From a virus, in IMG/VR virus record IMGVR_UViG_3300048032_000927, positions 51,246 to 115,245 of that record: 64,000 nucleotides of DNA; one strand, written 5' to 3'. Position numbers and translations under genes: made by a program. The notes under the pieces are model-generated. The model was not told where the DNA came from and did not search any database. It saw only the letters and a program-made list of their open reading frames with translations. Of this stretch, positions 1 through 64,000 are shown one piece after another. The stretch's first letter is position 1. Every line of letters begins with the position of its first letter.

Positions 1-523
1 TGTCTCCGATTTGTTTCCAAGGAGTCACTTTATTAGTCCCGGGATCCATGTATCTCATTTTGAATATTCTTGATATTCTTGGATCAGGATCTTTTGAGGC
101 GATAGACATAACTTTGTCTAGGAATTCTTTGGTGATTGATTTTTCGTTTTCATTTTCTTCCTCAGGTATATCTTTCATCTCTGGCTTGTCTATCTCTATT
201 TCCTTGGAGGATTTATTTTTTGTTTTATTATAAAGGTTTAAACACATCCATCTCGTTTCATTCCCCAAGTATGTTGAGAATTTAGTGTTTTTTGATTCAT
301 CGTATTTCAGAGCGGCTTGATAAATGTAATAATTTTTATCGGAAATAAGCTCTGACTTGTAAGTCGGCGTTGAGCTGGTGACACTTGGCGTATAGTTATG
401 AACCATGGTCATGTATATTCCGCTATGCCGCGAAACTAACTCCATCAGGCATTCACCTGAATTGCTTTCTTGCCTTAAGCTATCAATAAGCTCTGCATCT
501 GACATGTCTTCGATATTTTTCAT
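1..523 (-). CDS. Sigma-70-family RNA polymerase sigma factor (partial, C-terminus off window)
   Basis: Partial gene read on the minus strand from ATG at 523-521; 174 codons are visible and the reading frame leaves the window open. Residues 25-44 (CLMELVSRHSGIYMTMVHNY) and 65-100 (YYIYQAALKYDESKNTKFSTY, then RWMCLNLYNKTK) follow the sigma-70 region 2 pattern, in which region 2.3/2.4 reads like 'A..FD....KFSTY....IR'. After an acidic linker (residues 115-130), residues 153-174 (FKMRYMD...TPWKQIGD) look like the start of region 4. The protein is short, as in phage sigma factors such as T4 gp55, and would redirect host RNA polymerase. It is divergent from the glycan genes and has its own consensus-like promoter. 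Its target may be the GTGTAnnnT elements found upstream of other genes here; that link is inference. Confidence 0.8.
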   Translation of the reverse strand, partial: MKNIEDMSDAELIDSLRQESNSGECLMELVSRHSGIYMTMVHNYTPSVTSSTPTYKSELISDKNYYIYQAALKYDESKNTKFSTYLGNETRWMCLNLYNKTKNKSSKEIEIDKPEMKDIPEEENENEKSITKEFLDKVMSIASKDPDPRISRIFKMRYMDPGTNKVTPWKQIGD

Positions 524-538
524 AATTGAATTTTCTCC

Positions 539-568
539 ATGTTAACATAACATCTATAGTAATGTCAA
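539..568 (-). promoter_or_regulatory. Sigma-70-type promoter of the sigma-factor gene
   Basis: On the minus strand TTGACA (568-563) is followed by 18 nt and TAACAT (544-539). The start codon at 523 lies 15 nt beyond the -10 box, so the leader would be very short. The perfect -35 suggests that host sigma-70 transcribes this gene early. Confidence 0.55.
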
Positions 569-618
569 CATTATTATTAGGTTTACGTGAGAATACATAA
601 GATATACGTAAGATATAT

Positions 619-638
619 CCTTAAACTAAAGTTTAAGG
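619..638. repeat. Inverted repeat in the divergent intergenic region
   Basis: Two perfect 9-bp arms (CCTTAAACT and AGTTTAAGG) flank an AA centre, 28 bp before the first glycan gene. It could be an operator or an RNA hairpin; there is no T-run after it, so a terminator is unlikely. The surrounding 541-665 is otherwise AT-rich with no gene; TATTAT/TATAAC-like sequence at 643-651 could be a -10 box for the rightward transcript. Confidence 0.4.
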
Positions 639-665
639 AATAATATTATAACAGATTTTTAAAAA

Positions 666-1538
666 ATGTCAACAAAAAAATTTAAAATTATTCTCATAAG
701 TGATTTTAACTGCGATCAAAGTCCCGGCGGGGCGCAAGTAAGCAACGACCTAATTATACAAGAGGGCTTAAAAAGAGGGCACGATATTAGACTTCATAAC
801 TATGATAGCTCGCCAGTGAATTTCTTGAGCAGCTATGACATTGTGATTAGCTCCAACCTGGAGGTTATATATCAGGCGAGTAAAAATATTTTTGATTTCA
901 TCATTGACCACCCAAATCATGTTAGACTAGAACACGATTCATGTCTTTATTTGTCAACAGATGATAGAGTTAAGCTGTTTGAATCATCTAAGTTGAACTT
1001 CTTTCTCTCACAATACCATCTTGATTTTTTTATTTCAATGTATGGCGATATTTTTGGAGAAACAAAAATCGTAAGTGACCCCATAGATACAGATCTGTTC
1101 AATAAAAATAAATCAATTGAAAAGACGTATGATATAATTTATTGCGGACTAATACATGAGCTTAAGGGAATTAACAAACTACTTGAGTTTTCAAATAAAA
1201 ATCCCAACAGACAGATAGATGTTTTTGGTTGGGGTAGGGCAAATATAAAATCAATTTTCGAAAATTATCCTAATATCAATTTTAACGGTAAAATCAAACA
1301 CAGCGAGATGCCAAAAGTATTTCAATCCTGCCAATCGGTTTTTCACAGTCCTATAGTTAATGAGCCTTTCTGTAGAATGGTTGCCGAATCTATATTGTGC
1401 GGAGTTGAAAGTATTATAGGTTCTCCAGAAAGAATTGGATCATATCTTGAGTATAAAAGATTGGGGCTTGATAAATTTAGAGATAATTGCGCAAATGCTC
1501 TAACTAATTTTTGGGAATCGCTGGAGAGTATAACATGA
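666..1538 (+). CDS. GT-B glycosyltransferase (GT4-like)
   Basis: A 290-aa glycosyltransferase. The N-terminus has the GT4 acceptor-side pattern (ILISDF...SPGGAQVSN), and the C-terminal half has IIYCGLIHELKGINKLLEF followed by EPFCRMVAESILCG, the conserved Glu-containing donor-site motif near residue 235 of GT1/GT4 enzymes. It is somewhat short for GT4 (usually 350-400 aa), so the N-terminal domain is minimal. It opens glycan block A and overlaps the next gene by ATGA. Donor and acceptor sugars cannot be read from sequence. Confidence 0.8.
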   Translation: MSTKKFKIILISDFNCDQSPGGAQVSNDLIIQEGLKRGHDIRLHNYDSSPVNFLSSYDIVISSNLEVIYQASKNIFDFIIDHPNHVRLEHDSCLYLSTDDRVKLFESSKLNFFLSQYHLDFFISMYGDIFGETKIVSDPIDTDLFNKNKSIEKTYDIIYCGLIHELKGINKLLEFSNKNPNRQIDVFGWGRANIKSIFENYPNINFNGKIKHSEMPKVFQSCQSVFHSPIVNEPFCRMVAESILCGVESIIGSPERIGSYLEYKRLGLDKFRDNCANALTNFWESLESIT

Positions 1539-2218
1539 TTACGGTTATATGTTCGGTCTATAACTCGGAAGAGTACCTGCCTAAATACTTAACTTATGTT
1601 AACGAACAATTTCTTAAGTGTTTTGAAATTATTTTTGTAGATGCAAACTCTAACGATAGATCTTTACAATTGATTGAAGATTTTAAATTCAGAGATAACA
1701 TATCAGTGAAGGTAATTAAAGAAAAATCAAGAGTTACAATATACGAAGCATGGAACATAGCCATCAAAAATGCTTCGGGCGAATATATTGTCAATTGGAA
1801 TACAGATGACATACTTTTCCAGTCTTCACTCCAAACATACAAATCGTATACAGAAAAACATCCAGACATAGATTTATTTTACGGACCGTGTTTTCTCTGC
1901 AAGTCTCAAGAAATCTCATCAATATTTAACATATACAATTGGCCTGAATATAGTCACCGAACCCTACTTCAAAGATGCATTTGCGGTCCCTTTCCATTGG
2001 TCAGAAAATCTGCTATCGAGGACGTGAATTATTTTAGTGAAAAATATGTATCAAGCGGAGACTATGAAATGTGGCTTAAATTATCGAAAAACAATTATAA
2101 GTTTCAAAAAATACCCGAAACAATAGGGTGCTTTATGGATCGGCCTAATTCTGTCTCTCAGCAAAAAATACAGTTGGCGCAACAAGAAGATCGAGAAATA
2201 CAAAATAAATATGCCTAG
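1535..2218 (+). CDS. Family 2 glycosyltransferase (GT-A)
   Basis: GT2-type inverting glycosyltransferase, 227 aa from ATG at 1535, chosen because it overlaps the upstream stop as ATGA and follows a GGAGAG ribosome site; a TTG 24 nt upstream is the alternative. The N-terminus ITVICSVYNSEEYLPKYL is the nucleotide-binding strand of GT2, and NWNTDD near residue 90 supplies the DxD-like metal site. SSGDYEMWLKL later resembles the GT2 acceptor region. Part of the co-translated glycan block A. Confidence 0.85.
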   Translation: MITVICSVYNSEEYLPKYLTYVNEQFLKCFEIIFVDANSNDRSLQLIEDFKFRDNISVKVIKEKSRVTIYEAWNIAIKNASGEYIVNWNTDDILFQSSLQTYKSYTEKHPDIDLFYGPCFLCKSQEISSIFNIYNWPEYSHRTLLQRCICGPFPLVRKSAIEDVNYFSEKYVSSGDYEMWLKLSKNNYKFQKIPETIGCFMDRPNSVSQQKIQLAQQEDREIQNKYA

Positions 2219-2927
2219 ACCATTCGAAGCCTGCAATTATATTGATATAAATGGAATTGACTACATGTATCTCAATGACGATTCCCCAGATCTCGCTTAT
2301 CAATCAAGCGAAATAAGTTTTGTAGCACAACCGATAGCCGATAAAATCACAAACAAGCGTCATAATGTAATAACCGTCCCCCTTATGATGACGGATGAAT
2401 GGGAGATAATAAAAGAAAACCCTGCGTTAATACCAAAACTTAGATCAAATAAAAAAATACACACATTTAATTTTGTCGGTCAGTGCAATTATATGGGTAG
2501 GCACATATTTAAATCACTAAATTTATCTAATTACGATTTCGAGGAAACACAAACAGTCTACAACCTCAAAAAACCAGAAAAAAAACAAAAATTAATCCAC
2601 TTCCTAAATCGAATATCAGAATCTAAGTTCGTATTTTGCCCAAGAGGAATTGGATCCAGTTCTTTTCGAGCATACCAATCGATGATGTCTGGGTCTATTC
2701 CGATCATAACAGGAATGAATGATTATCCATTTGAAGATGAAGTAGACTGGGATGAAATATCAATCAGAGGTAGCTTGGAAAATATTAAATTATTAATTGA
2801 TACTGCTTTAAATATGCAAGATTTTGAATACAATAAAATGAAGAAAAAATGCACTTGGTTTTGGGACAATTACTGCAAGCACGATATGTTATATAATTTT
2901 TTAGCGCAAAAAGTAAATGAGCAATAG
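2211..2927 (+). CDS. Exostosin-like glycosyltransferase (GT47-type)
   Basis: 238-aa protein whose C-terminal half carries SKFVFCPRGIGSSSFRAYQ then MSGSIPIIT, the signature of exostosin/GT47-like enzymes ('F.l.PrG....s.R..dal..GciPvi'). It overlaps both neighbours by a few bases, so it is co-translated with the block. Two related proteins lie at 3698 and 38622. The family uses nucleotide sugars in the cytoplasm or Golgi; the phage substrate is unknown. Confidence 0.75.
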   Translation: MPRPFEACNYIDINGIDYMYLNDDSPDLAYQSSEISFVAQPIADKITNKRHNVITVPLMMTDEWEIIKENPALIPKLRSNKKIHTFNFVGQCNYMGRHIFKSLNLSNYDFEETQTVYNLKKPEKKQKLIHFLNRISESKFVFCPRGIGSSSFRAYQSMMSGSIPIITGMNDYPFEDEVDWDEISIRGSLENIKLLIDTALNMQDFEYNKMKKKCTWFWDNYCKHDMLYNFLAQKVNEQ

Positions 2928-3705
2928 CTTAATAATTAATGGTTCTCGCGCTGGATTCTTTTCTATGTTTAGAGGTACAGTGGGTACACTATTAATATGC
3001 GAACAACAAGCATTAACACCATTCATTGATTGGAAAAATACTCTATATAACGATAGCCCAAACGATAATGCATGGGAATATTATTTTGAAAATATATCTG
3101 ATCTTGATCCTGAAAATTATACTACAGCAAGATGTCACAACATTCTCCCAAGAGAATACAACACTAGACTAACCATGAACAGGTTAATAAATAAATATGT
3201 CAAAATCAAGTCTGATATAAATAAAAAAATCGAAATTATAGTCAAAGAATTAGGAAAAAATCCGCTTGGTGTTCATATAAGGATGACTGATAAAATAAAC
3301 TGCACTTCTCATGGCGAGCCTGAAAGCGGAAAACCAATTTCAATTGATTTATACAAAAAGCATATTGATAAAAATTTACAAGAACATGGCTCTAAATTTT
3401 TTCTAGCAACTGACGATGAGTCTGCGGCTGAAGAAATTAAAACTGAATATGGCGAAAATGTCATAACCACTAATTCAATTAGATCAACAGGCACAAAAAG
3501 CATTCACCATCACTTGGCTGGAAATAACAGAATAAAGGGTGAGCAAGTTTTAATTGACTGCCTTGTATTAAGTAGATGCAAACATATCATTAAAGGTATT
3601 AGTAATGTTGCTTTATGCGCCATGTTCTGGAATCTAGACTTGACATGCGATAATCTCAATTCTATATACAACGGCGACTCGAGAGAAGATTTTGTGCATG
3701 AATAA
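2917..3705 (+). CDS. Fucosyltransferase-like GT-B protein (GT11/GT23/NodZ type)
   Basis: 262 aa. The core GVHIRMTDK (about residue 118) is the 'HxR' motif of alpha-fucosyltransferases and NodZ, where Arg contacts GDP-fucose phosphate. It is followed by KFFLATDDESAAEEIK and a C-terminal EQVLIDCLVLSRCKHIIKG segment that matches the family's 'd...Ls.s...vg' strand. The gene sits in the same block as Gmd and GDP-L-fucose synthase, which would make its donor. Assignment rests on motifs only. Confidence 0.65.
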   Translation: MSNSLIINGSRAGFFSMFRGTVGTLLICEQQALTPFIDWKNTLYNDSPNDNAWEYYFENISDLDPENYTTARCHNILPREYNTRLTMNRLINKYVKIKSDINKKIEIIVKELGKNPLGVHIRMTDKINCTSHGEPESGKPISIDLYKKHIDKNLQEHGSKFFLATDDESAAEEIKTEYGENVITTNSIRSTGTKSIHHHLAGNNRIKGEQVLIDCLVLSRCKHIIKGISNVALCAMFWNLDLTCDNLNSIYNGDSREDFVHE

Positions 3706-4549
3706 GATTAGTAGTGAGCCGTTTTTGAGTGGATATACTTATCGTTCACTAGCAAGTCAGGCAATATGTGACAATGGCGATACTCGTTACATGAAATCTA
3801 CATGTAATGGTATAAATCCTAATGAAGTTATTGAAAACGAACTCTTATATGTAACCGGAAATCAAACCAAAAGATTTTTTATAGAAATCGCGCCAAAAAT
3901 TAAAAACAAGTTTTCGGTTATCACAGCTCAAACGGACCCAGGGGTTGATGCTTCTTATGTCAAATTACTCCCAGATAATTTAGTTACTTGGTGGTCAATT
4001 AATGTTCACGTAGATCACTCAAAAATTAAACCAATTCCACTAGGCTTACAAAATTTGCACTGGCGGTATAATGGAAATATTCAAAGTGACCCAGAAACTT
4101 ATAAGAAATACCAACCTAACCCTAAAGAAAAAAAAATACTAGGCTCCTTTTCGGTTCAGAACAACCATCATGAAAGAAGTACATGTTTAAACGCAGCAAA
4201 AAAAATCAACTGTGACTTCAGAATGTTCAAATCCGAAGATAGAAAAAATGAAAGTTACGTTGATGATTATTTTAATACAGTGTCAAGATATAAATTTGTG
4301 CTGTGTCCTTGGGGTGCAGGAATTGACACCCATAGATTATGGGAAACCTTGTATTTAGGTTCAATACCCATCACCAGACGTCACAGAGTTTATCGTGATT
4401 TTGAGGATTTTCCTATATTATTTCTGGACGATTGGCTAGAACTTATTGAAATAGATTTTGAATCAACGTACAATTACTACAAAGAGAAATTACAAACAGA
4501 AAATAGAATTTATTTTGAATACTGGAATAATAAAATTATTTCAACATAA
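3698..4549 (+). CDS. Exostosin-like glycosyltransferase (GT47-type)
   Basis: 283 aa from ATG at 3698 (an in-frame TTG lies 6 nt earlier), overlapping the upstream gene by 8 nt. The motif YKFVLCPWGAGIDTHRLWE followed by LYLGSIPITRR marks the exostosin/GT47-like donor site, and LPDNLVTWWSINVHVDHSK... precedes it. It resembles the proteins at 2211 and 38622 in layout and may be a diverged paralogue. Last gene of the first tightly overlapping run. Confidence 0.7.
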   Translation: MNKISSEPFLSGYTYRSLASQAICDNGDTRYMKSTCNGINPNEVIENELLYVTGNQTKRFFIEIAPKIKNKFSVITAQTDPGVDASYVKLLPDNLVTWWSINVHVDHSKIKPIPLGLQNLHWRYNGNIQSDPETYKKYQPNPKEKKILGSFSVQNNHHERSTCLNAAKKINCDFRMFKSEDRKNESYVDDYFNTVSRYKFVLCPWGAGIDTHRLWETLYLGSIPITRRHRVYRDFEDFPILFLDDWLELIEIDFESTYNYYKEKLQTENRIYFEYWNNKIIST

Positions 4550-4592
4550 AGAAGAGAAGGCTTCTGTTAATTAGTGAATATAATTATATGAT

Positions 4593-5273
4593 ATGAAAAT
4601 AGGGTTTGTAGTTACAACACATTATAGTGATATTTGTCCAACTGGTATGGATAGTATTATTACTTACATAGATAGTTTCGTAAAGATAAGGAAGAATAAT
4701 TATTTTCTCTACGTGATAGATAATACATCTGTAAAAAAAATAACACACCCTGAAATGGAATTTTCTTGGTTTAATTATGAATATATTGAAGATCAAAAAA
4801 TAAGTGGCTTAACAGGTGCTTGGAACAAAGGGATTAAAAAAGCAATTGATGACAGTTGTGATATTATTTTAAATACTAATAACGATTTAATTTTAAATGA
4901 ATCAACACATTCGTTAATTGAGATAATATCAACGCATGAGCATTCTGATAAATCCTTATACGGTCCAGTTACAACTAGAGATGGTGTTTCTACTGATCAT
5001 CAAGCTAGAAACGGTGTTGGTGATAGACTTATTGAAACATCAGATCATTACGCATTAAACGGATTTTTTAATGCTTTTACAAAAGAATTTTTTAATAATT
5101 TTAATATAGAGGGTAATCTCTACAGTACCGATATAAAAGAAATGTGGTGTGGTCAAGAAGTGGAATTATATAACAGAGGTAAAACAAATGGTATGAAAAG
5201 TTTCATTGTAGAACATTGTTTTGTAGAACATATTAAACATAGGTCTTGGATATCAGCAAAAAATAAATTATAA
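4593..5273 (+). CDS. GT-A (GT2-like) glycosyltransferase
   Basis: 226 aa. KIGFVVTTHYSDICPTGM is a GT-A first strand, SGLTGAWNKGIKKA matches the 'n.G.a.a.N.Gi..A' helix of GT2, and IILNTNNDLIL replaces the DxD site with NxND. EHCFVEHIKHRSW at the C-terminus resembles the GT2 'v.H...s' ending. A TATAAT sequence at 4579-4584 precedes the start. This gene and the next two (4593-6885) look more AT-rich than their neighbours, with leucine mostly TTA, which may mark a separately acquired cassette. Confidence 0.65.
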   Translation: MKIGFVVTTHYSDICPTGMDSIITYIDSFVKIRKNNYFLYVIDNTSVKKITHPEMEFSWFNYEYIEDQKISGLTGAWNKGIKKAIDDSCDIILNTNNDLILNESTHSLIEIISTHEHSDKSLYGPVTTRDGVSTDHQARNGVGDRLIETSDHYALNGFFNAFTKEFFNNFNIEGNLYSTDIKEMWCGQEVELYNRGKTNGMKSFIVEHCFVEHIKHRSWISAKNKL

Positions 5274-6268
5274 TGAAAAATATATTAATAACAGGAGTTG
5301 CTGGTTTAATAGGCAGTAGGTTAGCAGATTGGATAATAGATAATACTGACTATAATGTAATTGGTGTCGATAATCTGAGTGGAGGTTACGTTGATAATGT
5401 ACATGAGGGTGTTAAGTTCTATCAGATGGATGTGAAAGATTCGGCGATTGGAGATATTTTTAAAGAATATAAACCTATATATGTTTTCCACTTTGCAGCA
5501 TATGCTGCAGAAGGTTTAAGTCCATTCATTAGATGTTTTAATTATGAAAATAATTTAGTAGCAACTACAAATATCGTCAATAATTGTATTAATTATGATA
5601 CTAAAAGATTGATATTTACATCTACTATGGCAGTATACGGTAAAGGAAATCCACCGTTTAATGAATCTGATCAACCAAATCCAATAGACCCATACGGTGT
5701 TGCTAAATTTGCTTGTGAATCAGATATACAAATCGCTGGTGAACAACATGGGTTAGACTGGTGCATTATTCGACCACATAATGTTTATGGTATTAAACAA
5801 AACATATGGGATAAATATAGAAATGTTTTAGGAATATGGATGTACCAGCACATGAATGATATTAGTATGACTATCTTTGGGGACGGTGAACAAAAACGAG
5901 CGTTTAGTTTTATCGATGATTGTTTAGAACCTTTATGGAAATCAGCAGTTAAGAAAGAAGCTAGTAAAGAAATTATAAATTTAGGTTCTAGTAAATTCTA
6001 TACCATTAACGAAGCCAATAGAATCTTAAAGAGCGTGATTGGTGGTGGTAGTACTAAATATGAGAAAAAAAGACATGAAGTAAAAAATGCGCACCCAACA
6101 TGGGAAAAATCAATGAGGATATTAGATTATCGAGACAAGATTTCGTTAAAAGATGGTTTAAATCTTATGTGGGAATGGGCGAAATCTCAACCGGATAGAG
6201 AAAGATTTGTTTGGAATAAATACGAAATAGAAAGAGGTATCTACGATTTTTGGAAAATAAAAAAATAA
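5273..6268 (+). CDS. NAD-dependent sugar epimerase/dehydratase (extended SDR)
   Basis: 331 aa, Rossmann fold at the N-terminus (ILITGVAGLIGSRLAD, GxxGxxG) with Asp at the end of beta-2 (GVDNLSGG) favouring NAD. FTSTMAVYG and DPYGVAKFACE supply the Ser/Thr-Tyr-Lys catalytic set, and RPHNVYG is the substrate-pocket motif. The pattern is closest to UDP-glucose/UDP-GlcNAc 4-epimerases; the exact substrate is not decidable by eye. Start overlaps the upstream stop (TAATG). Confidence 0.8.
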   Translation: MKNILITGVAGLIGSRLADWIIDNTDYNVIGVDNLSGGYVDNVHEGVKFYQMDVKDSAIGDIFKEYKPIYVFHFAAYAAEGLSPFIRCFNYENNLVATTNIVNNCINYDTKRLIFTSTMAVYGKGNPPFNESDQPNPIDPYGVAKFACESDIQIAGEQHGLDWCIIRPHNVYGIKQNIWDKYRNVLGIWMYQHMNDISMTIFGDGEQKRAFSFIDDCLEPLWKSAVKKEASKEIINLGSSKFYTINEANRILKSVIGGGSTKYEKKRHEVKNAHPTWEKSMRILDYRDKISLKDGLNLMWEWAKSQPDRERFVWNKYEIERGIYDFWKIKK

Positions 6269-6285
6269 AACAAAGTTTAAAAATT

Positions 6286-6885
6286 ATGGAAAGAAGTGAT
6301 ATAATAAACAAGTATGTTGAAAATTATGGTTATGAGACATATTTAGAGGTTGGATTACAAAGTGGTAGTAATAGAGATAAGATCAAAGTTAACCCTAAAA
6401 ATAAAACCACTGTTGACCCTGATATTACATCTAATAACCCTACACACAGAATGACATCAGATGAGTTTTTTATGGGTAATAATAAAACATTTGATGCAAT
6501 TTTTATTGATGGGTTACATTATTCCGATCAGGTATTAAGAGATATTTTAAATGGGTTAGAGATTCTTAATGAAGGGGGTACAATTTTTTGTCATGATATG
6601 TTACCTGAGAATGAAGATATGGCTAAAGTACCTAGAATTACAAGTACATGGACAGGTGACTGTTGGAAGGCTTGGTTTAAATTATTAGGTACTAGGGATG
6701 ATTTAGAGATGTTCATTGTTGATACTGATTTAGGTGTTGGTGTTATAAGAAGAGGTAAAAATATACCTTTAAAAGAATTAAATATACCTATGGAGAATAT
6801 GCAGTGGAGTCTATTCGCTGAACACTCAATAAAAAATACTATCAATAAAATTAGTACTTCTGAATTTATTGAAAAATGGAAATGA
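6286..6885 (+). CDS. Class I SAM-dependent methyltransferase (Methyltransf_24-like)
   Basis: About 199 aa from ATG at 6286; an in-frame TTG at 6250, behind AGAGGT and overlapping the previous gene, is an alternative. TYLEVGLQSGSN is the SAM-binding motif I, FDAIFIDGLHYSDQVLRDI is the post-motif II strand with the DGxH seen in this family, and LEILNEGGTIFCHDM is motif III. Such enzymes O-methylate sugars or small molecules; in this block glycan methylation is the likely role. Related proteins occur at 29652 and 38035. Confidence 0.75.
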   Translation: MERSDIINKYVENYGYETYLEVGLQSGSNRDKIKVNPKNKTTVDPDITSNNPTHRMTSDEFFMGNNKTFDAIFIDGLHYSDQVLRDILNGLEILNEGGTIFCHDMLPENEDMAKVPRITSTWTGDCWKAWFKLLGTRDDLEMFIVDTDLGVGVIRRGKNIPLKELNIPMENMQWSLFAEHSIKNTINKISTSEFIEKWK

Positions 6886-7583
6886 AACTAATAACAATAT
6901 TCAATTTTCCCAATCAAAATAATTACAACAATCTTTGTCAATGGTGGATTAGTCAATGCCTAAAAAATTCGGAATTAGATATTGAAATTTGGTATAGAGA
7001 CAGCATTGATCACCTTAAAATTTTAGATAAAAGAATCAGGTGCATTAAAAAAGATGAAGTCAAAATATCTAGTCTATTAAAATCAAACTTAATCTCAGAT
7101 AAAGCTCAACATAATATTGGATTCAAGCTTTACAATCTTTGTCAAGAGTCCGATCCCTTTATATTTATAGACGCCGACGCTATTTTATTTAAAGATATTA
7201 CCCCATTAATCAACGCCTCTAAAGATAAGCCTTTTATAGCTATAAACCACCAAGATATACCCGGACACACTTCTCATATACCTTATAAGTTCTTAAATAG
7301 CGGGGTCCAGATTTGCAGTGACTCCAGTGTATTAGATTTTAATGAAATTGTTAAAGCCCAAAATCTTCATGATTATTTTATTGTTCCCGGCACGGATCAA
7401 TCAATGCTTTGGACGTACTTTAACCATATTAAATATAATTATACGCACAAAGATATTGGTCGCGAATGGAATAACTGCGCAGGATTAAAGAGTGGCGAAA
7501 GTGACATTTGCATAAACCATTATTGGTACAACTTTAAACCATGGAATATTAAATGTAAATTCTGGGAATCTTTTTTATCATAG
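6882..7583 (+). CDS. GT-A glycosyltransferase with DAD motif
   Basis: 233 aa from ATG at 6882, chosen for its ATGA overlap; ATG at 6876 is equally possible. FIFIDADAILFKDI is a typical DxD metal/nucleotide-sugar site of retaining GT-A enzymes (GT8-like), and FLNSGVQI matches the 'fNsGv' strand that follows in that group. GTDQSMLW corresponds to the usual 'DQ..ln' acceptor motif. Function: transfer of one sugar; donor unknown. Confidence 0.7.
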   Translation: MKLITIFNFPNQNNYNNLCQWWISQCLKNSELDIEIWYRDSIDHLKILDKRIRCIKKDEVKISSLLKSNLISDKAQHNIGFKLYNLCQESDPFIFIDADAILFKDITPLINASKDKPFIAINHQDIPGHTSHIPYKFLNSGVQICSDSSVLDFNEIVKAQNLHDYFIVPGTDQSMLWTYFNHIKYNYTHKDIGREWNNCAGLKSGESDICINHYWYNFKPWNIKCKFWESFLS

Positions 7584-7588
7584 CATAA

Positions 7589-8620
7589 ATGAAAAAAATA
7601 ATTATTACAGGAGTCACAGGTCAGGACGGCAGTCATATGGCTGACTATTTATTAAAAAATACTAATTTTAAAATCTACGGAGCAGTTCGTCGTCTTAGTG
7701 TTAAGAATCACGAGAACATTTTACATTTAGAAAATGAGCCGCGCTTTGAGTTAATAAATATGGACCTTAACGACGCTCATAGCATGAGAGATGTCATCAT
7801 AGATCTTCAGCCTGATTATTTTATTAATTTCGCCGCCCAATCTTTTGTTGCCGGTAGCTGGGATTACCCAATCCAAACATGGGACACCGATGCAGATGCA
7901 GTTCTGCATATACTAGAATCAATCAGAAGATTTTCGCCAGCTTGTCGTTTTTATAATGCAGGATCCTCCGAAGAATTTGGCGATGTTATTTATAGCCCCC
8001 AAAATGAAGAGCATCCATTACGACCACAATCTCCTTATGGCGCAGCAAAATGCGCGGCTCGTCATATTGTGAGGGTCTACAGAGAATCTTACGGTTTGTT
8101 TGCGATTCAAGGTTGGCTATTTAATCACGAGGGCACAAGAAGAGGTCTCGATTTTGTTACAAGGAAAATCAGCAACGGTGTCGCAAAAATTAAACATGCA
8201 ATTGAAAGCGGTCAAGAAATTCCTACCCTGCAGCTCGGCAATATTGACGCTCAACGAGATTGGACTGACGCAGAAGATTTTATGGAAGGAGTTTGGATGA
8301 TGCTGAACAGAGACAAGCCCAAAAACTATGTTCTCGCTAGCGGCAAGATGTATACTGTTCGTGAGTTTTTGAATGAAAGTTTAAAATGTGCTGATATTAA
8401 ATTTATAGCAAAAGGCTCCGAAGAAAACGAAGAATATTATACCGAAGACGGCAAACTAATCTTTAAGGTTAATTCAAAATTTTATAGGCCCGCTGAAGTT
8501 CATGAGCTTTGCGGAGATTGCTCTCTGGCAGAGCAGGAGATGGGCTGGACTCGTAAAACTGACTTCTACGGTTTGGTTAAAAAAATGTACGATAACGATT
8601 ACAAGCTTCTCTCAAAGTGA
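7589..8620 (+). CDS. gmd: GDP-mannose 4,6-dehydratase
   Basis: 343 aa, full family length. Converts GDP-D-mannose to GDP-4-keto-6-deoxymannose. N-terminal ITGVTGQDGSHMADYLL is the diagnostic Gmd NADP motif, with VRRLS after beta-2; AGSSEEFG (about 125-131) and Tyr150/Lys154 in YGAAK give the catalytic Ser-Glu-Tyr-Lys set; LFNHEGTRRG and DWTDAEDFMEG are further Gmd hallmarks. It overlaps the next gene, GDP-L-fucose synthase, which uses its product. High identity to cellular Gmd is apparent, so recognition is firm. Confidence 0.95.
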   Translation: MKKIIITGVTGQDGSHMADYLLKNTNFKIYGAVRRLSVKNHENILHLENEPRFELINMDLNDAHSMRDVIIDLQPDYFINFAAQSFVAGSWDYPIQTWDTDADAVLHILESIRRFSPACRFYNAGSSEEFGDVIYSPQNEEHPLRPQSPYGAAKCAARHIVRVYRESYGLFAIQGWLFNHEGTRRGLDFVTRKISNGVAKIKHAIESGQEIPTLQLGNIDAQRDWTDAEDFMEGVWMMLNRDKPKNYVLASGKMYTVREFLNESLKCADIKFIAKGSEENEEYYTEDGKLIFKVNSKFYRPAEVHELCGDCSLAEQEMGWTRKTDFYGLVKKMYDNDYKLLSK

Positions 8621-9561
8621 AAGAAAGTAAAGTCTTTGTGGCCGGCCATAGAGGAATGGTCGGCTCTGCAGTATTAGATAATCTAAAATCAAAAGGCTAC
8701 AATAACATAGTAACAAAGACTAGAAATGAAGTAGATTTAACTAGTCAGCAAGATGTTGATGAATTATTTGGTAATGAAAGCATCGATTATGTTATTTTAT
8801 GTGCTGCTAAAGTTGGTGGTATATTAGCTAACAATACTTACAGGGGCGATTTCATATATGAAAATTTACAAATAGCCTCAAACATTATCAAGTCATCGCA
8901 AGTTCATGGTGTATCAAAATTAATCAACCTTGGATCTTCATGCATTTACCCAAGAGATGCAAAAATACCCATTAAGGAAGAATCGCTACTTACTGGTATA
9001 CTAGAAAAAACAAATGAGCCTTACGCTATCGCTAAAATAGCGGCGCTTAAAATGTGCGAAGCATTCAATACTCAATACGGTAGTAATTTTTATTCACTTA
9101 TGCCGTGCAATCTTTACGGTCCCCGAGATAATTTTGACCTTAAAACATCCCATGTTCTTCCGGCGTTTATTAATAAAGTTCATGCCGCAAAACTTTCGGG
9201 GCAAAAAGAAATAGAGGTCTGGGGTAGTGGCAAACCGTTAAGAGAATTTCTTTACGTAGATGATTTAGCTAGCGCAGTAATATATTGCTTAGAGAATATT
9301 GAAGCTAAAGATATATACGAGCAAGGAATATCTCACATTAACTGTGGGTCTGAAGACGAGGTTTCGATTTCTGAACTCATGTATATCATACAAGACGCCG
9401 TTAATTATAACGGTAAGATTGTCTTTGATAAAACGAAACCCGACGGAACCTTTCGGAAGAAAATGGATAACACAAGAATACAAAACCTAGGGTATAAAAA
9501 TACTACATCATTAGCAGATGGAATAAAAAAAACATATTCTTGGTTTAAAAATAATTTTTAA
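8617..9561 (+). CDS. fcl: GDP-L-fucose synthase
   Basis: 314 aa from GTG at 8617, overlapping the gmd stop (GTGA). Epimerises and reduces the Gmd product to GDP-L-fucose. AGHRGMVGSAV is the characteristic NADP motif; LCAAKVGGI, Ser107/108 in LGSSCIYP, and Tyr136/Lys140 in YAIAK match the catalytic residues of the E. coli enzyme, at nearly identical numbering. MPCNLYGPRDNF is also diagnostic. Together with gmd it supplies donor for the fucosyltransferase-like proteins in this window. Confidence 0.95.
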   Translation: MKESKVFVAGHRGMVGSAVLDNLKSKGYNNIVTKTRNEVDLTSQQDVDELFGNESIDYVILCAAKVGGILANNTYRGDFIYENLQIASNIIKSSQVHGVSKLINLGSSCIYPRDAKIPIKEESLLTGILEKTNEPYAIAKIAALKMCEAFNTQYGSNFYSLMPCNLYGPRDNFDLKTSHVLPAFINKVHAAKLSGQKEIEVWGSGKPLREFLYVDDLASAVIYCLENIEAKDIYEQGISHINCGSEDEVSISELMYIIQDAVNYNGKIVFDKTKPDGTFRKKMDNTRIQNLGYKNTTSLADGIKKTYSWFKNNF

Positions 9562-9581
9562 CAATTATAATCTAATTAATC

Positions 9582-9839
9582 ATGGCTACTAAAAGTAAAA
9601 AGCAAGAAAAAGCAGAAGCGACTGACGCTGAAGTTCAAAACGAAAACGCCGGAAAAACTTCTATAGTTTTTGACGATAAAGAATACTTCCTTGAAGATAT
9701 GACTCAAGAGCAGCAAGCTATCATCAGTCATATTAGCGACCTAGAAGGAAAGATTCAAAAGGCGCAATTCGACTTAAATCAGCATAACGTTGGTAAACAA
9801 GCGTTTGTTGACATGCTAAAAAAAGCTCTAGAAGCTTAA
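9582..9839 (+). CDS. Small conserved phage-type protein (DUF6447-like)
   Basis: 85 aa, no membrane segment. A charged, alanine-rich lead (residues 1-26) precedes VFDDKEYFLEDMTQEQQAIISHI and a predicted helix (DLEGKIQKAQFDLNQHNVG). This layout, 'short strand pair, then a helical hairpin with Q/A-rich heptads', resembles small DUF6447-type proteins of marine phages; the match is from memory of pattern only. Function unknown. A TATAAT at 9566-9571 lies 10 nt upstream of the start. Confidence 0.6.
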   Translation: MATKSKKQEKAEATDAEVQNENAGKTSIVFDDKEYFLEDMTQEQQAIISHISDLEGKIQKAQFDLNQHNVGKQAFVDMLKKALEA

Positions 9840-9855
9840 TTTTGTCTTTTTTTAC

Positions 9856-9864
9856 GTGTATAAT
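9856..9864 (+). promoter_or_regulatory. GTGTATAAT element
   Basis: GTGTATAAT ends 5 nt before the ATG at 9870. There is no recognisable -35 and no ribosome-binding site, so a transcript starting about 6-7 nt after this -10-like box would be leaderless. One of a recurring set in this window. Confidence 0.5.
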
Positions 9865-9869
9865 TCTGT

Positions 9870-10781
9870 ATGCGTAAAATAAAATCTCTAGTTACTGGTG
9901 GGGCTGGCTTCATAGGCAGTCATCTTGTTGAACGCCTGCTCAAAGCAGGGCACGAAGTCGTAGTGGTTGACGATGAGTCTTCTACTGCTAATTCAAATTT
10001 TAACTGGAGAGACGATACCGAGAATCATAAAGTTGACATTTGTGATTTCGATAAACTTGAACCTTTATTTAAAGGAGTAGATTTAGTTTTTCATTTAGCT
10101 GCAAGATCAAGAATACAGATTTGCGTCCAAGACCCTTCTGACGCAGTTAAAAATAATTCTCTCGGGACCGTTAATGTTTTGCAGTCTGCGAGATTAAACA
10201 AATGCAAGCGAGTAATGTTCGCAGGAACCTCCTCTTGCTATGGTTTAGCGAATCCTATTCCATTAACAGAGGATATGCCAAATGATTGTTTAAATCCATA
10301 TTCAGTCAGTAAAGCTAATTGTGAAGAATTATGCAAAATGTATACAAAGCTTTTTGGGCTTGAAACTGTACTCTTTAGATTTTTTAATGTTTATGGCGAG
10401 CGCCAACCCTTAAGCGGAGACTACGCTCCTGTTGTTGGTTTATTCTTTAGGCAAAAAGAAGCTGGCGAATCGATGACTGTAGTTGGAGACGGCCTTCAAA
10501 CTAGAGATTACACATATGTAAAAGATATAGCTGAAGCGATGTATCTGGCGGGCGAGTCTAAAAATAAAGAAATCATCGGAGAGCTTTTTAATCTAGGTAC
10601 AGGCAGAAATCATTCTGTGTTAGATATAGTTAAACTAGTGGAAGGCGAATATATACACATAGATGCAAGGCCGGGTGAAGCGCGAGAAACCTTAGCTGAT
10701 AATACAAAGGCAAAGGCTATGCTTAATTGGAGCCCTACTCAGATATTTGAAGATTGGGTAAAAAATAACAGGCCTCAATGA
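9870..10781 (+). CDS. NAD-dependent nucleotide-sugar epimerase (extended SDR)
   Basis: 303 aa. TGGAGFIGSHLVERLLKAG is the GxxGxxG NAD site, VVDDESS carries the NAD-selecting Asp, AGTSSCYG and NPYSVSKANCEE give Ser-Tyr-Lys catalysis, and RFFNVYGERQ is the substrate loop. DGLQTRDYTYVKDIAEA is the typical late SDR motif. Likely a UDP-sugar 4-epimerase or related dehydratase; the exact sugar is uncertain. Overlaps the next gene by 4 nt, so the two probably act on one pathway. Confidence 0.8.
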   Translation: MRKIKSLVTGGAGFIGSHLVERLLKAGHEVVVVDDESSTANSNFNWRDDTENHKVDICDFDKLEPLFKGVDLVFHLAARSRIQICVQDPSDAVKNNSLGTVNVLQSARLNKCKRVMFAGTSSCYGLANPIPLTEDMPNDCLNPYSVSKANCEELCKMYTKLFGLETVLFRFFNVYGERQPLSGDYAPVVGLFFRQKEAGESMTVVGDGLQTRDYTYVKDIAEAMYLAGESKNKEIIGELFNLGTGRNHSVLDIVKLVEGEYIHIDARPGEARETLADNTKAKAMLNWSPTQIFEDWVKNNRPQ

Positions 10782-11608
10782 AAATCGGCGTAATCGGTAA
10801 CGGGTTTGTTGGTTCCGCAATTGCGAACGGATTCATTAATTATGACACAAAAGTCTTTGACAAGAATCCGGACATCTCAAAAAACTCGCTAGAAGAAGTA
10901 TTATCTCAGGATTTTGTTTTCGTTTCTGTGCCGACTCCAATGAAGGATGCTATGGGTGCAGATTGCAATCTTTCAATAATAGAGTCTTGCTTTAATGAGG
11001 TAGAATCCTTGGGTTCAAACGCTGTTTTTATCATCAAATCTACTGTTCCAATAGGTACGACCAAATCCTTGCAGCGTAAACATAAAAACTTAAAGATAAT
11101 ACATTCGCCTGAATTCCTAACTGCTAAATTTGCTAAAGAAGATTTCATTAATGCTGATAGGCATATCATTGGATATACAAACAAGAAATCAATCGGCGAA
11201 AAAGCGATTAAACTTTTCAACAAAGCATTCCCAAATATACAAACAGTATTAATGAAAAGCGATGAATCTGAATCTGTTAAATATATTGCGAATTGTTTCT
11301 TTGCCACCAAGGTTAGTTTTTTTAATGAAGTATATTGTTTAATCGAAAAGCTTGGCCTTGACTGGCATTCAATTATTAACGGAGTTATCAGCGACAAAAG
11401 AATAGGTCAATCGCACTTTCAAGTTCCTGGCCATGATGGAGACAAGGGTTTCGGCGGAACTTGTTTCCCCAAGGATATCAATGCCTTAATTAAAACTTTT
11501 GAAAAAAATGGATTAGACCCTAAATTATTAACGGCGGCTTGGGATGTAAACCTCAATGTAAGAAGTGACTTAGATTGGGCTAGATCAGAATCTGCGGTCA
11601 AAAAATAG
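10778..11608 (+). CDS. Short UDP-glucose/GDP-mannose 6-dehydrogenase-like protein
   Basis: 276 aa. N-terminal KIGVIGNGFVGSAIANGF is the NAD site; SVPTPM, IIKSTVPIGTT and HSPEFLT are family signatures; Cys229 in GFGGTCFPKD is the catalytic nucleophile of nucleotide-sugar dehydrogenases. Full-length enzymes are about 390-450 aa and end in a UDP-binding domain; here the protein stops about 47 residues after the catalytic Cys, so that domain is missing. It could make UDP-glucuronate with a partner or bind a different substrate. Similar short forms may be a phage or marine subfamily. Confidence 0.75.
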   Translation: MKIGVIGNGFVGSAIANGFINYDTKVFDKNPDISKNSLEEVLSQDFVFVSVPTPMKDAMGADCNLSIIESCFNEVESLGSNAVFIIKSTVPIGTTKSLQRKHKNLKIIHSPEFLTAKFAKEDFINADRHIIGYTNKKSIGEKAIKLFNKAFPNIQTVLMKSDESESVKYIANCFFATKVSFFNEVYCLIEKLGLDWHSIINGVISDKRIGQSHFQVPGHDGDKGFGGTCFPKDINALIKTFEKNGLDPKLLTAAWDVNLNVRSDLDWARSESAVKK

Positions 11609-11649
11609 ATTGTTAATAACTCAGCAAGGATTGTTCTTGCAATACACAA

Positions 11650-11672
11650 TTTTCTATGTTATCATAGGAAAA
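11650..11672 (+). terminator. Possible terminator after glycan block A
   Basis: TTTCTATG-TTAT-CATAG(G)AAA forms a short AT-rich hairpin and a T-run (about 11687-11695) follows after some spacing. It is weak and not classically placed, but it lies between two transcription units. The rest of 11609-11728 holds only the nrdA promoter. Confidence 0.25.
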
Positions 11673-11693
11673 TCAGTCAAATATTTATTTTTT

Positions 11694-11722
11694 TTGAAAT
11701 CCCAAATACCCCTGTGTAAAAT
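11694..11722 (+). promoter_or_regulatory. Promoter of nrdA, predicted leaderless
   Basis: TTGAAA (11694-11699), a 17-nt spacer, and TAAAAT (11717-11722) embedded in GTGTAAAAT (from 11714). Exactly 6 nt separate the -10 from ATG at 11729, and there is no Shine-Dalgarno sequence, so transcription would begin at or next to the start codon. Confidence 0.6.
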
Positions 11723-11728
11723 AGCTTC

Positions 11729-14203
11729 ATGGACATAAAAGTTAAGAAAAGAAATGGTCGCCTAGAAAACTTCGAAGTAGATAAAATCAACGCAAGCGCC
11801 CAAAGAGCATGCGAAGAAATAGAGGACGTTTCAGCGAGTGAAATAGTTCTCGACGCCCAACTTCAACTATTCGATAAAATTACCACAAAAGAGATAGATC
11901 AAGCTCTTATTTTGTCGGCCAGAGAGAAAATCGAAAAAGAACCAAACTATTCTTTCGCTGCAGCAAGGCTTTTATTGAATTGTCTATACAAGGAGGTTTT
12001 CAAAGAAGGCGTTGATTCTGACGCATTCAGACTACAATACAGAAAAAGCTTTATACAAAACATTAAAAAACTAGTTAAACAAAATAGACTAGATAAAAGA
12101 CTACTAGATTTTGATTTAAATAAATTATCAGAAGCAATAAAAATCAGGAGAGATAAAGATTTCAAATACTTAGGTATACAAATATTATTTGATAGATATC
12201 TCCTTAGATCTGAAGATAAAATCATGGAAACTCCTCAGGCTTTCTGGATGAGGGTTGCGATGGGATTATCTATTAATGAAGAAAATAAAGAAGAAAAAGC
12301 TATAGAGTTCTACAATCTCTTTAGTCAGTTCTTATACACTCCCTCTACCCCTACCCTTTTTAACAGTGGAACTACTCACTCACAGCTTAGTTCTTGCTAC
12401 CTTAATACTTTTGATGATAGTATTGACGGCATTTTTGACGGCGCTTGGCAAGAAGCTCGAAAATCAAAGTACGCCGGTGGCCTTGGCCTTGATGTTACCC
12501 CTTTTCGTTCTACAGGTTCTCATATTCAAGGAACTAACGGTATATCTAGCGGCTTGGTGCCTTGGCTTAAAATATACAACGATTTACTGGTAGCAGTTAA
12601 TCAGGGCGGGAAGAGGCCCGGAGCAGGGTGCGCTTACTTAGAGCCTTGGCATTTAGACTTTGAAGATTTCTTGAACTTACGCAGAAATACCGGAGACGAT
12701 AGGTTGCGCTGTCATGATATGAATACAGCCGCTTGGATTCCTGACGAGTTCATGCGTCGCGTTGAGAGTGAAGATGTCTGGTACTTTTTTGACCCAAAAG
12801 ATACCGAAAATGAAGATGGAAAAAATCTTCACGATCTTTTTGGCAAAGATTTCGACGATCACTACAATAAAATGTGTGATGCAGCAGAAGAAGGTTTGAT
12901 TAAGAACTATAGGATAATACCTGCAAAAGAATTATGGAAAAAGATGTTGAAAGTATTATTCGAAACCTCTCACCCTTGGAACACATTCAAAGATCCTTGT
13001 AACATAAGGTATACAAATCAACATGAAGGTACTGTTCATAGCTCTAACCTTTGTACTGAAATCACGCTTCATACCAAAGCATCTAAGTATGAAGAAGGAG
13101 AAAAAACAGAAATTGGAGAAACGGCAGTATGTAATTTAGGTTCAATTAATTTATTTAATCATTTAATTCAAAAGCAAGCTCATGGAGGGTCAGGATGGGC
13201 TATTGATTATGACAAACTAAAGTCTACTATTCATACAGCTATAAGGATACTCGATAATGTAATAGATATAAACTTTTACCCAACCAAAGAGGCTGCTAAT
13301 TCAAATCTGCGCAACAGACCTATTGGCTTAGGCATGATGGGCACACATGATGTTTGCCACAAGTTAAACATAAATATAGATAGCGAAGAAGCGGTTAAAT
13401 TTAGCAATAAGTTGTTTGAGTTTTATTCTCATCATGCTATTTACGCAAGTTCTATACTAGCTAAAGAAAAAGGAAAATACGAAACCTATGAAGGTTCTTT
13501 ATGGAGTCAAAATATACTACCCATCGACTCTTATAACAATTTAACTTCATACCGAGATAAAACAAGGCAATTCTCCACAGGCAAAGGTGAGTCATTGGAA
13601 TCTTGGGCTAAAGTTCGCGAGCACATTAAAGAGTTTGGCATGAGAAACTCTAATGTTATGGCTATTGCTCCCACCGCAACTATTGGTTACATTAACGGAG
13701 TAGAGCAAAGTATTGAGCCAAACTTTTCAGTGCTATTTGTTTACGAAAATAAAAGTGGAAACTTTTACATAACAAATCAACATTTCGTAAATGACATGAA
13801 AGAAAGAGGGTTATGGTCTTCAGAAATTGCGGCTATGGTCAAAGGTGCAGATGGAGATCTTTCTTTACTAAACGGCGCTATACCAGAAGATTTGAAGCAA
13901 AAGTACTGCACCGCTTTTGATAGAGATATGTTAAAACTTGTTGATTGTAATGCGGCTCGGCAAAAATGGGTTGACCAAGCAATAAGCTTCAATTTATACA
14001 ATAAAACGACATCCCTGAAATATTTGAATGATATTTACATATCTTGCTGGAAAGCTGGGCTAAAAACTACTTACTATTTAAGAAATAGAGCGGCGAGTAA
14101 AATTGAAAAATCTACAGGATCAGAAACTTCAGAAACCGCAGAACAATCAGCTTGCAGCATAGAGGCAATGAAAAATGGGGGAACTTGCGAAAGTTGTCAG
14201 TAA
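11729..14203 (+). CDS. nrdA: Ribonucleoside-diphosphate reductase large subunit
   Basis: 824 aa, full length for class I NrdA. Reduces ribonucleotides to deoxyribonucleotides for phage DNA synthesis. Residues 1-95 form an ATP-cone (VKKRNGRLENFEVDKI...), implying dATP feedback. Catalytic residues are visible: Cys223 (SSCYL), Asn440-Cys442-Glu444 (NLCTEI), Cys468 (AVCNLGSINL) and the C-terminal shuttle pair Cys820/Cys823 (GGTCESCQ). ATIGYINGVEQSIEP holds the radical-transfer region. The radical-generating partner is encoded 1 kb downstream and is unusual. Confidence 0.96.
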   Translation: MDIKVKKRNGRLENFEVDKINASAQRACEEIEDVSASEIVLDAQLQLFDKITTKEIDQALILSAREKIEKEPNYSFAAARLLLNCLYKEVFKEGVDSDAFRLQYRKSFIQNIKKLVKQNRLDKRLLDFDLNKLSEAIKIRRDKDFKYLGIQILFDRYLLRSEDKIMETPQAFWMRVAMGLSINEENKEEKAIEFYNLFSQFLYTPSTPTLFNSGTTHSQLSSCYLNTFDDSIDGIFDGAWQEARKSKYAGGLGLDVTPFRSTGSHIQGTNGISSGLVPWLKIYNDLLVAVNQGGKRPGAGCAYLEPWHLDFEDFLNLRRNTGDDRLRCHDMNTAAWIPDEFMRRVESEDVWYFFDPKDTENEDGKNLHDLFGKDFDDHYNKMCDAAEEGLIKNYRIIPAKELWKKMLKVLFETSHPWNTFKDPCNIRYTNQHEGTVHSSNLCTEITLHTKASKYEEGEKTEIGETAVCNLGSINLFNHLIQKQAHGGSGWAIDYDKLKSTIHTAIRILDNVIDINFYPTKEAANSNLRNRPIGLGMMGTHDVCHKLNINIDSEEAVKFSNKLFEFYSHHAIYASSILAKEKGKYETYEGSLWSQNILPIDSYNNLTSYRDKTRQFSTGKGESLESWAKVREHIKEFGMRNSNVMAIAPTATIGYINGVEQSIEPNFSVLFVYENKSGNFYITNQHFVNDMKERGLWSSEIAAMVKGADGDLSLLNGAIPEDLKQKYCTAFDRDMLKLVDCNAARQKWVDQAISFNLYNKTTSLKYLNDIYISCWKAGLKTTYYLRNRAASKIEKSTGSETSETAEQSACSIEAMKNGGTCESCQ

Positions 14204-14606
14204 ATATTCGGCGGGGGTAGCTATACTCTATGGCTCGTCTATCTTGTTGGCAAAAAGATGCGAGTTCTGCAATATTACAGGCAAAAAAGTATCATTCCCA
14301 GGCTACTGGTCTATATTTGCGGGGGCAATGGATAAAGGAGAATCCCCTACTGAATGCGCATCTAGAGAGCTTTTTGAAGAGACTAAAATATCAGTAAACC
14401 CAAATGATCTTAATTTTCTCTCAACGAAGGAAAATTCTCATGGACTACTACATATTTACTCTTTTGATACAGATCAATTACTTATACCTGAATTAAATTT
14501 TGAGCATACTCAATTCGGTTGGTTTAATATAAATGAATTAGATTCTTTTACTGACAAAATAGACATAGAACTAATGCAGCTAATAATAGATAACAAATAT
14601 AAATAA
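14175..14606 (+). CDS. Nudix hydrolase
   Basis: 143 aa, overlapping the 3' end of nrdA by 29 nt in another frame. The Nudix box is complete: GAMDKGESPTECASRELFEE followed by TKI, matching Gx5Ex7REUxEExGU except for Thr in place of the box's final Gly, with metal-binding glutamates. GYWSIFAG before it is the usual lead strand. Nudix enzymes cleave nucleoside diphosphates linked to another group (oxidised dNTPs, NDP-sugars, ADP-ribose); placement between nrdA and nrdB favours nucleotide-pool housekeeping. Confidence 0.88.
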   Translation: MGELAKVVSKYSAGVAILYGSSILLAKRCEFCNITGKKVSFPGYWSIFAGAMDKGESPTECASRELFEETKISVNPNDLNFLSTKENSHGLLHIYSFDTDQLLIPELNFEHTQFGWFNINELDSFTDKIDIELMQLIIDNKYK

Positions 14607-14614
14607 TTTTTTTT

Positions 14615-14623
14615 GTGTAATCT
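14615..14623 (+). promoter_or_regulatory. GTGTAATCT element
   Basis: GTGTAATCT ends 6 nt before the GTG start at 14630; no -35 or Shine-Dalgarno is visible. Same architecture as the elements before 11729 and 44826. Confidence 0.45.
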
Positions 14624-14629
14624 ATAGGC

Positions 14630-14944
14630 GTGAACCTCATTATAGAAGCGCCTCTCTGCGAACCGCCTAGCGAAATTTCTTCGTTTAGAGATATCACACT
14701 GTACGGAAAAACCTTTGTTTTTGAAGATATTGTTCTTCTTTGTCAAAAAGGTACTCGTTCTTTTTACTGGAATTGGTTAAAAGCTCACGGTGCGCATGAC
14801 TTCGTTTCCTACTTAGCTTCAGATCATGAGACAATAGAAGGATTACTAATGCACAGTGAGAGAGGAGACTTTGTGGTAGATAGAATAAATACTGTTAACC
14901 TAAACAAAATAATATGTTTTTTTGAAAAATTAAGATTGCTATGA
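14630..14944 (+). CDS. Hypothetical protein in the nrd cluster
   Basis: 104 aa from GTG. No family recognised. It is soluble, with SFRDITLYGKTFVFEDIVLL then TRSFYWNWLKAHGAHDF, suggesting a small alpha/beta fold. It overlaps the next gene by ATGA and follows a GTGTAnnnT element, which supports it as a real translated gene. Role in nucleotide metabolism is possible only by position. Confidence 0.6.
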   Translation: MNLIIEAPLCEPPSEISSFRDITLYGKTFVFEDIVLLCQKGTRSFYWNWLKAHGAHDFVSYLASDHETIEGLLMHSERGDFVVDRINTVNLNKIICFFEKLRLL

Positions 14945-15216
14945 ATATAAAAGTTTTATTTACTGTCGTGATGTGTTTATTTGTTGGTAATTGTGCTACT
15001 CAAAAACACGTAAATCAATCCTCTTATCATGGTTTATCCGCTGCGGCAAAACCAACCGCTTCATTAAAAGACTCAACGCCTCAATCTAGTATTGAAATAA
15101 ATACAGAAGCTCCACTTCATGCGATAAGCTGGATAGTTGGTGGAATATTTTTATTCTGCTTGACTAATGGAGTAAGTATTTACCTTTATTCTAGGTATAA
15201 AAAAAATAAAAACTGA
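14941..15216 (+). CDS. Small envelope protein: signal/lipoprotein-like N-terminus, C-terminal membrane helix
   Basis: 91 aa. MNIKVLFTVVMCLFVGNCATQK looks like a lipoprotein signal peptide with a lipobox-like VGNC (Asn at -1 is atypical). A Ser/Thr/Pro-rich middle follows, and residues about 60-81 (AISWIVGGIFLFCLTNGVSI) form a transmembrane helix ending in basic residues YSRYKKNKN. Two membrane anchors on a short linker are compatible with a spanin-like or host-envelope protein, but nothing proves it. Overlaps the upstream gene by 4 nt. Confidence 0.6.
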   Translation: MNIKVLFTVVMCLFVGNCATQKHVNQSSYHGLSAAAKPTASLKDSTPQSSIEINTEAPLHAISWIVGGIFLFCLTNGVSIYLYSRYKKNKN

Positions 15217-15218
15217 TC

Positions 15219-15247
15219 TTGACTTTGGTTTAGTTTCGTAGTATTAT
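15219..15247 (+). promoter_or_regulatory. Consensus promoter of nrdB, predicted leaderless
   Basis: TTGACT (15219-15224), 17 nt, TATTAT (15242-15247), then exactly 6 nt to ATG at 15254. No Shine-Dalgarno fits in the gap. One of the clearest promoters in the window. Confidence 0.75.
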
Positions 15248-15252
15248 ACTAC
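15238..15252. repeat. Palindrome overlapping the nrdB -10 box
   Basis: GTAGTAT-T-ATACTAC, perfect 7-bp arms, covers the -10 and the predicted start point. It is positioned like a repressor operator. It does not look like a NrdR box. Confidence 0.4.
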
Positions 15253-15253
15253 T

Positions 15254-16267
15254 ATGTCAGATAAAAATGGTCAACTTCTATCTCAAAATATCGCCGGTGT
15301 AAATCGAATCTTGCCTCATAAGCATAAGTATGCATGGGATCTATTCCTAAAAAGTTGTGCAAACAATTGGATGCCTACAGAGATTTCTATGCAAAACGAT
15401 ATTAATCAATGGAAAAATAATGAAATCACAGAAGACGAAAAACTCTTGGTCAAGCGTTGTTTGGGCTTTTTTGCTGGAAGCGAGTCTCTCGTTGGTAATA
15501 ACTTGCTTCTTTCTGCTTTTAGATATATTACTGACGCTGAATGCCGCCAATATATTTTGCGCCAAGCATTTGAAGAGAGTCTTCACAATCTTACGATAGT
15601 ATACGTTTGTGATAGCTTAGATCTGGATATTGATGAAGTTTTTACTGCTTACGAAACTATCCCTAGTATCAAAGCTAAAGATGACTTTCTTATGGGTATA
15701 ACTGATGATCTTAGCCGCCAAGATTTCGATCCCACAACGACACAAGGGAAGCAAGAAATACTTAGGAATTTCTTAACTTATTGGATTGTCTGCGAGGGTA
15801 CATTCTTTTTTAGCGGTTTCGCTATGCTTCTTGCTTTAGGCAGGCAAAACAAGCTTCAAGGTATTTCTGATCAAATTAAATATACATTAAGAGATGAAAG
15901 TTCCCATATTGCCTTTGGAACTTATTTAATTAATACATTGATCGAGCAAAATCCAGAAATCTGGACAGAAGAAATACAAAATGAATTTATCGAGCATATG
16001 AAAAAAGCCGTAGAGCTAGAGATAGCATATGCGAAAGATGTATTACCAACAGGTATATTAGGATTAAATTCGGAGATGTTTGTTGATTATATGTATTATA
16101 TTGGCAACAGAAGGCTTGAGGCTATTGGTTTAGATTACAGGTTTCCTAGTGATAAAAATCCGTTTCCTTGGCTGGGAGAAGTAGTTGACGTTCAGGCTAT
16201 GGGCAACTTTTTTGAAAGAAGAGTTAGGGAATACCAACAAAGCGGATCTTTAGAAGACGATTTCTGA
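15254..16267 (+). CDS. nrdB: Ribonucleotide reductase small subunit, class Ic-like (no radical tyrosine)
   Basis: 337 aa. Metal ligands are all identifiable: Glu77 (GSESLVGNN), Glu108 and His111 (EESLHN), Glu181 (CEGTFFF), Glu215 and His218 (DESSH). In standard NrdB the radical tyrosine lies four residues after the first ligand His; here that position (115) is Ile, in HNLTIVYVCDSL. The first ligand is Glu, not Asp. Both features, and long similarity (CANNWMPTEI, LGFFAGSESLVGNN, ILRQAFEES, NPFPWL), match the Chlamydia trachomatis class Ic subunit, which uses a Mn/Fe centre in place of a tyrosyl radical. Cofactor type is inference. Confidence 0.93.
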   Translation: MSDKNGQLLSQNIAGVNRILPHKHKYAWDLFLKSCANNWMPTEISMQNDINQWKNNEITEDEKLLVKRCLGFFAGSESLVGNNLLLSAFRYITDAECRQYILRQAFEESLHNLTIVYVCDSLDLDIDEVFTAYETIPSIKAKDDFLMGITDDLSRQDFDPTTTQGKQEILRNFLTYWIVCEGTFFFSGFAMLLALGRQNKLQGISDQIKYTLRDESSHIAFGTYLINTLIEQNPEIWTEEIQNEFIEHMKKAVELEIAYAKDVLPTGILGLNSEMFVDYMYYIGNRRLEAIGLDYRFPSDKNPFPWLGEVVDVQAMGNFFERRVREYQQSGSLEDDF

Positions 16268-16273
16268 TCTTTA

Positions 16274-16282
16274 GTGTAATAT
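16274..16282 (+). promoter_or_regulatory. GTGTAATAT element
   Basis: GTGTAATAT ends 7 nt before the GTG start at 16290. It begins 7 nt after the nrdB stop. No -35 or ribosome site is evident. Confidence 0.45.
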
Positions 16283-16289
16283 ATACGTA

Positions 16290-19052
16290 GTGAGTTGTCC
16301 TCGTATATATACATTATCTAGCATTAGTGGAGAAAGTGGAATTCTCTATAATGTCTCAGGATCTGGACTAAATTACGAAACCGGATTTTTTAATACAATC
16401 AGTGGTTCAGAAATTTCAGGCGAATATATTTACACTCCTGAATTAAGAAATACAAACTTTGTATCAGAAACAGGTGTTTTCACAGATTTGCAGGCTGGAA
16501 ACATAACAGGTAATACAGGTTATTTTGATAGAGCTTACATAGACTATATACATAGCCATACAATATCTAACTCGTATAATATATCTTCTCCCCATTTGTC
16601 GGCCACAAATATTGGCAATACAAATCTTTCTTCTCATAATATTTCGTTATATGATAAAATTTCACTACTTAAATGCGATAAAGCATATCAAGTAAACTAC
16701 CAAAGGCCAGAAGTTACCTGCGAAACTGATTTTTTTTATTCGGGTTGGCGCAACTCAATCGAGGGAGGTAATAATGATTACCTAGGCAATTCATTAGATT
16801 TAAACGATGCAGGAGATTTTTTAGTTATAGGTGGAAATAGATACAACAGTAACGATGGCCTTATAAGAACATATTATTGGGACGGAGGCTCTTGGAATCA
16901 ATCTGGAATAGATATAGTTGGTTCAAGTGCAGAAAGCTTGGGTCACGTTGTTTCATTAAATTCAGATGGAGATATTTTGGTCTCAGCAGGTAATACAGCA
17001 AACTCAAATTCAGGAATTGTTTATGCTTATGATTGGATTGCTAATTCTTGGTCTCAAAGAATTAACCCTATTAGTGGTCAATCAATTGAAGAGTTCGGAT
17101 CTTCTTTGTCTCTAAATGCGGATGGTGATTATATTGTAGTTGGGGCTCCTTTAGCTAACGATAATTCAGGAATCGTGCGCGTTTACAACTGGGATAGCAG
17201 CGAATGGACCCAAATCGGAGATGACATTAGTGGCGTGTTAGACAATGAATCTTTGGGTTATTCTGTAGATATCAATTCAGATGGGAAAATTATATGCGCA
17301 GGAGGTCCTGGAGCAAATACAGACGAAGGAATAACTAGAGCATATCACTACAAAGGAGTTGCAGCGAGCGGCATACTTGATGGACTTCTTTTTACAGCGC
17401 TTGAAGATTCTATTAACTTTAACGGATTATCTATTTCTCTTTCTCAAATTGCTGGTGGTGCATCTTCACCAAATCCACCAACACCCGCCACAGTAGTTTT
17501 TGATTCACCCTCTAGCAGTATCTTAATATCTGGAGATATTAATAACGGTTCCGTAACTTACTCTGGTTTACTTGATGATATTACTGTTGGTTCAAATTTA
17601 ACTGAATTAAATAATGCTGGATTTAGCGCTTCTATTCTTGATGGTTTTGACGAAAATCCAATTAGTACTGCAGGGCCTATCATAACACAAGGCGGTCAAG
17701 ATCCCTCTTGGGATATCGTTGGTAAAACTATTAGTGGTGATGCAAACGAAAAATTAGGATATCAAGTATCTTTACATAAAAACGCTTCATACATTATGAC
17801 AAAAGGTATTGGAGGTAACGGAGGTAATGGCACAATTAAACAATATCAATTACATGGATCTTATAATAATTTTTCGGATACTCGCTACTGGACTCATTTA
17901 AATCAAGACGTAGAAGGGAAAACCTTTGATGTTAATGATTCTTTTTCTATATTGGCTGTCGGAATTGACTCTGAAGACTCCAACACCGGAGTCTGTAAAA
18001 TTTATGGCAAACAAGATAATGCTTGGGAGCAAATAGGTGAAGATTTAAATGGGCAATCCTTGAATGAAAGTTTCGGATATTCAGTCGCTTTAAATAGCGA
18101 TGGCGAAGTTCTTTGTATTGCTGGAAGTGAGTACGGATTAAATCAGGGGATAATTCGTCAATATAACTTTGACTATCGAGCAGACATACGGCTAAATTCC
18201 ACAAGAGTTACTGCTGATAATTTAAATTTAGAATATTATGAATTACCTACCTCAGACCCTCTTGTTCGAGGTGATGTCTGGAGAGATGAAAACGATTTCT
18301 TAAAAATCAGTCCAGGCTGGACTCCTGCTATTTTAAACACTATTGCATGGTATGACGCTGCGGATACATTTAGAATCACATCTACTAATAACACAATTAG
18401 TCAAGTTAACGATAAATCGGGTAATAATATAAACTTAACGGTTATTACTGCTGGCACAACTGGACCCAAAACTTCGACAAGAGTATTGAATAATTTAAAT
18501 GTGATAGAATGGTGCGAGCCTCGGCAATTACTAGAGAATAACATATTCTCTCACGATCAAGCGAATAGTGCTCTTTGTATAGCGATTGTTTTTAAGGCTG
18601 ATTTTAATAATTCGCAAGATTTTATTTTTGCCGGCACAGATAGCACTTCCGCAGGAAATCGCATGGCTATTCGCAGGCTCCACACAAACGATAGCGTTCA
18701 AATATTAGGCGGGAGTGGTACAGGTTCTAATATAGCGATTGGTTCCGGAAACGATACTGTCGTGGAAGGTCAAGATTATATAGTGGTTGTTAAACTTAAT
18801 TCCTCAAACTCCACTATCAGATTAAACGGACAGCTTAAAAAAACTGGAGATATAGGTACAAATCAAATAACATCTATAAATATGGGTGGGAACGCAATAG
18901 GATCTCAAAATATAAACGGCTACATAGCTGAATTTATAGCCTTTCTAGATACTGATCAACAAGAAAAAATCGAAGGTTATTTAGCTCACAAATGGAGCCT
19001 TGCTTCAAATTTGCCCGGAAATCATCCGTATAAAACATATTGGCCATTTTAA
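16290..19052 (+). CDS. Large repeat adhesin/tail-fibre-like protein with propeller repeats and LamG-like C-terminus
   Basis: 920 aa from GTG. Residues 1-130 are rich in short 'SGxxxN/TG' strands typical of fibre stems. From about 150 to 640 there are several ~48-residue repeats of the form 'LNxDGDxLVxGxxxxxxxxGxVRxYxWxxxxWxQIGxxIxG' (for example LNADGDYIVVGAPLANDNSG), like FG-GAP or beta-propeller blades. Residues about 680-920 resemble a LamG/concanavalin-type jelly roll, ending in IEGYLAHKWSLASNLPGNHP, an ending seen in marine phage and bacterial surface proteins. Best guess: virion receptor-binding or decorating protein that recognises host glycan. It directly follows nrdB. Confidence 0.7.
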   Translation: MSCPRIYTLSSISGESGILYNVSGSGLNYETGFFNTISGSEISGEYIYTPELRNTNFVSETGVFTDLQAGNITGNTGYFDRAYIDYIHSHTISNSYNISSPHLSATNIGNTNLSSHNISLYDKISLLKCDKAYQVNYQRPEVTCETDFFYSGWRNSIEGGNNDYLGNSLDLNDAGDFLVIGGNRYNSNDGLIRTYYWDGGSWNQSGIDIVGSSAESLGHVVSLNSDGDILVSAGNTANSNSGIVYAYDWIANSWSQRINPISGQSIEEFGSSLSLNADGDYIVVGAPLANDNSGIVRVYNWDSSEWTQIGDDISGVLDNESLGYSVDINSDGKIICAGGPGANTDEGITRAYHYKGVAASGILDGLLFTALEDSINFNGLSISLSQIAGGASSPNPPTPATVVFDSPSSSILISGDINNGSVTYSGLLDDITVGSNLTELNNAGFSASILDGFDENPISTAGPIITQGGQDPSWDIVGKTISGDANEKLGYQVSLHKNASYIMTKGIGGNGGNGTIKQYQLHGSYNNFSDTRYWTHLNQDVEGKTFDVNDSFSILAVGIDSEDSNTGVCKIYGKQDNAWEQIGEDLNGQSLNESFGYSVALNSDGEVLCIAGSEYGLNQGIIRQYNFDYRADIRLNSTRVTADNLNLEYYELPTSDPLVRGDVWRDENDFLKISPGWTPAILNTIAWYDAADTFRITSTNNTISQVNDKSGNNINLTVITAGTTGPKTSTRVLNNLNVIEWCEPRQLLENNIFSHDQANSALCIAIVFKADFNNSQDFIFAGTDSTSAGNRMAIRRLHTNDSVQILGGSGTGSNIAIGSGNDTVVEGQDYIVVVKLNSSNSTIRLNGQLKKTGDIGTNQITSINMGGNAIGSQNINGYIAEFIAFLDTDQQEKIEGYLAHKWSLASNLPGNHPYKTYWPF

Positions 19053-19066
19053 AATAGGCGTTTTTT
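19043..19066 (+). terminator. Probable rho-independent terminator
   Basis: GCC(ATTTTAAAAT)AGGC hairpin overlapping the adhesin stop codon, followed by GTTTTTTC. The stem is short, but the GC-closed base plus T-run is the usual pattern. Confidence 0.4.
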
Positions 19067-19084
19067 CTTTATAATAAGTTTATA

Positions 19085-19618
19085 TTGGACGGATATAAAC
19101 AGAAATTAATCAGGAAATTAAAGACTCGTTGCTCTGAATTAAACGAAGAGCTCTGCGAGGTAGAATCTTTGTTTAATCAGGCCGTACCTCTTTTTTGCGC
19201 TGCAGTAGATAACTTCTGCAAATCTAATGATTTAGAAAACCCGTTAAATTCATTAAAAGATGATAAAGAAGAGGAAAAAATACAATTTTCTTCTAATTTT
19301 AAATCTGTTTATCGTAAAATAGCAATCGAAACCCACCCGGACAAAGGTATTGAAGATGATAAAAAACTAGAATTATACCATGATGCCACAGATGCAAAAA
19401 AAAATCAACAAATTGATAAAATTATCAGTATAGCAAAAGACTTAAAAATAGACATTTATGACTTTAGTTTCGAGGATATAAAGTTGATCGAGCAATCTAT
19501 GTCTGATACAGAAGAAAAAATTAACAAAATACGCTCAAGCTACCCGTGGGCCTGGTTCTTTTCTAATGTAAAAAAAAGAGATGATATTATATCTGGGTTC
19601 GTGCTTAATAAAGTGTAA
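19085..19618 (+). CDS. J-domain (DnaJ-like) protein
   Basis: 177 aa from TTG at 19085, preceded by TATAAT at 19070-19075. An N-terminal coiled region (residues 1-50) leads into a J-domain: FKSVYRKIAIETHPDKG with the HPD tripeptide that activates DnaK. Instead of a Gly/Phe region it continues with IAKDLKIDIYDFSFEDIKLIEQ and ends in SSYPWAWFF. This arrangement matches small J-proteins of marine T4-like phages, which would steer the host Hsp70. Function beyond that is unknown. Confidence 0.75.
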   Translation: MDGYKQKLIRKLKTRCSELNEELCEVESLFNQAVPLFCAAVDNFCKSNDLENPLNSLKDDKEEEKIQFSSNFKSVYRKIAIETHPDKGIEDDKKLELYHDATDAKKNQQIDKIISIAKDLKIDIYDFSFEDIKLIEQSMSDTEEKINKIRSSYPWAWFFSNVKKRDDIISGFVLNKV

Positions 19619-19621
19619 TAC
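19613..19621 (+). promoter_or_regulatory. GTGTAATAC element
   Basis: Overlaps the stop of the J-domain gene and lies 7 nt before an ATG (19629) that opens only a 15-codon frame. It may serve the short gene at 19700. The final base is C, not T, so it is a weaker member of the set. Confidence 0.25.
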
Positions 19622-19699
19622 ATAATTTATGGACTGTAGCCTTATAATTTGTATCTTTTTTAATCTTTTTTTTTAATCTACTTATGAATCTTAAGGTAT

Positions 19700-19804
19700 A
19701 TGGAGTATTGCGTAATCACTTGGTTTAAGGAAATAAATGGCCCGTTTAATTATAAAGAGGACTGCTACTTTGATAGTAAAGAAGCTATCTCGTCTTTTGG
19801 TTAA
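19700..19804 (+). CDS. Possible 34-aa microprotein
   Basis: ATG at 19700, behind a TTAAGG ribosome-like site, encodes MEYCVITWFKEINGPFNYKE followed by DCYFDSKEAISSFG. The composition looks protein-like (aromatic and charged residues alternating). An overlapping 30-codon frame at 19737-19829 (basic, starting MARLIIKR, behind AAGGAAATAA) is the competing reading. The rest of 19619-19833 shows T-runs and no other gene. Confidence 0.35.
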   Translation: MEYCVITWFKEINGPFNYKEDCYFDSKEAISSFG

Positions 19805-19833
19805 AGAGGTGCCTGCTCCACCTACGTAATTTT

Positions 19834-20475
19834 ATGATAAATTTAGTAAAGCAAGCCATAAATAAAGCAAAATGTGTATATGAAAATAAAAGCATACAAA
19901 TACTCGAATACCTCGATAAAGAAATCAAATACGAACAATCTTTAAAATATTATACAGACCAGAATCACATAAATAAATTAACAATGGAATACGAAGCTTA
20001 TCCTTTTAACGAATCAATTCATAGTCTTAGCTGTATGCCCGAGCCAGCTATAGAAGAAATTATCAGGGTTAATAAACGAATCACAGAACATACTTGGGGC
20101 GTTATATTAGAATCAGATAAAATTTCCGATTTAAATGTTTATATTGCGCAAATGAATAAAGTTCAAATTAATGCAAGACAAGCTAATTTTTTTGTTGTTA
20201 CAGATTCAGAAGAAGTATTATTAAAATTACATGATATATTCAACTGGATGAATAAAGTTTTTTATATTGTACCCAATACATACAATAGTAATATAGAAGA
20301 AGAATACAGAGCAAGTATTAATTTTCATTGCTTGAAACATCTAGACAAGCATATCTCTACCCCAAACTCTACATACATGAATATGTTAAAGCAAATTGGA
20401 GGTAAACAGGTTACAGTCCCAAGCCTTAGTAGAGTATTTTGTTTTAACGCCAAAAGATTAGTGCCAGAAGAATGA
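19834..20475 (+). CDS. Hypothetical protein opening glycan block B
   Basis: 213 aa, no confident family. The segment RQANFFVVTDSEEVLLKLHDIF resembles the 'ffvatDs....' strand in the fucosyltransferase-like proteins at 2917 and 23715, hinting at a GT-B-like C-terminal domain, but the HxR motif is absent. It overlaps the next gene by ATGA, so it is translationally coupled to a glycosyltransferase. Function unknown. Confidence 0.6.
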   Translation: MINLVKQAINKAKCVYENKSIQILEYLDKEIKYEQSLKYYTDQNHINKLTMEYEAYPFNESIHSLSCMPEPAIEEIIRVNKRITEHTWGVILESDKISDLNVYIAQMNKVQINARQANFFVVTDSEEVLLKLHDIFNWMNKVFYIVPNTYNSNIEEEYRASINFHCLKHLDKHISTPNSTYMNMLKQIGGKQVTVPSLSRVFCFNAKRLVPEE

Positions 20476-21401
20476 AAAGAATATCGTACATAGTTTGCTC
20501 TCGTAATGATAATTATAACGGCGATTCTGTGGGCAGATGCATCAACACGGTTAATCACGCTTGTGAAATTATCAAAAAAAATAATGTAGAAGATGAATCT
20601 GAAGTTTTGCTTATTGACTGGTGTTCAAGAAATGTGCCAATGAAAGATGCTATCACTAGCGGATTGGTTCCAGAAACTCAAGGCTTGCTTAAAATTGTGA
20701 CCGTTCCACCTGATATAGCGGACAAGCATCAAGGCGACTCACCATTCTCTGAGGTTCATGCCATGAATGTAGGTTTCCGCCAGATGGAAGGTAAACATTT
20801 TGCTCGCATCGATCAAGATACATTAATAGGTCAGCGTTTCATGGATTGGTTTCATCATGAATTTGAAGTTAAAGATTATGGTTGGCCGTGGCCCCGTGCA
20901 TCTTTCTGCAGCCGCCGAAATTTAGATGAATCACAGTCCCATCATTCTGTTTTTCGTGATTTTATATATGACCAACAACTTTCTTACAAGGTTGAGATTT
21001 GTCACGAGCACAATCATTACAGTCGATTGATGCCAAATAAGCAGGTCTTTCCTTTTTACGGTGGAGCAGTTGGCGTCATGATGGTTGAAAGAGAGTGTTA
21101 TCTAGAGCATAAAGGCTTCAACGAGCAACTTGTATACATGAACAGTATGGATACCGAATTCATGAACAGGATTGCTGCAAAAGAAGATATCTACAATCTA
21201 TGTCTAGCGATTGATGCAGATTTCTATCATCAATTTCATGGTCGTGATGATGGCGCGTCAAATGATACTACTCAGCCACACGCACAACAAGAAGGTGCTA
21301 GGAAAACTAATTCTTTAGACATTAGAAACAAGTTACTAGATAACCCCAACCCAGATAATTGGGGTTTGCTTGACGAAGACTTGGAGGTTACAGCCTTATG
21401 A
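20472..21401 (+). CDS. GT-A (GT2-like) glycosyltransferase
   Basis: 309 aa. RISYIVCSRNDNYNGDSVGR is a GT2 first strand; VLLIDWCSRN is the following nucleotide-contact strand; VHAMNVGFRQMEGKHFARIDQDTLIG holds the 'N.g...A...fi..lDqD' region with DQD as the metal site. FYGGAVGVMMVERECYLEHKG matches the 'gg....r..f...GgfdE' acceptor part, with MDTEFMNRI supplying the catalytic 'ED'-like position. Conserved and intact; sugar specificity unknown. Confidence 0.75.
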   Translation: MKRISYIVCSRNDNYNGDSVGRCINTVNHACEIIKKNNVEDESEVLLIDWCSRNVPMKDAITSGLVPETQGLLKIVTVPPDIADKHQGDSPFSEVHAMNVGFRQMEGKHFARIDQDTLIGQRFMDWFHHEFEVKDYGWPWPRASFCSRRNLDESQSHHSVFRDFIYDQQLSYKVEICHEHNHYSRLMPNKQVFPFYGGAVGVMMVERECYLEHKGFNEQLVYMNSMDTEFMNRIAAKEDIYNLCLAIDADFYHQFHGRDDGASNDTTQPHAQQEGARKTNSLDIRNKLLDNPNPDNWGLLDEDLEVTAL

Positions 21402-22249
21402 GTAATGTTATTTATGTAATTAACGATTTACCAAAGGACACTGACTTTGCGAATCCTGGCTATAAAGACATGGCATGGGTTCCTCATTGCCTTGGATCTA
21501 TTGAAAAGTATGCAGAGAAAATTGGTTGCGATTTAAAGACTATATCAATGTCAGACTTTCCTGGCTATCAAGATATACATCAATATACGTTTAGTCATTA
21601 CCAGAAGAGTACGTTTGTTAAGGTTCTGTTTTTGCATGAGTTCCTAAAGACTGATTATGATAAATTCGCATTGCTTGATCTTGATATGGTTGTAAGCAAA
21701 ACTGCCCCCGACATTTTTGAGTATCACAAAGATGATGAATTCATGATGCAGTATGGTTTTAACGAAGCAGTAGTCAAAAAGAATGAAGTATTTTTAAAAG
21801 AATATTTAAAGGCTATCCCTCAAGACGAAGACGTCTACTGGTTTAATGAAAAAAGCCAACGCAATATACCTAAGTATAATTTAAACTTAGGCTGCTACAT
21901 TATGAGCCGCAAGATTGTATCCGAGATGGTTGAGGTATTACCAGACCAATATTCTATCGTAGATTTCCTAAAAGAGCATAACTTAATTGATAACCCAGTT
22001 TTGGAAATACTTGGGGAGCGCAAAGATTTCATTGATCAAGACATGTACGGCTATGCATATGCCAAAACAACCGTTACCGATTATCATAAACCTCTTCAAT
22101 GGGTGTGGAATGCGAACTATCAGGCTTGCTTCCAAAAAGGTAAAGATAATAAAGATTTTTACTTATGCCATCTTTGCGGTGAAGACGGAAAGGAGTTCTT
22201 GCTAGACAATTTAAATAACCCCGAAGTCATGGAGAAAATCGATGTATAG
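21398..22249 (+). CDS. GT-A glycosyltransferase (GT8-like)
   Basis: 283 aa. KVLFLHEFLKTDYDKFALLDLDMVV contains the DLD metal motif preceded by the 'K...l...l..yd..lylD.D' helix-strand unit; NLGCYIM is the 'N.G......' strand; DFIDQDMYGYA matches 'DQd..n'. The protein is probably a retaining transferase. It overlaps both neighbours, including a sulfotransferase gene downstream. Confidence 0.7.
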   Translation: MSNVIYVINDLPKDTDFANPGYKDMAWVPHCLGSIEKYAEKIGCDLKTISMSDFPGYQDIHQYTFSHYQKSTFVKVLFLHEFLKTDYDKFALLDLDMVVSKTAPDIFEYHKDDEFMMQYGFNEAVVKKNEVFLKEYLKAIPQDEDVYWFNEKSQRNIPKYNLNLGCYIMSRKIVSEMVEVLPDQYSIVDFLKEHNLIDNPVLEILGERKDFIDQDMYGYAYAKTTVTDYHKPLQWVWNANYQACFQKGKDNKDFYLCHLCGEDGKEFLLDNLNNPEVMEKIDV

Positions 22250-22928
22250 CCACGATCATAAATTCATTTACGTTCATATCCCAAAATCGGGTGGCACATT
22301 TATTAAGCATTATCTTTTATCAAACATAGAGCCTGATTACGAGAATAATCAAAATCAGCAGGACTATGATGATAAATATAAAACTACATGCGAAAGAGCC
22401 ATTAATGGAATACTTTGGGAGGTTCCTGATTACAAAGATTATTTTAAATTTACTGTAGTTCGCAATCCTTTTGACCGCGTAGTCTCCATGTTTTCATATC
22501 TTGGCGGCTGGAAATATGATTATTTTGTAGAGAATAATATCGACTCTCCTAAAATGCCTTATGTGCAAAAGTTTCATGATTTTTATATCAGAGACGACTT
22601 TGACGGTTTTATTGATTACGCTTACGAACAAAAAGCCATTAAAGAGTTTCACGCGGGATATTATGAAACTAACTTAAACAGGGTAACAGTTAGAGGTAGA
22701 GTGGAAATAGATAAATTTTTTAAAGTGGAAGACATGCAAAAGTGCTTATTCCAGTTGCAAATGAAACTTGGCTTTGAAAGCCGAAAGGGATTTGATGACT
22801 GGCGAAAGAATAGTAGCGCAGAGTATAAAAAGAAACAAGACTACAAAGATTATTATTCAACATACAGCAAAGACTATATAGAAAAACATTTTGCAGAAGA
22901 TTTAATTTATTTTAATTATGGATTCTAA
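22242..22928 (+). CDS. Sulfotransferase (Sulfotransfer_2-type)
   Basis: 228 aa. FIYVHIPKSGGTFIKHYLL is the 5'-phosphosulfate-binding loop for PAPS, and FTVVRNPFDRVVSMFSYL is the 3'-phosphate-binding strand with the conserved Arg and Ser. These are the two signatures of carbohydrate sulfotransferases. It would move sulfate from PAPS to a sugar hydroxyl. No PAPS-synthesis gene is in the window, so host PAPS is presumably used. Confidence 0.88.
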   Translation: MYSHDHKFIYVHIPKSGGTFIKHYLLSNIEPDYENNQNQQDYDDKYKTTCERAINGILWEVPDYKDYFKFTVVRNPFDRVVSMFSYLGGWKYDYFVENNIDSPKMPYVQKFHDFYIRDDFDGFIDYAYEQKAIKEFHAGYYETNLNRVTVRGRVEIDKFFKVEDMQKCLFQLQMKLGFESRKGFDDWRKNSSAEYKKKQDYKDYYSTYSKDYIEKHFAEDLIYFNYGF

Positions 22929-23718
22929 ATTTGTAGTTTTCGGTCAAGAAAGGGCAGGAACCACAAGTTTAATTGCCGCTCTTAACAAGAATGATCGGAT
23001 TGTTCATGAGCCGCTATCTTCTTTGACTGGCGATCTTGAGCATAACTCACGGTACGCTAAGATTATTGAAGAACATGGAATGAATCCAGAATATTTACCA
23101 AAGTCAGACCATATACCGTATTTCAATAAATTTAATAATATATCGGAAGACAAAGATAAGCTTTGGGATTTTTTAGATGATTTATTTAAAACTTTTGATG
23201 GAGTTAAACATGTCTGGTGTACAGTTTCAGAAGTAGGTAACGAAAACTTTATATATTACTGCGCGGCACACGGCATAAAAATTATATACCAATATAGAGA
23301 AAGTGCATTTTATCCTGCAGTTTCGTGGCAGCTTGCTAACCAAGTTCAAGTTTGGCAGCTGGGCGAACAAAAAGAGCACAAAGAAAAAGTTGACTCATTC
23401 AACTACCAAGAATTAGAAGAGCCACCTATACAAAGAAGAATTAAATGGTATAAAAAATACTTACCACATTATCATGGGCTACTTCCTCCTGATGCCTACA
23501 TCTCTAAATACGAAGATCTTTACGGCTTAGAAACTTATCAACAAAGGCTTGCTCAATTTGATAATATAGCCGCATATCTTGATATAGAGGTTGATTATAA
23601 TAATGTTGAGAATTTCTTGGGTACAGACAGAAGAGTATTTGGTAAAAAAGCATATAAAAAAATACCAAACTATCAAGAAATGTTTGATAAATATGGAGAT
23701 GAGAAGATTATATTGTGA
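22918..23718 (+). CDS. Sulfotransferase-like protein (Stf0-like)
   Basis: 266 aa. FVVFGQERAGTTSLIAAL is a PAPS-loop-like motif with Arg-Ala-Gly-Thr-Thr, and IIYQYRESAFYPAVSWQLA resembles the 3'-phosphate motif of Stf0 (trehalose 2-sulfotransferase) proteins ('l.R.n...qavS...a'). NQVQVWQLGEQ continues that pattern. Overlaps the preceding sulfotransferase and the next gene. Less typical than the other four sulfotransferases. Confidence 0.65.
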   Translation: MDSKFVVFGQERAGTTSLIAALNKNDRIVHEPLSSLTGDLEHNSRYAKIIEEHGMNPEYLPKSDHIPYFNKFNNISEDKDKLWDFLDDLFKTFDGVKHVWCTVSEVGNENFIYYCAAHGIKIIYQYRESAFYPAVSWQLANQVQVWQLGEQKEHKEKVDSFNYQELEEPPIQRRIKWYKKYLPHYHGLLPPDAYISKYEDLYGLETYQQRLAQFDNIAAYLDIEVDYNNVENFLGTDRRVFGKKAYKKIPNYQEMFDKYGDEKIIL

Positions 23719-24602
23719 ACGATTATTATTATTTTTCTCGTGATACTGGCTGGGGCGATACTTTGTGGCATCTCACAAATGCCTTAATGTATTGTGAGCA
23801 GAATAACAAAGGTATGCTTATTGATATGCGCGGGCATTGGGCCAGCAAAGGTGATAGTAATTTGTTCACCGAATACTTTCACCATATTGATACAGACATC
23901 GAAGTCATCATAAATGAAGAATACATAGACCAACTCAAAAAAGATGCCGAAAAACATTCTGACTCTAGATTAGTAATAAAAAACCCACTTAAATCTAAAG
24001 AAGAGTCTAAAAAATTTTATGATACATTTGATCGAATCAGCGTTCACGGAACTATCGCCAAAGAAATAGATGAGATACGTGAAAAATATTTTGCCGCGAA
24101 TTATATAGTTGGAGTTCATGCCAGAACATCAAACGGAGAAGTTTTGCCGCTAAGAACCGGAAACTCAAATCGTTTTCAGGGAGAAAGAAATGCAATACAA
24201 ACTATTTTTGATATTTACAAAGAGAAAATAGATCAGGTATTATTTGATGATCCTCGTGCATTTTTAAAAGCTTGTGATAATTATAAATTTTTTGTGGCCA
24301 CAGATTCAAAGCAGTTTGTTGATTTGTTTGAAAAAGAATACGGTAATACAATCGTAACCGAAAGGTATTTTGCCCCTCCAGGTTGTGGCACTGGCCACGA
24401 AAAAGGCGAACAATCCACAGAGATACAAATTCAGATGGAAGAAAAATATGGACGCATAAACATAGCTAAAGAAGCTTTGGTTGACTTTTACTTATTACAG
24501 TATACAAATTTTTTATTTAAAAACTTTAGCAGGTTTAATGAATTTTGTTTGTACAAAGGAATACCAAATTTTCACATTAATTTTCAGGAGAAGTGTTATT
24601 AA
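23715..24602 (+). CDS. Fucosyltransferase-like GT-B protein (NodZ/GT23 type)
   Basis: 295 aa from GTG overlapping the previous stop. IVGVHARTSNGE (about residue 130) is the HxR motif of GDP-fucose-dependent transferases; YKFFVATDSKQFVDLFEKEYG is the next conserved strand; INIAKEALVDFYLLQYTNFLFKN matches the NodZ/FUT8 C-terminal helix. Flanked by sulfotransferases on both sides, which suggests sulfation of a fucosylated product. Confidence 0.65.
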   Translation: MNDYYYFSRDTGWGDTLWHLTNALMYCEQNNKGMLIDMRGHWASKGDSNLFTEYFHHIDTDIEVIINEEYIDQLKKDAEKHSDSRLVIKNPLKSKEESKKFYDTFDRISVHGTIAKEIDEIREKYFAANYIVGVHARTSNGEVLPLRTGNSNRFQGERNAIQTIFDIYKEKIDQVLFDDPRAFLKACDNYKFFVATDSKQFVDLFEKEYGNTIVTERYFAPPGCGTGHEKGEQSTEIQIQMEEKYGRINIAKEALVDFYLLQYTNFLFKNFSRFNEFCLYKGIPNFHINFQEKCY

Positions 24603-25247
24603 ATGATTGGTCACAAAAATAAATGCATATTTATACATATTCCTAAAGCCGCAGGAACTTCTGTGGAGAACTTCTTAAGGCAAATCGACCCAGAGATACC
24701 ATCAAAGGTTTTAAGAAAGAGAGGTTTTAGTAAATTTTTCAACGATCATTTAGATTACTATGTTTTTTCTTTTGTTCGCAACCCATATAATCGTTTTGTT
24801 TCTGCATGGAAGTGGGGCGAACTACAGTATCGAGTACATCCAGACATAAAATTTTATCAAAAAAAGAGGTCTGTATCTTTTGACGAGTATGTCCAATTAA
24901 CCGTAGATGATGAATATAGAATGTTCAATAAAGACCTTTGGAGTGAGTATGACAGTTATCATACCTTGCCTCAGTTTGAGTTTTTTCCTCACTTAAATGG
25001 TGGCCACTATTTTACAGATAAAATTAACCCTGATTTTACTTGTAATTTTATTGGTAGGTTTGAGAACTTGCACGAAGATTTCAATAAAGTTTGCACTAAT
25101 ATAGGCATAAAGGAATTAAAACTTCCACATGCATATAATTCAAAAAACTTTAAGGAAGAATTTGAATGGAGCGACTTATCAAGAGACAAAATATATAACT
25201 ACTACAAAAAAGACTTTGAATTATTTTATTCAGATATAGATAAGTAA
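24603..25247 (+). CDS. Sulfotransferase (Sulfotransfer_2-type)
   Basis: 214 aa. CIFIHIPKAAGTSVENFL is the PAPS 5'-phosphosulfate loop; VFSFVRNPYNRFVSAWKW is the 3'-phosphate strand. FIGRFENLHEDFNKVC is a further conserved C-terminal motif shared with the proteins at 26023 and 37444, which look like paralogues. Starts 1 nt after the preceding stop. Confidence 0.9.
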   Translation: MIGHKNKCIFIHIPKAAGTSVENFLRQIDPEIPSKVLRKRGFSKFFNDHLDYYVFSFVRNPYNRFVSAWKWGELQYRVHPDIKFYQKKRSVSFDEYVQLTVDDEYRMFNKDLWSEYDSYHTLPQFEFFPHLNGGHYFTDKINPDFTCNFIGRFENLHEDFNKVCTNIGIKELKLPHAYNSKNFKEEFEWSDLSRDKIYNYYKKDFELFYSDIDK

Positions 25248-25249
25248 AA

Positions 25250-26026
25250 ATGAAAATTACTAATTATAGCAAGCATGGTCTTTTTGGTTCCACAATGAAT
25301 TGGATTAATGCAAGGCTACCTTATTTATATAAAAATCAAATTTACCCAGAATGGGACATAAAAAATCTTAATCACGGCAATCCGTTGGATCAGGATAGGA
25401 TTATTCCATATATTATCAGTCCTAAAAAACAAAACCCCTCAACCGGTGAAACTATTGAGTTAACAGATATAGATAGATATACTTATACGGATTTTAAAGA
25501 GGCTAGTTTTTACTTTAACCATTATTTTGAATTCAGCAAAGAGATTATTGATTTATCTAACACCATATCAAAAGATTTTAAAAATTGCCTCGGCGTACAT
25601 TTAAGGGGTTATGATAAATTAAGAGTTAACGATAAAGAAAACATCCCCATAAGCAATAAAGAGTATATAAAAAAAATACTTAATCTTTCCAAAACTAAAT
25701 CATTTCAAAGTGTTTTTATTTTGTCTGATGATGCTAAACTAAAATCTTTCTTGGCTCGAGAAATTTCCATTAACTTTAAGGCGCCAATCCATCAAACTCC
25801 TTTTAAAACAATTTATCATATTGATCAAAAGAATAGATCAGACAAACTTGAATTAACAAAAGAATCTGTGGCTGAAATGTTAGCATTGTCAAAATGTAAA
25901 TTTGCTATAAAAAATCATTCTGCTTTTTCTAGTTGGGCGAAAATAATTAATCCTTCTATTGATATGTATCGAGTTACGCAATGTAAGCAAAAATGGTTCC
26001 CTGATTACTATCTACCCGAATTATGA
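25250..26026 (+). CDS. Fucosyltransferase-like GT-B protein
   Basis: 258 aa. CLGVHLRGYDKLR (about residue 120) is the HxR donor-binding motif; FQSVFILSDDAKLKSFLA is the following 'fl.tDd....f' strand; ESVAEMLALSKCKFAIKN with SAFSSWAKI is the C-terminal GT11/GT23-like ending. It lacks a long N-terminal domain. Sandwiched between two sulfotransferases, repeating the alternation seen just upstream. Confidence 0.6.
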   Translation: MKITNYSKHGLFGSTMNWINARLPYLYKNQIYPEWDIKNLNHGNPLDQDRIIPYIISPKKQNPSTGETIELTDIDRYTYTDFKEASFYFNHYFEFSKEIIDLSNTISKDFKNCLGVHLRGYDKLRVNDKENIPISNKEYIKKILNLSKTKSFQSVFILSDDAKLKSFLAREISINFKAPIHQTPFKTIYHIDQKNRSDKLELTKESVAEMLALSKCKFAIKNHSAFSSWAKIINPSIDMYRVTQCKQKWFPDYYLPEL

Positions 26027-26655
26027 TTAGCCACAAACATAAATATATTTTTGTTCACACCCCCAAGTGCGCAGGAACTTCGATAGAGAAGGTCTTACTT
26101 GATTATGAAGGCGTTAACATAGATGCTGACGATAAATTTTATTTAAATTCCATACCTGAGTCAATTAAGAAGAAATATTTACTAGACTACCCACTACACT
26201 CTTACAGTCAACATTTTTATCTTGATCAATATAATCAAAGCTTAGCTAGCTCTTACTATTGCTTTACTTTTGTTAGAAACCCATGGGACTTAATGGTTAG
26301 TGAATATTTTTATATTTTAAACAACTACGAAATAAATTTATCTTTTGAAGATTTTATTAAAATAGGGGACGGACTGAAAGAAGTTAAAGGGTTTACATGG
26401 TTTGTCGAAAGAGGTCACCATCTGCTGCCTCAAGTTAATTTCTTAAATAAAAATATGAATTTTATTGGAAAATTCGAAAACCTACAAGATGATTTCAATG
26501 TTGTTTGCGATTCTATAAAAATATCAAGAATTGACCTTCCGTATTACAACTCCACAAAGCATAACCACTATACTAGATATTATAATAACTTAACTCGTGA
26601 TATTATCGCAAAACGATACAAAGAAGATATTGAGTATTTTAATTTTAAATTTTAA
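26023..26655 (+). CDS. Sulfotransferase (Sulfotransfer_2-type)
   Basis: 210 aa. YIFVHTPKCAGTSIEKVLL and FTFVRNPWDLMVSEYFYI are the paired PAPS-binding motifs; FIGKFENLQDDFNVVC follows as in the paralogue at 24603. ATGA overlap with the upstream gene. Expected to act in the cytoplasm, since there is no signal peptide or membrane anchor, unlike eukaryotic Golgi sulfotransferases. Confidence 0.9.
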   Translation: MISHKHKYIFVHTPKCAGTSIEKVLLDYEGVNIDADDKFYLNSIPESIKKKYLLDYPLHSYSQHFYLDQYNQSLASSYYCFTFVRNPWDLMVSEYFYILNNYEINLSFEDFIKIGDGLKEVKGFTWFVERGHHLLPQVNFLNKNMNFIGKFENLQDDFNVVCDSIKISRIDLPYYNSTKHNHYTRYYNNLTRDIIAKRYKEDIEYFNFKF

Positions 26656-26666
26656 ATATAATTAAC

Positions 26667-27182
26667 ATGCCAACATTTGGTAGATTTTCATATGGAAAGC
26701 CTAGGCTTTTTTGGGATAACGATGATGCAGACCTCATTGTTGGTAACTTTTGCTCGATTGCTCAAGGTTGTAGTGTTTTTTTGGGAGGTAATCACAGAAC
26801 TGATTGGGTAACTACTTTTCCATTCGGCCATGTCAACAAACATAAATTTAATAACTTTAATGGGTTAGGTCACCCAGCAACAAATGGCAATGTTGTAATA
26901 GGGCATGATGTATGGATTGGAGGTAATGTTACAATCATGTCTGGTGTATCTATTGGTTCTGGGGCTGTCATAGCGAATAATAGTCATGTTGTTAAAGATG
27001 TAGATGCATATAGTATTTCAGGGGGAAATCCGGCCAAACATATAAAATTTAGATTTAATCAGGATCAAATTAGTGCATTACTATTAATTCAGTGGTGGCA
27101 CTGGCCTGAAGAAAAAATTAATAAAAATCTACCCTTATTATGTGACTCCAACATAGACAAGTTTATTGATATCCACGTTTAA
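26667..27182 (+). CDS. Hexapeptide-repeat acetyltransferase (CatB/LbH type)
   Basis: 171 aa. A left-handed beta-helix is evident: LIVGNFCSIAQGCSVFLGG, then NVVIGHDVWIGGNVTIMSGV and SIGSGAVIANNSHVVKDV, with hexapeptide [LIV]-G-x-x-x-x periodicity. NHRTDW carries the catalytic-type His, and GNPAKHIKFRF is the standard xenobiotic/CatB-like ending. It would O-acetylate a sugar using acetyl-CoA, another cap for the glycan built here. Confidence 0.88.
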   Translation: MPTFGRFSYGKPRLFWDNDDADLIVGNFCSIAQGCSVFLGGNHRTDWVTTFPFGHVNKHKFNNFNGLGHPATNGNVVIGHDVWIGGNVTIMSGVSIGSGAVIANNSHVVKDVDAYSISGGNPAKHIKFRFNQDQISALLLIQWWHWPEEKINKNLPLLCDSNIDKFIDIHV

Positions 27183-27192
27183 AATTTATATC

Positions 27193-27810
27193 ATGAAATA
27201 CGAAACATATATCTTATCTCTACTAACCCCAGAAAGATTAGAGTACATAAATAAAACACGCAAGCTTTTTCCTTTTGTTAAAATTTTTAATTCTGTCAAT
27301 GGTTACAATAAAGAAGAAACAATAAAAGAATTCTTGGACCTAAATCTTAATTTCCATAATTTAAAAATAGGCCCAAAAAATAATTTTAATAATTACGGAA
27401 CTCTTGCATGTTGGATCACTAAAGTTAAGTTTCTTAAGCTTCAAGTCTCAAACGAAATTCCTTATGCACTTTTTCTCGAAGATGATGCTAAACTTTTACC
27501 CGGGTTTTTTGATGCACTTGACGATCAAATGAAAGATAAATGGAAAACGCTTGATCAAGAAGTAAATGTAATCAGGCTATTTCAATGGGGGGAAGGCTAC
27601 ATAACATCTTTATCAAGCGCTCGCAGGCTGCTTGACACAATTAAACAAGCAGGGGTTATTGACAACATTGATAACCAACTTAGAGAAAGATCTGGGCCAG
27701 AACTGAAGCTTAACTTTAACAATTTTTACAGAAAATGGGTAAAAACAAATGAGGGCGATATATTAAAAACAGAGCCACTTGATAAATATTTTTTTGATTC
27801 AATACAATGA
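27193..27810 (+). CDS. GT25-like glycosyltransferase
   Basis: 205 aa from ATG at 27193 (an in-frame TTG lies 27 nt upstream inside the previous gene). YILSLLTPERLEYINKTRK and FNSVNGYN match the GT25 'hviNL...R......l' opening and 'vdg' motif, and YALFLEDDAKLLPGFF is the EDD metal site. The usual C-terminal 'AY.is...A..l' is seen as SLSSARRLLDTI. Related in type to the protein at 36680. Probably a galactosyl- or similar transferase. Confidence 0.65.
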   Translation: MKYETYILSLLTPERLEYINKTRKLFPFVKIFNSVNGYNKEETIKEFLDLNLNFHNLKIGPKNNFNNYGTLACWITKVKFLKLQVSNEIPYALFLEDDAKLLPGFFDALDDQMKDKWKTLDQEVNVIRLFQWGEGYITSLSSARRLLDTIKQAGVIDNIDNQLRERSGPELKLNFNNFYRKWVKTNEGDILKTEPLDKYFFDSIQ

Positions 27811-28442
27811 GTTCTGTCGCTGTAATATCTTTTGAATGTCCTCCGGCGGATTACTCTAAAATTTCTTTTCCTAATAAAAGTAGGTATTGCGCTATCCACG
27901 GTTATGACTTTCACTCCTTTTCTAATAAAATTTCTTCAAGACCTGCTTCTTGGATCAAGATTTTATATATACAGCAAATCTTAAATAATTACGACTGGGT
28001 CCTCTGGTCTGATGCTGACAGTTATGTGGTTGATGGTAGCAGAAAGGTTGAAGATTTTATAGACGACTCAAAGGATTTAATCTTATGTGAAGATGATGTT
28101 GGTATTAATTTTGGCGTGTTTTTAATAAAGAATAGCGAATGGTCCAAGTGGCTTCTTAATGAAATTTGGGACTTTAAAAAATACGGAAACAATGTCTTGG
28201 GAACAACTACACATTTCGTCCCAAGAACACAAAAACATGCTACCTATAACACATGGGAACAAACAAATCTTCATTCCATAGTAGGCCTTCATGGTGAAAA
28301 CTTTCCAGGAAACATTTTATGTTTACCAGAGAAAGGTGATCATTTTAATGTAAGGCCAGACCTTGCCACAAAACAGTCTTTTATAGTTCACCATAAGGGA
28401 GGATGGAGAAAGCACAAAGATTTTTTAAAATATATATTATGA
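27807..28442 (+). CDS. GT34-like glycosyltransferase (galactosyl/mannosyl type)
   Basis: 211 aa. YCAIHGYDFHSF then ASWIKILYIQQILNNYDWVL and SDADSYV follow the GT34 (GMA12/MNN10, xyloglucan xylosyltransferase) plan: 'Ya..hgY......r...W.K...l...l..y..vwwlDaDa.i'. FGVFLIKNSEWSKWLLNEIW matches the 'N.G.fliRn...s...ld.w' stretch, and FIVHHKGG ends it. GT34 is chiefly known from eukaryotes, so its phage setting is notable. Confidence 0.75.
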   Translation: MSSVAVISFECPPADYSKISFPNKSRYCAIHGYDFHSFSNKISSRPASWIKILYIQQILNNYDWVLWSDADSYVVDGSRKVEDFIDDSKDLILCEDDVGINFGVFLIKNSEWSKWLLNEIWDFKKYGNNVLGTTTHFVPRTQKHATYNTWEQTNLHSIVGLHGENFPGNILCLPEKGDHFNVRPDLATKQSFIVHHKGGWRKHKDFLKYIL

Positions 28443-29185
28443 GCTTGAAAATTATATCTTTCTGCAATTACCCCTATAGAGAAATAGCTCTCAACTGGGT
28501 TAAACATCTCGAGGAACTATCTATAGATAATTATGAGGTTTTATGCCTTGATCCTGAATCAGATGAATATCTAAAATCTCACCGATGCCACTCAAGAGTT
28601 CTTGATGAATTTAATGATGACTGGATTTCTGGATGTAAGCATACTATGCGCAGGACATTTATTTTTAAAAAATATTTAGAAGAAGGTTTTGATATAATCC
28701 ATTCCGATACTGATGCTCTTTGGTTTAAAAACCCAATACCTGAATTAATCGAACCAAACACTCAAGATATCATCGTCTCTACGGTTCGCCATAAAGAAGC
28801 ATTTCCACCAGAAGTTCGCAAAGCCTTTGGATTTACATGCTGTATGGGCTGGATTTTCTTCCGTAGTAATGACAGGACAATAAGTTATCTAGACAGATTT
28901 CTTAATACTAGGGAAATAAAAGGCTCTGATCAGAAAAATTTTAATCAATTTTTATTAAAAAATGCACCAACTTCTAAACCGCACCAATTTGGTGATGAGT
29001 TAACGATAGATAATACTGCCGACCAAGATTATAATTACAACGAGCTCTCCTTACTAGCTTTAAGTAAACCTCTAGTAAAGCGAGGTCCTATAGAAAACGA
29101 AACATATGTATGGCATCCAAATACAAGAAAAGAGGCTGAGCACAAAAAACAATCATTCATTGACAGAGGCAAATGGAAAATTTAA
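28439..29185 (+). CDS. GT77-like nucleotide-diphospho-sugar transferase
   Basis: 248 aa from ATG at 28439 (ATGA with the upstream stop; an in-frame ATG 36 nt upstream is less likely). FDIIHSDTDALWFKNPIPEL is the DxD region of the Nucleotid_trans/GT77 fold, DIIVSTVR follows as 'd...s.d', and CMGWIFFRSNDRTISYLDRF plus SDQKNFNQFLL match the later family motifs ('n.G....r.t......w.......DQ..f'). A GT type better known from plants and algae. Confidence 0.75.
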   Translation: MSLKIISFCNYPYREIALNWVKHLEELSIDNYEVLCLDPESDEYLKSHRCHSRVLDEFNDDWISGCKHTMRRTFIFKKYLEEGFDIIHSDTDALWFKNPIPELIEPNTQDIIVSTVRHKEAFPPEVRKAFGFTCCMGWIFFRSNDRTISYLDRFLNTREIKGSDQKNFNQFLLKNAPTSKPHQFGDELTIDNTADQDYNYNELSLLALSKPLVKRGPIENETYVWHPNTRKEAEHKKQSFIDRGKWKI

Positions 29186-29646
29186 TATCACACCTCGAAG
29201 GCCCGAACAAGCACATCATCAATTTAATCAAGCTTGATAGCGGTGAAGTTGTCAACTCGACAAGCAAATGGTTAACTGATCGTTGGTTCTTAAGGGAATC
29301 TAATTTTGAAAAAAACTTAACATGTATTGAAATTAGTCCATTCAAAAACAATAAAGACTCTAATACATTTGTTGGTAAAAAATATCTTGAACATAAAGTT
29401 TACAATTCTTTTGATAATGCCCCTGATGACATAGATTTTCTTTCTATAATAGACCCCGACAATGCTTTTGAGGTTCTTAAATCCATCGATCATTCTAAAT
29501 ATAAAATTAAATATCTTTGTGTAGCTATTAATCCACTAAAAAACAAAAATTTTAAAGAAAATAAAAAAGACATAGAGTTACTACTTAAAGGTAAATACAA
29601 ATTTATCAAACAAAACAGGACAGAGTTATTATATAGTGTAATATAA
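29173..29646 (+). CDS. Hypothetical protein, possibly methyltransferase-related
   Basis: 157 aa, overlapping the previous gene by 13 nt. WLTDRWFLRESNFEKNLTC, DIDFLSIIDPDNAFEVLKS and the ending YKFIKQNRTELLYSV have the rhythm of FkbM-type methyltransferases (strand 'iDfl.iD...'), but the glycine-rich SAM motif is not recognisable. It precedes a clear methyltransferase. Could be a degenerate or accessory partner; I cannot assign it. Confidence 0.5.
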   Translation: MENLISHLEGPNKHIINLIKLDSGEVVNSTSKWLTDRWFLRESNFEKNLTCIEISPFKNNKDSNTFVGKKYLEHKVYNSFDNAPDDIDFLSIIDPDNAFEVLKSIDHSKYKIKYLCVAINPLKNKNFKENKKDIELLLKGKYKFIKQNRTELLYSVI

Positions 29647-29651
29647 TCTTG

Positions 29652-30272
29652 ATGCAAAAACCAATACCAACATATAGAAATCGGGTTCATTTGTTATATT
29701 TATTAAATGAACGTAAAATCAAACATGCATGCGAAGTCGGCGTATTCAGGGGTGGCTACAGTAGAGAAATCTTAGGAAGAATTCACAGTTTGGAAACACT
29801 TTACCTAGTGGATCTTTGGGAAAATCAAACTAATTACCACGACCTATGCAATGGAACCCAAGAAGAAATGAATGAGCATTTCTTAAAAACACTAGATAAT
29901 ACATCTAAATGGAAGGATAAAACTAAAGTTTTAAAAGGTTACTCTACTTCTGTTTGCAATAAAATACCGGACAATAGTCTTGATTGGGTTTATATAGATG
30001 CGAGACATGATTATCTTGGATGTAAAGAAGATATTCATGCATATTGGCCAAAATTAAAATCCAACGGGATTATGAGTGGTCACGATTACATTGAAAATCA
30101 CGAATTACAAAAAATGCAGCCCAATAATGATTGGTCAATTTGCTATGACGGATCTTTTCATCCTGGGGCAGTTAAAGGCGCCGTAGACGAATTTGCTAAC
30201 GATAATAACCTACAAGTTATAGTTGGATACAAAGAGCCAGATTATCCTAGTTGGTCAATCCTGAAACCATAG
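29652..30272 (+). CDS. Class I SAM-dependent methyltransferase (Methyltransf_24-like)
   Basis: 206 aa from ATG at 29652 (TTG one codon upstream). ACEVGVFRGGYSREIL is the SAM motif I with Glu-x-Gly, LYLVDLWE is motif II, LDWVYIDARHDYLGCKEDI carries the 'iDa.HdY' acidic-His motif typical of this family, and WPKLKSNGIMSGHDY is motif III. Same architecture as the enzyme at 38035. Likely O-methylates a sugar of the phage glycan. Confidence 0.82.
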   Translation: MQKPIPTYRNRVHLLYLLNERKIKHACEVGVFRGGYSREILGRIHSLETLYLVDLWENQTNYHDLCNGTQEEMNEHFLKTLDNTSKWKDKTKVLKGYSTSVCNKIPDNSLDWVYIDARHDYLGCKEDIHAYWPKLKSNGIMSGHDYIENHELQKMQPNNDWSICYDGSFHPGAVKGAVDEFANDNNLQVIVGYKEPDYPSWSILKP

Positions 30273-30276
30273 AAAC

Positions 30277-32049
30277 ATGAACAATATACAGATCAAAACT
30301 GGAGCCAACTTAAGCAGGCTCCTTCAATCTACAGTAAACATACCTCAAGCTTTTACTGAGCTTATTAAAAATTCCATTCAAAACTTCGCAACATCCTGCT
30401 CTATTGAATTGCAACACCCTTACTATGGTGACACGAATTGCTGCGCCATCATAACTGATAATGGCCAAGGATTTGATCATATTCCTGATGAAAATGGAAT
30501 GAACGCTTTTGACAAGTATTTTGTTTTTGGAAATTCATACGATACTACTGGCGGCAAAGGTGTTCAACTAGGTCAAATGGGTATAGGAGGGAAGCTGGCT
30601 AATGACAAACTTTCTCATGAAACAGAAATTCACTGGACAATTGAGACCAAAAATGTTCATGGCAAATGTTTTCTCTTAGAATATAAACCAACCAATGTCA
30701 CATTCTTAAACGAATACTCTCCATCTTTTAGAGAACTTAGCCTACAAGAATCTTCTATTAAAAGTGACACCGGAACAAGAATAACAATACAAAAAGTTAA
30801 ACGAAAAATTGAAGCAAATAGCTGGAACAAAGAAATCATCAAGAATGAGCTCCGCACATTTTTTGGGCATCTTATTCCTCAATTACAGAAAGATGGCAAA
30901 AAGTTTGACCTCACCTTGAACGGAGAGAGTTTAGAATTTATCTACAAACTTCCAGGATCTAATATTCCAGTAATTAATAGAGAATTTGAGTATGATTACT
31001 ATGGCCAAAAGAAGAAAGCCAATATTGAACTTAGACTGTCTTTGGTTTATAACAGATCTTTAATCAAAAACCATCCCCTCAAAAACATTGATATTATTTC
31101 GAAAGTCAAAATATGCCCATTTCATCTATCAGACCAAGACTTACTTGCATCAACAATAAGCTGGGTTGAATCCAAGAATAAAGAAGAATGTTTGGACCGC
31201 GACAAAATACATAATATATTTAATAAATTAGTTGGATTCATTTCTTGCGATGCTCTCTCTGAAGTTCTTGACGATACGGGCATGCCCGCTAAAGATTTAT
31301 CTCACCATAGTTTAAGAGATGACCACCCAATCACTAAGCCTTTTCTCGAAAAATGTTATAGGGTAGTTATTGAATGGATCATTGAATATATTAAATTAAA
31401 TCAAGAGGAAAAAATGAATATACTTGATGCTTTAGCTAACGAAGTGTCAACTATGCTTGCTGAATATTTTGACGAAGAAGATTTTTCGGACCTTTGGCAA
31501 AACGACGAAGGTGAAGACGAAGAAGAAGAGGAAGAGTTAACGGAAGAAGAAGAGCAAGAGGAAAAAGAAAAAGAAGAGCTTAAAGAGCTTGCCGAGATTG
31601 TTGCCAGAAGAGAATTCGATTTTCAACCCGAAGAAGAGGAAGAACCTGAAGAAGAGGAAGAGGAGGAAGAAGAGGAAGAGGAGGAAGAAGAACCTGAACC
31701 GGAAAATAACATTCCTCCACTATGGAATAGATTTAAAAATCAAAAACTTAAGAAATCGAAGAGGATTAGATATATAATTATCGATTTTGGTGAAGAAGAG
31801 AAAAACCTAATGTCAAGAGTGGATGATAATGAAAATTTCACTATATTAATCAACGAAGGCAATCCGAAGTTTTCAAGATTAAAAGAAGAGAATTCTCCTT
31901 TTTTATTGGCTCTTCACATTTCTGAGCTTTTAATTAGAGAGATTACGGTATACAAAAACCCCCTAGCTTCCCCATCTGATTTAGATGAAGCTATTAGTAA
32001 TTTCTATAGCGATAAATACTCTCAAGTAAAAACGAAAAGTGAGCTCTGA
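30277..32049 (+). CDS. GHKL ATPase (Hsp90/MutL/MORC superfamily) with acidic tract
   Basis: 590 aa. N-terminal Bergerat ATP site: AFTELIKNSIQNF (N-box, about residues 25-38), IITDNGQGFDH (G1) and QLGQMGIGGKLAND (G2, about 108-121). A transducer-like domain follows to about 390. Residues about 407-490 are almost pure Glu/Asp, including long uninterrupted Glu runs. The C-terminal 95 residues form a separate domain (RIRYIIIDFGEEEKNL...FTILINEGNP...LALHISELLIREI) like the C-terminal parts of some bacterial GHKL proteins. It could be a chaperone-like ATPase or an rIIA-like phage protein. It is the only non-glycan-type gene in the block. Confidence 0.75.
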   Translation: MNNIQIKTGANLSRLLQSTVNIPQAFTELIKNSIQNFATSCSIELQHPYYGDTNCCAIITDNGQGFDHIPDENGMNAFDKYFVFGNSYDTTGGKGVQLGQMGIGGKLANDKLSHETEIHWTIETKNVHGKCFLLEYKPTNVTFLNEYSPSFRELSLQESSIKSDTGTRITIQKVKRKIEANSWNKEIIKNELRTFFGHLIPQLQKDGKKFDLTLNGESLEFIYKLPGSNIPVINREFEYDYYGQKKKANIELRLSLVYNRSLIKNHPLKNIDIISKVKICPFHLSDQDLLASTISWVESKNKEECLDRDKIHNIFNKLVGFISCDALSEVLDDTGMPAKDLSHHSLRDDHPITKPFLEKCYRVVIEWIIEYIKLNQEEKMNILDALANEVSTMLAEYFDEEDFSDLWQNDEGEDEEEEEELTEEEEQEEKEKEELKELAEIVARREFDFQPEEEEEPEEEEEEEEEEEEEEEPEPENNIPPLWNRFKNQKLKKSKRIRYIIIDFGEEEKNLMSRVDDNENFTILINEGNPKFSRLKEENSPFLLALHISELLIREITVYKNPLASPSDLDEAISNFYSDKYSQVKTKSEL

Positions 32050-32983
32050 TTTTGCACCATACAGAATTATAGGAAAACCTTTTGATTTTGACCTTATTTG
32101 CGAAGAGGATCGCTTTCGGTTTGGCAGGGTTGTAGTTGAAAAAAAGAATGGTTCATTATTAAACCATTACTATGATCACTCTCCATGGAAATTTGATGCA
32201 AAAAACTCAAAAGCAGTTAGCTTTATCAAGCAGATTGAAAGGGCTGATGCGGCTCTAAACTTTCCAGACTTCAATCCAGTTAAAATTTATTTTATAGATG
32301 TCCCACCCAAAGCTGATATCATCAATCAATCAGCTGATCCCATTTTATTTCAGTCTTACATTGATAAAAACGAACCGGAATGCCCCCTCAGCCTAAGGAA
32401 TCATCCAGATTTTATTTGTTGCCCCGATTTTACTTTTTGGGATTGGTGCGGAATGAAATATGATCGTTACTTTAGTAAAATCCGTACTGCTGGAGAGTCA
32501 AAGCCAGTTTCCTTAAAACTGTTTTGGCGCGGCACAAAATACCCAAAACTTCGCGGCCCCTTAGTTGATCTTAGCGAGCAGTATCCAGATATAATTGATG
32601 CAAAATTTGCAAAGCCTAATAAAAACGACCAAAACTTTATTTCTTTAGAAGATGCAGTTCTTGGTTACAGTTATTTTATTGACCTGCAGGCTTCTGGCTG
32701 GAGCCCAAGAGTTAAATACTTCCTTCAGTCTCATCGTTTGACATTTTTACAGGAGCGCTTTCATAAAGCATACTATGAAAAAGATTTGGTTCCCATGGAG
32801 CATTACATACCAATCAAAAAAGATCTATCCGATCTTGTTGATAAAATTAATTGGGCAAACAGCAATCCTAAAGCGGTTTCAGAAATTATAGAAAATGCTT
32901 TCAATTTCAGTATAATAAATTTCTCTATAGACGCCGTAAACAAAAAGTGGCTAGAAGTAATAGAGTATTCACAAAGAGGTTAA
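32039..32983 (+). CDS. GT90-like glycosyltransferase (CAP10 type)
   Basis: 314 aa from GTG overlapping the upstream stop. PVSLKLFWRGTKYPKLR is the GT90/CAP10 signature ('k...WRGs....R'), YPDIIDAKFA follows as in family members, and FISLEDAVLGYSYFIDLQAS plus WSPRVKYFLQSHRLTFLQ match '...kYllnidG...S.rl..ll.s.s.vl'. LVPMEHYIPIKKDLSDL is the diagnostic ending. GT90 enzymes transfer xylose or mannose in fungi and animals; a phage version is unusual. Confidence 0.85.
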   Translation: MSSDFAPYRIIGKPFDFDLICEEDRFRFGRVVVEKKNGSLLNHYYDHSPWKFDAKNSKAVSFIKQIERADAALNFPDFNPVKIYFIDVPPKADIINQSADPILFQSYIDKNEPECPLSLRNHPDFICCPDFTFWDWCGMKYDRYFSKIRTAGESKPVSLKLFWRGTKYPKLRGPLVDLSEQYPDIIDAKFAKPNKNDQNFISLEDAVLGYSYFIDLQASGWSPRVKYFLQSHRLTFLQERFHKAYYEKDLVPMEHYIPIKKDLSDLVDKINWANSNPKAVSEIIENAFNFSIINFSIDAVNKKWLEVIEYSQRG

Positions 32984-32995
32984 AACATTTTCCCT

Positions 32996-33661
32996 ATGTA
33001 CGATTTAATTATATTAACTACAGCGATTGATAGGCCTGATTTACACAACCAGACCTTGCGGCCATTTTTTAATATGCTTGAAAAACAGGGGATTAATCAC
33101 AAGTGGATTGTTAATTTAGATTCTCCATTTAATAAAAGAGAAGCAGCATTAAATAATCTTAAAACGTTTAATTATAGCTACCATGGTCATGATATACATA
33201 TGTCAAATAAGGCGTGCTTTTACTCAGCAGCAAAACATGTTATAACTGCTGCATACGATGATCTAGTCGATCTTGATGGATATGTAATGTGGCTGGAGGA
33301 TGACTGGGATTTACTTGTCCCATTTAACATGCGAGAGTTAATAGATAGCGACTACGAATATATTGGCTTTCACTTTCATCACTTTTTTGAATTCTCCTTC
33401 AACCCAACTATTTGGAGTCAAGATTTCTTTGTAAAAAATGTATATGAGCCCTTTGCTTCCTCAGAAGAGTCTATAGACCCAGAGCAACTTCTTATTAACC
33501 ACCACAAAAAAACTAGAGCAGAAGACCCCAGCCATTTAAAAAATGTAAAACGCATCAATTTTAATGGTGTGTTTGAAGATGCTGGCAGAAAATGGGGCGA
33601 GCAATATAATTTAAAAAAATGGAATAAAAATAAAACAGGAGGAAGTGTTAGTTATGTATAA
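32996..33661 (+). CDS. GT-A-like glycosyltransferase
   Basis: 221 aa. LIILTTAIDRPDLHNQTLRP resembles GT-A openings with a 'T...R...l' pattern, and DGYVMWLEDDWDLL is an EDD-type metal site. The C-terminal half (HFFEFSFNPTIWSQDFF and FNGVFEDAGRKWGEQ) resembles N-glycan-type and GT-A proteins found in giant-virus and marine datasets. The family is not certain. It overlaps the next gene. Confidence 0.55.
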   Translation: MYDLIILTTAIDRPDLHNQTLRPFFNMLEKQGINHKWIVNLDSPFNKREAALNNLKTFNYSYHGHDIHMSNKACFYSAAKHVITAAYDDLVDLDGYVMWLEDDWDLLVPFNMRELIDSDYEYIGFHFHHFFEFSFNPTIWSQDFFVKNVYEPFASSEESIDPEQLLINHHKKTRAEDPSHLKNVKRINFNGVFEDAGRKWGEQYNLKKWNKNKTGGSVSYV

Positions 33662-34385
33662 AGCTTCTATCATATTATCGTCCTACAATAATTTATCTGC
33701 ACTAAAGTTAAGCATTGAAAGTTTAAAATACCAAACAGAAAAAGATTTTGAAATTATTATAGCAGACGATGGATCAACAGATGGAACAATAGAATACTTG
33801 GAAAAAGAAAACATAAAGTATTTTAGCCATCCAAACGAAGGATATAGACTTGCATATATATGGAATCGCGGCGCCGAACTAGCAACTGGAGATAGATTAA
33901 TTTTTGGTAATGCGGATATTATATCTCACCCCAAAAGAATTGAAGAGCATTTAAAGTTTAGCAATAATTTAGTTGCTGGTATTTATCCATCAATCCCAAT
34001 TGATAAAGTCTCCTCTATTACAAATCATATGATTGCTGATAAATTTGAAGATGTCACTTCACTTGCAACACACGATAGAAGAAAAGATTTTATCGATAAA
34101 ATTAAGCGCCCATACTTAGTTCATGGTAAAAAAATTCCACCACGGTATATGTATGGCGGTAATTGGTCTTGTCCCGCCAACACTTTCATAAAGCTTGGCG
34201 GTCTAGACGAAGGCTTTAGAGGCTGGGGAGGAGAAGATTTTGACTTTGCTAGAAGAGCGGAGTTAGACGGCAACGATATTATACTCAATACTAATTGCAT
34301 AGGTTACCACCTGGACCACGAGACCATTAATAGGGATAGCACCAAATCAATCGGCAAAGGGTATTTTAATAAAAAATGGAATTAA
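33654..34385 (+). CDS. Family 2 glycosyltransferase with GT7-like C-terminus
   Basis: 243 aa from ATG at 33654, placed by a strong AGGAGGAA ribosome site. ASIILSSYNNLSALKLSIES and FEIIIADDGSTDGTIEYL are textbook GT2 motifs; AYIWNRGAELATGDRLIFGNADI supplies the metal-binding region; GGLDEGFRGWGGEDFDFARR is the 'GfdE.f.GwG.EDvDl..R' catalytic motif shared by chondroitin- and galactosyl-type transferases. Well conserved and intact. Confidence 0.92.
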   Translation: MYKASIILSSYNNLSALKLSIESLKYQTEKDFEIIIADDGSTDGTIEYLEKENIKYFSHPNEGYRLAYIWNRGAELATGDRLIFGNADIISHPKRIEEHLKFSNNLVAGIYPSIPIDKVSSITNHMIADKFEDVTSLATHDRRKDFIDKIKRPYLVHGKKIPPRYMYGGNWSCPANTFIKLGGLDEGFRGWGGEDFDFARRAELDGNDIILNTNCIGYHLDHETINRDSTKSIGKGYFNKKWN

Positions 34386-34406
34386 CATTTAAAGAGTGGA
34401 TCGATA

Positions 34407-35063
34407 ATGAAAAAAATTCTTAAAGTTTTTGTATGCTGTCACAAATACATCCATAGAGTTGAAGAGATAAAAGCTCGCGTTAATAAATGGTGCCTTGGCG
34501 ATTATTTAATTTTTATTGGCGGCGAAGAAGAACAAGAATTAGAAGAAAATGTTATTCAATTAAAATGCAGGGATCTATACGAAGACCTTCCAGAGAAAAT
34601 GTTTGCGATTTATACTTATCTATCTAACCTTGGATATACAGACCTTTATGACTATTTCTGGAAAATAGATGACGACATAGGCTTCATTAAATGGAATGTT
34701 CATCGCGAAGCAAATCTATACAATGAATTAAAGAACCATCACTATTGCGGTTTTAAACTTAAGCCTGGGAGCAAAGGGGGTAAAAGAGGCTGGCACATTG
34801 GCAGAGTAAAAGAAGATTCTCCTTGGTACAACAAGCGATACGATGGAGAGTACATAGACTGGATTGATGGCGGTACTACTTATTTCCTAAGCTCGCATGC
34901 ATTAAACAAATGGAAAGGTTTTGCTGGGCTTAATCAAGTTAGATACAATGATATATACGAAGACCTTGCAGTGGCAAAATATTTATCTAAGTTTGATATT
35001 GTTCCATCAGAAATTGATCCCTGGCAAGGTAAGACTATTTTAAAATTCAACATTAATAAATGA
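34407..35063 (+). CDS. GT31-like glycosyltransferase (beta-1,3-galactosyltransferase type)
   Basis: 218 aa. YDYFWKIDDDIGFI is the DDD metal site preceded by the usual 'y.y..K.DDD.fv' strand; YIDWIDGGTTYFLSSHAL matches the GT31 'yp.y.sG.gYvls...' motif; YEDLAVAKYL corresponds to 'EDv..G...'. These three motifs in order define beta-1,3-galactosyl/GlcNAc transferases of animals and plants. Short for the family because there is no membrane anchor or stem, consistent with a cytoplasmic enzyme. Confidence 0.78.
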   Translation: MKKILKVFVCCHKYIHRVEEIKARVNKWCLGDYLIFIGGEEEQELEENVIQLKCRDLYEDLPEKMFAIYTYLSNLGYTDLYDYFWKIDDDIGFIKWNVHREANLYNELKNHHYCGFKLKPGSKGGKRGWHIGRVKEDSPWYNKRYDGEYIDWIDGGTTYFLSSHALNKWKGFAGLNQVRYNDIYEDLAVAKYLSKFDIVPSEIDPWQGKTILKFNINK

Positions 35064-35863
35064 ACAAAAATATTTTCTTACTATGTCTGCAAGGATGGGA
35101 CAATGCTCCATGGTTATATCGCGAAGTGTCTGAATCCTGGGAAATCAATAACCCAGATTGGAAAATTCATTATATAGATTTTAATAATTTAAAAGATTAC
35201 GTTGATGACATAGATTATATTTATGATAAAACTAAAGATATAAGGAAACCTGCTCAAAGCGATATTATACGTTTATCTTTATTGAAAAATTACGGGGGTG
35301 TATGGGTTGACGCTACTTTGCTTTGCATGCAACCCTTAGACCATTGGGCTCAAGAAGCCGTATCCCATTCAGGTATATGGATGTATCATGCATGCATTGA
35401 CCCAAAGACTAATTTTATAGGGGGTGCTAGTTGGTTTATATTGTCAGAAAAATCTTCCTACATTATCAATAAATGGAAAGAGGGGTGTGATATTTATTGG
35501 GGTAAAATGAACAAGATGCACACGTTTTTATGGATGGATTCTATTTTTAAAGATTTATTTTTTGCTGATAATAAATTTAGAGATGAATGGGTTGATTGTT
35601 GCTACGCAAAAGGTTTAGACATGAATTCTGAATATGGCTCCAGGGCTGAATCGCCAAATTGGCTTAACGATAATAAATTCAGGTCAGATATATTTTTAAA
35701 TACCCCTCCTTATGCCGTTAAATTAACTAAATTCTTTATGGATTCATTTCCTGACCCTACTTCTGTTGATTTTAAAAATTCCAGCATTTATAATGCAATA
35801 AAAATGAGTAAAAGAAAATTTGTATACAAACATCCTTGGGAAACTCCTAAGAAGTGTAATTAA
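35060..35863 (+). CDS. GT32-like capsular-polysaccharide-type glycosyltransferase
   Basis: 267 aa. FLLCLQGWDNAPWLYREVSE matches the GT32/Caps_synth 'W.QG....P..v......w' opening; PAQSDIIRLSLLKNYGGVWV then DATLL is the definitive 'a..sD..R..lL..yGGvw.Da....' DxD region. NFIGGASWFILSEKSSYIIN fits the later 'n.f....... p' strand. Capsule synthesis proteins of this class transfer hexoses. ATGA overlap with the upstream gene. Confidence 0.85.
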   Translation: MNKNIFLLCLQGWDNAPWLYREVSESWEINNPDWKIHYIDFNNLKDYVDDIDYIYDKTKDIRKPAQSDIIRLSLLKNYGGVWVDATLLCMQPLDHWAQEAVSHSGIWMYHACIDPKTNFIGGASWFILSEKSSYIINKWKEGCDIYWGKMNKMHTFLWMDSIFKDLFFADNKFRDEWVDCCYAKGLDMNSEYGSRAESPNWLNDNKFRSDIFLNTPPYAVKLTKFFMDSFPDPTSVDFKNSSIYNAIKMSKRKFVYKHPWETPKKCN

Positions 35864-35868
35864 ACGAA

Positions 35869-36678
35869 ATGAAGCCTGTTAAAGTTACCAATGAGCGCAC
35901 TGGAGGGAATTTATTCCACTATGCACATTTTATTTGTGATTGCTTGTATCCTGAATTTTTATCTGGAGTTTTTGATTATACCGATGTCTTCAGATTAAAA
36001 AGCATTCATCAAACATTAGGAAACTTCGCATCTTTTTACGAAGAAATCTCTGGAGCAAAAAATCACGAATTAGTGCTAGATTCCTTTGATTCTCTTGATT
36101 ATGAACATATTGTTTGCCAAAGAAAAGAAGACGAAAATGACTTTGCTAATTTTGAATCTTTCAGGAAATTTATATTCAACCGTTTAGATATTAAAGCTTT
36201 GATTGATCAAATGGACGATCTTAATTGTTCGGCCCCTGAAATATTATTAATCAAAAGGGGAGAGCCTACCGAACTAATAAGTGACGAAGAATTAAAACTA
36301 GAGAACCCCAATCAAACTAACGGAAAAGAAAGGCGAGAAATATTAGGGGTGGGCAAAGTTGAAGAAAAATTAAAAAATATATACGGAAGTCGGATGCGCT
36401 CTGTTGTTCTCGAAGAAATGCCTTTTCGAATGCAGGTTTTTTTATTCAATCAAGCTAAATTTATTATCTGTGCACACGGAGCATGCATGAGTAATTTATT
36501 TTTTTGCGAACCAGGCACTAAAATATTAGAAGTACAAGCTCAAACCGCTCAAGATAGGGTTATTGGTGCAGGCTGTTATCCGTTTTTTGATTACATTTCA
36601 AAAACACTAGATCTAGATCAGCACAAAACAAAAAATAATCCCTTCATGGTTATAAAGACTGCCCAAAAAATACATTAA
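35869..36678 (+). CDS. GT61-like glycosyltransferase
   Basis: 269 aa. NLFHYAHFICDCLYPEF matches the 'n..Hw..d.l..l' start of GT61 proteins; EILLIKRGE is the 'lyisR....R' strand, ERREILGVGKVEEKL the segment after it, and FIICAHGACMSNLFFCEPGT with KILEVQ is the diagnostic 'ivg.hGA.l.N..f..pg..viEl'. GT61 includes plant xylosyl/arabinosyl and animal O-GlcNAc transferases. Starts 5 nt after the preceding stop. Confidence 0.8.
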   Translation: MKPVKVTNERTGGNLFHYAHFICDCLYPEFLSGVFDYTDVFRLKSIHQTLGNFASFYEEISGAKNHELVLDSFDSLDYEHIVCQRKEDENDFANFESFRKFIFNRLDIKALIDQMDDLNCSAPEILLIKRGEPTELISDEELKLENPNQTNGKERREILGVGKVEEKLKNIYGSRMRSVVLEEMPFRMQVFLFNQAKFIICAHGACMSNLFFCEPGTKILEVQAQTAQDRVIGAGCYPFFDYISKTLDLDQHKTKNNPFMVIKTAQKIH

Positions 36679-36679
36679 G

Positions 36680-37447
36680 ATGAATTTTAAATCTTACATG
36701 ATCACTTTCACTAAAGACCAGAATCGCCTTATTAATTTCAATCAGGCTAAATTAAAGTTGGATAATTTAGAATTATTTAATGCGGTAAATGCTATTGATC
36801 ATTACAGTCATTTCGAATCAATTGATAGAAAAAATAATTATCATACTGATCAATATATTGATCAGTGGAAATGGCTTCCTGGCAAACTGGGATGTAATTT
36901 GTCTTATGTTAAGTTGTTGAAAGATTATCATCGTAATTATAATTTTTATCCCGACTTCCCTTCTTGGCTTCTTGTTATAGAAGATGATGTTGAAATTAAA
37001 ATAGAGGACGCCACTTCTGTATTTTCTTCCATATTAAACAAGGCATCTGATTTAAGTTTTGACTTTGTTAAATTTTTCATAACAACGGGCAAAGAAAATA
37101 TTAACGGGAAAATTATAGAGTTTTCACCTGAATTGCAATTTGATGAATCGAGACATATATCTGACGGTTTTTATAAACTTATGCCATCGTGGGGTACAGC
37201 TGCTCAAGCTTTTCATATTAATTCTGTATCTAAAATATTAAAGCAGTTGCCATGGAATGACCACATTGATCAAATACTTATGAGACCTCCATTATTTGAC
37301 TCACTAAATAGCGCTGCTTACAAACAAGATTTTTTAAACTATTGCGGTGCTAAAAGTTTAGAAGAAGCCGACGAGGGTTACGGAAGTCTTATATTTAACA
37401 ACTCAACTGATGGCAAGGTTGACTGGAGAAAACTCACAAGAATATGA
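36680..37447 (+). CDS. GT25-like glycosyltransferase
   Basis: 255 aa. SYMITFTKDQNRLINFNQAK and LELFNAVNAIDH follow the GT25 start; KWLPGKLGCNLSYVKLLKDY is the typical 'l..g.iGc.lSH..ll' segment; WLLVIEDDVEIKIEDA is the EDD site; MPSWGTAAQAFHIN is the later 'wGt.gY.is' motif. This is a better match to GT25 than the protein at 27193. Coupled by ATGA to the following sulfotransferase. Confidence 0.75.
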   Translation: MNFKSYMITFTKDQNRLINFNQAKLKLDNLELFNAVNAIDHYSHFESIDRKNNYHTDQYIDQWKWLPGKLGCNLSYVKLLKDYHRNYNFYPDFPSWLLVIEDDVEIKIEDATSVFSSILNKASDLSFDFVKFFITTGKENINGKIIEFSPELQFDESRHISDGFYKLMPSWGTAAQAFHINSVSKILKQLPWNDHIDQILMRPPLFDSLNSAAYKQDFLNYCGAKSLEEADEGYGSLIFNNSTDGKVDWRKLTRI

Positions 37448-38031
37448 TTTCTCATGAATTAAAATGTATCTTCATACATATACCTAAATGTGCGGGCAGC
37501 TCTATAAATCAACAGCTTAAATTAGATTCAGTAGGATTCTCTGGTCATTCGCCAGCATCATACCATTCTGAATACAAAGATTATTTTTCTTTCACTTTTG
37601 TAAGGAATCCATATGATCGAATAGTTTCGGCGTATAAATATTTCCGCAAACTTAAACCAGGGCATCGTTGGTATAAAAGAAACAGTATAATATCTGATGC
37701 CGCAAATGACATGGAGTTCAATGATTTTGCTCATCACATCAATGATTTTATGAAGCTGATGAAACGAGAAGAAGGTTCATTTGAATCTGGCATCCACTTT
37801 CAACCTTTTCATTATTTTATTGATCAGCCGATTGATTTTGTTGGTCGCTTTGAAAATATTCAACAAGACTATTTTAAGATTTTATCTCATTTAAAACTTT
37901 CTATCAAGCCCCTTCGCAAAACCAACTCAACAAATAATTCAGATTATAGACGATTATATATGGAAGATAGTAAAAGAGAGGTGTACAATATATATGAAGA
38001 AGACATTAACAAATATAAATATAAATTTTAA
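37444..38031 (+). CDS. Sulfotransferase (Sulfotransfer_2-type)
   Basis: 195 aa. CIFIHIPKCAGSSINQQL and FTFVRNPYDRIVSAYKYF are the 5'- and 3'-PAPS binding motifs, with FVGRFENIQQDYFKIL as the shared C-terminal motif. This is the fifth sulfotransferase, 11 kb from the main group, so it may act on a different position of the glycan. Soluble, no signal peptide. Confidence 0.9.
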   Translation: MISHELKCIFIHIPKCAGSSINQQLKLDSVGFSGHSPASYHSEYKDYFSFTFVRNPYDRIVSAYKYFRKLKPGHRWYKRNSIISDAANDMEFNDFAHHINDFMKLMKREEGSFESGIHFQPFHYFIDQPIDFVGRFENIQQDYFKILSHLKLSIKPLRKTNSTNNSDYRRLYMEDSKREVYNIYEEDINKYKYKF

Positions 38032-38034
38032 CTT

Positions 38035-38613
38035 ATGACTGATCAATTTCCACTTCCTTATTATTTTAAATTATCTAGTGGTCGAAAATCCTTGTTAGAA
38101 CTAATTACCCCCAACTCTAAATGCGTAGAAGTCGGAGTATTTAAAGGTGATTTTACGTCTTGCATTTTAGATCAATCTCCTGCAGAATTAAATCTAATTG
38201 ACCCTTGGGATAGTATTATCGATGTTCCTGCTAGATGGCATGCTATTCCACAAGATGATATGGATGAAATTTTCAAAGAAGTTTCCTCTAGATTTTCTAC
38301 AGAGTCAAAGGTAAATATCATTAAAAAATATTCTGTTGATGCGCTTGATCAATTTGAAGACGAATCACTAGATTGGGTATACTTGGATGCAAACCACTCT
38401 TATTCTTTTGTAAACCAAGACCTCGAAGGCTGGTGGCCTAAATTAAAACCTCAAGGGTTTTTATGTGGTAATGCATATATCGACGGTGATGCTCAATTAA
38501 GATTATTGGATTTCGGTGTAATACCTGCAGTTGATAGTTTCCTCGAAGATCGTTTTGATGAAATAGAGGATTTTGACAACCAGCAAGACCAATTCTGCAT
38601 TCAAAAAAAGTAA
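38035..38613 (+). CDS. Class I SAM-dependent methyltransferase (Methyltransf_24-like)
   Basis: 192 aa. CVEVGVFKGDFTSCIL (motif I), LNLIDPWDS (motif II), LDWVYLDANHSYSFVNQDLE (the iDa.HsY motif) and WPKLKPQGFLCGNAY (motif III, with Asn in place of the usual His-Asp). Paralogous in layout to 29652 and 6286. Probably methylates a glycan; substrate unknown. Confidence 0.8.
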   Translation: MTDQFPLPYYFKLSSGRKSLLELITPNSKCVEVGVFKGDFTSCILDQSPAELNLIDPWDSIIDVPARWHAIPQDDMDEIFKEVSSRFSTESKVNIIKKYSVDALDQFEDESLDWVYLDANHSYSFVNQDLEGWWPKLKPQGFLCGNAYIDGDAQLRLLDFGVIPAVDSFLEDRFDEIEDFDNQQDQFCIQKK

Positions 38614-38621
38614 CCCTTCCA

Positions 38622-39446
38622 ATGGAAGACATACTGCTTTTATTTAACGAAACCTTTTTAAAAAAAAACGGTATCATTACCGTTAACTCTACCAAAGATA
38701 TACCAAATCAAGATTCTATTCTTTTTATTGGCAGTCATAGGTATACTTTTAACCCCCAAAAGATACTTGAATATTTTGAACCTATATCTAAAAAACCTTT
38801 TACTTATTCAATTATTTGCGGCAAAACAGATCGCTGCTTAAGTAAAGATATAGATATACCTGATAACATTAAAAAAATTTATTGCAATAACGTCGACTAT
38901 TCTCACGATATTATTAAGTTCTTTCCAATGGGTAGGGATTTCAGGGCAAGAGATTGTTTTCATAAAAATACCGAAAACAGAGATCGAGATATTTTAGTTT
39001 ATGGTAATTTTTCATTAAATACAAGCTGGATAAGAAAAGCTATTTATTTGTTTACAAAAGACAATCCCATGTATACTCTTGAAAATATTGGCTCAAGAGG
39101 AACAAGAGGAGAAAAACGTTCTTGGTTTATGCCTAATGATCAATTTTTTAATAGATTGCGAAGCAGTAAATTTGTAATGTGTCCGCGAGGAACGGCACCT
39201 GATTCTTTCAGGTTTTATGACACTCTTTATTGCGGTGCAATTCCTATTGTCGTTAAAGACTCGATGTACGATCAATTTGATCACTCAGAGTTACCAATTC
39301 TTTTCCTGGATCATCAAAAAGATTATCAAAAAATTAGTGAAGATTTTTTAAATGAGCAATATAATATATTATCTCAAAAAATAAAACCTTATTATAAAAC
39401 ATTAGATTTCAATCATTGGATAAAAAGAATTAAATTAGAATTATGA
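38622..39446 (+). CDS. Exostosin-like glycosyltransferase (GT47-type)
   Basis: 274 aa. SSKFVMCPRGTAPDSFRFYD with LYCGAIPIVV is the exostosin donor-site signature; PILFLDHQKDY continues as in the protein at 3698. An upstream RDILVYGNFSLNTSWIRKAI strand begins the C-terminal Rossmann domain. It overlaps the GDP-mannose 3,5-epimerase gene by ATGA, so GDP-L-galactose is one conceivable donor; that is inference. Confidence 0.75.
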   Translation: MEDILLLFNETFLKKNGIITVNSTKDIPNQDSILFIGSHRYTFNPQKILEYFEPISKKPFTYSIICGKTDRCLSKDIDIPDNIKKIYCNNVDYSHDIIKFFPMGRDFRARDCFHKNTENRDRDILVYGNFSLNTSWIRKAIYLFTKDNPMYTLENIGSRGTRGEKRSWFMPNDQFFNRLRSSKFVMCPRGTAPDSFRFYDTLYCGAIPIVVKDSMYDQFDHSELPILFLDHQKDYQKISEDFLNEQYNILSQKIKPYYKTLDFNHWIKRIKLEL

Positions 39447-40435
39447 AAATATTAGTTGGAGGAGCAGGCGGCTTTATAGCCGGTTATTTAGTTAAAGATT
39501 TATTGGCACAAGGGCATGAAGTTATCGCCGCCGACATTAAGCCCGCAGATATGTGGTATCAGACGTTTGATGGTGCAGAAAATCATGCGGATTGTAATCT
39601 GCAAGAAAAAGATCATTGTTACAAATTAAGTGTCGGTGCTGATCGCATCTACAATCTTGCCTGCAATATGGGCGGCATGGGGTTTGTTGAAAACAATCAA
39701 GCTCTTTGCATGGAGAACGTTCTTATTCAGACTCACATGATGATGGCTGCGAGAGACAATGGTGTCAAAGAAGTTTTATATAGCTCAACTGCTTGTGTTT
39801 ATCCAGCCGCAATTCAATCTGAAATTAAAGACGAATCATCTCAGGCACTTAAAGAATCTGATGTATTTCCAGCTAATCCAGATGATGGATATGGTTGGGA
39901 AAAATTATTTAGTGAATTGATTACTTATTATTACGGAAAAGATTTTGGTATTGATTCACGCACTTGTCGCTACCATAATGTTTATGGGCCATTTGGAACA
40001 TGGCGTGGTGGTCGTGAAAAAGCTCCTGCTGCAATTTGTCGTAAAGTTATAGAAGCCAAGATGAGTGGTAAGCACGAAATTGAAATCTGGGGTGATGGCG
40101 AACAAACTCGTTCATTTATGTTTATTAATGACTGCTTGACCGGTATGGATTTAATGTGGGAAAAAGGTGACTCTCGCCCACTCAACCTTGGAAGTGATCG
40201 TATGGTTTCTATCAATCAGCTTGTTGATATTGTAGAAAATATCGGCGGCATTAAATTAAAAAGAAACTACAATTTAGATGCACCTCAAGGTGTCCGTGGT
40301 CGCAATAGCGACAACACTATGATCAAAGAGGTTTTAGGTTGGGCTCCTTCTATTACACTAGAAGATGGACTTGAAAAAACATATGAGTGGATTTACAATC
40401 AAATGCAGAATTGCAAAGATTCTGATGGATATTAA
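39443..40435 (+). CDS. GDP-mannose 3,5-epimerase
   Basis: 330 aa. Converts GDP-D-mannose to GDP-L-galactose (and GDP-L-gulose). Beyond the SDR fold (GGAGGFIAGYL) it has the enzyme's own signatures: NLACNMGGMGFVENN, STACVYP with catalytic Cys118, DGYGWEK with Tyr150/Lys154, YGPFGTWRGGREKAPAAICR with Lys193, and GVRGRNSDN. These equal Cys145, Tyr174, Lys178 and Lys217 of the Arabidopsis enzyme. The enzyme is known from plant ascorbate synthesis and some bacteria. Last enzyme of glycan block B. Confidence 0.9.
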   Translation: MKILVGGAGGFIAGYLVKDLLAQGHEVIAADIKPADMWYQTFDGAENHADCNLQEKDHCYKLSVGADRIYNLACNMGGMGFVENNQALCMENVLIQTHMMMAARDNGVKEVLYSSTACVYPAAIQSEIKDESSQALKESDVFPANPDDGYGWEKLFSELITYYYGKDFGIDSRTCRYHNVYGPFGTWRGGREKAPAAICRKVIEAKMSGKHEIEIWGDGEQTRSFMFINDCLTGMDLMWEKGDSRPLNLGSDRMVSINQLVDIVENIGGIKLKRNYNLDAPQGVRGRNSDNTMIKEVLGWAPSITLEDGLEKTYEWIYNQMQNCKDSDGY

Positions 40436-40449
40436 ACCCCGAACTTATC

Positions 40450-40644
40450 ATGATTGAATTTTACAATGTAAAAAAGAAGGAAAAGGTTCAGATTGATGAA
40501 TCTAAAATTACAAAACAGTCAATGGAGCGCACTACAAAAACAGGCAAAATTTCTATTCGCTATGCTTTACGAGCCGTTGATGATGACGGCATGAAGCTCA
40601 CTAAGTTTTGTAGCAAAGCCGATTACGATAAAATACCCGATTAA
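40450..40644 (+). CDS. Small hypothetical protein
   Basis: 64 aa, basic: IEFYNVKKKEKVQIDESKIT, then RTTKTGKISIRYALRAVDDD and KLTKFCSKADYDKIPD. It looks like a compact beta-rich domain of a type seen as small phage proteins; no function known to me. Overlaps the next gene by one base (TAATG). Confidence 0.6.
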   Translation: MIEFYNVKKKEKVQIDESKITKQSMERTTKTGKISIRYALRAVDDDGMKLTKFCSKADYDKIPD

Positions 40645-41078
40645 TGGGTCCGATTCTCAATACTATTATAGGCGCAGGAATCAAACTGGCCTGTAATCTT
40701 ATTAACGCTTGGCTTGAGCAGCGTCGCCATAATCAAATTTTATTGGCAGCTCGGGACAATGAGATGCTGCAGGCTTTAATCTCTAATCAATCCGAGCAGG
40801 CTAGTGACTCTTTTGTTAAGGTTACTCGGCGAGTACTGTTTATGAGTATTACATTTACAATGTGTTACCTCATGGTCTATTATGCACATAACCCCGGGAT
40901 TACTTATGACATTATTGTGCCAAAAGGAGAAAACGCCAGATGGGGTTTTTTTAGTTACCTTTTTGGAGCTAAAGAATGGGATGTCGTTGAAATGACAGGT
41001 GGATTAATGCTATCGTCATTTATGGATCTTTGCTTTATGGTTATTGGCTTTTATGCGATACCAAGTAAAAGAAGGTAA
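40644..41078 (+). CDS. Membrane protein, holin-like
   Basis: 144 aa. An N-terminal amphipathic or short hydrophobic helix (ILNTIIGAGIKLACNLINAW), a charged middle (residues 22-60), a transmembrane helix at about 67-82 (VLFMSITFTMCYLMVYY) and another near 115-136 (GGLMLSSFMDLCFMVIGFYA), ending in basic SKRR. The layout resembles 3TM-type holins of marine phages, placed here next to structural genes. Function as a holin is a guess. Confidence 0.55.
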   Translation: MGPILNTIIGAGIKLACNLINAWLEQRRHNQILLAARDNEMLQALISNQSEQASDSFVKVTRRVLFMSITFTMCYLMVYYAHNPGITYDIIVPKGENARWGFFSYLFGAKEWDVVEMTGGLMLSSFMDLCFMVIGFYAIPSKRR

Positions 41079-41093
41079 ATAATCTGATTTTAG

Positions 41094-41115
41094 GTGTATA
41101 CTTATTCTGTATAAT
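41094..41115 (+). promoter_or_regulatory. GTGTATACT element plus TATAAT
   Basis: GTGTATACT (41094-41102) is followed by TATAAT (41110-41115), 15 nt before ATG at 41131. Unlike most other elements this would leave a short leader. It starts the transcription unit of a structural gene. Confidence 0.4.
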
Positions 41116-41130
41116 TAACATTTTTTAGCT

Positions 41131-42900
41131 ATGTCATATTCAAATCCTTATTTCAGTGGAAGCTCTCAAGCAGTAAGCTCACCAAACGTCGGTCTTCAAT
41201 ATCTTTGGGATGGCGGTCTTAACAATAACAATGGGGGTTGGCGCCCGATTACTACAGGCGATCTTTTGACAGTTACCCTTGAAGGGGCTCAAGTCAATGT
41301 TAATCTTAAAAAAGACGAAGATACTGTAAATATTTACACGGACAAAGGTCAAGGTATAGATATACTTCAGACTGGTGACGCTGATAACTTTAACACTAAC
41401 GCCAACCTACAAGTTGGTGATACAGATGTTTCTGACAGTAATCCAGTTCCAGTTAAAACCGAGTACCTCAACGACTCTATTGAAACTTTTCAATTTACTC
41501 ACGATAATCTTAACGCTAATGTCAACCTACAAGTTGGTGATACAGATGTTTCTGACAGTAATCCAGTTCCAGTTAAAACCGAGTACCTCAACGACTCTAT
41601 TGAAACTTTTCAATTTACTCACGATAATCTTAACGCTAATGTCAACCTACAAGTTGGTGATACAGATGTTTCTGACAGTAATCCGGTTCCTGTAAAAACA
41701 GATTATCAAAACGATTCAATAGAAGTTTTTCAAACAGGCCATGACAATTTAAACGCAAACGCTAATTTACAGATTGGGGATGCAGATGTCTCAGTGTCAA
41801 ATCCCGTGAACACACAACCTGTTTGTCCTGTCTTATCAAACGACGAAAGCCTATTCGCCACAACAGCTAGTTTCAATGGAAATGGTGATATTGATAACGG
41901 AGTTGAATATTATTCGTTACAAGCAAACACAAGAGGTTCTGCGGGAAATAAAACGATCACTGGTAATGGTTTGACTACAATGTCCGCGTTTGCTTCCCAA
42001 AATAATTTTACCGCCAACTCTGGGAATACAAATCTAGTACCTGACAATGGAACAGCATTTTCTTTTACTGGCGGCGCAGACGCAACGAAAGCTGGCGCCA
42101 CGCTTAACGGAATTTTGTATGAGTATTACCAAGAAGGTGCCATTGGAAATACTAAAGGTGTTCAAATCTCTGATGGTAGCTCCCTCTCTCATTATGTTGG
42201 CACTTATACTATTCAAATATTTATTAATACGGGAACCACTAGCCGGGGAGACCTAGTTAATTATATAACCAACAATGTTACTGAACTTAATGCGCTAACT
42301 ACTACCGGCGGCACCCTTGCTCAAGCAGGATTCACTCAATTTAGCAATGGATCTGATGGCGATTTCGCTATATTTACTGGTAGTATAGCTGTTGAGTCAA
42401 AATATCAGAACATACAAATCACTGCAAACTCATCAGGGTCTTCCGGAAATGTTACGCTTACGGGCGATGATACTAGTACAATTACTGATTTAGTTAACGC
42501 TCATAATGGTGTCGCAGGAAATACGCAATTAACCGTCAACCTCGGAGGGCCTTACGTTTTAAATAATGGTGCATCTATAGCGCTCAATGGAGGCTCTGAT
42601 GCAGTATCGACTGCCCAAGAATTTCATGATTCCACTAATAATTTTTATTACACAAAGCATAGTTACGTTATTAAATTAAAAGGCACCGGCAGTTCTGCGT
42701 CTGCAGACGTTACTTTCTTAGTAAAAAACAATGGGATCAATGATTTTGCATCAATTAAAAATGAAACTGTCACATGGAACCCTTCGACTGATGGAGATCA
42801 ATATTTAACTTATTTTGATGAATTTAATTTTAGTTTTGCAAAAGTTTTCTTTGATTTAGATAACTGCACAGTTGATATAGCTGAAACTCATACTGGTTAA
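41131..42900 (+). CDS. Repeat-bearing structural protein
   Basis: 589 aa. N-terminal part (residues 1-85) opens with YSNPYFSGSSQAVSSPNVGL. Residues about 90-225 contain a 40-aa unit repeated three and a half times (NLQVGDTDVSDSNPVPVKT then YLNDSIETFQFTHDNLNAN); two copies are almost identical in DNA. The C-terminal part has Gly/Asn/Thr-rich strands (LQANTRGSAGNKTITGNGL; ITANSSGSSGNVTLTGDD) as in phage fibre or collar proteins, ending in an EFHDSTNNFYYTKHSYVIKL domain. Likely virion component; exact position unknown. Confidence 0.6.
   Translation: MSYSNPYFSGSSQAVSSPNVGLQYLWDGGLNNNNGGWRPITTGDLLTVTLEGAQVNVNLKKDEDTVNIYTDKGQGIDILQTGDADNFNTNANLQVGDTDVSDSNPVPVKTEYLNDSIETFQFTHDNLNANVNLQVGDTDVSDSNPVPVKTEYLNDSIETFQFTHDNLNANVNLQVGDTDVSDSNPVPVKTDYQNDSIEVFQTGHDNLNANANLQIGDADVSVSNPVNTQPVCPVLSNDESLFATTASFNGNGDIDNGVEYYSLQANTRGSAGNKTITGNGLTTMSAFASQNNFTANSGNTNLVPDNGTAFSFTGGADATKAGATLNGILYEYYQEGAIGNTKGVQISDGSSLSHYVGTYTIQIFINTGTTSRGDLVNYITNNVTELNALTTTGGTLAQAGFTQFSNGSDGDFAIFTGSIAVESKYQNIQITANSSGSSGNVTLTGDDTSTITDLVNAHNGVAGNTQLTVNLGGPYVLNNGASIALNGGSDAVSTAQEFHDSTNNFYYTKHSYVIKLKGTGSSASADVTFLVKNNGINDFASIKNETVTWNPSTDGDQYLTYFDEFNFSFAKVFFDLDNCTVDIAETHTG
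41401..41640 (+). repeat. 120-bp tandem repeat inside the structural gene
   Basis: Units 41401-41520 and 41521-41640 differ at one base (gCc versus gTc near the start). A third unit at 41641-41760 is identical for its first 43 bases and then diverges, and a decayed fourth begins at 41761. The period is exactly 40 codons, so copy number can change without frameshift. Confidence 0.9.
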
Positions 42901-42909
42901 AATAAATTC

Positions 42910-42938
42910 TTGACTTTTTTACTTATTTATTCTATCAT
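42910..42938 (+). promoter_or_regulatory. Consensus promoter of the recombination operon, predicted leaderless
   Basis: TTGACT (42910-42915), 17-nt spacer, TATCAT (42933-42938), then 6 nt to GTG at 42945. GCGGAG abuts the start and is too close to be a useful ribosome site. Confidence 0.7.
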
Positions 42939-42944
42939 TGCGGA

Positions 42945-43277
42945 GTGACTCACTCTGAGAAGAAAAAAATAATTGAAAAATTAGTTGTCGTACCAGACAA
43001 ACAAAAGCGCAATTTTTGGGGTAGAGAAATAAAATCCCTCAACATCTTGCTTGAAAAGTATTCTGAAGAAAATTTCTGGAAAGGCTTGACTTTCTCTGAA
43101 AAATTTGATAGTATTATTGTTCTTCGCTCTGGTTATTTTGCCAATGAGCTTAAAAAAAAGTACAAAAGATACAAATATAATATACCTCAACAAAAAAAAC
43201 TTGAATTAGGAGGAAAAGTAGGAGATGATTATAAAAAACAAGTTAAACCCAAAAACCTTAGAGAATTTTTATCATGA
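42945..43277 (+). CDS. Hypothetical protein heading the recA operon
   Basis: 110 aa from GTG. Basic and helical: KKKIIEKLVVVPDKQKRNFW and REIKSLNILLEKY, ending in KKQVKPKNLREFL. No family recognised. A consensus promoter precedes it and it overlaps the recombinase gene by ATGA, so it could be a recombination or loading accessory. Function unknown. Confidence 0.65.
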   Translation: MTHSEKKKIIEKLVVVPDKQKRNFWGREIKSLNILLEKYSEENFWKGLTFSEKFDSIIVLRSGYFANELKKKYKRYKYNIPQQKKLELGGKVGDDYKKQVKPKNLREFLS

Positions 43278-44395
43278 GTAAAACAGCAGATATTGAATCA
43301 AAAGATTCCCTCAAAAGCTTTCTTAAGCAAAACGAAGACCATCATTACAACTTTGAAGACGAAATTGATTATAAAGTTTCTTGTGGAAGCTTAAAGGTTG
43401 ATTTTGAACTGAATGGTGGACTAGGCCCCGGACTTCATAGATTTACAGGCATGAATGAGGGTGGCAAAAGCTCTGAAGCTCTAGAGGTCATGAAGAATTT
43501 TCTAAAAATGGATAATGCCAAAGGGGTTTATATTAAAGCAGAAGGTCGTTTATCAAAAGAGATGCGCGAAAGATGTGGTATCGATTTTACATATGAAGAA
43601 GACGCATGGGACGCAGGAAAATGCTTTATCTTTGATTGCAACATTTATGAGACCGTACTTGACTTGATGAGAGTTCTTGTGGCTAAAAACCCCGAAGGAA
43701 CAAAATATTGCTTTATCTTAGATTCTTTAGATGGTTTGATTATGAAAGATGATCTAATTAAAGGATTTGAAGATTCTCATAAAGTGGCTGGCGGAGCACT
43801 TCTTGGCGCTAAGTTTATGCAAAAAATGAGCATTGCTTTAGCTAAGCGAGGGCATATGGCTATTTTCATATCTCAAGTTCGGGCCGATATCAAGCTTGAC
43901 CCTTACAGCAAGGCCCCGATCAGACAAACAACAGCAACAGGAGGGAATGCTCTTCTTCATTTTGCTAATTACATTCTAGAGTTTGAGCCTAGATTCAAAA
44001 AAGACTTAATCCTAGAGAATCCCACCCAACCAATTGATCAGCAAAAGAATAAAATACTTGGCCATATAGCCAAAATCACTGTCAAAAAATCCCCAAATGA
44101 AAAGACAAATTATACATTAGAGTATCCAATTAAATACGGAAGAACCAAGGGGACTTCTATTTGGGTTGAAAAAGAAGTAATTGACATGCTGTATCTTTGG
44201 GGTTATGTCAACAAGAAAGGTGCATGGATATCTGCAGAGCAAGACTTCTTGGATCTCGTAAAAGATAATAAGTTAGATTTTCCTGAGAAAGTTCAAGGTG
44301 AGCCTAAACTAAATTCATTACTTGAAAGCAATCCAGACTTAACTACGTTTTTAATTAATCACTTCAAGGAGCTTATCTACAAAGAACATAATTAA
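43274..44395 (+). CDS. RecA/UvsX-family recombinase
   Basis: 373 aa. FTGMNEGGKSS (residues 58-67) is the Walker A loop; YCFILDSLDGLI is Walker B; AIFISQVRADIKLDPY with TATGGNALLHFANYILE are the RecA L1/L2-region motifs ('NQvR...g..fg....tpGG.alkf.a'). The N-terminal polymerisation segment is short and the C-terminal domain differs from bacterial RecA, as in UvsX-type phage proteins. It would pair homologous strands for phage recombination-dependent replication and repair. Confidence 0.85.
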   Translation: MSKTADIESKDSLKSFLKQNEDHHYNFEDEIDYKVSCGSLKVDFELNGGLGPGLHRFTGMNEGGKSSEALEVMKNFLKMDNAKGVYIKAEGRLSKEMRERCGIDFTYEEDAWDAGKCFIFDCNIYETVLDLMRVLVAKNPEGTKYCFILDSLDGLIMKDDLIKGFEDSHKVAGGALLGAKFMQKMSIALAKRGHMAIFISQVRADIKLDPYSKAPIRQTTATGGNALLHFANYILEFEPRFKKDLILENPTQPIDQQKNKILGHIAKITVKKSPNEKTNYTLEYPIKYGRTKGTSIWVEKEVIDMLYLWGYVNKKGAWISAEQDFLDLVKDNKLDFPEKVQGEPKLNSLLESNPDLTTFLINHFKELIYKEHN

Positions 44396-44805
44396 TGGTA
44401 TTTAAAACACTAACCGGATCTTCAAAAAGAGTAAAAAAACCCAAGAATTATCTAATAAAATGGGACGGTCAAAGCCTGAGTAAATTACAATTTTCCACAA
44501 AACAGTTTCTAAAAAACCATTGGGATGTAGATATTGTGTTCGAAGAATTTCCAATCCCGGGAACAAGAATGCGCTTTGATTTCTATAATTCTAATAAAAA
44601 TATCGCTGTCGAAGTTCAAGGAGGCCAGCATCTAAAGTACACCCCGTTCTTTCACGGCAAATCAAAGTCTACATTTCTTAGCCAAATACGAAGAGACAAT
44701 GATAAACAAAAATTTTGCGAATTGAATGATATAAAATTAGTCGAAATTTATCCTAATGATGAATTGTCAGTTGATTTATTTAAATCTTTTGGCGTTATAC
44801 TCTAA
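44395..44805 (+). CDS. PD-(D/E)XK-type endonuclease
   Basis: 136 aa. VFEEFPIPGTRMRFDFYNSN then IAVEVQGGQHLKYTPFFHG give the Asp and Glu-x-Gln core of a Vsr/MutH-like PD-(D/E)XK fold ('R.DF......i.iEvdG..H'). RRDNDKQKFCELNDIKLVEI is the helix-strand that follows in DUF559-like nucleases. It directly overlaps the recombinase gene stop (TAATG), so a coupled role in processing recombination intermediates is plausible. Confidence 0.7.
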   Translation: MVFKTLTGSSKRVKKPKNYLIKWDGQSLSKLQFSTKQFLKNHWDVDIVFEEFPIPGTRMRFDFYNSNKNIAVEVQGGQHLKYTPFFHGKSKSTFLSQIRRDNDKQKFCELNDIKLVEIYPNDELSVDLFKSFGVIL

Positions 44806-44810
44806 CATAT

Positions 44811-44819
44811 GTGTAATAT
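44811..44819 (+). promoter_or_regulatory. GTGTAATAT element
   Basis: GTGTAATAT ends exactly 6 nt before GTG at 44826; no -35 hexamer or Shine-Dalgarno. Same spacing as at nrdA. Confidence 0.5.
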
Positions 44820-44825
44820 AAAATA

Positions 44826-45107
44826 GTGAGCAATAATATTGATCCAGAAAATCTAAATGTTTTTTCCATTCCGGAATCTATGCTTGAAAAACTCTTTGAG
44901 TTTACGGGTGACGCAGATCACAGCAAAGGATTCATCTTAGCTTATGTAGACCAAGAAGGAAAGCCTATGGTTTATACTCGCAGCCAAAATCAAATTATTG
45001 AGATGGGGTTGCGTAAAGCTTTGGAGAAATATTTGATTACATTAGAAGAGGCCGAAAGTATGTATGGGGCAGAAAATGATGACCCCGACAATAAAGGCCT
45101 TGACTGA
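44826..45107 (+). CDS. Small acidic hypothetical protein
   Basis: 93 aa from GTG. ENLNVFSIPESMLEKLFEFT, GFILAYVDQEGKPMVYTRSQ and an acidic tail (EAESMYGAENDDPDNKGLD). The middle suggests a small alpha/beta domain; no family known to me. Sits between recombination and helicase genes with its own promoter-like element. Confidence 0.6.
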   Translation: MSNNIDPENLNVFSIPESMLEKLFEFTGDADHSKGFILAYVDQEGKPMVYTRSQNQIIEMGLRKALEKYLITLEEAESMYGAENDDPDNKGLD

Positions 45108-45128
45108 TTCGTTTTTTTCTGATAACAT
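45100..45128 (+). promoter_or_regulatory. Consensus promoter of dnaB, predicted leaderless
   Basis: TTGACT (45100-45105) overlaps the end of the previous gene; 17-nt spacer; TAACAT (45123-45128); 6 nt to ATG at 45135. No Shine-Dalgarno in between. Confidence 0.7.
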
Positions 45129-45134
45129 AGTTCA

Positions 45135-46631
45135 ATGATATATTCTCCTGAAGTAGAGAAACAGCTTCTTGCTGGTTTATTAAATTACCCAGATAAATAT
45201 GTAGAGATAGCAATGTTTGTTGGTTCTAAAGATTTCTTCTTTGATCCTCATCAAATTATCTATAGTTTTATCAAGTCTGATTACGAAGCGGGAAACCATA
45301 TAGATGACATTATACTTTCTGAACGAATTAAGCTTTCAGGCATTTCTTTTGAAGACAATATTAATGTAGCTGATTATTTAAGAGCTTTAAAGCTTAAAAA
45401 GTCATCGAAAGAATCTGTAATTGAGTGCGCTAAAGAGCTTTGTAAACTTTCGGCGCGTAGATCTTTATCTAAAACAGGTCAAGAGATGCAGAAGGCAATG
45501 AAAAACATTGACCCTTCAAAAAGTTTAAATGAAATCATTGAGTCATGCGATAAAATTTATTCATCAAACATTGATCTGTATGAAAATGGAGAAAACTTTC
45601 CTCAAAATATCTATTCGGATATGGAAGAGATTATTGAGCTTCGAGGCAACAACCCTCAAGATAACTTTGGTCCTGTCGGACCTCATCCAAGATTGCATGA
45701 GCTCTATGGTTCTCTTTTGCGCCCAGGAAACATAACGACTATAGTGGCAAGAACTGGTGTTGGTAAAACTCAATTCGTTATGGATTTTTGCAATAAAGTT
45801 TCGGCGTCTGAAGGGATACCTGTTCTTCATCTAGATAATGGAGAAATGAGTAAGGAAGAATTAATTATGAGACAATGCTCATCTCTCTCAGGCGTACCTC
45901 TTTCTCTTCTTGAGACGGGTCGATGGAGAAATGCAGGACAAGAAGTTGTCGATAAAGTTAGAAGAGTGTGGAATATAGTAAAAAATTATCAGTTTTATTA
46001 TCAAAATGTTGGCGGCATGGATTCAGATGCAATTATGCAGCTAGTCAAGCATTTCTATTTTGGTCAAGTTCAGAGAGGCAATGAAATGATTCTATGTTAT
46101 GATTATATCAAAACTAGTTCAGAGAAAATGGGTAATAAAGCCGAGTATCAAGTAGTTGGCGAAACTGTTGATAAATTCAAAAGGCTAATTCAAAGAGAGA
46201 TAGTATTTAACGACAAACCTATGATCTCTATGATGACCAGCGTTCAGAGTAATCGGGCTGGAATAACAAATAATAGAACCTCAGACAATATTGTCGAAGA
46301 TGAGAGTATCGTATCGCTATCAGATAGAATTACTCAATTCAGCTCGCACTTGCTCTCATTAAGGCAAAAGACTACAGATGAATTAGCGGAAGAAGATAAT
46401 ATGTTTGGAACGCATAGATTAACTTGTTTTAAATATAGACACTTAGGCGACAATGTTCACAGGGCTATACAACCAGTAAGAATGCCCAATGGAGACTTAA
46501 AAAGAAACTTCATTAATTTAAGCTTTGAAAATTTTAATATTACTGAACTTGGAGACCTACAAGATATGGTAGATTCTCAAGTTGATGTTGGGCTTGTTAA
46601 TGGTCAAGGAGCATCAGATATTGATATATGA
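45135..46631 (+). CDS. dnaB: Replicative DNA helicase
   Basis: 498 aa, DnaB-type. N-terminal helical domain (SPEVEKQLLAGLLNYPDKYV, typical of DnaB-N) for hexamer assembly and primase contact, linker, then a RecA-fold motor: ARTGVGKTQFVMDF (Walker A, residues 205-212), VLHLDNGEMSKEELIMR (DnaB motif 'l.fSlEM...el..R' with Gly before Glu), and MILCYDYIKTSSEK as the Walker B region. A longer insert separates the last motifs. Overlaps the primase gene by ATGA. Confidence 0.92.
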   Translation: MIYSPEVEKQLLAGLLNYPDKYVEIAMFVGSKDFFFDPHQIIYSFIKSDYEAGNHIDDIILSERIKLSGISFEDNINVADYLRALKLKKSSKESVIECAKELCKLSARRSLSKTGQEMQKAMKNIDPSKSLNEIIESCDKIYSSNIDLYENGENFPQNIYSDMEEIIELRGNNPQDNFGPVGPHPRLHELYGSLLRPGNITTIVARTGVGKTQFVMDFCNKVSASEGIPVLHLDNGEMSKEELIMRQCSSLSGVPLSLLETGRWRNAGQEVVDKVRRVWNIVKNYQFYYQNVGGMDSDAIMQLVKHFYFGQVQRGNEMILCYDYIKTSSEKMGNKAEYQVVGETVDKFKRLIQREIVFNDKPMISMMTSVQSNRAGITNNRTSDNIVEDESIVSLSDRITQFSSHLLSLRQKTTDELAEEDNMFGTHRLTCFKYRHLGDNVHRAIQPVRMPNGDLKRNFINLSFENFNITELGDLQDMVDSQVDVGLVNGQGASDIDI

Positions 46632-47677
46632 CATCAGATAAGATAAAAGATATACTCACAAATCTTGGCTACAAACTTACTGATTGTGGAAATCACTGGA
46701 GAACTAGCGCCTTATACCGAGGCGGAAGTAATCCTACCGCAGTGCAAGTTTACAAAGATTCTGGTGTTTGGCTAGATTATGTTAAAAACTCTCAAGCGTT
46801 ACCTCTTGAATCTCTTATTCAAGCGACACTTCAGACTAATGACAAAGAGCAAATTAAAAAAATCACAGGAGGCTACGATTTTTCTATTACCAGAACAGAA
46901 GTTGTCGAACGCCCAAAACTTACCATGGAAAAAACATACCCAGAATCAATGCTTGACAAACTGCTTCCTCACTATAAATTCTACAACAACAGAGGGATTT
47001 CTAGCGAAACCCTCATGTTTTTTAGGGGTGGGCTAGCTACGGAAGGAGCCATGTATCAGCGCTTTGTTTTTCCAATATATAACGAAGATGGCCAAATTTA
47101 TGGATTTAGCGGGAGAGACATGACTACATCTAATCCTAATCGCCCTAAATGGAAACATATAGGTAAAAAATCGAATTGGATTTATCCTTACTATGTGCCA
47201 AATGACTCATACAATATTACCCAACAAGCTATTTCCGATCAAGATTTAGTTATATTAGTTGAAAGTATAGGCGATTTACTGCAATTACATGAACAAGGAA
47301 TTAAAAACGTGCTAGTGACTTTTGGCACGTCTTTATCTTCTAAATTGTTATGCTTTTTAGTTTCTGCGGGTTGCTCTAAAATTGCACTATCATTAAACAA
47401 CGACTCCAACCAAGAACACAACCGAGGAAGAATAGGCTCATTTAAGTCTTACTTAAAATTATTGAATTATTTCCCTCAAGATAGTATAATAATACATCCG
47501 CCTACTGAAAAAGATTTTGGCGAAATGAAACAAGAGCAATTTCCAGAATGGCTGCAATATCTAGAAACCGAAGCATACAAAGATGATCAACTTAATTACC
47601 AGAAAGAAGTTCTTGAATTAATCGACCAAAAAGAGATACCATCTTCTTTGTACAAAAAAAAGTATTTTGATGCCTAA
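46628..47677 (+). CDS. DnaG-like primase lacking an obvious zinc site
   Basis: 349 aa. The N-terminus (residues 1-60) has the shape of the CHC2 zinc domain, ending in AVQVYKDSGVWLDY (compare 'sf.vnp.k..w.cf'), but only one Cys is present, so zinc ligands are lost. The catalytic core follows (FYNNRGISSETLMFFRGGL, RFVFPIYNEDGQIYGFSGRD) and a TOPRIM domain: DLVILVESIGDLLQLHEQGI with catalytic Glu, VLVTFGTSLS, and KIALSLNNDSN for the Asp pair. It lacks the C-terminal helicase-binding domain of DnaG. Encoded directly after the helicase. Confidence 0.85.
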   Translation: MTSDKIKDILTNLGYKLTDCGNHWRTSALYRGGSNPTAVQVYKDSGVWLDYVKNSQALPLESLIQATLQTNDKEQIKKITGGYDFSITRTEVVERPKLTMEKTYPESMLDKLLPHYKFYNNRGISSETLMFFRGGLATEGAMYQRFVFPIYNEDGQIYGFSGRDMTTSNPNRPKWKHIGKKSNWIYPYYVPNDSYNITQQAISDQDLVILVESIGDLLQLHEQGIKNVLVTFGTSLSSKLLCFLVSAGCSKIALSLNNDSNQEHNRGRIGSFKSYLKLLNYFPQDSIIIHPPTEKDFGEMKQEQFPEWLQYLETEAYKDDQLNYQKEVLELIDQKEIPSSLYKKKYFDA

Positions 47678-48734
47678 ATTAACTCCATTATCCGCCAGTA
47701 GAATAAAAAAAGCTCAAAGCTGCTCATGGAGCTACTGGGCTAGTTATATACTAAAAGTCCCAGATAAAAGTAACGACGGCGCAAGTCGTGGATGGATCTG
47801 TCACTTAATCTTTGAATTATTAGGCAACCCTCGCCACCGACCAATATACGACGAGTTAATATTAAAAGATGATATTTTTGCTTGTGAACCGATACGAAGA
47901 TTGGTCGGATATCACGCTAGAAAATTGAATGTAAACGATAAAGAAAACCTGCAGTTAATCAACGACATGACCTTAGCGGGTTTGCATTTTGATTTCTTTG
48001 GAGGAGCAAGAGGTGAGCCTGACGAAGCTATATCTGAGCAAGAGTTCAACATCACAGTGGACGAGGCAGATAAACTTTATAGATTAAGAGGCTTCATAGA
48101 TAAACTATTCTTCTATAAAGATCAAGAGCTAGCTGTAATTAGAGACTTTAAAAGTAGCAAGGCAGTATTTAAGGGTAAAGAATTATCAGACAATCTACAA
48201 GATTTATTATATACTTTAGCGGTTAAAAAACTATTCCCTCATTACAAAAAAAGACAAGTAGAATTTTTATTTTTGAAATTTGACCTGCATGCTTCTGGTA
48301 ATGTTAGAATGGAAGAAATTACAGATGAAGAGTTAGAGGGCTTAGAATACTATCTAACAGAGATACAAGAATTTATTGATAACTTCGATGAAGAAGATGC
48401 GCGCAGTAATTTCGCAGGGGCGCAAGGTTACCCTTCCGACGGAACATTTGGAGGTCCCTTAATGTGCGGTAAAGATGGATATAAAATATCTAAAGGTAGC
48501 CCGCTATTAGATAAAGAAGGGAACCCTATTGTCGCATATATATGCCCATACAGAAAGCCGATGACCTATTTTGTGATTAAAAATAAAGACGGCAAAATTA
48601 TTAAATCTGTTTTTGAAAATCAAAAAGATACACTCAAGGCGAATGATTCAGACGGTGAATTTATAGAAGAAATGCGTTACGAAGGTTGCCCGTATTGGAA
48701 CCGCCCATCTGTAGAAATCGACGATTTTCTTTAA
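47670..48734 (+). CDS. RecB/Cas4-like PD-(D/E)XK exonuclease with four-Cys pattern
   Basis: 354 aa from ATG at 47670, overlapping the primase gene by 8 nt. LSASRIKKAQSCSWSYWASY is the typical start of AddB/Cas4-type nucleases with the first Cys; RLRGFIDKLFF and IRDFKSSKAVF give the catalytic 'GxiDrl...i.DyKt' Asp and Asp-x-Lys; later Cys residues in LMCGKDG, YICPYRK and EGCPYW may complete an Fe-S site. Probably a 5'-3' or single-strand exonuclease in replication or recombination. Confidence 0.8.
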   Translation: MPKLTPLSASRIKKAQSCSWSYWASYILKVPDKSNDGASRGWICHLIFELLGNPRHRPIYDELILKDDIFACEPIRRLVGYHARKLNVNDKENLQLINDMTLAGLHFDFFGGARGEPDEAISEQEFNITVDEADKLYRLRGFIDKLFFYKDQELAVIRDFKSSKAVFKGKELSDNLQDLLYTLAVKKLFPHYKKRQVEFLFLKFDLHASGNVRMEEITDEELEGLEYYLTEIQEFIDNFDEEDARSNFAGAQGYPSDGTFGGPLMCGKDGYKISKGSPLLDKEGNPIVAYICPYRKPMTYFVIKNKDGKIIKSVFENQKDTLKANDSDGEFIEEMRYEGCPYWNRPSVEIDDFL

Positions 48735-48740
48735 AATTTT

Positions 48741-48749
48741 GTGTACTCT
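48741..48749 (+). promoter_or_regulatory. GTGTACTCT element
   Basis: GTGTACTCT ends 7 nt before ATG at 48757. It is a weaker -10 match than the others but keeps the position and the GTGTA core. Confidence 0.35.
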
Positions 48750-48756
48750 GTTATGA

Positions 48757-49026
48757 ATGACAGATACAATTGAGAACATTTGCTATGAATATGCAGAAAA
48801 TTCTTTATTCTCTAAAGACGTTACTATTTTTGGCGCGCCAATAAAGATAATTGTTTACTTGCAATACAAGTATATCGGAGAGCTCTCAAAGTTTTTATGT
48901 AATTACGGTTACGAGATCTCTTCTCAGAAAAATACAGGTAAGCATTTTGGTATAGTTAGGTTTGAACTAACAAATGTGAGCGCTCTTGATTGTTTCTTCG
49001 ACAATAACAAAAGAGGAGGGATTTAA
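48757..49026 (+). CDS. Small hypothetical protein
   Basis: 89 aa. IENICYEYAENSLFSKDVTI, IIVYLQYKYIGELSKFLCNY and KNTGKHFGIVRFELTNVSAL suggest a small alpha/beta fold. No family recognised. It runs into the ribosome site of the downstream membrane-protein gene, so the two are probably co-expressed. Confidence 0.6.
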   Translation: MTDTIENICYEYAENSLFSKDVTIFGAPIKIIVYLQYKYIGELSKFLCNYGYEISSQKNTGKHFGIVRFELTNVSALDCFFDNNKRGGI

Positions 49027-49027
49027 A

Positions 49028-50191
49028 ATGTTTTTAGTGGGGATAATATTTTTATCTGGCATATCAATATCGTTGGTTGCTGCATATTTTAGTATAGTTG
49101 GTTTAGCTACAATGTTTCCGGGTTCTATGGAAGCTATCGTTATAATGGGGGCGGTGCTTGAAATAGGGAAGCTCGTCGCAGCCGTCTGGCTTCACAAAAA
49201 TTGGCATGAAGCTTTTGGTTTCCTCAAGTATTACTTGCTTTTAGCTGTCGTAGTATTAAGTGCTATAACCAGTATGGGCATCTTTGGTTTTCTATCAAAG
49301 TCTCATGTAGAACATGGCGCATCAATTGAAAAAGAACAGGCGGTTGTAGCGCAGATTGAAAGCAAAATAGAAAGAAAACAAACGTTCATCACCCAAAGAA
49401 AAGATCTACTCACTCAGTTTGAAAAACAAACACAGTCTACAAGCGAAGGCTCAGATCAAATCATCAAAAGACTAGACGATAGAATAAAAGCAATAAAAGA
49501 AGAAGAGACCTCTTTATTAAAAACACAAAATGATTTATTGTTAAAATTTGATGCAGATATAAAAATACTAGATCAGGAACTTGAATCATCTAAAAAGAGT
49601 ACAGGTTTTTTTGGCGCCAATAATTTCGATACAGTCAATAACTCGCAAAAGCCTAAGCGAGAACAGATAAATAAAGACAGGAATCTTGCCTTAGAAAAAA
49701 TTGAAACAGTTAAAAAAGAAACTATTCAAAAAATCTCAGATGTTAGATCCCAGATTGACTCAATACAGTTTCAAGATAAACCTACCACAATAGACAATCC
49801 AAAAATATCTCAGTATCAAAACGATATAGAGGAAGCTTATAATGAGATTGGTGAATTAGAGAATGAAAAATTTGAATATGGAGCAGCATTGAGAGCGCTA
49901 GAGACAGAAATTGGGCCAATTAAATATATTGTTGGGGCGCTTGACGAATGGATAGGTTTAGATGTTAATACAGAACAGGCTATTAGAATCATTATAGTTA
50001 TTTTAATTTTTGTTTTTGATCCTTTGGCTATACTTCTTTTGATTGCTGCAACGATCACTTATTCTAAGAATAAAGAAGAAGATCTTCCGCCTGACATAAG
50101 AGATATAAGAAACAAACTCTTAGATGAATTAGAAGAGTATATAAACGAAGGCGGTTTAGCTGAACATTTTATTGAAAGAACAAAGAAATAG
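49028..50191 (+). CDS. Membrane-anchored coiled-coil protein
   Basis: 387 aa from ATG at 49028, behind a strong GAGGAGGG site. Residues 1-95 hold three hydrophobic segments (MFLVGIIFLSGISISLVAAY; EAIVIMGAVLEIGKLVAAVW; YYLLLAVVVLSAITSMGIF). Residues about 96-310 are charged, heptad-like coiled coil (EKEQAVVAQIESKIERKQTF and onward), and residues about 335-360 form a last transmembrane segment (RIIIVILIFVFDPLAILLLI). Similar proteins occur in marine T4-like phages; suggested roles include membrane remodelling or lysis control, none proven. Confidence 0.65.
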   Translation: MFLVGIIFLSGISISLVAAYFSIVGLATMFPGSMEAIVIMGAVLEIGKLVAAVWLHKNWHEAFGFLKYYLLLAVVVLSAITSMGIFGFLSKSHVEHGASIEKEQAVVAQIESKIERKQTFITQRKDLLTQFEKQTQSTSEGSDQIIKRLDDRIKAIKEEETSLLKTQNDLLLKFDADIKILDQELESSKKSTGFFGANNFDTVNNSQKPKREQINKDRNLALEKIETVKKETIQKISDVRSQIDSIQFQDKPTTIDNPKISQYQNDIEEAYNEIGELENEKFEYGAALRALETEIGPIKYIVGALDEWIGLDVNTEQAIRIIIVILIFVFDPLAILLLIAATITYSKNKEEDLPPDIRDIRNKLLDELEEYINEGGLAEHFIERTKK

Positions 50192-50192
50192 C

Positions 50193-50221
50193 TTGACTTT
50201 AGGCGGCGCATATGCTAAATT
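50193..50221 (+). promoter_or_regulatory. Consensus promoter of the split-polymerase operon, predicted leaderless
   Basis: TTGACT (50193-50198), 17-nt spacer, TAAATT (50216-50221), then 6 nt to ATG at 50228. No Shine-Dalgarno. Confidence 0.65.
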
Positions 50222-50227
50222 ATATGC

Positions 50228-51001
50228 ATGTTGCTTCCATTATTTAAAAGTCATTTTTCAATAGGAAAATCAATACTAACTCTAGACGCCCCAAAAGAAG
50301 AAGGCAAGGATCAATCATCTGATTCAGTTTTTGATATTGCCTCACAAAATAATCTAGACAAAGTAGTTCTAGTTGAAGATTCTTTTATGGGTTTTTTGCA
50401 GGCTCGTAAAATTTGCTCTGAATTATCTAAGCAGTTAATATTTGGAATTCGATTAGATTTTTGTGAGGACGCCTCTAATATAGAAGACGCGAAAGATGTC
50501 ACATGCAGTCATAAAATTATCATTTTCCCAAAAAACTCTGAAGGGTGCAAAAACCTGAATCATATATACACCCTAGCTAAAACAAAACACAATGGCTGGC
50601 TAGACCTCAATATACTTAAAAAGCATTGGGTAGAAGAAAACCTTGCGCTAGCTGTTCCCTTTTACGATTCTTTTCTTTTTAAAAATTTAACTACTTTTCA
50701 ATCGTGTTTTGTAAATTTCACTTTTACCAAGCCAACCTTTTTCGTAGAAGATAACGGGTTACCGTTTGATTCGATGATCAAGGACTCTGTTTCAAAGTAT
50801 TGCGAAACAAACGATCTAATGACTCAGAAAGTTCAATCAATTTACTATAAAAATAAAAAAGACTTTTCTGCTTATTTAACATACAAATTAATATGTGGCA
50901 GGAATTCGTTTGCAGGAAAAGAGCTTTCATTAGAAAAACCTAACTTTGACCACTTGGGCAGCGATCAGTTTTGTTGGGAAAGCTACATGGAGAAAGTATA
51001 A
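50228..51001 (+). CDS. Stand-alone degenerate PHP domain of DNA polymerase III alpha
   Basis: 257 aa. It aligns by eye with the first ~270 residues of DnaE: LLPLFKSHFSIGKSILTLD for 'HvHseYSlLDG', KVVLVEDSFMGFLQARKIC for 'alTDHgnm.G...f', LIFGIRLDFCED for 'iiGcE.yv', and HKIIIFPKNSEGCKNLNHIY for '.lilLAkn..GykNL..l'. FAGKELSLEKPNFDHLGSDQ precedes the normal junction with the polymerase domain. Most metal-binding His of PHP are replaced, so phosphoesterase activity is unlikely. A structural half of the polymerase is the probable role. Confidence 0.7.
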   Translation: MLLPLFKSHFSIGKSILTLDAPKEEGKDQSSDSVFDIASQNNLDKVVLVEDSFMGFLQARKICSELSKQLIFGIRLDFCEDASNIEDAKDVTCSHKIIIFPKNSEGCKNLNHIYTLAKTKHNGWLDLNILKKHWVEENLALAVPFYDSFLFKNLTTFQSCFVNFTFTKPTFFVEDNGLPFDSMIKDSVSKYCETNDLMTQKVQSIYYKNKKDFSAYLTYKLICGRNSFAGKELSLEKPNFDHLGSDQFCWESYMEKV

Positions 51002-51003
51002 AA

Positions 51004-51642
51004 ATGGAAGATTTACTAAGATTTAAAAAGCAACAAAAGTATATGGTTTTTGATTTCGAAACCTGTAACTTGAATTTAGTTTCGGAGCACAACAAGCCTT
51101 GGCAGTTAGCGTTTTTAATTTATCATGGAGATAAACTCGTTGAATCAAACGATTACCATATTCATTGGGAAGATTTACGCATGTCCGAAGGAGCGCGAAA
51201 AGTCACAGGTTTTAATGATTCTAAATACAAGCGTTTAGCTAAACCGGCGGAAGAAGTACTAGATCACTTCGAGAAGTATTTATACGATGATGATTACATT
51301 AAGCTTGGTCATAACATATTTGGTTTTGATATTTATATCCACAATATTTTCAGGCGTCTTTTGGGAAGAAAGACAGATTACTCCTACTTGAACTCCTCGA
51401 TTGATACTCTTTGTTTAGCTAAAGCTATATACAAAGAAATAGATCTCAACGAAGATGATCAGTTTTTATCTTGGCAGTTTAAACTAAACTCTATTTACGA
51501 AAGAGGAATGAGGCTAAATTTGGGGGCATGCTGCAAAACTTATGAAGTTGATTTTGATCCTGCTAAACTGCACGATGCACTCTATGATATACAAAAAAAC
51601 TACGAAGTCTTTAAAAAAATGCTATGGAAAATCAAAATATGA
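51004..51642 (+). CDS. DnaQ-like 3'-5' proofreading exonuclease
   Basis: 212 aa from ATG at 51004 (GGAGA upstream), directly after the PHP gene. All DEDDh catalytic residues are present: Asp17 and Glu19 (VFDFET), Asp109 (HNIFGFDIYIH), His190 and Asp195 (LHDALYDIQ). ARKVTGF matches the 'a..vhGi' epsilon motif. It lies between two halves of the polymerase, which strongly suggests it is its proofreading subunit. Confidence 0.88.
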   Translation: MEDLLRFKKQQKYMVFDFETCNLNLVSEHNKPWQLAFLIYHGDKLVESNDYHIHWEDLRMSEGARKVTGFNDSKYKRLAKPAEEVLDHFEKYLYDDDYIKLGHNIFGFDIYIHNIFRRLLGRKTDYSYLNSSIDTLCLAKAIYKEIDLNEDDQFLSWQFKLNSIYERGMRLNLGACCKTYEVDFDPAKLHDALYDIQKNYEVFKKMLWKIKI

Positions 51643-51860
51643 AAGAAAATATAAATTGCTATCTTGAATTATACTCAAAAGAGATCCATAATCTGATGGA
51701 AGAGTCTACTTATTTATACGAAAAAATAAATTCCAAGCCTAGGTCTTATTGGGAATTTAACAAAAAAGAATATAATAATATTTTGAAACAAATTAAAGAC
51801 ATCGAAACAAGTGGGGAAGCTTTGCTTACTTGCAAAAATGATTGTATAGCAGATTTATGA
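51639..51860 (+). CDS. Small hypothetical protein within the polymerase operon
   Basis: 73 aa from ATG at 51639 (ATGA overlap; ATG at 51624 adds five residues). Helical and charged: LELYSKEIHNLMEESTYLYE and EYNNILKQIKDIETSGEALL. It overlaps the polymerase gene by ATGA. It may be a linker or polymerase-assembly factor, but this is only from position. Confidence 0.6.
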   Translation: MKENINCYLELYSKEIHNLMEESTYLYEKINSKPRSYWEFNKKEYNNILKQIKDIETSGEALLTCKNDCIADL

Positions 51861-54433
51861 TATCCTTCGTAGAACAATTCACAGAGTACACTGATTGTAT
51901 ACCGCCAGGTGTTCGCTTACCTAAGATTGAAATCAGCCAAAAGCAGTATGAATCCATCAACGCGGACCCAACTATATCAAATTATGATTTTCTTCGCAAG
52001 TTATGCTTAGCAGGTGTTAAACAAAAAGGTATAAATAAATTCAAAAATGCCCAAGATTACTATGATAGAGTAAAAGAAGAACTTTCAATATTAAAAGAAC
52101 TAGGATTTATAGATTACATATTATTAAATTGGGATATTTTAAACTATTGCCACGAAAGTGACATACCCACGGGGCCAGGAAGGGGCAGTGCCGCTGGATG
52201 CTTAGTGCTCTATTTGATTGATGTAACGAAGATTGATCCAATTAAATATGATTTATTCTTTGAAAGGTTTGTCAGTAAAAGCAGAGCTAAAAAGATAGAA
52301 AAGGATGGCATTACATATCTAGATGGAAGTTTATTAGCAGATGTTGATAATGACATTGCCTATGAACACAGATACAAGGTTATTGATTATATTGAGAACA
52401 AATACCCTGGGCGAACTGCAAAAATTCTAACACTTAACACTTTGAGTAGTAAACTCTGCATCAGAGAATGTGGCAAAATAGTGGGTGGCTTTAACGAGTC
52501 AGACATCAATGCAATTACTGCGCTAATACCTAAAAACTTTGGTAAAGTTTCATCTATCCACGAGGCTATCGAAACAACAGAAAAACTAAAAGAATGGGCC
52601 GAAGATAACATTGAAGTAATTAGAATTTCTAAAAAATTAGAAAATTTAAATAAAAATAGTGGAGTGCATCCATCTGGAATAGCTATTTCGCATGACGAGA
52701 TATCAACCTTATCTCCATTGCAAGCTACCAACGAAGGGGCATTGGTTACTGCTTATGATATGAATTGGGTTGCAGAGCTGATGGTTAAGTTTGATATCCT
52801 TGGTTTAAGGACTCTCAGTGTTGTGTACGATGCTTGTGAATCTCTCGATATTGATCCACTTAAAATTCCACTAGACGACAAAAAGACATACCTACCATTT
52901 CAGGAGCTAGAATATGCTCATGGCTTATTTCAAATAGAAGCGCATACTAACTTTAGTGTTTGTAAAAAAATAAAGCCAACCAACCTAGAACAACTAAGCG
53001 CTGTTGTAGCGATTGCAAGACCTGGAGCACTAGACTTTGCTGACCAATATTCAGACTATGTCAGGACAGGAGATTTTCAAAGCCAACATGAAATATATGA
53101 TGATGTGCTCTCCTATACAGGGGGCATCCCGCTGTACCAAGAACAGCTAATGAAAATGGCCGTAAACATTGGCTTCACACTCGATGAAGCTGAACAGCTC
53201 AGAAGGATCGTTGGCAAGAAAAAAGTTGACCAAATGCCCGCATGGAAAGCTAAGATTGAAGCTAAAATAATAGAAAACAAACTACCGCTTGAGGCAGGAG
53301 ATATATTATGGAGAGTCGCGGAAGACAGTGCGAATTATTCTTTCAACAAAAGCCATTCGATTGCTTATAGCACACTCAGTGCTTGGACCACTTATTTAAA
53401 ATTTAATCACCCTAAAGAGTTTTTTCTTTCTTTGCTAAAAATGACCAAGTTTGAGCCTACGCCACAGGCAGAGGTATCACGAATCAGCCAAGAGTTGCCT
53501 TTCTTTGGTATCAAACTATTACCTCCGAGTATATTACGTTCCAAAATGGACTTCTCAATTGAGGGAGATAATATTAGGTACGGCTTAAGTAGCATCAAAG
53601 GAATTAGTGAAAAGTCTTTGAATGCGCTCCGTAAATTTAGAGACGAAGAAAGTAAAACTAAATTTGATTTATTTTTGGCGGCAAAGTCTGCAGGACTTAA
53701 TATCGGGGTACTATCAGCATTAATACAAGCAGGCGCTCTCACTGACGATCCAACGGATGATAGATCAAAGCTTGTGCTTGAAGCTCAATTGTTTAATATT
53801 CTTACTGACAGGGAGAAACGTAACTTCATAGCTATATCTGAGGCTGATGGAGTGGATCTTTTTGCTATATTTAAAAGAGTTACAGAGTCAAACTTTACTG
53901 AAATAGGCGATGACAACAGATCACTAATTAAAGAATCAAGATACAATACATTAAAAAAGAAATATGATCCTTATAAAAAAATCTATTATAAAAATAGTAA
54001 AAGTCAAAAATTTGCAAATTGGTATTTTGAAAAACAATTATTAGGATTCAGTTATTCCTCTCAATTATCTCAAGTATTTGATCATGATACAAACAAACCT
54101 AAAAATTCTGTTTATTTTAAATCTTTAGAGCCTCGAGAATCTTCCAAGTATATCTTTTCTGTAGCTTTTTCGAAGAAAGATAAATCAAGAAACGGTAATA
54201 TGTATATCAAACTAGAGCTTGAAGATGAGTTTGGCACGGTTAACGCAATCCTTTGCGATACTGCCCGAGAAAAGAAATGCACAAACTATATAGAAAAGCA
54301 TAAAGTGCCCAAAGAAGGCAGCATAGTAACACTACATGGAGAAAAAACCAGAGATGGAGATGCTATTTTTGTAAACAATATGAAGATAGTTGATGAAATG
54401 ATATATATGAACTTAAAAGATCTTAAAGTGTAA
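51857..54433 (+). CDS. dnaE: DNA polymerase III alpha, catalytic part (PHP-less)
   Basis: 858 aa from ATG at 51857. It starts just before the palm: TGPGRGSAAGCLVLYLIDVT (about 105-124), then LLADVDNDIAYEHRYKVIDY with Asp162/Asp164/Asp166 at the place of the catalytic PDxDxD, and FDILGLRTLSVV with the third catalytic Asp. SGVHPSGIAIS, PLYQEQLMKMAVNIGFTLDE, RRIVGKKK and NYSFNKSHSIAYSTLSAWTT are fingers and active-site helices. Residues about 760-858 form an OB fold (YIFSVAFSKKDKSRNGNMYI). No PHP at its N-terminus, since that is encoded at 50228. Confidence 0.93.
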   Translation: MISFVEQFTEYTDCIPPGVRLPKIEISQKQYESINADPTISNYDFLRKLCLAGVKQKGINKFKNAQDYYDRVKEELSILKELGFIDYILLNWDILNYCHESDIPTGPGRGSAAGCLVLYLIDVTKIDPIKYDLFFERFVSKSRAKKIEKDGITYLDGSLLADVDNDIAYEHRYKVIDYIENKYPGRTAKILTLNTLSSKLCIRECGKIVGGFNESDINAITALIPKNFGKVSSIHEAIETTEKLKEWAEDNIEVIRISKKLENLNKNSGVHPSGIAISHDEISTLSPLQATNEGALVTAYDMNWVAELMVKFDILGLRTLSVVYDACESLDIDPLKIPLDDKKTYLPFQELEYAHGLFQIEAHTNFSVCKKIKPTNLEQLSAVVAIARPGALDFADQYSDYVRTGDFQSQHEIYDDVLSYTGGIPLYQEQLMKMAVNIGFTLDEAEQLRRIVGKKKVDQMPAWKAKIEAKIIENKLPLEAGDILWRVAEDSANYSFNKSHSIAYSTLSAWTTYLKFNHPKEFFLSLLKMTKFEPTPQAEVSRISQELPFFGIKLLPPSILRSKMDFSIEGDNIRYGLSSIKGISEKSLNALRKFRDEESKTKFDLFLAAKSAGLNIGVLSALIQAGALTDDPTDDRSKLVLEAQLFNILTDREKRNFIAISEADGVDLFAIFKRVTESNFTEIGDDNRSLIKESRYNTLKKKYDPYKKIYYKNSKSQKFANWYFEKQLLGFSYSSQLSQVFDHDTNKPKNSVYFKSLEPRESSKYIFSVAFSKKDKSRNGNMYIKLELEDEFGTVNAILCDTAREKKCTNYIEKHKVPKEGSIVTLHGEKTRDGDAIFVNNMKIVDEMIYMNLKDLKV

Positions 54434-54437
54434 CCAT

Positions 54438-56852
54438 ATGGGAATGGATACTTCACCCAACTTTACTCCAAAGGCTCAACAGCTTATTTCTCAAGCTAAG
54501 TTTTTTGCAACATCTTTAAATGATCATGAAGTTGAAGCAGCTCACCTACTCTTAGTTATATTAAACTCTAAGCATTCATTGATTGATGATTTTATCGAAA
54601 GCTTTGGTTTTAGCTCTGAAGAAATTAAAGTTTTCGTGACTACTTTTTGCGGACTTAAAAAGAATGACGCAGAAGTCTACGAGGCTAAATTCTCTGAAGA
54701 GTTTGCGATAGTTCTTTCCAAAGCCCATGAATTTGCTGAAGAAATAAGCGATGCCTATATAGATGTTGAACACTTCTTTTTTGTGTTCTTAAACTCTTTT
54801 GATGGAGCGCTTTATAGTTTCTTTAAGGCTTATGATGTTGATATCGAAACGCTTGTCAAATCTTTTATCATCTTAATTAAAAGTGACGACAGTATGCTCG
54901 GTTTGCAAAAACCGCCACAACAACCTAGGATTCCTCGATCCAATCCAACTGCTTCTAATACCAAGGGCGATAGCATGCTAGAATCATTTGCCGTGAATCT
55001 AAATAACTTGTGCTTGTCTGGAAAGATTGGTGCGATCATAGGTAAAGATTATGAAATTGATCGCGTTTGTGAGATTTTATCGCGGAAGATAAAAAATAAT
55101 CCCCTATTGATAGGCGACCCAGGGGTCGGCAAAACAGCTATAGTTGAAGGCTTGGCTCATAGAATTGTATCATCAAAAGTTCCACCTTTCTTATTAAACA
55201 AAGAAGTTTATGCTGTTGATCTTGCCTCGATGATTGCTGGCACAAAATATAGAGGTCAGTTTGAGCAGAGAATTAAATCATTACTTTCTGAGTGCCAAGA
55301 TAACCCTAATGTTATTCTGTTTATTGATGAGACTCATACTCTTGTGGGTGCTGGCGGCGCAGAAGGAGCAATGGATGCCGCTAACATCTTAAAACCTGCA
55401 TTAGCTAGAGGCGAAGTAACCCTTATCGGCGCGACCACTTTTCCAGAGTTTAAGAAGAATATCGAGAAAGATGTAGCGTTGACTCGTCGGTTTGAAAGCA
55501 TTCATGTACAGGAACCTAGCCCCGAAGAATGCTTGCTGATATTAAAAGGCTTAAAGAAGTCGTATGAAGATTTCCATGATGTAAAATACTCTGTTAAAGT
55601 TTTAAGCGAGATTGTCAAACTCTGCGACTTATATCTTCCCAACAGAAGATTTCCTGATAAAGCAATTGACGTGCTTGATGAAGTCGGCGCCAAAGTAAAA
55701 ATAAGAAACCTCACTCCTCCCAAAGAAATTTCTGAACTAGAAGATAAAATTTACGGAACAATAGACTCGGATGACCATGATATTGATCTTGAAAAAAATT
55801 TAATTGATGAATATGATAAACTTCTCGATGCATGGAGAAAAGAAGAAATAGAAGGGATTGATATAGATGACATCCTAGAGGTTATATCGCAAAAAACAAA
55901 AGTTCCAAAAGAAAATTTAATTCATGATAAAGACGAAAAAACCAAATCAATTCAAAAATCTCTAGCTAAAGATGTAATTAATCAGCCAGAAGCGGTTTCT
56001 TGTATGAGTCGAGCTATTCTTCGTTCTAAAATCGGCCTCAAAGATCATTGCAAACCGATTGGATCGTTTTTATTTTTGGGGGCTACAGGCGTTGGCAAGA
56101 CATGGAGTGCTAAAATGCTTGCAAAACATTACTTTGGTTCAGAAAAAAACATGTTTCGTTTTGATATGTCTGAATATTCGGAAAAAGTTTCATCTGCTAA
56201 ATTAATTGGGGCATCTCCAGGATATGTGGGATATGAAGAGGGCGGCATATTGATCGAGAGTCTAAAGAAAAAACCTCATTGCGTATTGCTGTTTGATGAA
56301 ATAGAGAAGTCTCACCCCGAAGTTCAGCAGTTATTGCTTCAAATCCTGGAAGAAGGTGAAATCGAGGACAATAATGGTCATAAAGCTTACTTCAAAGATA
56401 CCATTGTTATTCTTACCAGCAATATTGGCTCTGAATTAACTACCAAATCGACTCTTGGTTTTGGTCCAAGTCAAGAATCAAACAGCTCTAAGATTCATGA
56501 CGCTGCCAAAAAAATTCTCAGCCCCGAACTTATCAATCGACTTGATGAAATAGTAATATTCAACCATTTAGAGGAAAAAGATCTGCAAAAAATATTCAAA
56601 AAACAAATCAGAGACCTACAAAAGAAATTAAAATCTAAAAAAATTAAAATTAATTATTCAAATGAGGTTATGAATCATATTTGCAAAGATGCGGCTTCCC
56701 AGAAAATGGGCGCTAGACCTCTCAAGCGAATAATACAACAAAATATAGCTGACGAAATCATCAATTTTTATTTTGAATCTGACTCAATTGAGCCAACAAC
56801 ATTTGATTTTCAAGTTTTAAACAACAAAGTAATACATAAGATTGTGAATTAA
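54438..56852 (+). CDS. ClpC/ClpA-like AAA+ protein unfoldase
   Basis: 804 aa. An N-domain (residues 1-145, two ClpN-type repeats: [15 protein letters not shown] and [15 protein letters not shown]) precedes AAA-1 with GDPGVGKT (226-233), [12 protein letters not shown] and RRFESI, a short middle helix (about 428-470), then AAA-2 with GATGVGKT (548-555), [13 protein letters not shown] and LTSNIGSE. Residues 673-675 (LGF) lie where ClpC/ClpA carry the ClpP-docking loop, so it may hijack host ClpP. No phage ClpP is in the window. Expected to unfold proteins in the cytoplasm. Confidence 0.9.
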
Positions 56853-56875
56853 TAATCCAATAAGAGCCGTAATAG

Positions 56876-56884
56876 GTGTATAAT
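56876..56884 (+). promoter_or_regulatory. GTGTATAAT element
   Basis: GTGTATAAT ends 8 nt before ATG at 56893 and opens the fibre-gene unit. No -35 and no ribosome site. Confidence 0.5.
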
Positions 56885-56892
56885 AACTTATT

Positions 56893-58002
56893 ATGGCAGA
56901 TAGAAAGATTTCACAATTCGATAATTTCACTGGTGATCAAGGGGCGGATGTATTTTATGTCATAGCGAGTGGGATAACAGAGGATCCTGATGCAAAAAAC
57001 TATAAAGTCCCATTTGATGATTTAGCTGAAGATGTATTAGAAAAAAGCCCATGGAAGACAGGCGAAGGATTTGTTTATACAATGTCTCCAGTTACTTCGT
57101 TCGGAACTACTGGAGACTTAGGTTTATACAGGGTCGATGTTAAAGATGACGCAAGATTCAGGGATGATGTAGTAATTAGTGGCTCTTTAAAGTTTAATGA
57201 TGCTCAATCAATTGGTTTAACTGATGATATCAATTTTAATTCTCCATTAGACGTCGATGGAACAATTAAATATTCTAATAGCTTTTTGACTGAAAGCGAC
57301 CTGCCTTCCGCCGCCCAGTACAATGGAATGTTTGCAAAAGTAACCAACTATAATAATACTAATGCGGGTAAATCATTTTTTTCTCATGCTGGTGGGTGGC
57401 ATAAAATTATAGATTCACTTGATTTAAACACTCAAGAGATTGCAGGATCTTTAGATATAGGGTCTCAATTAAACCCATCCTTATTGACCGTTAATCAAGA
57501 TATTGTTGCTGTTCGCAATATTGAAGCTGGATTAAATATTTCTGGGTTCAATTTTATTGCTCTAAATGATATTACCGCCAGCGAAGATATTGCCGGTAAA
57601 AACGTTAGCGCTTCAGTTGATGTTAGCGCTGGCCAAGATATTGGTGCCACAAGAGATATTGGAGCAGGCCAAGACATTGGGGCAGCCCGAAATATTTCGG
57701 CAGGCCAAAACATAACAGCTACTGCTGGCAGCGTATCGGCAGGAACTACGGTTTCAGCAGGAACAAATGTCAGCGCAACCAATAATGTAACCGCAGGTCA
57801 AAATGTGACAGCTACTGCGGGCGGTGTATCGGCAGGAACAGATGTTACTGCTGGTCAAGATATCGGCGCTACAAGAGATATTGGAGCAGGCCAAGACATT
57901 GGGGCAGCCCGAAATGTTTCGGCAGGAAATGCGGTTTACATAGGGGGCGCAGGTGGAGCGGCGCTTTATCTTGATGGCAACGGCGATTTGGTAATTGGCT
58001 AA
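56893..58002 (+). CDS. Fibre-like structural protein with internal repeats
   Basis: 369 aa. Residues 1-55 (ADRKISQFDNFTG...VFYVIASGI...VPFDDLAED) are shared in pattern with the start of the next gene (AQSRKITDLNRAE...FAFIVATGI...ISLKDIADY), suggesting a common virion-attachment domain. The last ~150 residues are short repeats of the form 'xxAGQDIGAxRDIGAGQDI' and 'VSAGTxVxAGxNVxA', expected to form a beta-helical stem, ending in AALYLDGNGDLVIG. Tail-fibre or tail-spike component. Confidence 0.7.
   Translation: MADRKISQFDNFTGDQGADVFYVIASGITEDPDAKNYKVPFDDLAEDVLEKSPWKTGEGFVYTMSPVTSFGTTGDLGLYRVDVKDDARFRDDVVISGSLKFNDAQSIGLTDDINFNSPLDVDGTIKYSNSFLTESDLPSAAQYNGMFAKVTNYNNTNAGKSFFSHAGGWHKIIDSLDLNTQEIAGSLDIGSQLNPSLLTVNQDIVAVRNIEAGLNISGFNFIALNDITASEDIAGKNVSASVDVSAGQDIGATRDIGAGQDIGAARNISAGQNITATAGSVSAGTTVSAGTNVSATNNVTAGQNVTATAGGVSAGTDVTAGQDIGATRDIGAGQDIGAARNVSAGNAVYIGGAGGAALYLDGNGDLVIG
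57649..57915 (+). repeat. Repeated 45-bp block in the fibre gene
   Basis: A 45-bp sequence at 57649-57693 recurs identically at 57871-57915, 222 bp (74 codons) apart, inside a longer array of diverged GAC/ATT-GGx-GCx repeats. The frame is kept, so recombination between copies would lengthen or shorten the stem. Confidence 0.8.
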
Positions 58003-58004
58003 AA

Positions 58005-60614
58005 ATGGCTCAAAGTCGAAAGATTACTGACCTTAATCGTGCAGAACCGCGCGATGAATTCGCTTTTATTGTAGCTACAGGTATTTCTAATTTTCAAATT
58101 TCCCTGAAAGATATTGCTGACTATAGTTCCACTAACAGGCCAACGGGGGATTTTACAGAAAGTTTAACGATTAGTGGAGTTCCAGTTCTAACTGGTGTAG
58201 AATATATTGATTCTGATATAGATAACATCAACAATGAGATCACAGAGATCAATAATCAGATCAACCAAATAACAAGTGGAACAACGGTAGTTTCTGGAGT
58301 GTCAGCCTCTTCGTTTGCCTTTTTCTCTGACATCGAAAATAATTTAGGTCCAGCTACTAAAACTTATTATGATACTCCAAGTGCCGATACTTTTCTTTCT
58401 GGGGTTACTGTTGATACAGCATCTAATCTTAAGGTTTATTTAAGATGGGATGGGCCCGGTAATGATTATATGGGTACCGGGTTTATTGATGGCATTCAAA
58501 TACCAACCAATCAAGTTATCGAGTTAGGCTCATATACCCGAAGATTTGAGGGTTATCTAGATAATTTATCGTTTACTGGTCAACAATTTATTAGTGGAGA
58601 AGCAAATGGATCGTCTACCTTAATTACTTTAAATGAATTGGGCGCCGGACCAACACCTCTTTCTCTGTCTATTGATAGTATCAGTAACGCTACTCCAAAA
58701 GCTGGGCATAATTTAGGAGCAACTCATTTAAAGGGCGGCGATCAAATCGACGTTTATGCAGTTTTTGACAATAACGATATCGATACTATTGAGGTTTATG
58801 ATTCTGGAATTTCTGATGGAATTTCCGCGCAATCTTATTCTTTAACAAACACTGGGGATGGAAATTATACCGCGACAATACCCATAACTGTAACTAACGG
58901 CAGAAGTAACTCTCAATCAATTGCCATCATTGCAAAAAATAGCTTTGGTACATTTGGAGATCAAACAATATCTTCTAATTCTGTTGATTTAGATCAGGTT
59001 TATCCTGTCATTTCTGCAAGTGATCCAGCTTCATACAACGGAAGAACTGATGGATTAAGAGAAGGAGAGACAACGAGTTTTGCAAATACCGTTTCTAATT
59101 GGTCAAGCTCAACCGACTTTATTGATTATTCCGCTTTAAGTAATGACATTTCTGTTGATAACGATGCGACTTTTGAAAACCCGAAAACCGTTAATTATGT
59201 CGGCGGCATTTACAATAACTCTGATAATGTAGAAATTACTGCCAGTCGAAACGCTAACGGCGCAGTAGATAGTGATAGCGTTAAAGTAAAAATTGCAAAT
59301 GGGCCAGTTATCACAGGTATCGATTTAGATAATTTAGCGACTTCAGCAACTTCTCCAAATATTGTTGGTACTTCTGAAGTCAAGGGCGGAGACACAGTAA
59401 ATGCTGAAATTTATGTAGTCGGAAAAGGTGTTACTTCTAATAATATCAGCTTGTCTATTGCTAATTCTGGGCTTTCAAATGGGTCACAAACCAATTACTC
59501 TAGTTATTCAGTCGTTACATTATCGGACGGCAGTTTTAAATATACCGTTCCAGTCAATGTTACTAGCTCAACTTCAAGAGATGGAGTACAAGCAATCACA
59601 GCTACGGCGCGAAACAATTTCGGCACATTAAGTGATTCCTTCACATCTTCAGCTTCAGCAACAGTCAATAATTCTGTTTATCCTGCGGTTTCTATTGGTT
59701 CCATTTCGTATCCTGGATCGCAACAAGCTTTAAAGAATACTGAGCCTGCTACGGTTTCTAATAGTGCGTCTAATTACGATTCGATATCTTATTCTAGCGA
59801 CAATGGTCAGCTTTCTATAGCTAATGCAACTACATTTGAGGCTTCTAAAACAGCAACAAGAGCTGGAGGTTCTTACAATATATCGAGCAATAACTTTACA
59901 ATTACCGCTACAAAAAATAGCAATGGCAGGGTTGTTTCAACTTCCGCAGTTGTTTACATAGCAAATACCGCAATGTCATTAAGCGTAACCAATCTAGCGT
60001 CTGTACTATCAAGTTCGCCAACTGGATTAAGCGACAACTTTAATTTGGTTTCAAATCAAAGATATTTATCGGCGCCAACATTATCCACAGATGGTGCGCA
60101 AACTTCACCTTCTTCTCTTGCGGTGACTGGATCTGGTACAAACACAAACTCTAATTCTTTTCGCATTACTGTTAGTGATTCAGATACAAAAGGAACTTTC
60201 TCATGGGATGTGAGCGCAACCAATTTAGCTGGGATTGTGACCACAACAATTGCGACAAATCCAAATTATGTACTTGCAGGATTCTCGAGCCGTACAATCA
60301 CTGCATCTCCAACAAGTTTGGGCGCAGGACTAGCTTCTATCGGCACAACCGTCTCGAATACCTCAGATCTTTCTTTCGAAAATGTTAGTGAAGGAGGAAC
60401 TGCACCGAATGGCGGCACAACATACACATATCAATCGTATCCAAACGGTACTCAACTAGATAACAGCTACGATGTAGATAACAAATTTACTATTTGCGAC
60501 TCTAGCGGAGTAACAAGTTCAACAGGAGATCATGTATTCAATTTAGATAAACTAAATCGGGCAGCTAATACATCAACAGCAAATCCCGCTCAATTCGTAA
60601 TCAAGGAAGATTAA
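58005..60614 (+). CDS. Large fibre/adhesin structural protein with Ig-like repeats
   Basis: 869 aa. Attachment-type N-terminus (KITDLNRAEPRDEFAFIVAT), a short coiled segment (DNINNEITEINNQINQI), then repeated ~115-residue beta domains. Two clear copies share 'LKGGDQIDVYAVFDNNDI / VKGGDTVNAEIYVVGKGV ... SGISDG / SGLSNG ... ARNNFGTLSDS / AKNSFGTFGDQ'. These look like bacterial Ig-like folds used in tail fibres for carbohydrate contact. Starts 2 nt after the previous stop. Confidence 0.7.
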   Translation: MAQSRKITDLNRAEPRDEFAFIVATGISNFQISLKDIADYSSTNRPTGDFTESLTISGVPVLTGVEYIDSDIDNINNEITEINNQINQITSGTTVVSGVSASSFAFFSDIENNLGPATKTYYDTPSADTFLSGVTVDTASNLKVYLRWDGPGNDYMGTGFIDGIQIPTNQVIELGSYTRRFEGYLDNLSFTGQQFISGEANGSSTLITLNELGAGPTPLSLSIDSISNATPKAGHNLGATHLKGGDQIDVYAVFDNNDIDTIEVYDSGISDGISAQSYSLTNTGDGNYTATIPITVTNGRSNSQSIAIIAKNSFGTFGDQTISSNSVDLDQVYPVISASDPASYNGRTDGLREGETTSFANTVSNWSSSTDFIDYSALSNDISVDNDATFENPKTVNYVGGIYNNSDNVEITASRNANGAVDSDSVKVKIANGPVITGIDLDNLATSATSPNIVGTSEVKGGDTVNAEIYVVGKGVTSNNISLSIANSGLSNGSQTNYSSYSVVTLSDGSFKYTVPVNVTSSTSRDGVQAITATARNNFGTLSDSFTSSASATVNNSVYPAVSIGSISYPGSQQALKNTEPATVSNSASNYDSISYSSDNGQLSIANATTFEASKTATRAGGSYNISSNNFTITATKNSNGRVVSTSAVVYIANTAMSLSVTNLASVLSSSPTGLSDNFNLVSNQRYLSAPTLSTDGAQTSPSSLAVTGSGTNTNSNSFRITVSDSDTKGTFSWDVSATNLAGIVTTTIATNPNYVLAGFSSRTITASPTSLGAGLASIGTTVSNTSDLSFENVSEGGTAPNGGTTYTYQSYPNGTQLDNSYDVDNKFTICDSSGVTSSTGDHVFNLDKLNRAANTSTANPAQFVIKED

Positions 60615-60615
60615 T

Positions 60616-61281
60616 ATGGGAGCTTTCGAAGATTTTGTAAATGCAAACTTAGGTATTCGTAAACCTTTGATTACAGATACCACTACGCCAACATCTAGTT
60701 CAAAAGCTGCCGGCATTGTAGGTACTCATTTTTTAGACTCATCAACCAATTTTCTTTACGAAAAAACTGGCGAAAATAATTCTACTGACTGGGTCAAAAT
60801 AGCATATCTCGGTCAGCCTCGTGGCGGAGCAGGTGGATCGGCTGGCGGCATAGAATCTTCTGTTCAATTTAATAGTGGCGGATTTTTTGGGGGTGATCAA
60901 TACTTACTTTACGATTCTTCTGCCGGCAATTTGAGCGGTATAAGCGGTGATTTTGATTATTATAGCATTGATTTTCTGACTGGATTGAGTGGATATTTTA
61001 ATGATGAAGTATTTGTCGGAGGAGTTGATGATGATGATGTTTTGGTTGTCGAGAGTGGAAACGTTAACATTTATGGTAGCGGATTTTTTCATAATCCAAT
61101 TTCTGGGGGCGCAGCCCAGTTTTCTTCGATCAATTTAAATGGTGGCGATGTTGAATCCCAGCTTAAAGATTATGCGGTAGTTACGGGTGCGTCTATTGAT
61201 TATAACACTCAGACTTTATCACTCTTAAGAGATCTAGGTTCTGGTTCAATAGATATTGATCTTGGGCCGCTTTTTTCATAA
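60616..61281 (+). CDS. Fibre-associated structural protein
   Basis: 221 aa. AFEDFVNANLGIRKPLITDT then GTHFLDSSTNFLYEKTG resemble the start of short fibre or baseplate-hinge proteins; the middle is Gly-rich (RGGAGGSAGGIE), and the rest has 'SGxxGDFDYY..DFLTGLSGYF' strands as in the stem of the 16290 product. Ends in LGSGSIDIDLGPLFS. Starts 1 nt after the upstream stop, so co-translated. Confidence 0.65.
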   Translation: MGAFEDFVNANLGIRKPLITDTTTPTSSSKAAGIVGTHFLDSSTNFLYEKTGENNSTDWVKIAYLGQPRGGAGGSAGGIESSVQFNSGGFFGGDQYLLYDSSAGNLSGISGDFDYYSIDFLTGLSGYFNDEVFVGGVDDDDVLVVESGNVNIYGSGFFHNPISGGAAQFSSINLNGGDVESQLKDYAVVTGASIDYNTQTLSLLRDLGSGSIDIDLGPLFS

Positions 61282-61315
61282 AGTTTAAAATTAGAAATCC
61301 CTGCGGTTAATTTGA

Positions 61316-61324
61316 GTGTATATT
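61316..61324 (+). promoter_or_regulatory. GTGTATATT element
   Basis: GTGTATATT lies 27 nt before ATG at 61352, giving a short AT-rich leader. It is one of two members of the set, with 41094, that is not compatible with leaderless initiation at the annotated start. Confidence 0.4.
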
Positions 61325-61351
61325 CATTTGAAACCTTAAATTATTTTTATT

Positions 61352-64000
61352 ATGGCTACTAGAAACTTAATACCAAGAGGAAGCGGCGAAGGCGGGCTCG
61401 GAATTGAAACACGACCTTGGGGAACTGCGTTTTTTGACAGCGGAAATTTTACAAGTGGAATCACTGTTGGTGGAAATCCAGTGCCTACTGGTTTTGATAT
61501 TGGTGGAGACGGAGGAGCCGTAATAGAAGGAGACGACGATAATATTAATTTTGGCGGCACAGATCCTGCTGATGCTCGTGATATTAATTTTATGCAGGGC
61601 GGCGAGAATGTTATGATAATTAACGAGCAAGGAAACGTTAATATCGAGAATAACATGAGTGTCAGCGGTACAATAAGTGGTGTTAGTGGTATTTTTGATG
61701 ATAGAGTAGGTATTGGTACTACGAATCCTTCAGATAAGCTTTACATTAAAGGAGACTTTGAACGCTTTGGTGCTACTATTGAAAATCCAACTGCTAACCC
61801 AGCAAGATTAACTTTAACAAATTCAGAAGGTTCAGGTACTGTAGATTGTAATAACAACTTATTGAGATTAGGTAATAATACTAGTGAGGACTTAGTAATC
61901 GACTCCGACGGCAACGTAGGTATTGGTACTACGAATCCTCTTGCTAAATTCGATATTAGAACTAAAGGGGATACTTTTAATGATGGACTAATAGTTAAAA
62001 GTAACACTGGCGGGCAGAGAAGTGTAAGAATTTGGGTTGATGGATCGACTCAAAAGGCTCACATTGGAGCAGGACAAGGAACACAAGATTTAATCTTAAA
62101 TCATGCAGGCGGCAACGTAGGTATTGGTACTACGATTCCTAGCGCGAAGTTGCATATAGAAAATACCACAGGCTCTTCTTTAATTTTGCAAAGTTTAGGT
62201 AGTTACGCAGACGGGCATCAACCTGTTATTATCTTGGCAGGAAAAAATCCAAGTGAAGTTAATAAAAATCTTGCTAGAATTAGGGCTGCTAGTGAAGGCA
62301 CTGAGTTAGGTGCACTTGCATTTGATGTTAGGATGGGTGCAGGTACTCCACATGAAGAAGCGATGCGCATCGACTCCGACGGCAACGTAGGTATTGGTAC
62401 TGCGAGTCCTAGTGCTTTACTTGACATAGTTAAAAGCAACGATAGCTCTGTTGGTATTAATATAGATAACGGCAATGCTGGTACAAATGCTCACGCAAGA
62501 CTTGGTTTAAAAAACAATTCTGATGATACATTTTATCTATTAAACAACGGTTCAGGTAGAACTTTAACAAGATATGGTATCACTATAGCTGATTATTCTG
62601 AAATTTTAGCTCAAGAGAGTATCAATGGTTTGCTTATCGGAACAGGTCTAACAAATACCCCGATTATTTTTGGCAATAATGACTCTGAAAGAATGCGTAT
62701 CAACTCCAACGGCCGAGTAGGTATTGGTACTACGAGTCCTAATGCTCGGCTCGAAGTTAAGACGAGAAACTCGGATGAATTGGCAATTCGAGTAATGTCT
62801 GCTAATGATAATTCATTATTCGATATACGAAAGTCAGATAATGGAGATACTGAGTTTTTAAATACTTACTACAGTGCACCAGAAGGTGGATTATCAGGTG
62901 GTTTTGCATTTAAAACTACTGATAATGCATCGGGCGCAGCAAAACACACTCGTATGAGTATTCTACAAAACGGCAACGTAGGTATTGGTACTACGAATCC
63001 TAGTGCGAAGTTGGAAGTCTCGACGGCATCTGAAAATACTGGAGTGGCATACGGAAACCTAGCTGATTCTTTATTACTAACAAACAAATCTGACGCAGCA
63101 GGGGCTGGGCCTAAGTTAATATTTTACAATACCTCAGATACAGGTAGCGGCACACCTAGTGCATTAATAGGTTTACAGCGTAAAACTGACGCAATAACAG
63201 CAGGGAGCAACGAAGGGAATTTGGTTTTCTGGACAAGAGGCACTGTAAACCCAGAAGAACGTATGCGCATCGACTCCAACGGCAACGTAGGTATTGGTAC
63301 TACGAATCCTAGTGCTCCACTCACTATAACTGAAGTTGCTAATGTAGGATTTAGAATGCTTAAGTCAGACGGGTCAGATTTACTAAGTATCGGCGAAGAT
63401 GGAGCAAGTTCAGTAATATTCAGTGGTGAAAGATTGGGAGGAAAATTGATTTTTAAAACAACCGATGGCACAGGAACCAATGAAGCAATGCGCATCGACT
63501 CCAACGGCAACGTAGGTATCGGTACTACGGATCCTGCAGGCCCCTTACACATTAAGAATACAACTGCTAATCAGATAAACTTAACAAGAGCTTCAGACAT
63601 ACGAGGAAGTTCTAACGGTGCATCTGCAGAGATACATGGAGGCGCATTAGTAAACACTACTCCATCCATGGGCGGTGCGATTGGTTTCACTCTAAAAGAT
63701 TCGGATGGTGCAGGAACTGATACTGACACAGAAGGAGTAATATATTTTAAAGTTAAAGAATCAGGAGCTGGTTTAGTTGAAAAAATGCGCATCGACGCTA
63801 ACGGCAACGTAGGTATTGGTACTACGAATCCAATATTCAAACTAGATGTAACTGACGAAGCTACTTTATCTTTAGGTGCTGACACTTCTGGAACAAGAGC
63901 AGCTGATACACAAAAAACATCAAGGGTAGGAGGTGTCAGATATAATAACGCTTCCCCTGTAAACATGATGATGCATGTCTCTGATTCAACACAGAACAAG
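61352..64000 (+). CDS. Long tail-fibre protein with GNVGIGTTNP repeats (partial, C-terminus off window)
   Basis: Begins ATRNLIPRGSGEGGLGIETR and stays open for 883 codons to the window edge. Nine copies of a VGIGTTNPSAKL-like motif (usually preceded by RIDSNGN or DGN) occur at nt 61706, 61916, 62117, 62387, 62717, 62978, 63287, 63512 and 63809, separated by 67-110 residues of variable beta-rich sequence (for example LAFDVRMGAGTPHEEAMRID). Such repeats are standard in long tail fibres of marine phages and often end in an intramolecular chaperone (peptidase S74), which would lie past the window. Likely the host-recognition fibre. Confidence 0.8.
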   Translation, partial: MATRNLIPRGSGEGGLGIETRPWGTAFFDSGNFTSGITVGGNPVPTGFDIGGDGGAVIEGDDDNINFGGTDPADARDINFMQGGENVMIINEQGNVNIENNMSVSGTISGVSGIFDDRVGIGTTNPSDKLYIKGDFERFGATIENPTANPARLTLTNSEGSGTVDCNNNLLRLGNNTSEDLVIDSDGNVGIGTTNPLAKFDIRTKGDTFNDGLIVKSNTGGQRSVRIWVDGSTQKAHIGAGQGTQDLILNHAGGNVGIGTTIPSAKLHIENTTGSSLILQSLGSYADGHQPVIILAGKNPSEVNKNLARIRAASEGTELGALAFDVRMGAGTPHEEAMRIDSDGNVGIGTASPSALLDIVKSNDSSVGINIDNGNAGTNAHARLGLKNNSDDTFYLLNNGSGRTLTRYGITIADYSEILAQESINGLLIGTGLTNTPIIFGNNDSERMRINSNGRVGIGTTSPNARLEVKTRNSDELAIRVMSANDNSLFDIRKSDNGDTEFLNTYYSAPEGGLSGGFAFKTTDNASGAAKHTRMSILQNGNVGIGTTNPSAKLEVSTASENTGVAYGNLADSLLLTNKSDAAGAGPKLIFYNTSDTGSGTPSALIGLQRKTDAITAGSNEGNLVFWTRGTVNPEERMRIDSNGNVGIGTTNPSAPLTITEVANVGFRMLKSDGSDLLSIGEDGASSVIFSGERLGGKLIFKTTDGTGTNEAMRIDSNGNVGIGTTDPAGPLHIKNTTANQINLTRASDIRGSSNGASAEIHGGALVNTTPSMGGAIGFTLKDSDGAGTDTDTEGVIYFKVKESGAGLVEKMRIDANGNVGIGTTNPIFKLDVTDEATLSLGADTSGTRAADTQKTSRVGGVRYNNASPVNMMMHVSDSTQNK
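61706..63832 (+). repeat. Nine dispersed copies of a ~24-45 bp fibre repeat
   Basis: The core gtaggtattggtactacg is nearly invariant in DNA (single-base changes in copies 4 and 8), and several copies extend upstream as gcatcgactccaacggcaac. Such DNA-level identity in otherwise diverged spacers suggests recombination or gene conversion between repeats. All spacings are multiples of 3. Confidence 0.9.

What the first reader, a model, noticed from the sequence alone, without database searches (positions are those of the whole stretch)
50228..54433. Replicative DNA polymerase III alpha split into PHP, exonuclease and polymerase genes in PolC-like order
A stand-alone PHP-like protein, a DEDDh exonuclease, a 73-aa protein and a PHP-less DnaE core lie in one operon with overlapping ends. 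In bacterial PolC the exonuclease is inserted within the PHP domain of one chain; here the same order appears as separate genes. The PHP metal sites look lost, consistent with proofreading by the dedicated exonuclease. This may be a natural intermediate between DnaE plus DnaQ and PolC architectures, or a phage-specific split.
Basis: partly seen in the sequence, partly recalled or inferred. Interest (0 to 1): 0.78.

Follow-up and report, generated by a model that had tools for sequence, protein, structure and literature searches.

The report
Phage replicase split into three genes
A large group of uncultivated viruses of microbes makes its DNA-copying enzyme as three separate proteins (a dead 'PHP' part, a proofreading nuclease and the polymerase itself) where bacteria carry the PHP part and the polymerase on one chain; two-piece versions are known in a few other phages, so this is a stable and instructive variant rather than a new kind of machine.

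Summary
ORF 50228-51001 is a complete DnaE-type PHP domain (high-confidence model; the 21 best PDB fold matches are all C-family polymerases) with its metal site lost. Next come an intact DEDDh exonuclease (51004-51642), a clade-specific 73-aa ORF and a PHP-less, catalytically intact DnaE core (51857-54433). The split is neither an assembly error nor degeneration: the order PHP-exo-core, as separate ORFs, holds in all 146 non-identical loci recovered from IMG/VR and mis-binned MAG contigs that carry all three. In 31 of them other genes or spacers separate PHP from exo, in 27 exo from core. Each of 21 records (97-205 kb) holds one DnaE core.

The PolC reading fails. The core is DnaE-type by sequence and fold, with its OB fold C-terminal as in DnaE. 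PolC's exonuclease sits inside what is one PHP ORF here. The cut is at the PHP/palm boundary. The same cut occurs in Rhodococcus (Trina, Peregrin) and Microbacterium (Krampusvirus) phages, which group with fused relatives; it arose about three times. A 2020 paper already noted two Pol III alpha genes in Krampusvirus.

Best model: a three-protein Pol III core in which inactive PHP is a structural or exonuclease-docking subunit. Complex formation is inferred.

The parts
50228..51001 (+). Stand-alone, metal-site-less DnaE-type PHP domain (257 aa)
   Evidence: phrog_405 N-terminal match; AF2 model plus Foldseek PDB; profile alignment to the whole DnaE PHP; 142 distinct family sequences
51004..51642 (+). 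DEDDh 3'-5' exonuclease, DnaQ/PolC-exo-like (212 aa; an upstream TTG at 50971 is possible)
   Evidence: Pfam RNase_T 1.6e-13; phrog_192; PDB profile hits T. maritima PolC-type exo 7.7e-6 and E. coli epsilon 0.0016; D17 E19 D109 H190 D195 invariant 147/147
51639..51860 (+). 73-aa helical ORF, related only in closest relatives (motif PxxYW...IE)
   Evidence: no family match above noise
51857..54433 (+). PHP-less DnaE core: palm, fingers, HhH, C-terminal OB fold (858 aa)
   Evidence: Pfam PF07733 9e-60, PF17657 2e-31, PF14579 2e-15; PDB profile; AF2 pLDDT 86.3 and Foldseek to DnaE 1.3e-38
54438..56852 (+). ClpA/B-like AAA+ protein directly downstream, present at 79 of the first 80 loci
45135..46631 (+). 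DnaB-like replicative helicase (same module)
46628..47677 (+). DnaG-like primase
47667..48734 (+). PD-(D/E)XK exonuclease

Best explanation
This is a three-gene DNA polymerase III core of a tailed-phage lineage. A DnaE-type polymerase was cut at the PHP/palm boundary, and a DEDDh proofreading exonuclease gene lies between the two halves. The DnaE core copies DNA (active-site residues shown). The separate exonuclease proofreads (active-site residues shown; activity inferred). The PHP protein has lost its metal ligands, so it is almost certainly not a PHP nuclease. It most likely re-associates non-covalently with the palm and acts as a structural and exonuclease-docking subunit, as the PHP domain of E. 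coli DnaE does for epsilon (inferred). No inteins or frameshifts are needed to rejoin the parts: other genes separate them in many genomes, so the products must be independent proteins.
For: PHP identity. Intact polymerase and exonuclease active sites with lost PHP ligands across 142-154 distinct sequences. Fixed order PHP<exo<core in 146/146 non-identical loci, with gaps over 20 nt in 31 (PHP-exo) and 27 (exo-core), filled by varied cargo genes (IMPDH/GMPR-like, SET, cupin, methyltransferase) or spacers, including possible opposite-strand genes. ATGA overlaps in the window. Single DnaE core per record. Independent PHP/palm cuts at the same boundary in Trina (gp101 = DnaE positions 1-276, gp102 from 276) and Hiddenleaf, repeated in Peregrin and Hager, each grouping with a fused relative at 100/99 support. 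Dead PHP next to an exonuclease gene is also seen in the Pbunavirus Cisa. PMC3919608 and PMC12926913: in bacteria the PHP binds epsilon, and an inactive PHP is usually paired with a DnaQ-type proofreader.
Against: The exonuclease is essentially the bare nuclease domain and I did not find an epsilon-like C-terminal tail, so docking would have to differ from E. coli. No beta clamp was found by PF02768 in 21 records, so how processivity is achieved is unknown.
Confidence: 0.8

Rival explanations
1. Evolutionary intermediate on the road from DnaE plus DnaQ to PolC.
For: PHP, exonuclease and polymerase genes lie in that order in one cluster; the PDB profile's best exonuclease hit is a PolC-type exonuclease.
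Against: Core is DnaE-type by sequence and fold, with a C-terminal OB fold; exonuclease is not inside PHP; the family is a long branch beside phage DnaEs and two other PHP/palm cuts are demonstrably derived. PMC3919608 argues that exonuclease incorporation in PolC and in Bacteroidetes DnaE1 were unrelated events.
Confidence: 0.03
2. The PHP gene is a decaying remnant of a fused DnaE, no longer needed now that a real exonuclease is present.
For: Metal ligands lost in all members; high overall divergence; most members missed by Pfam PHP at its cut-off.
Against: Full-length ORF in every locus with enough upstream DNA; 24 invariant columns in 64 diverse sequences; about 20 of the 28 least variable columns lie in the loops aligned with the old metal site; fixed position next to exo and core.
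Confidence: 0.07
3. The PHP protein has been rebuilt into a new function: the old metal cleft now carries a conserved non-metal motif set (FKS-SIGKSIL, VED, G(L/I)R, PFYDS, LPFD) that binds a partner, DNA end or nucleotide rather than only holding the fold together.
For: Those loops are the most conserved part of the protein although the ligands are gone (mean entropy 0.70 against 2.01 bits elsewhere); PFYDS nearly invariant in 142 sequences.
Against: Loop limits were chosen by hand after seeing the alignment; conservation could reflect packing or palm contact alone.
Confidence: 0.3
4. Assembly or sequencing artefact, or programmed frameshift giving one chain.
For: ATGA overlaps exist between neighbours.
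Against: Same arrangement in 146 non-identical loci, often with whole genes between the parts.
Confidence: 0.01

Closest known systems
Two-gene DnaE of Rhodococcus phages Trina/Peregrin and Microbacterium Krampusvirus (cluster EF)
   Same: PHP and DnaE core on separate adjacent genes, cut at the same PHP/palm boundary; [quoted passage not shown]
   Different: Their PHP keeps essentially the whole metal motif, no exonuclease gene lies between the halves, and they arose separately
E. coli Pol III core (DnaE alpha + DnaQ epsilon)
   Same: DnaE-type polymerase with separate DEDDh exonuclease and degenerate PHP
   Different: PHP is part of the alpha chain in E. coli; here it is a third protein
PolC
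   Same: Contains PHP, DEDDh exonuclease and C-family polymerase
   Different: Exonuclease nested inside PHP, OB fold N-terminal, distant core sequence
Bacteroidetes DnaE1 with exonuclease fused to the PHP N-terminus (PMC3919608)
   Same: Exonuclease physically linked with PHP-polymerase
   Different: There it is one chain, exonuclease before PHP
Pbunavirus/Wifcevirus exo + DnaE (Cisa gp63-gp62; FEC19)
   Same: Degenerate PHP with an adjacent gene (annotated 3'-5' exonuclease in Cisa, hypothetical in FEC19) overlapping the polymerase start
   Different: PHP fused to polymerase; exo precedes PHP
Cyanobacterial split DnaE (intein)
   Same: DnaE encoded in two genes
   Different: Split inside the polymerase and rejoined by a split intein; no intein at these joints

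Membership tests
DnaE-type C-family polymerase alpha subunit | C-family palm/fingers with catalytic Asp residues and PGRGS motif | tested here: met
   PF07733/PF17657; D162, D164, D313 and GRGS invariant 154/154
DnaE-type C-family polymerase alpha subunit | DnaE rather than PolC sequence/fold, OB fold C-terminal of HhH | tested here: met
   Profile 4e-113 DnaE vs 2e-7 PolC; fold 1e-38 vs 9e-17, OB-type matches; strands 762-844 at the C-terminus
DnaE-type C-family polymerase alpha subunit | PHP domain on the same chain (described as universal in bacterial C-family, PMC12926913) | tested here: not met
   Separate ORFs in 146/146 loci
DnaE-type C-family polymerase alpha subunit | Beta-clamp binding motif and C-terminal tau-binding domain | tested here: inconclusive
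   Core ends after the OB fold; no formal motif test made
PolC | DEDDh exonuclease inserted inside PHP | tested here: not met
   PHP ORF spans both PolC PHP halves and the whole DnaE PHP
PolC | N-terminal OB domain before PHP | tested here: not met
   PHP ORF starts directly with the PHP fold; OB is C-terminal in the core
PHP domain (polymerase type) | PHP fold related to C-family polymerase PHP | tested here: met
PHP domain, active nuclease | Metal motif HHDHEH[C/H]DH | tested here: not met
DnaQ/epsilon-like DEDDh exonuclease | DEDDh active site and RNase_T fold family | tested here: met
DnaQ/epsilon subunit of Pol III | Binds the polymerase/PHP and proofreads for it | not testable with these tools
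   Needs biochemistry or complex prediction
Two-gene PHP/core split DnaE (actinophages) | Cut at the PHP/palm boundary | tested here: met
Two-gene PHP/core split DnaE (actinophages) | Common origin of the split | tested here: not met
   Trina groups with fused BoomerJR, Hiddenleaf with fused C3PO; this family is separate

The most novel reading that the evidence does not exclude
In this virus lineage the PHP domain has become an independent, obligatory third subunit of a Pol III core. Its former metal cleft has been rebuilt into a conserved non-metal site that couples polymerase and exonuclease, or binds another ligand: a natural experiment showing what the PHP domain of C-family polymerases does when it is not a nuclease.
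Probability: 0.3. Interest if true: 0.72.

Novelty: new variant of a known kind. Interest (0 to 1): 0.56.

Why it matters
The PHP domain is described as universal in bacterial C-family polymerases and is often inactive, yet its non-catalytic role is hard to test because it is fused to the polymerase. Here it is supplied in trans, across a broad virus lineage, together with its own proofreader. The three parts can be expressed singly and mixed, which makes the structural and docking role of an inactive PHP directly testable. The recurrence of the same cut in at least three phage lineages shows that the PHP/palm boundary tolerates separation.

Tried and rejected
PolC-intermediate reading: rejected. 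Frameshift or artefact: rejected. Second DnaE or second PHP in the same record: none found. Fused PHP-core relative within the family: searched outward in three viral scans and one genome scan, none found; each scan returns at most 80 best loci, so a rare fused member could be missed. Cultured relative: tblastn of core (best about 30%), exonuclease (one partial hit), DnaB (about 26%) and the Clp-like protein (about 41%) in INPHARED gave none close; PHP gave no hit. Beta clamp by PF02768: none in 21 records. The 73-aa protein as a theta-like general subunit: rejected as general, present only in the window's closest relatives. Genome contigs found were probably phage contigs binned into MAGs (5 of 12 Bacteroidota), a weak host hint only. 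PMC3201878 (survey of viral replicases) was not held, so an earlier mention of the split there is not excluded.

Full report
WHAT IS THERE. The window is the right-hand 64 kb of a 115,245-bp IMG/VR virus record. Between a replication block (DnaB-like helicase 45135-46631, primase 46628-47677, PD-(D/E)XK exonuclease 47667-48734) and a ClpA/B-like AAA+ gene (54438-56852) lie four ORFs. (i) 50228-51001, 257 aa. (ii) 51004-51642, 212 aa: the ATG at 51004 is the start shared with homologues, 2 nt after the PHP stop; the TTG start at 50971 that gives an overlap is less likely. (iii) 51639-51860, 73 aa. (iv) 51857-54433, 858 aa. Junctions ii/iii and iii/iv are ATGA overlaps.

IDENTITY OF THE PARTS. 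ORF iv is a DnaE-type C-family core (PF07733 9e-60, PF17657 2e-31, HhH 2e-15) that aligns to Taq DnaE at 4e-113 and to PolC only at 2e-7. Its AlphaFold model (pLDDT 86.3, pTM 0.82) matches DnaE structures at 1e-38 and PolC at 9e-17, and ends in an OB fold, as in DnaE. ORF i matches the N-terminal part (63-188) of the same PHROG whose positions 335-1082 match the core. Its model (pLDDT 89.4) hits only C-family polymerases at E<=0.001 (21 of 21). Profile-profile alignment covers the whole DnaE PHP, ending at the '..FxxxSxxE' strand and helix that close the domain, while the core begins at DnaE position about 250-284. Pfam PHP passes its curated threshold on the same stand-alone ORF in five sister records. 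ORF ii is a DEDDh exonuclease (RNase_T 1.6e-13; phrog_192; PDB profile hits PolC-type exo and epsilon).

CATALYTIC STATUS. Over 142 distinct PHP, 147 exo and 154 core sequences, D17, E19, D109, H190 and D195 of the exonuclease and D162, D164, D166 and D313 of the core never vary. The PHP positions that should hold metal are replaced: Glu by Arg (128/142, otherwise mostly Lys); TDH by VED(S/T/N); SAC by PFYDS (near-invariant); NDxH by (K/Q)(S/T)(I/V)x(Y/H). Only one ligand-type His (H95, 95/142) and one half-conserved His (H9, 68/142) remain. By the published criterion (HHDHEH[C/H]DH; PMC12926913) the PHP is inactive. The loops aligned with the old metal site are nonetheless the most conserved part of the protein (mean entropy 0.70 against 2.01 bits; 20 of the 28 least variable columns in 52 of 257 residues). 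The loop limits were set by hand, so this is descriptive.

HOW WIDESPREAD. Three viral-contig scans and one genome-contig scan gave about 200 loci. In the 146 non-identical loci with all three genes full length, the order is always PHP<exo<core and the parts are always separate ORFs. In 31 of them PHP and exo, and in 27 exo and core, are more than 20 nt apart, with IMPDH/GMPR-like, SET-domain, cupin, methyltransferase and other genes, some possibly on the opposite strand, in between. This excludes a frameshift or assembly artefact and shows that the parts are translated independently. Every one of 21 records (97-205 kb) carries a single C-family core. No close cultured relative was found.

NOT POLC-LIKE. 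PolC carries its exonuclease inside PHP and its OB fold at the N-terminus (PMC3919608). Here a single ORF spans both halves of PHP: the profile matches PolC 404-463 and 640-670, on either side of the PolC exonuclease, with adjacent stretches. The exonuclease gene comes after the entire PHP and the OB fold is at the C-terminus of the core. Gene order PHP-exo-pol is therefore only superficially PolC-like. The same PHP/palm cut, without an exonuclease in between and with PHP metal residues kept, is found in Rhodococcus phages Trina (gp101 = DnaE 1-276; gp102 from 276) and Peregrin and in Microbacterium phages Hiddenleaf and Hager. In the tree Trina groups with the fused BoomerJR and Hiddenleaf with the fused C3PO (both 100/99), apart from the present family, which has a long branch of its own. 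So the cut arose at least three times. A 2020 survey already remarked that the Microbacterium phages have two genes for a subunit typically made from one (PMC7302621).

MECHANISM. Most likely the three proteins form a Pol III core: an active DnaE core, an active DEDDh proofreader and an inactive PHP that restores the missing N-terminal domain non-covalently and may dock the exonuclease. Shown: identities, active-site states, invariant order, separate translation. Inferred: complex formation, docking, proofreading in trans. Supporting parallels: the epsilon-binding site on E. coli PHP (PMC3919608); the bacterial rule that inactive PHP goes with a DnaQ-type proofreader (PMC12926913); and degenerate PHP with an exonuclease gene overlapping the polymerase start in the Pbunavirus Cisa. 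The 73-aa ORF is restricted to the window's nearest relatives and is unlikely to be essential. No beta clamp was detected with PF02768, so a host clamp or an unrecognised factor is assumed.

VERDICT. Observation confirmed; PolC-intermediate interpretation rejected; phage-specific split supported. New variant of a known kind: two-gene DnaEs are known, while the three-gene arrangement with a dead stand-alone PHP and an interposed exonuclease, fixed across a large virus lineage, was not found described in the open-access papers searched.

Noticed in passing
L201:6280-6900 (IMGVR_UViG_3300037487_002061): A naturally split intein interrupts the polymerase core at the catalytic PGRG|SAAG motif: N-intein begins CFVSGQSVKL..., stop, then a separate C-intein ending VHN|SAAGS.
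   Followed up: partly
L097:9402-10000 (MAG contig CALFSW010000260.1): A second naturally split intein at a different core site, NFNK|CMSLDT...stop...GLVTSN|SHS.
   Followed up: partly
L022:5248-8586 and L053:216-3260: Core ORF carries an N-terminal extension of about 250 or 165 residues in place of the gene between exo and core; a fused cargo domain, possibly nuclease-like.
   Followed up: no
L012, L015, L017, L026, L030, L036, L037, L039, L043, L044, L050-L052, L055, L056 and L060, between PHP and exo: IMP dehydrogenase/GMP reductase-like gene repeatedly inserted between PHP and exo; other loci have SET-domain, cupin or methyltransferase genes between the three parts.
   Followed up: no
L218:3221-7846 (Thomasclavelia phage TR-TP1) and L221:4071-8977 (Lactobacillus phage Satyr): DnaE is broken inside the polymerase itself, with an HNH endonuclease gene (TR-TP1) or an unknown ORF (Satyr) between the halves.
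   Followed up: no
window 666-9561 and 19834-40435: Long runs of 200-340 aa ORFs including several nucleotide-sugar epimerases (phrog_540) suggest a large phage-borne surface-sugar biosynthesis cluster.
   Followed up: no
window 54438-56852: ClpA/B-like AAA+ gene directly follows the polymerase in nearly all family loci; its role next to a replicase is unexplained.
   Followed up: no
window 11729-14203 and 15254-16267: NrdA- and NrdB-like ribonucleotide reductase subunits.
   Followed up: no
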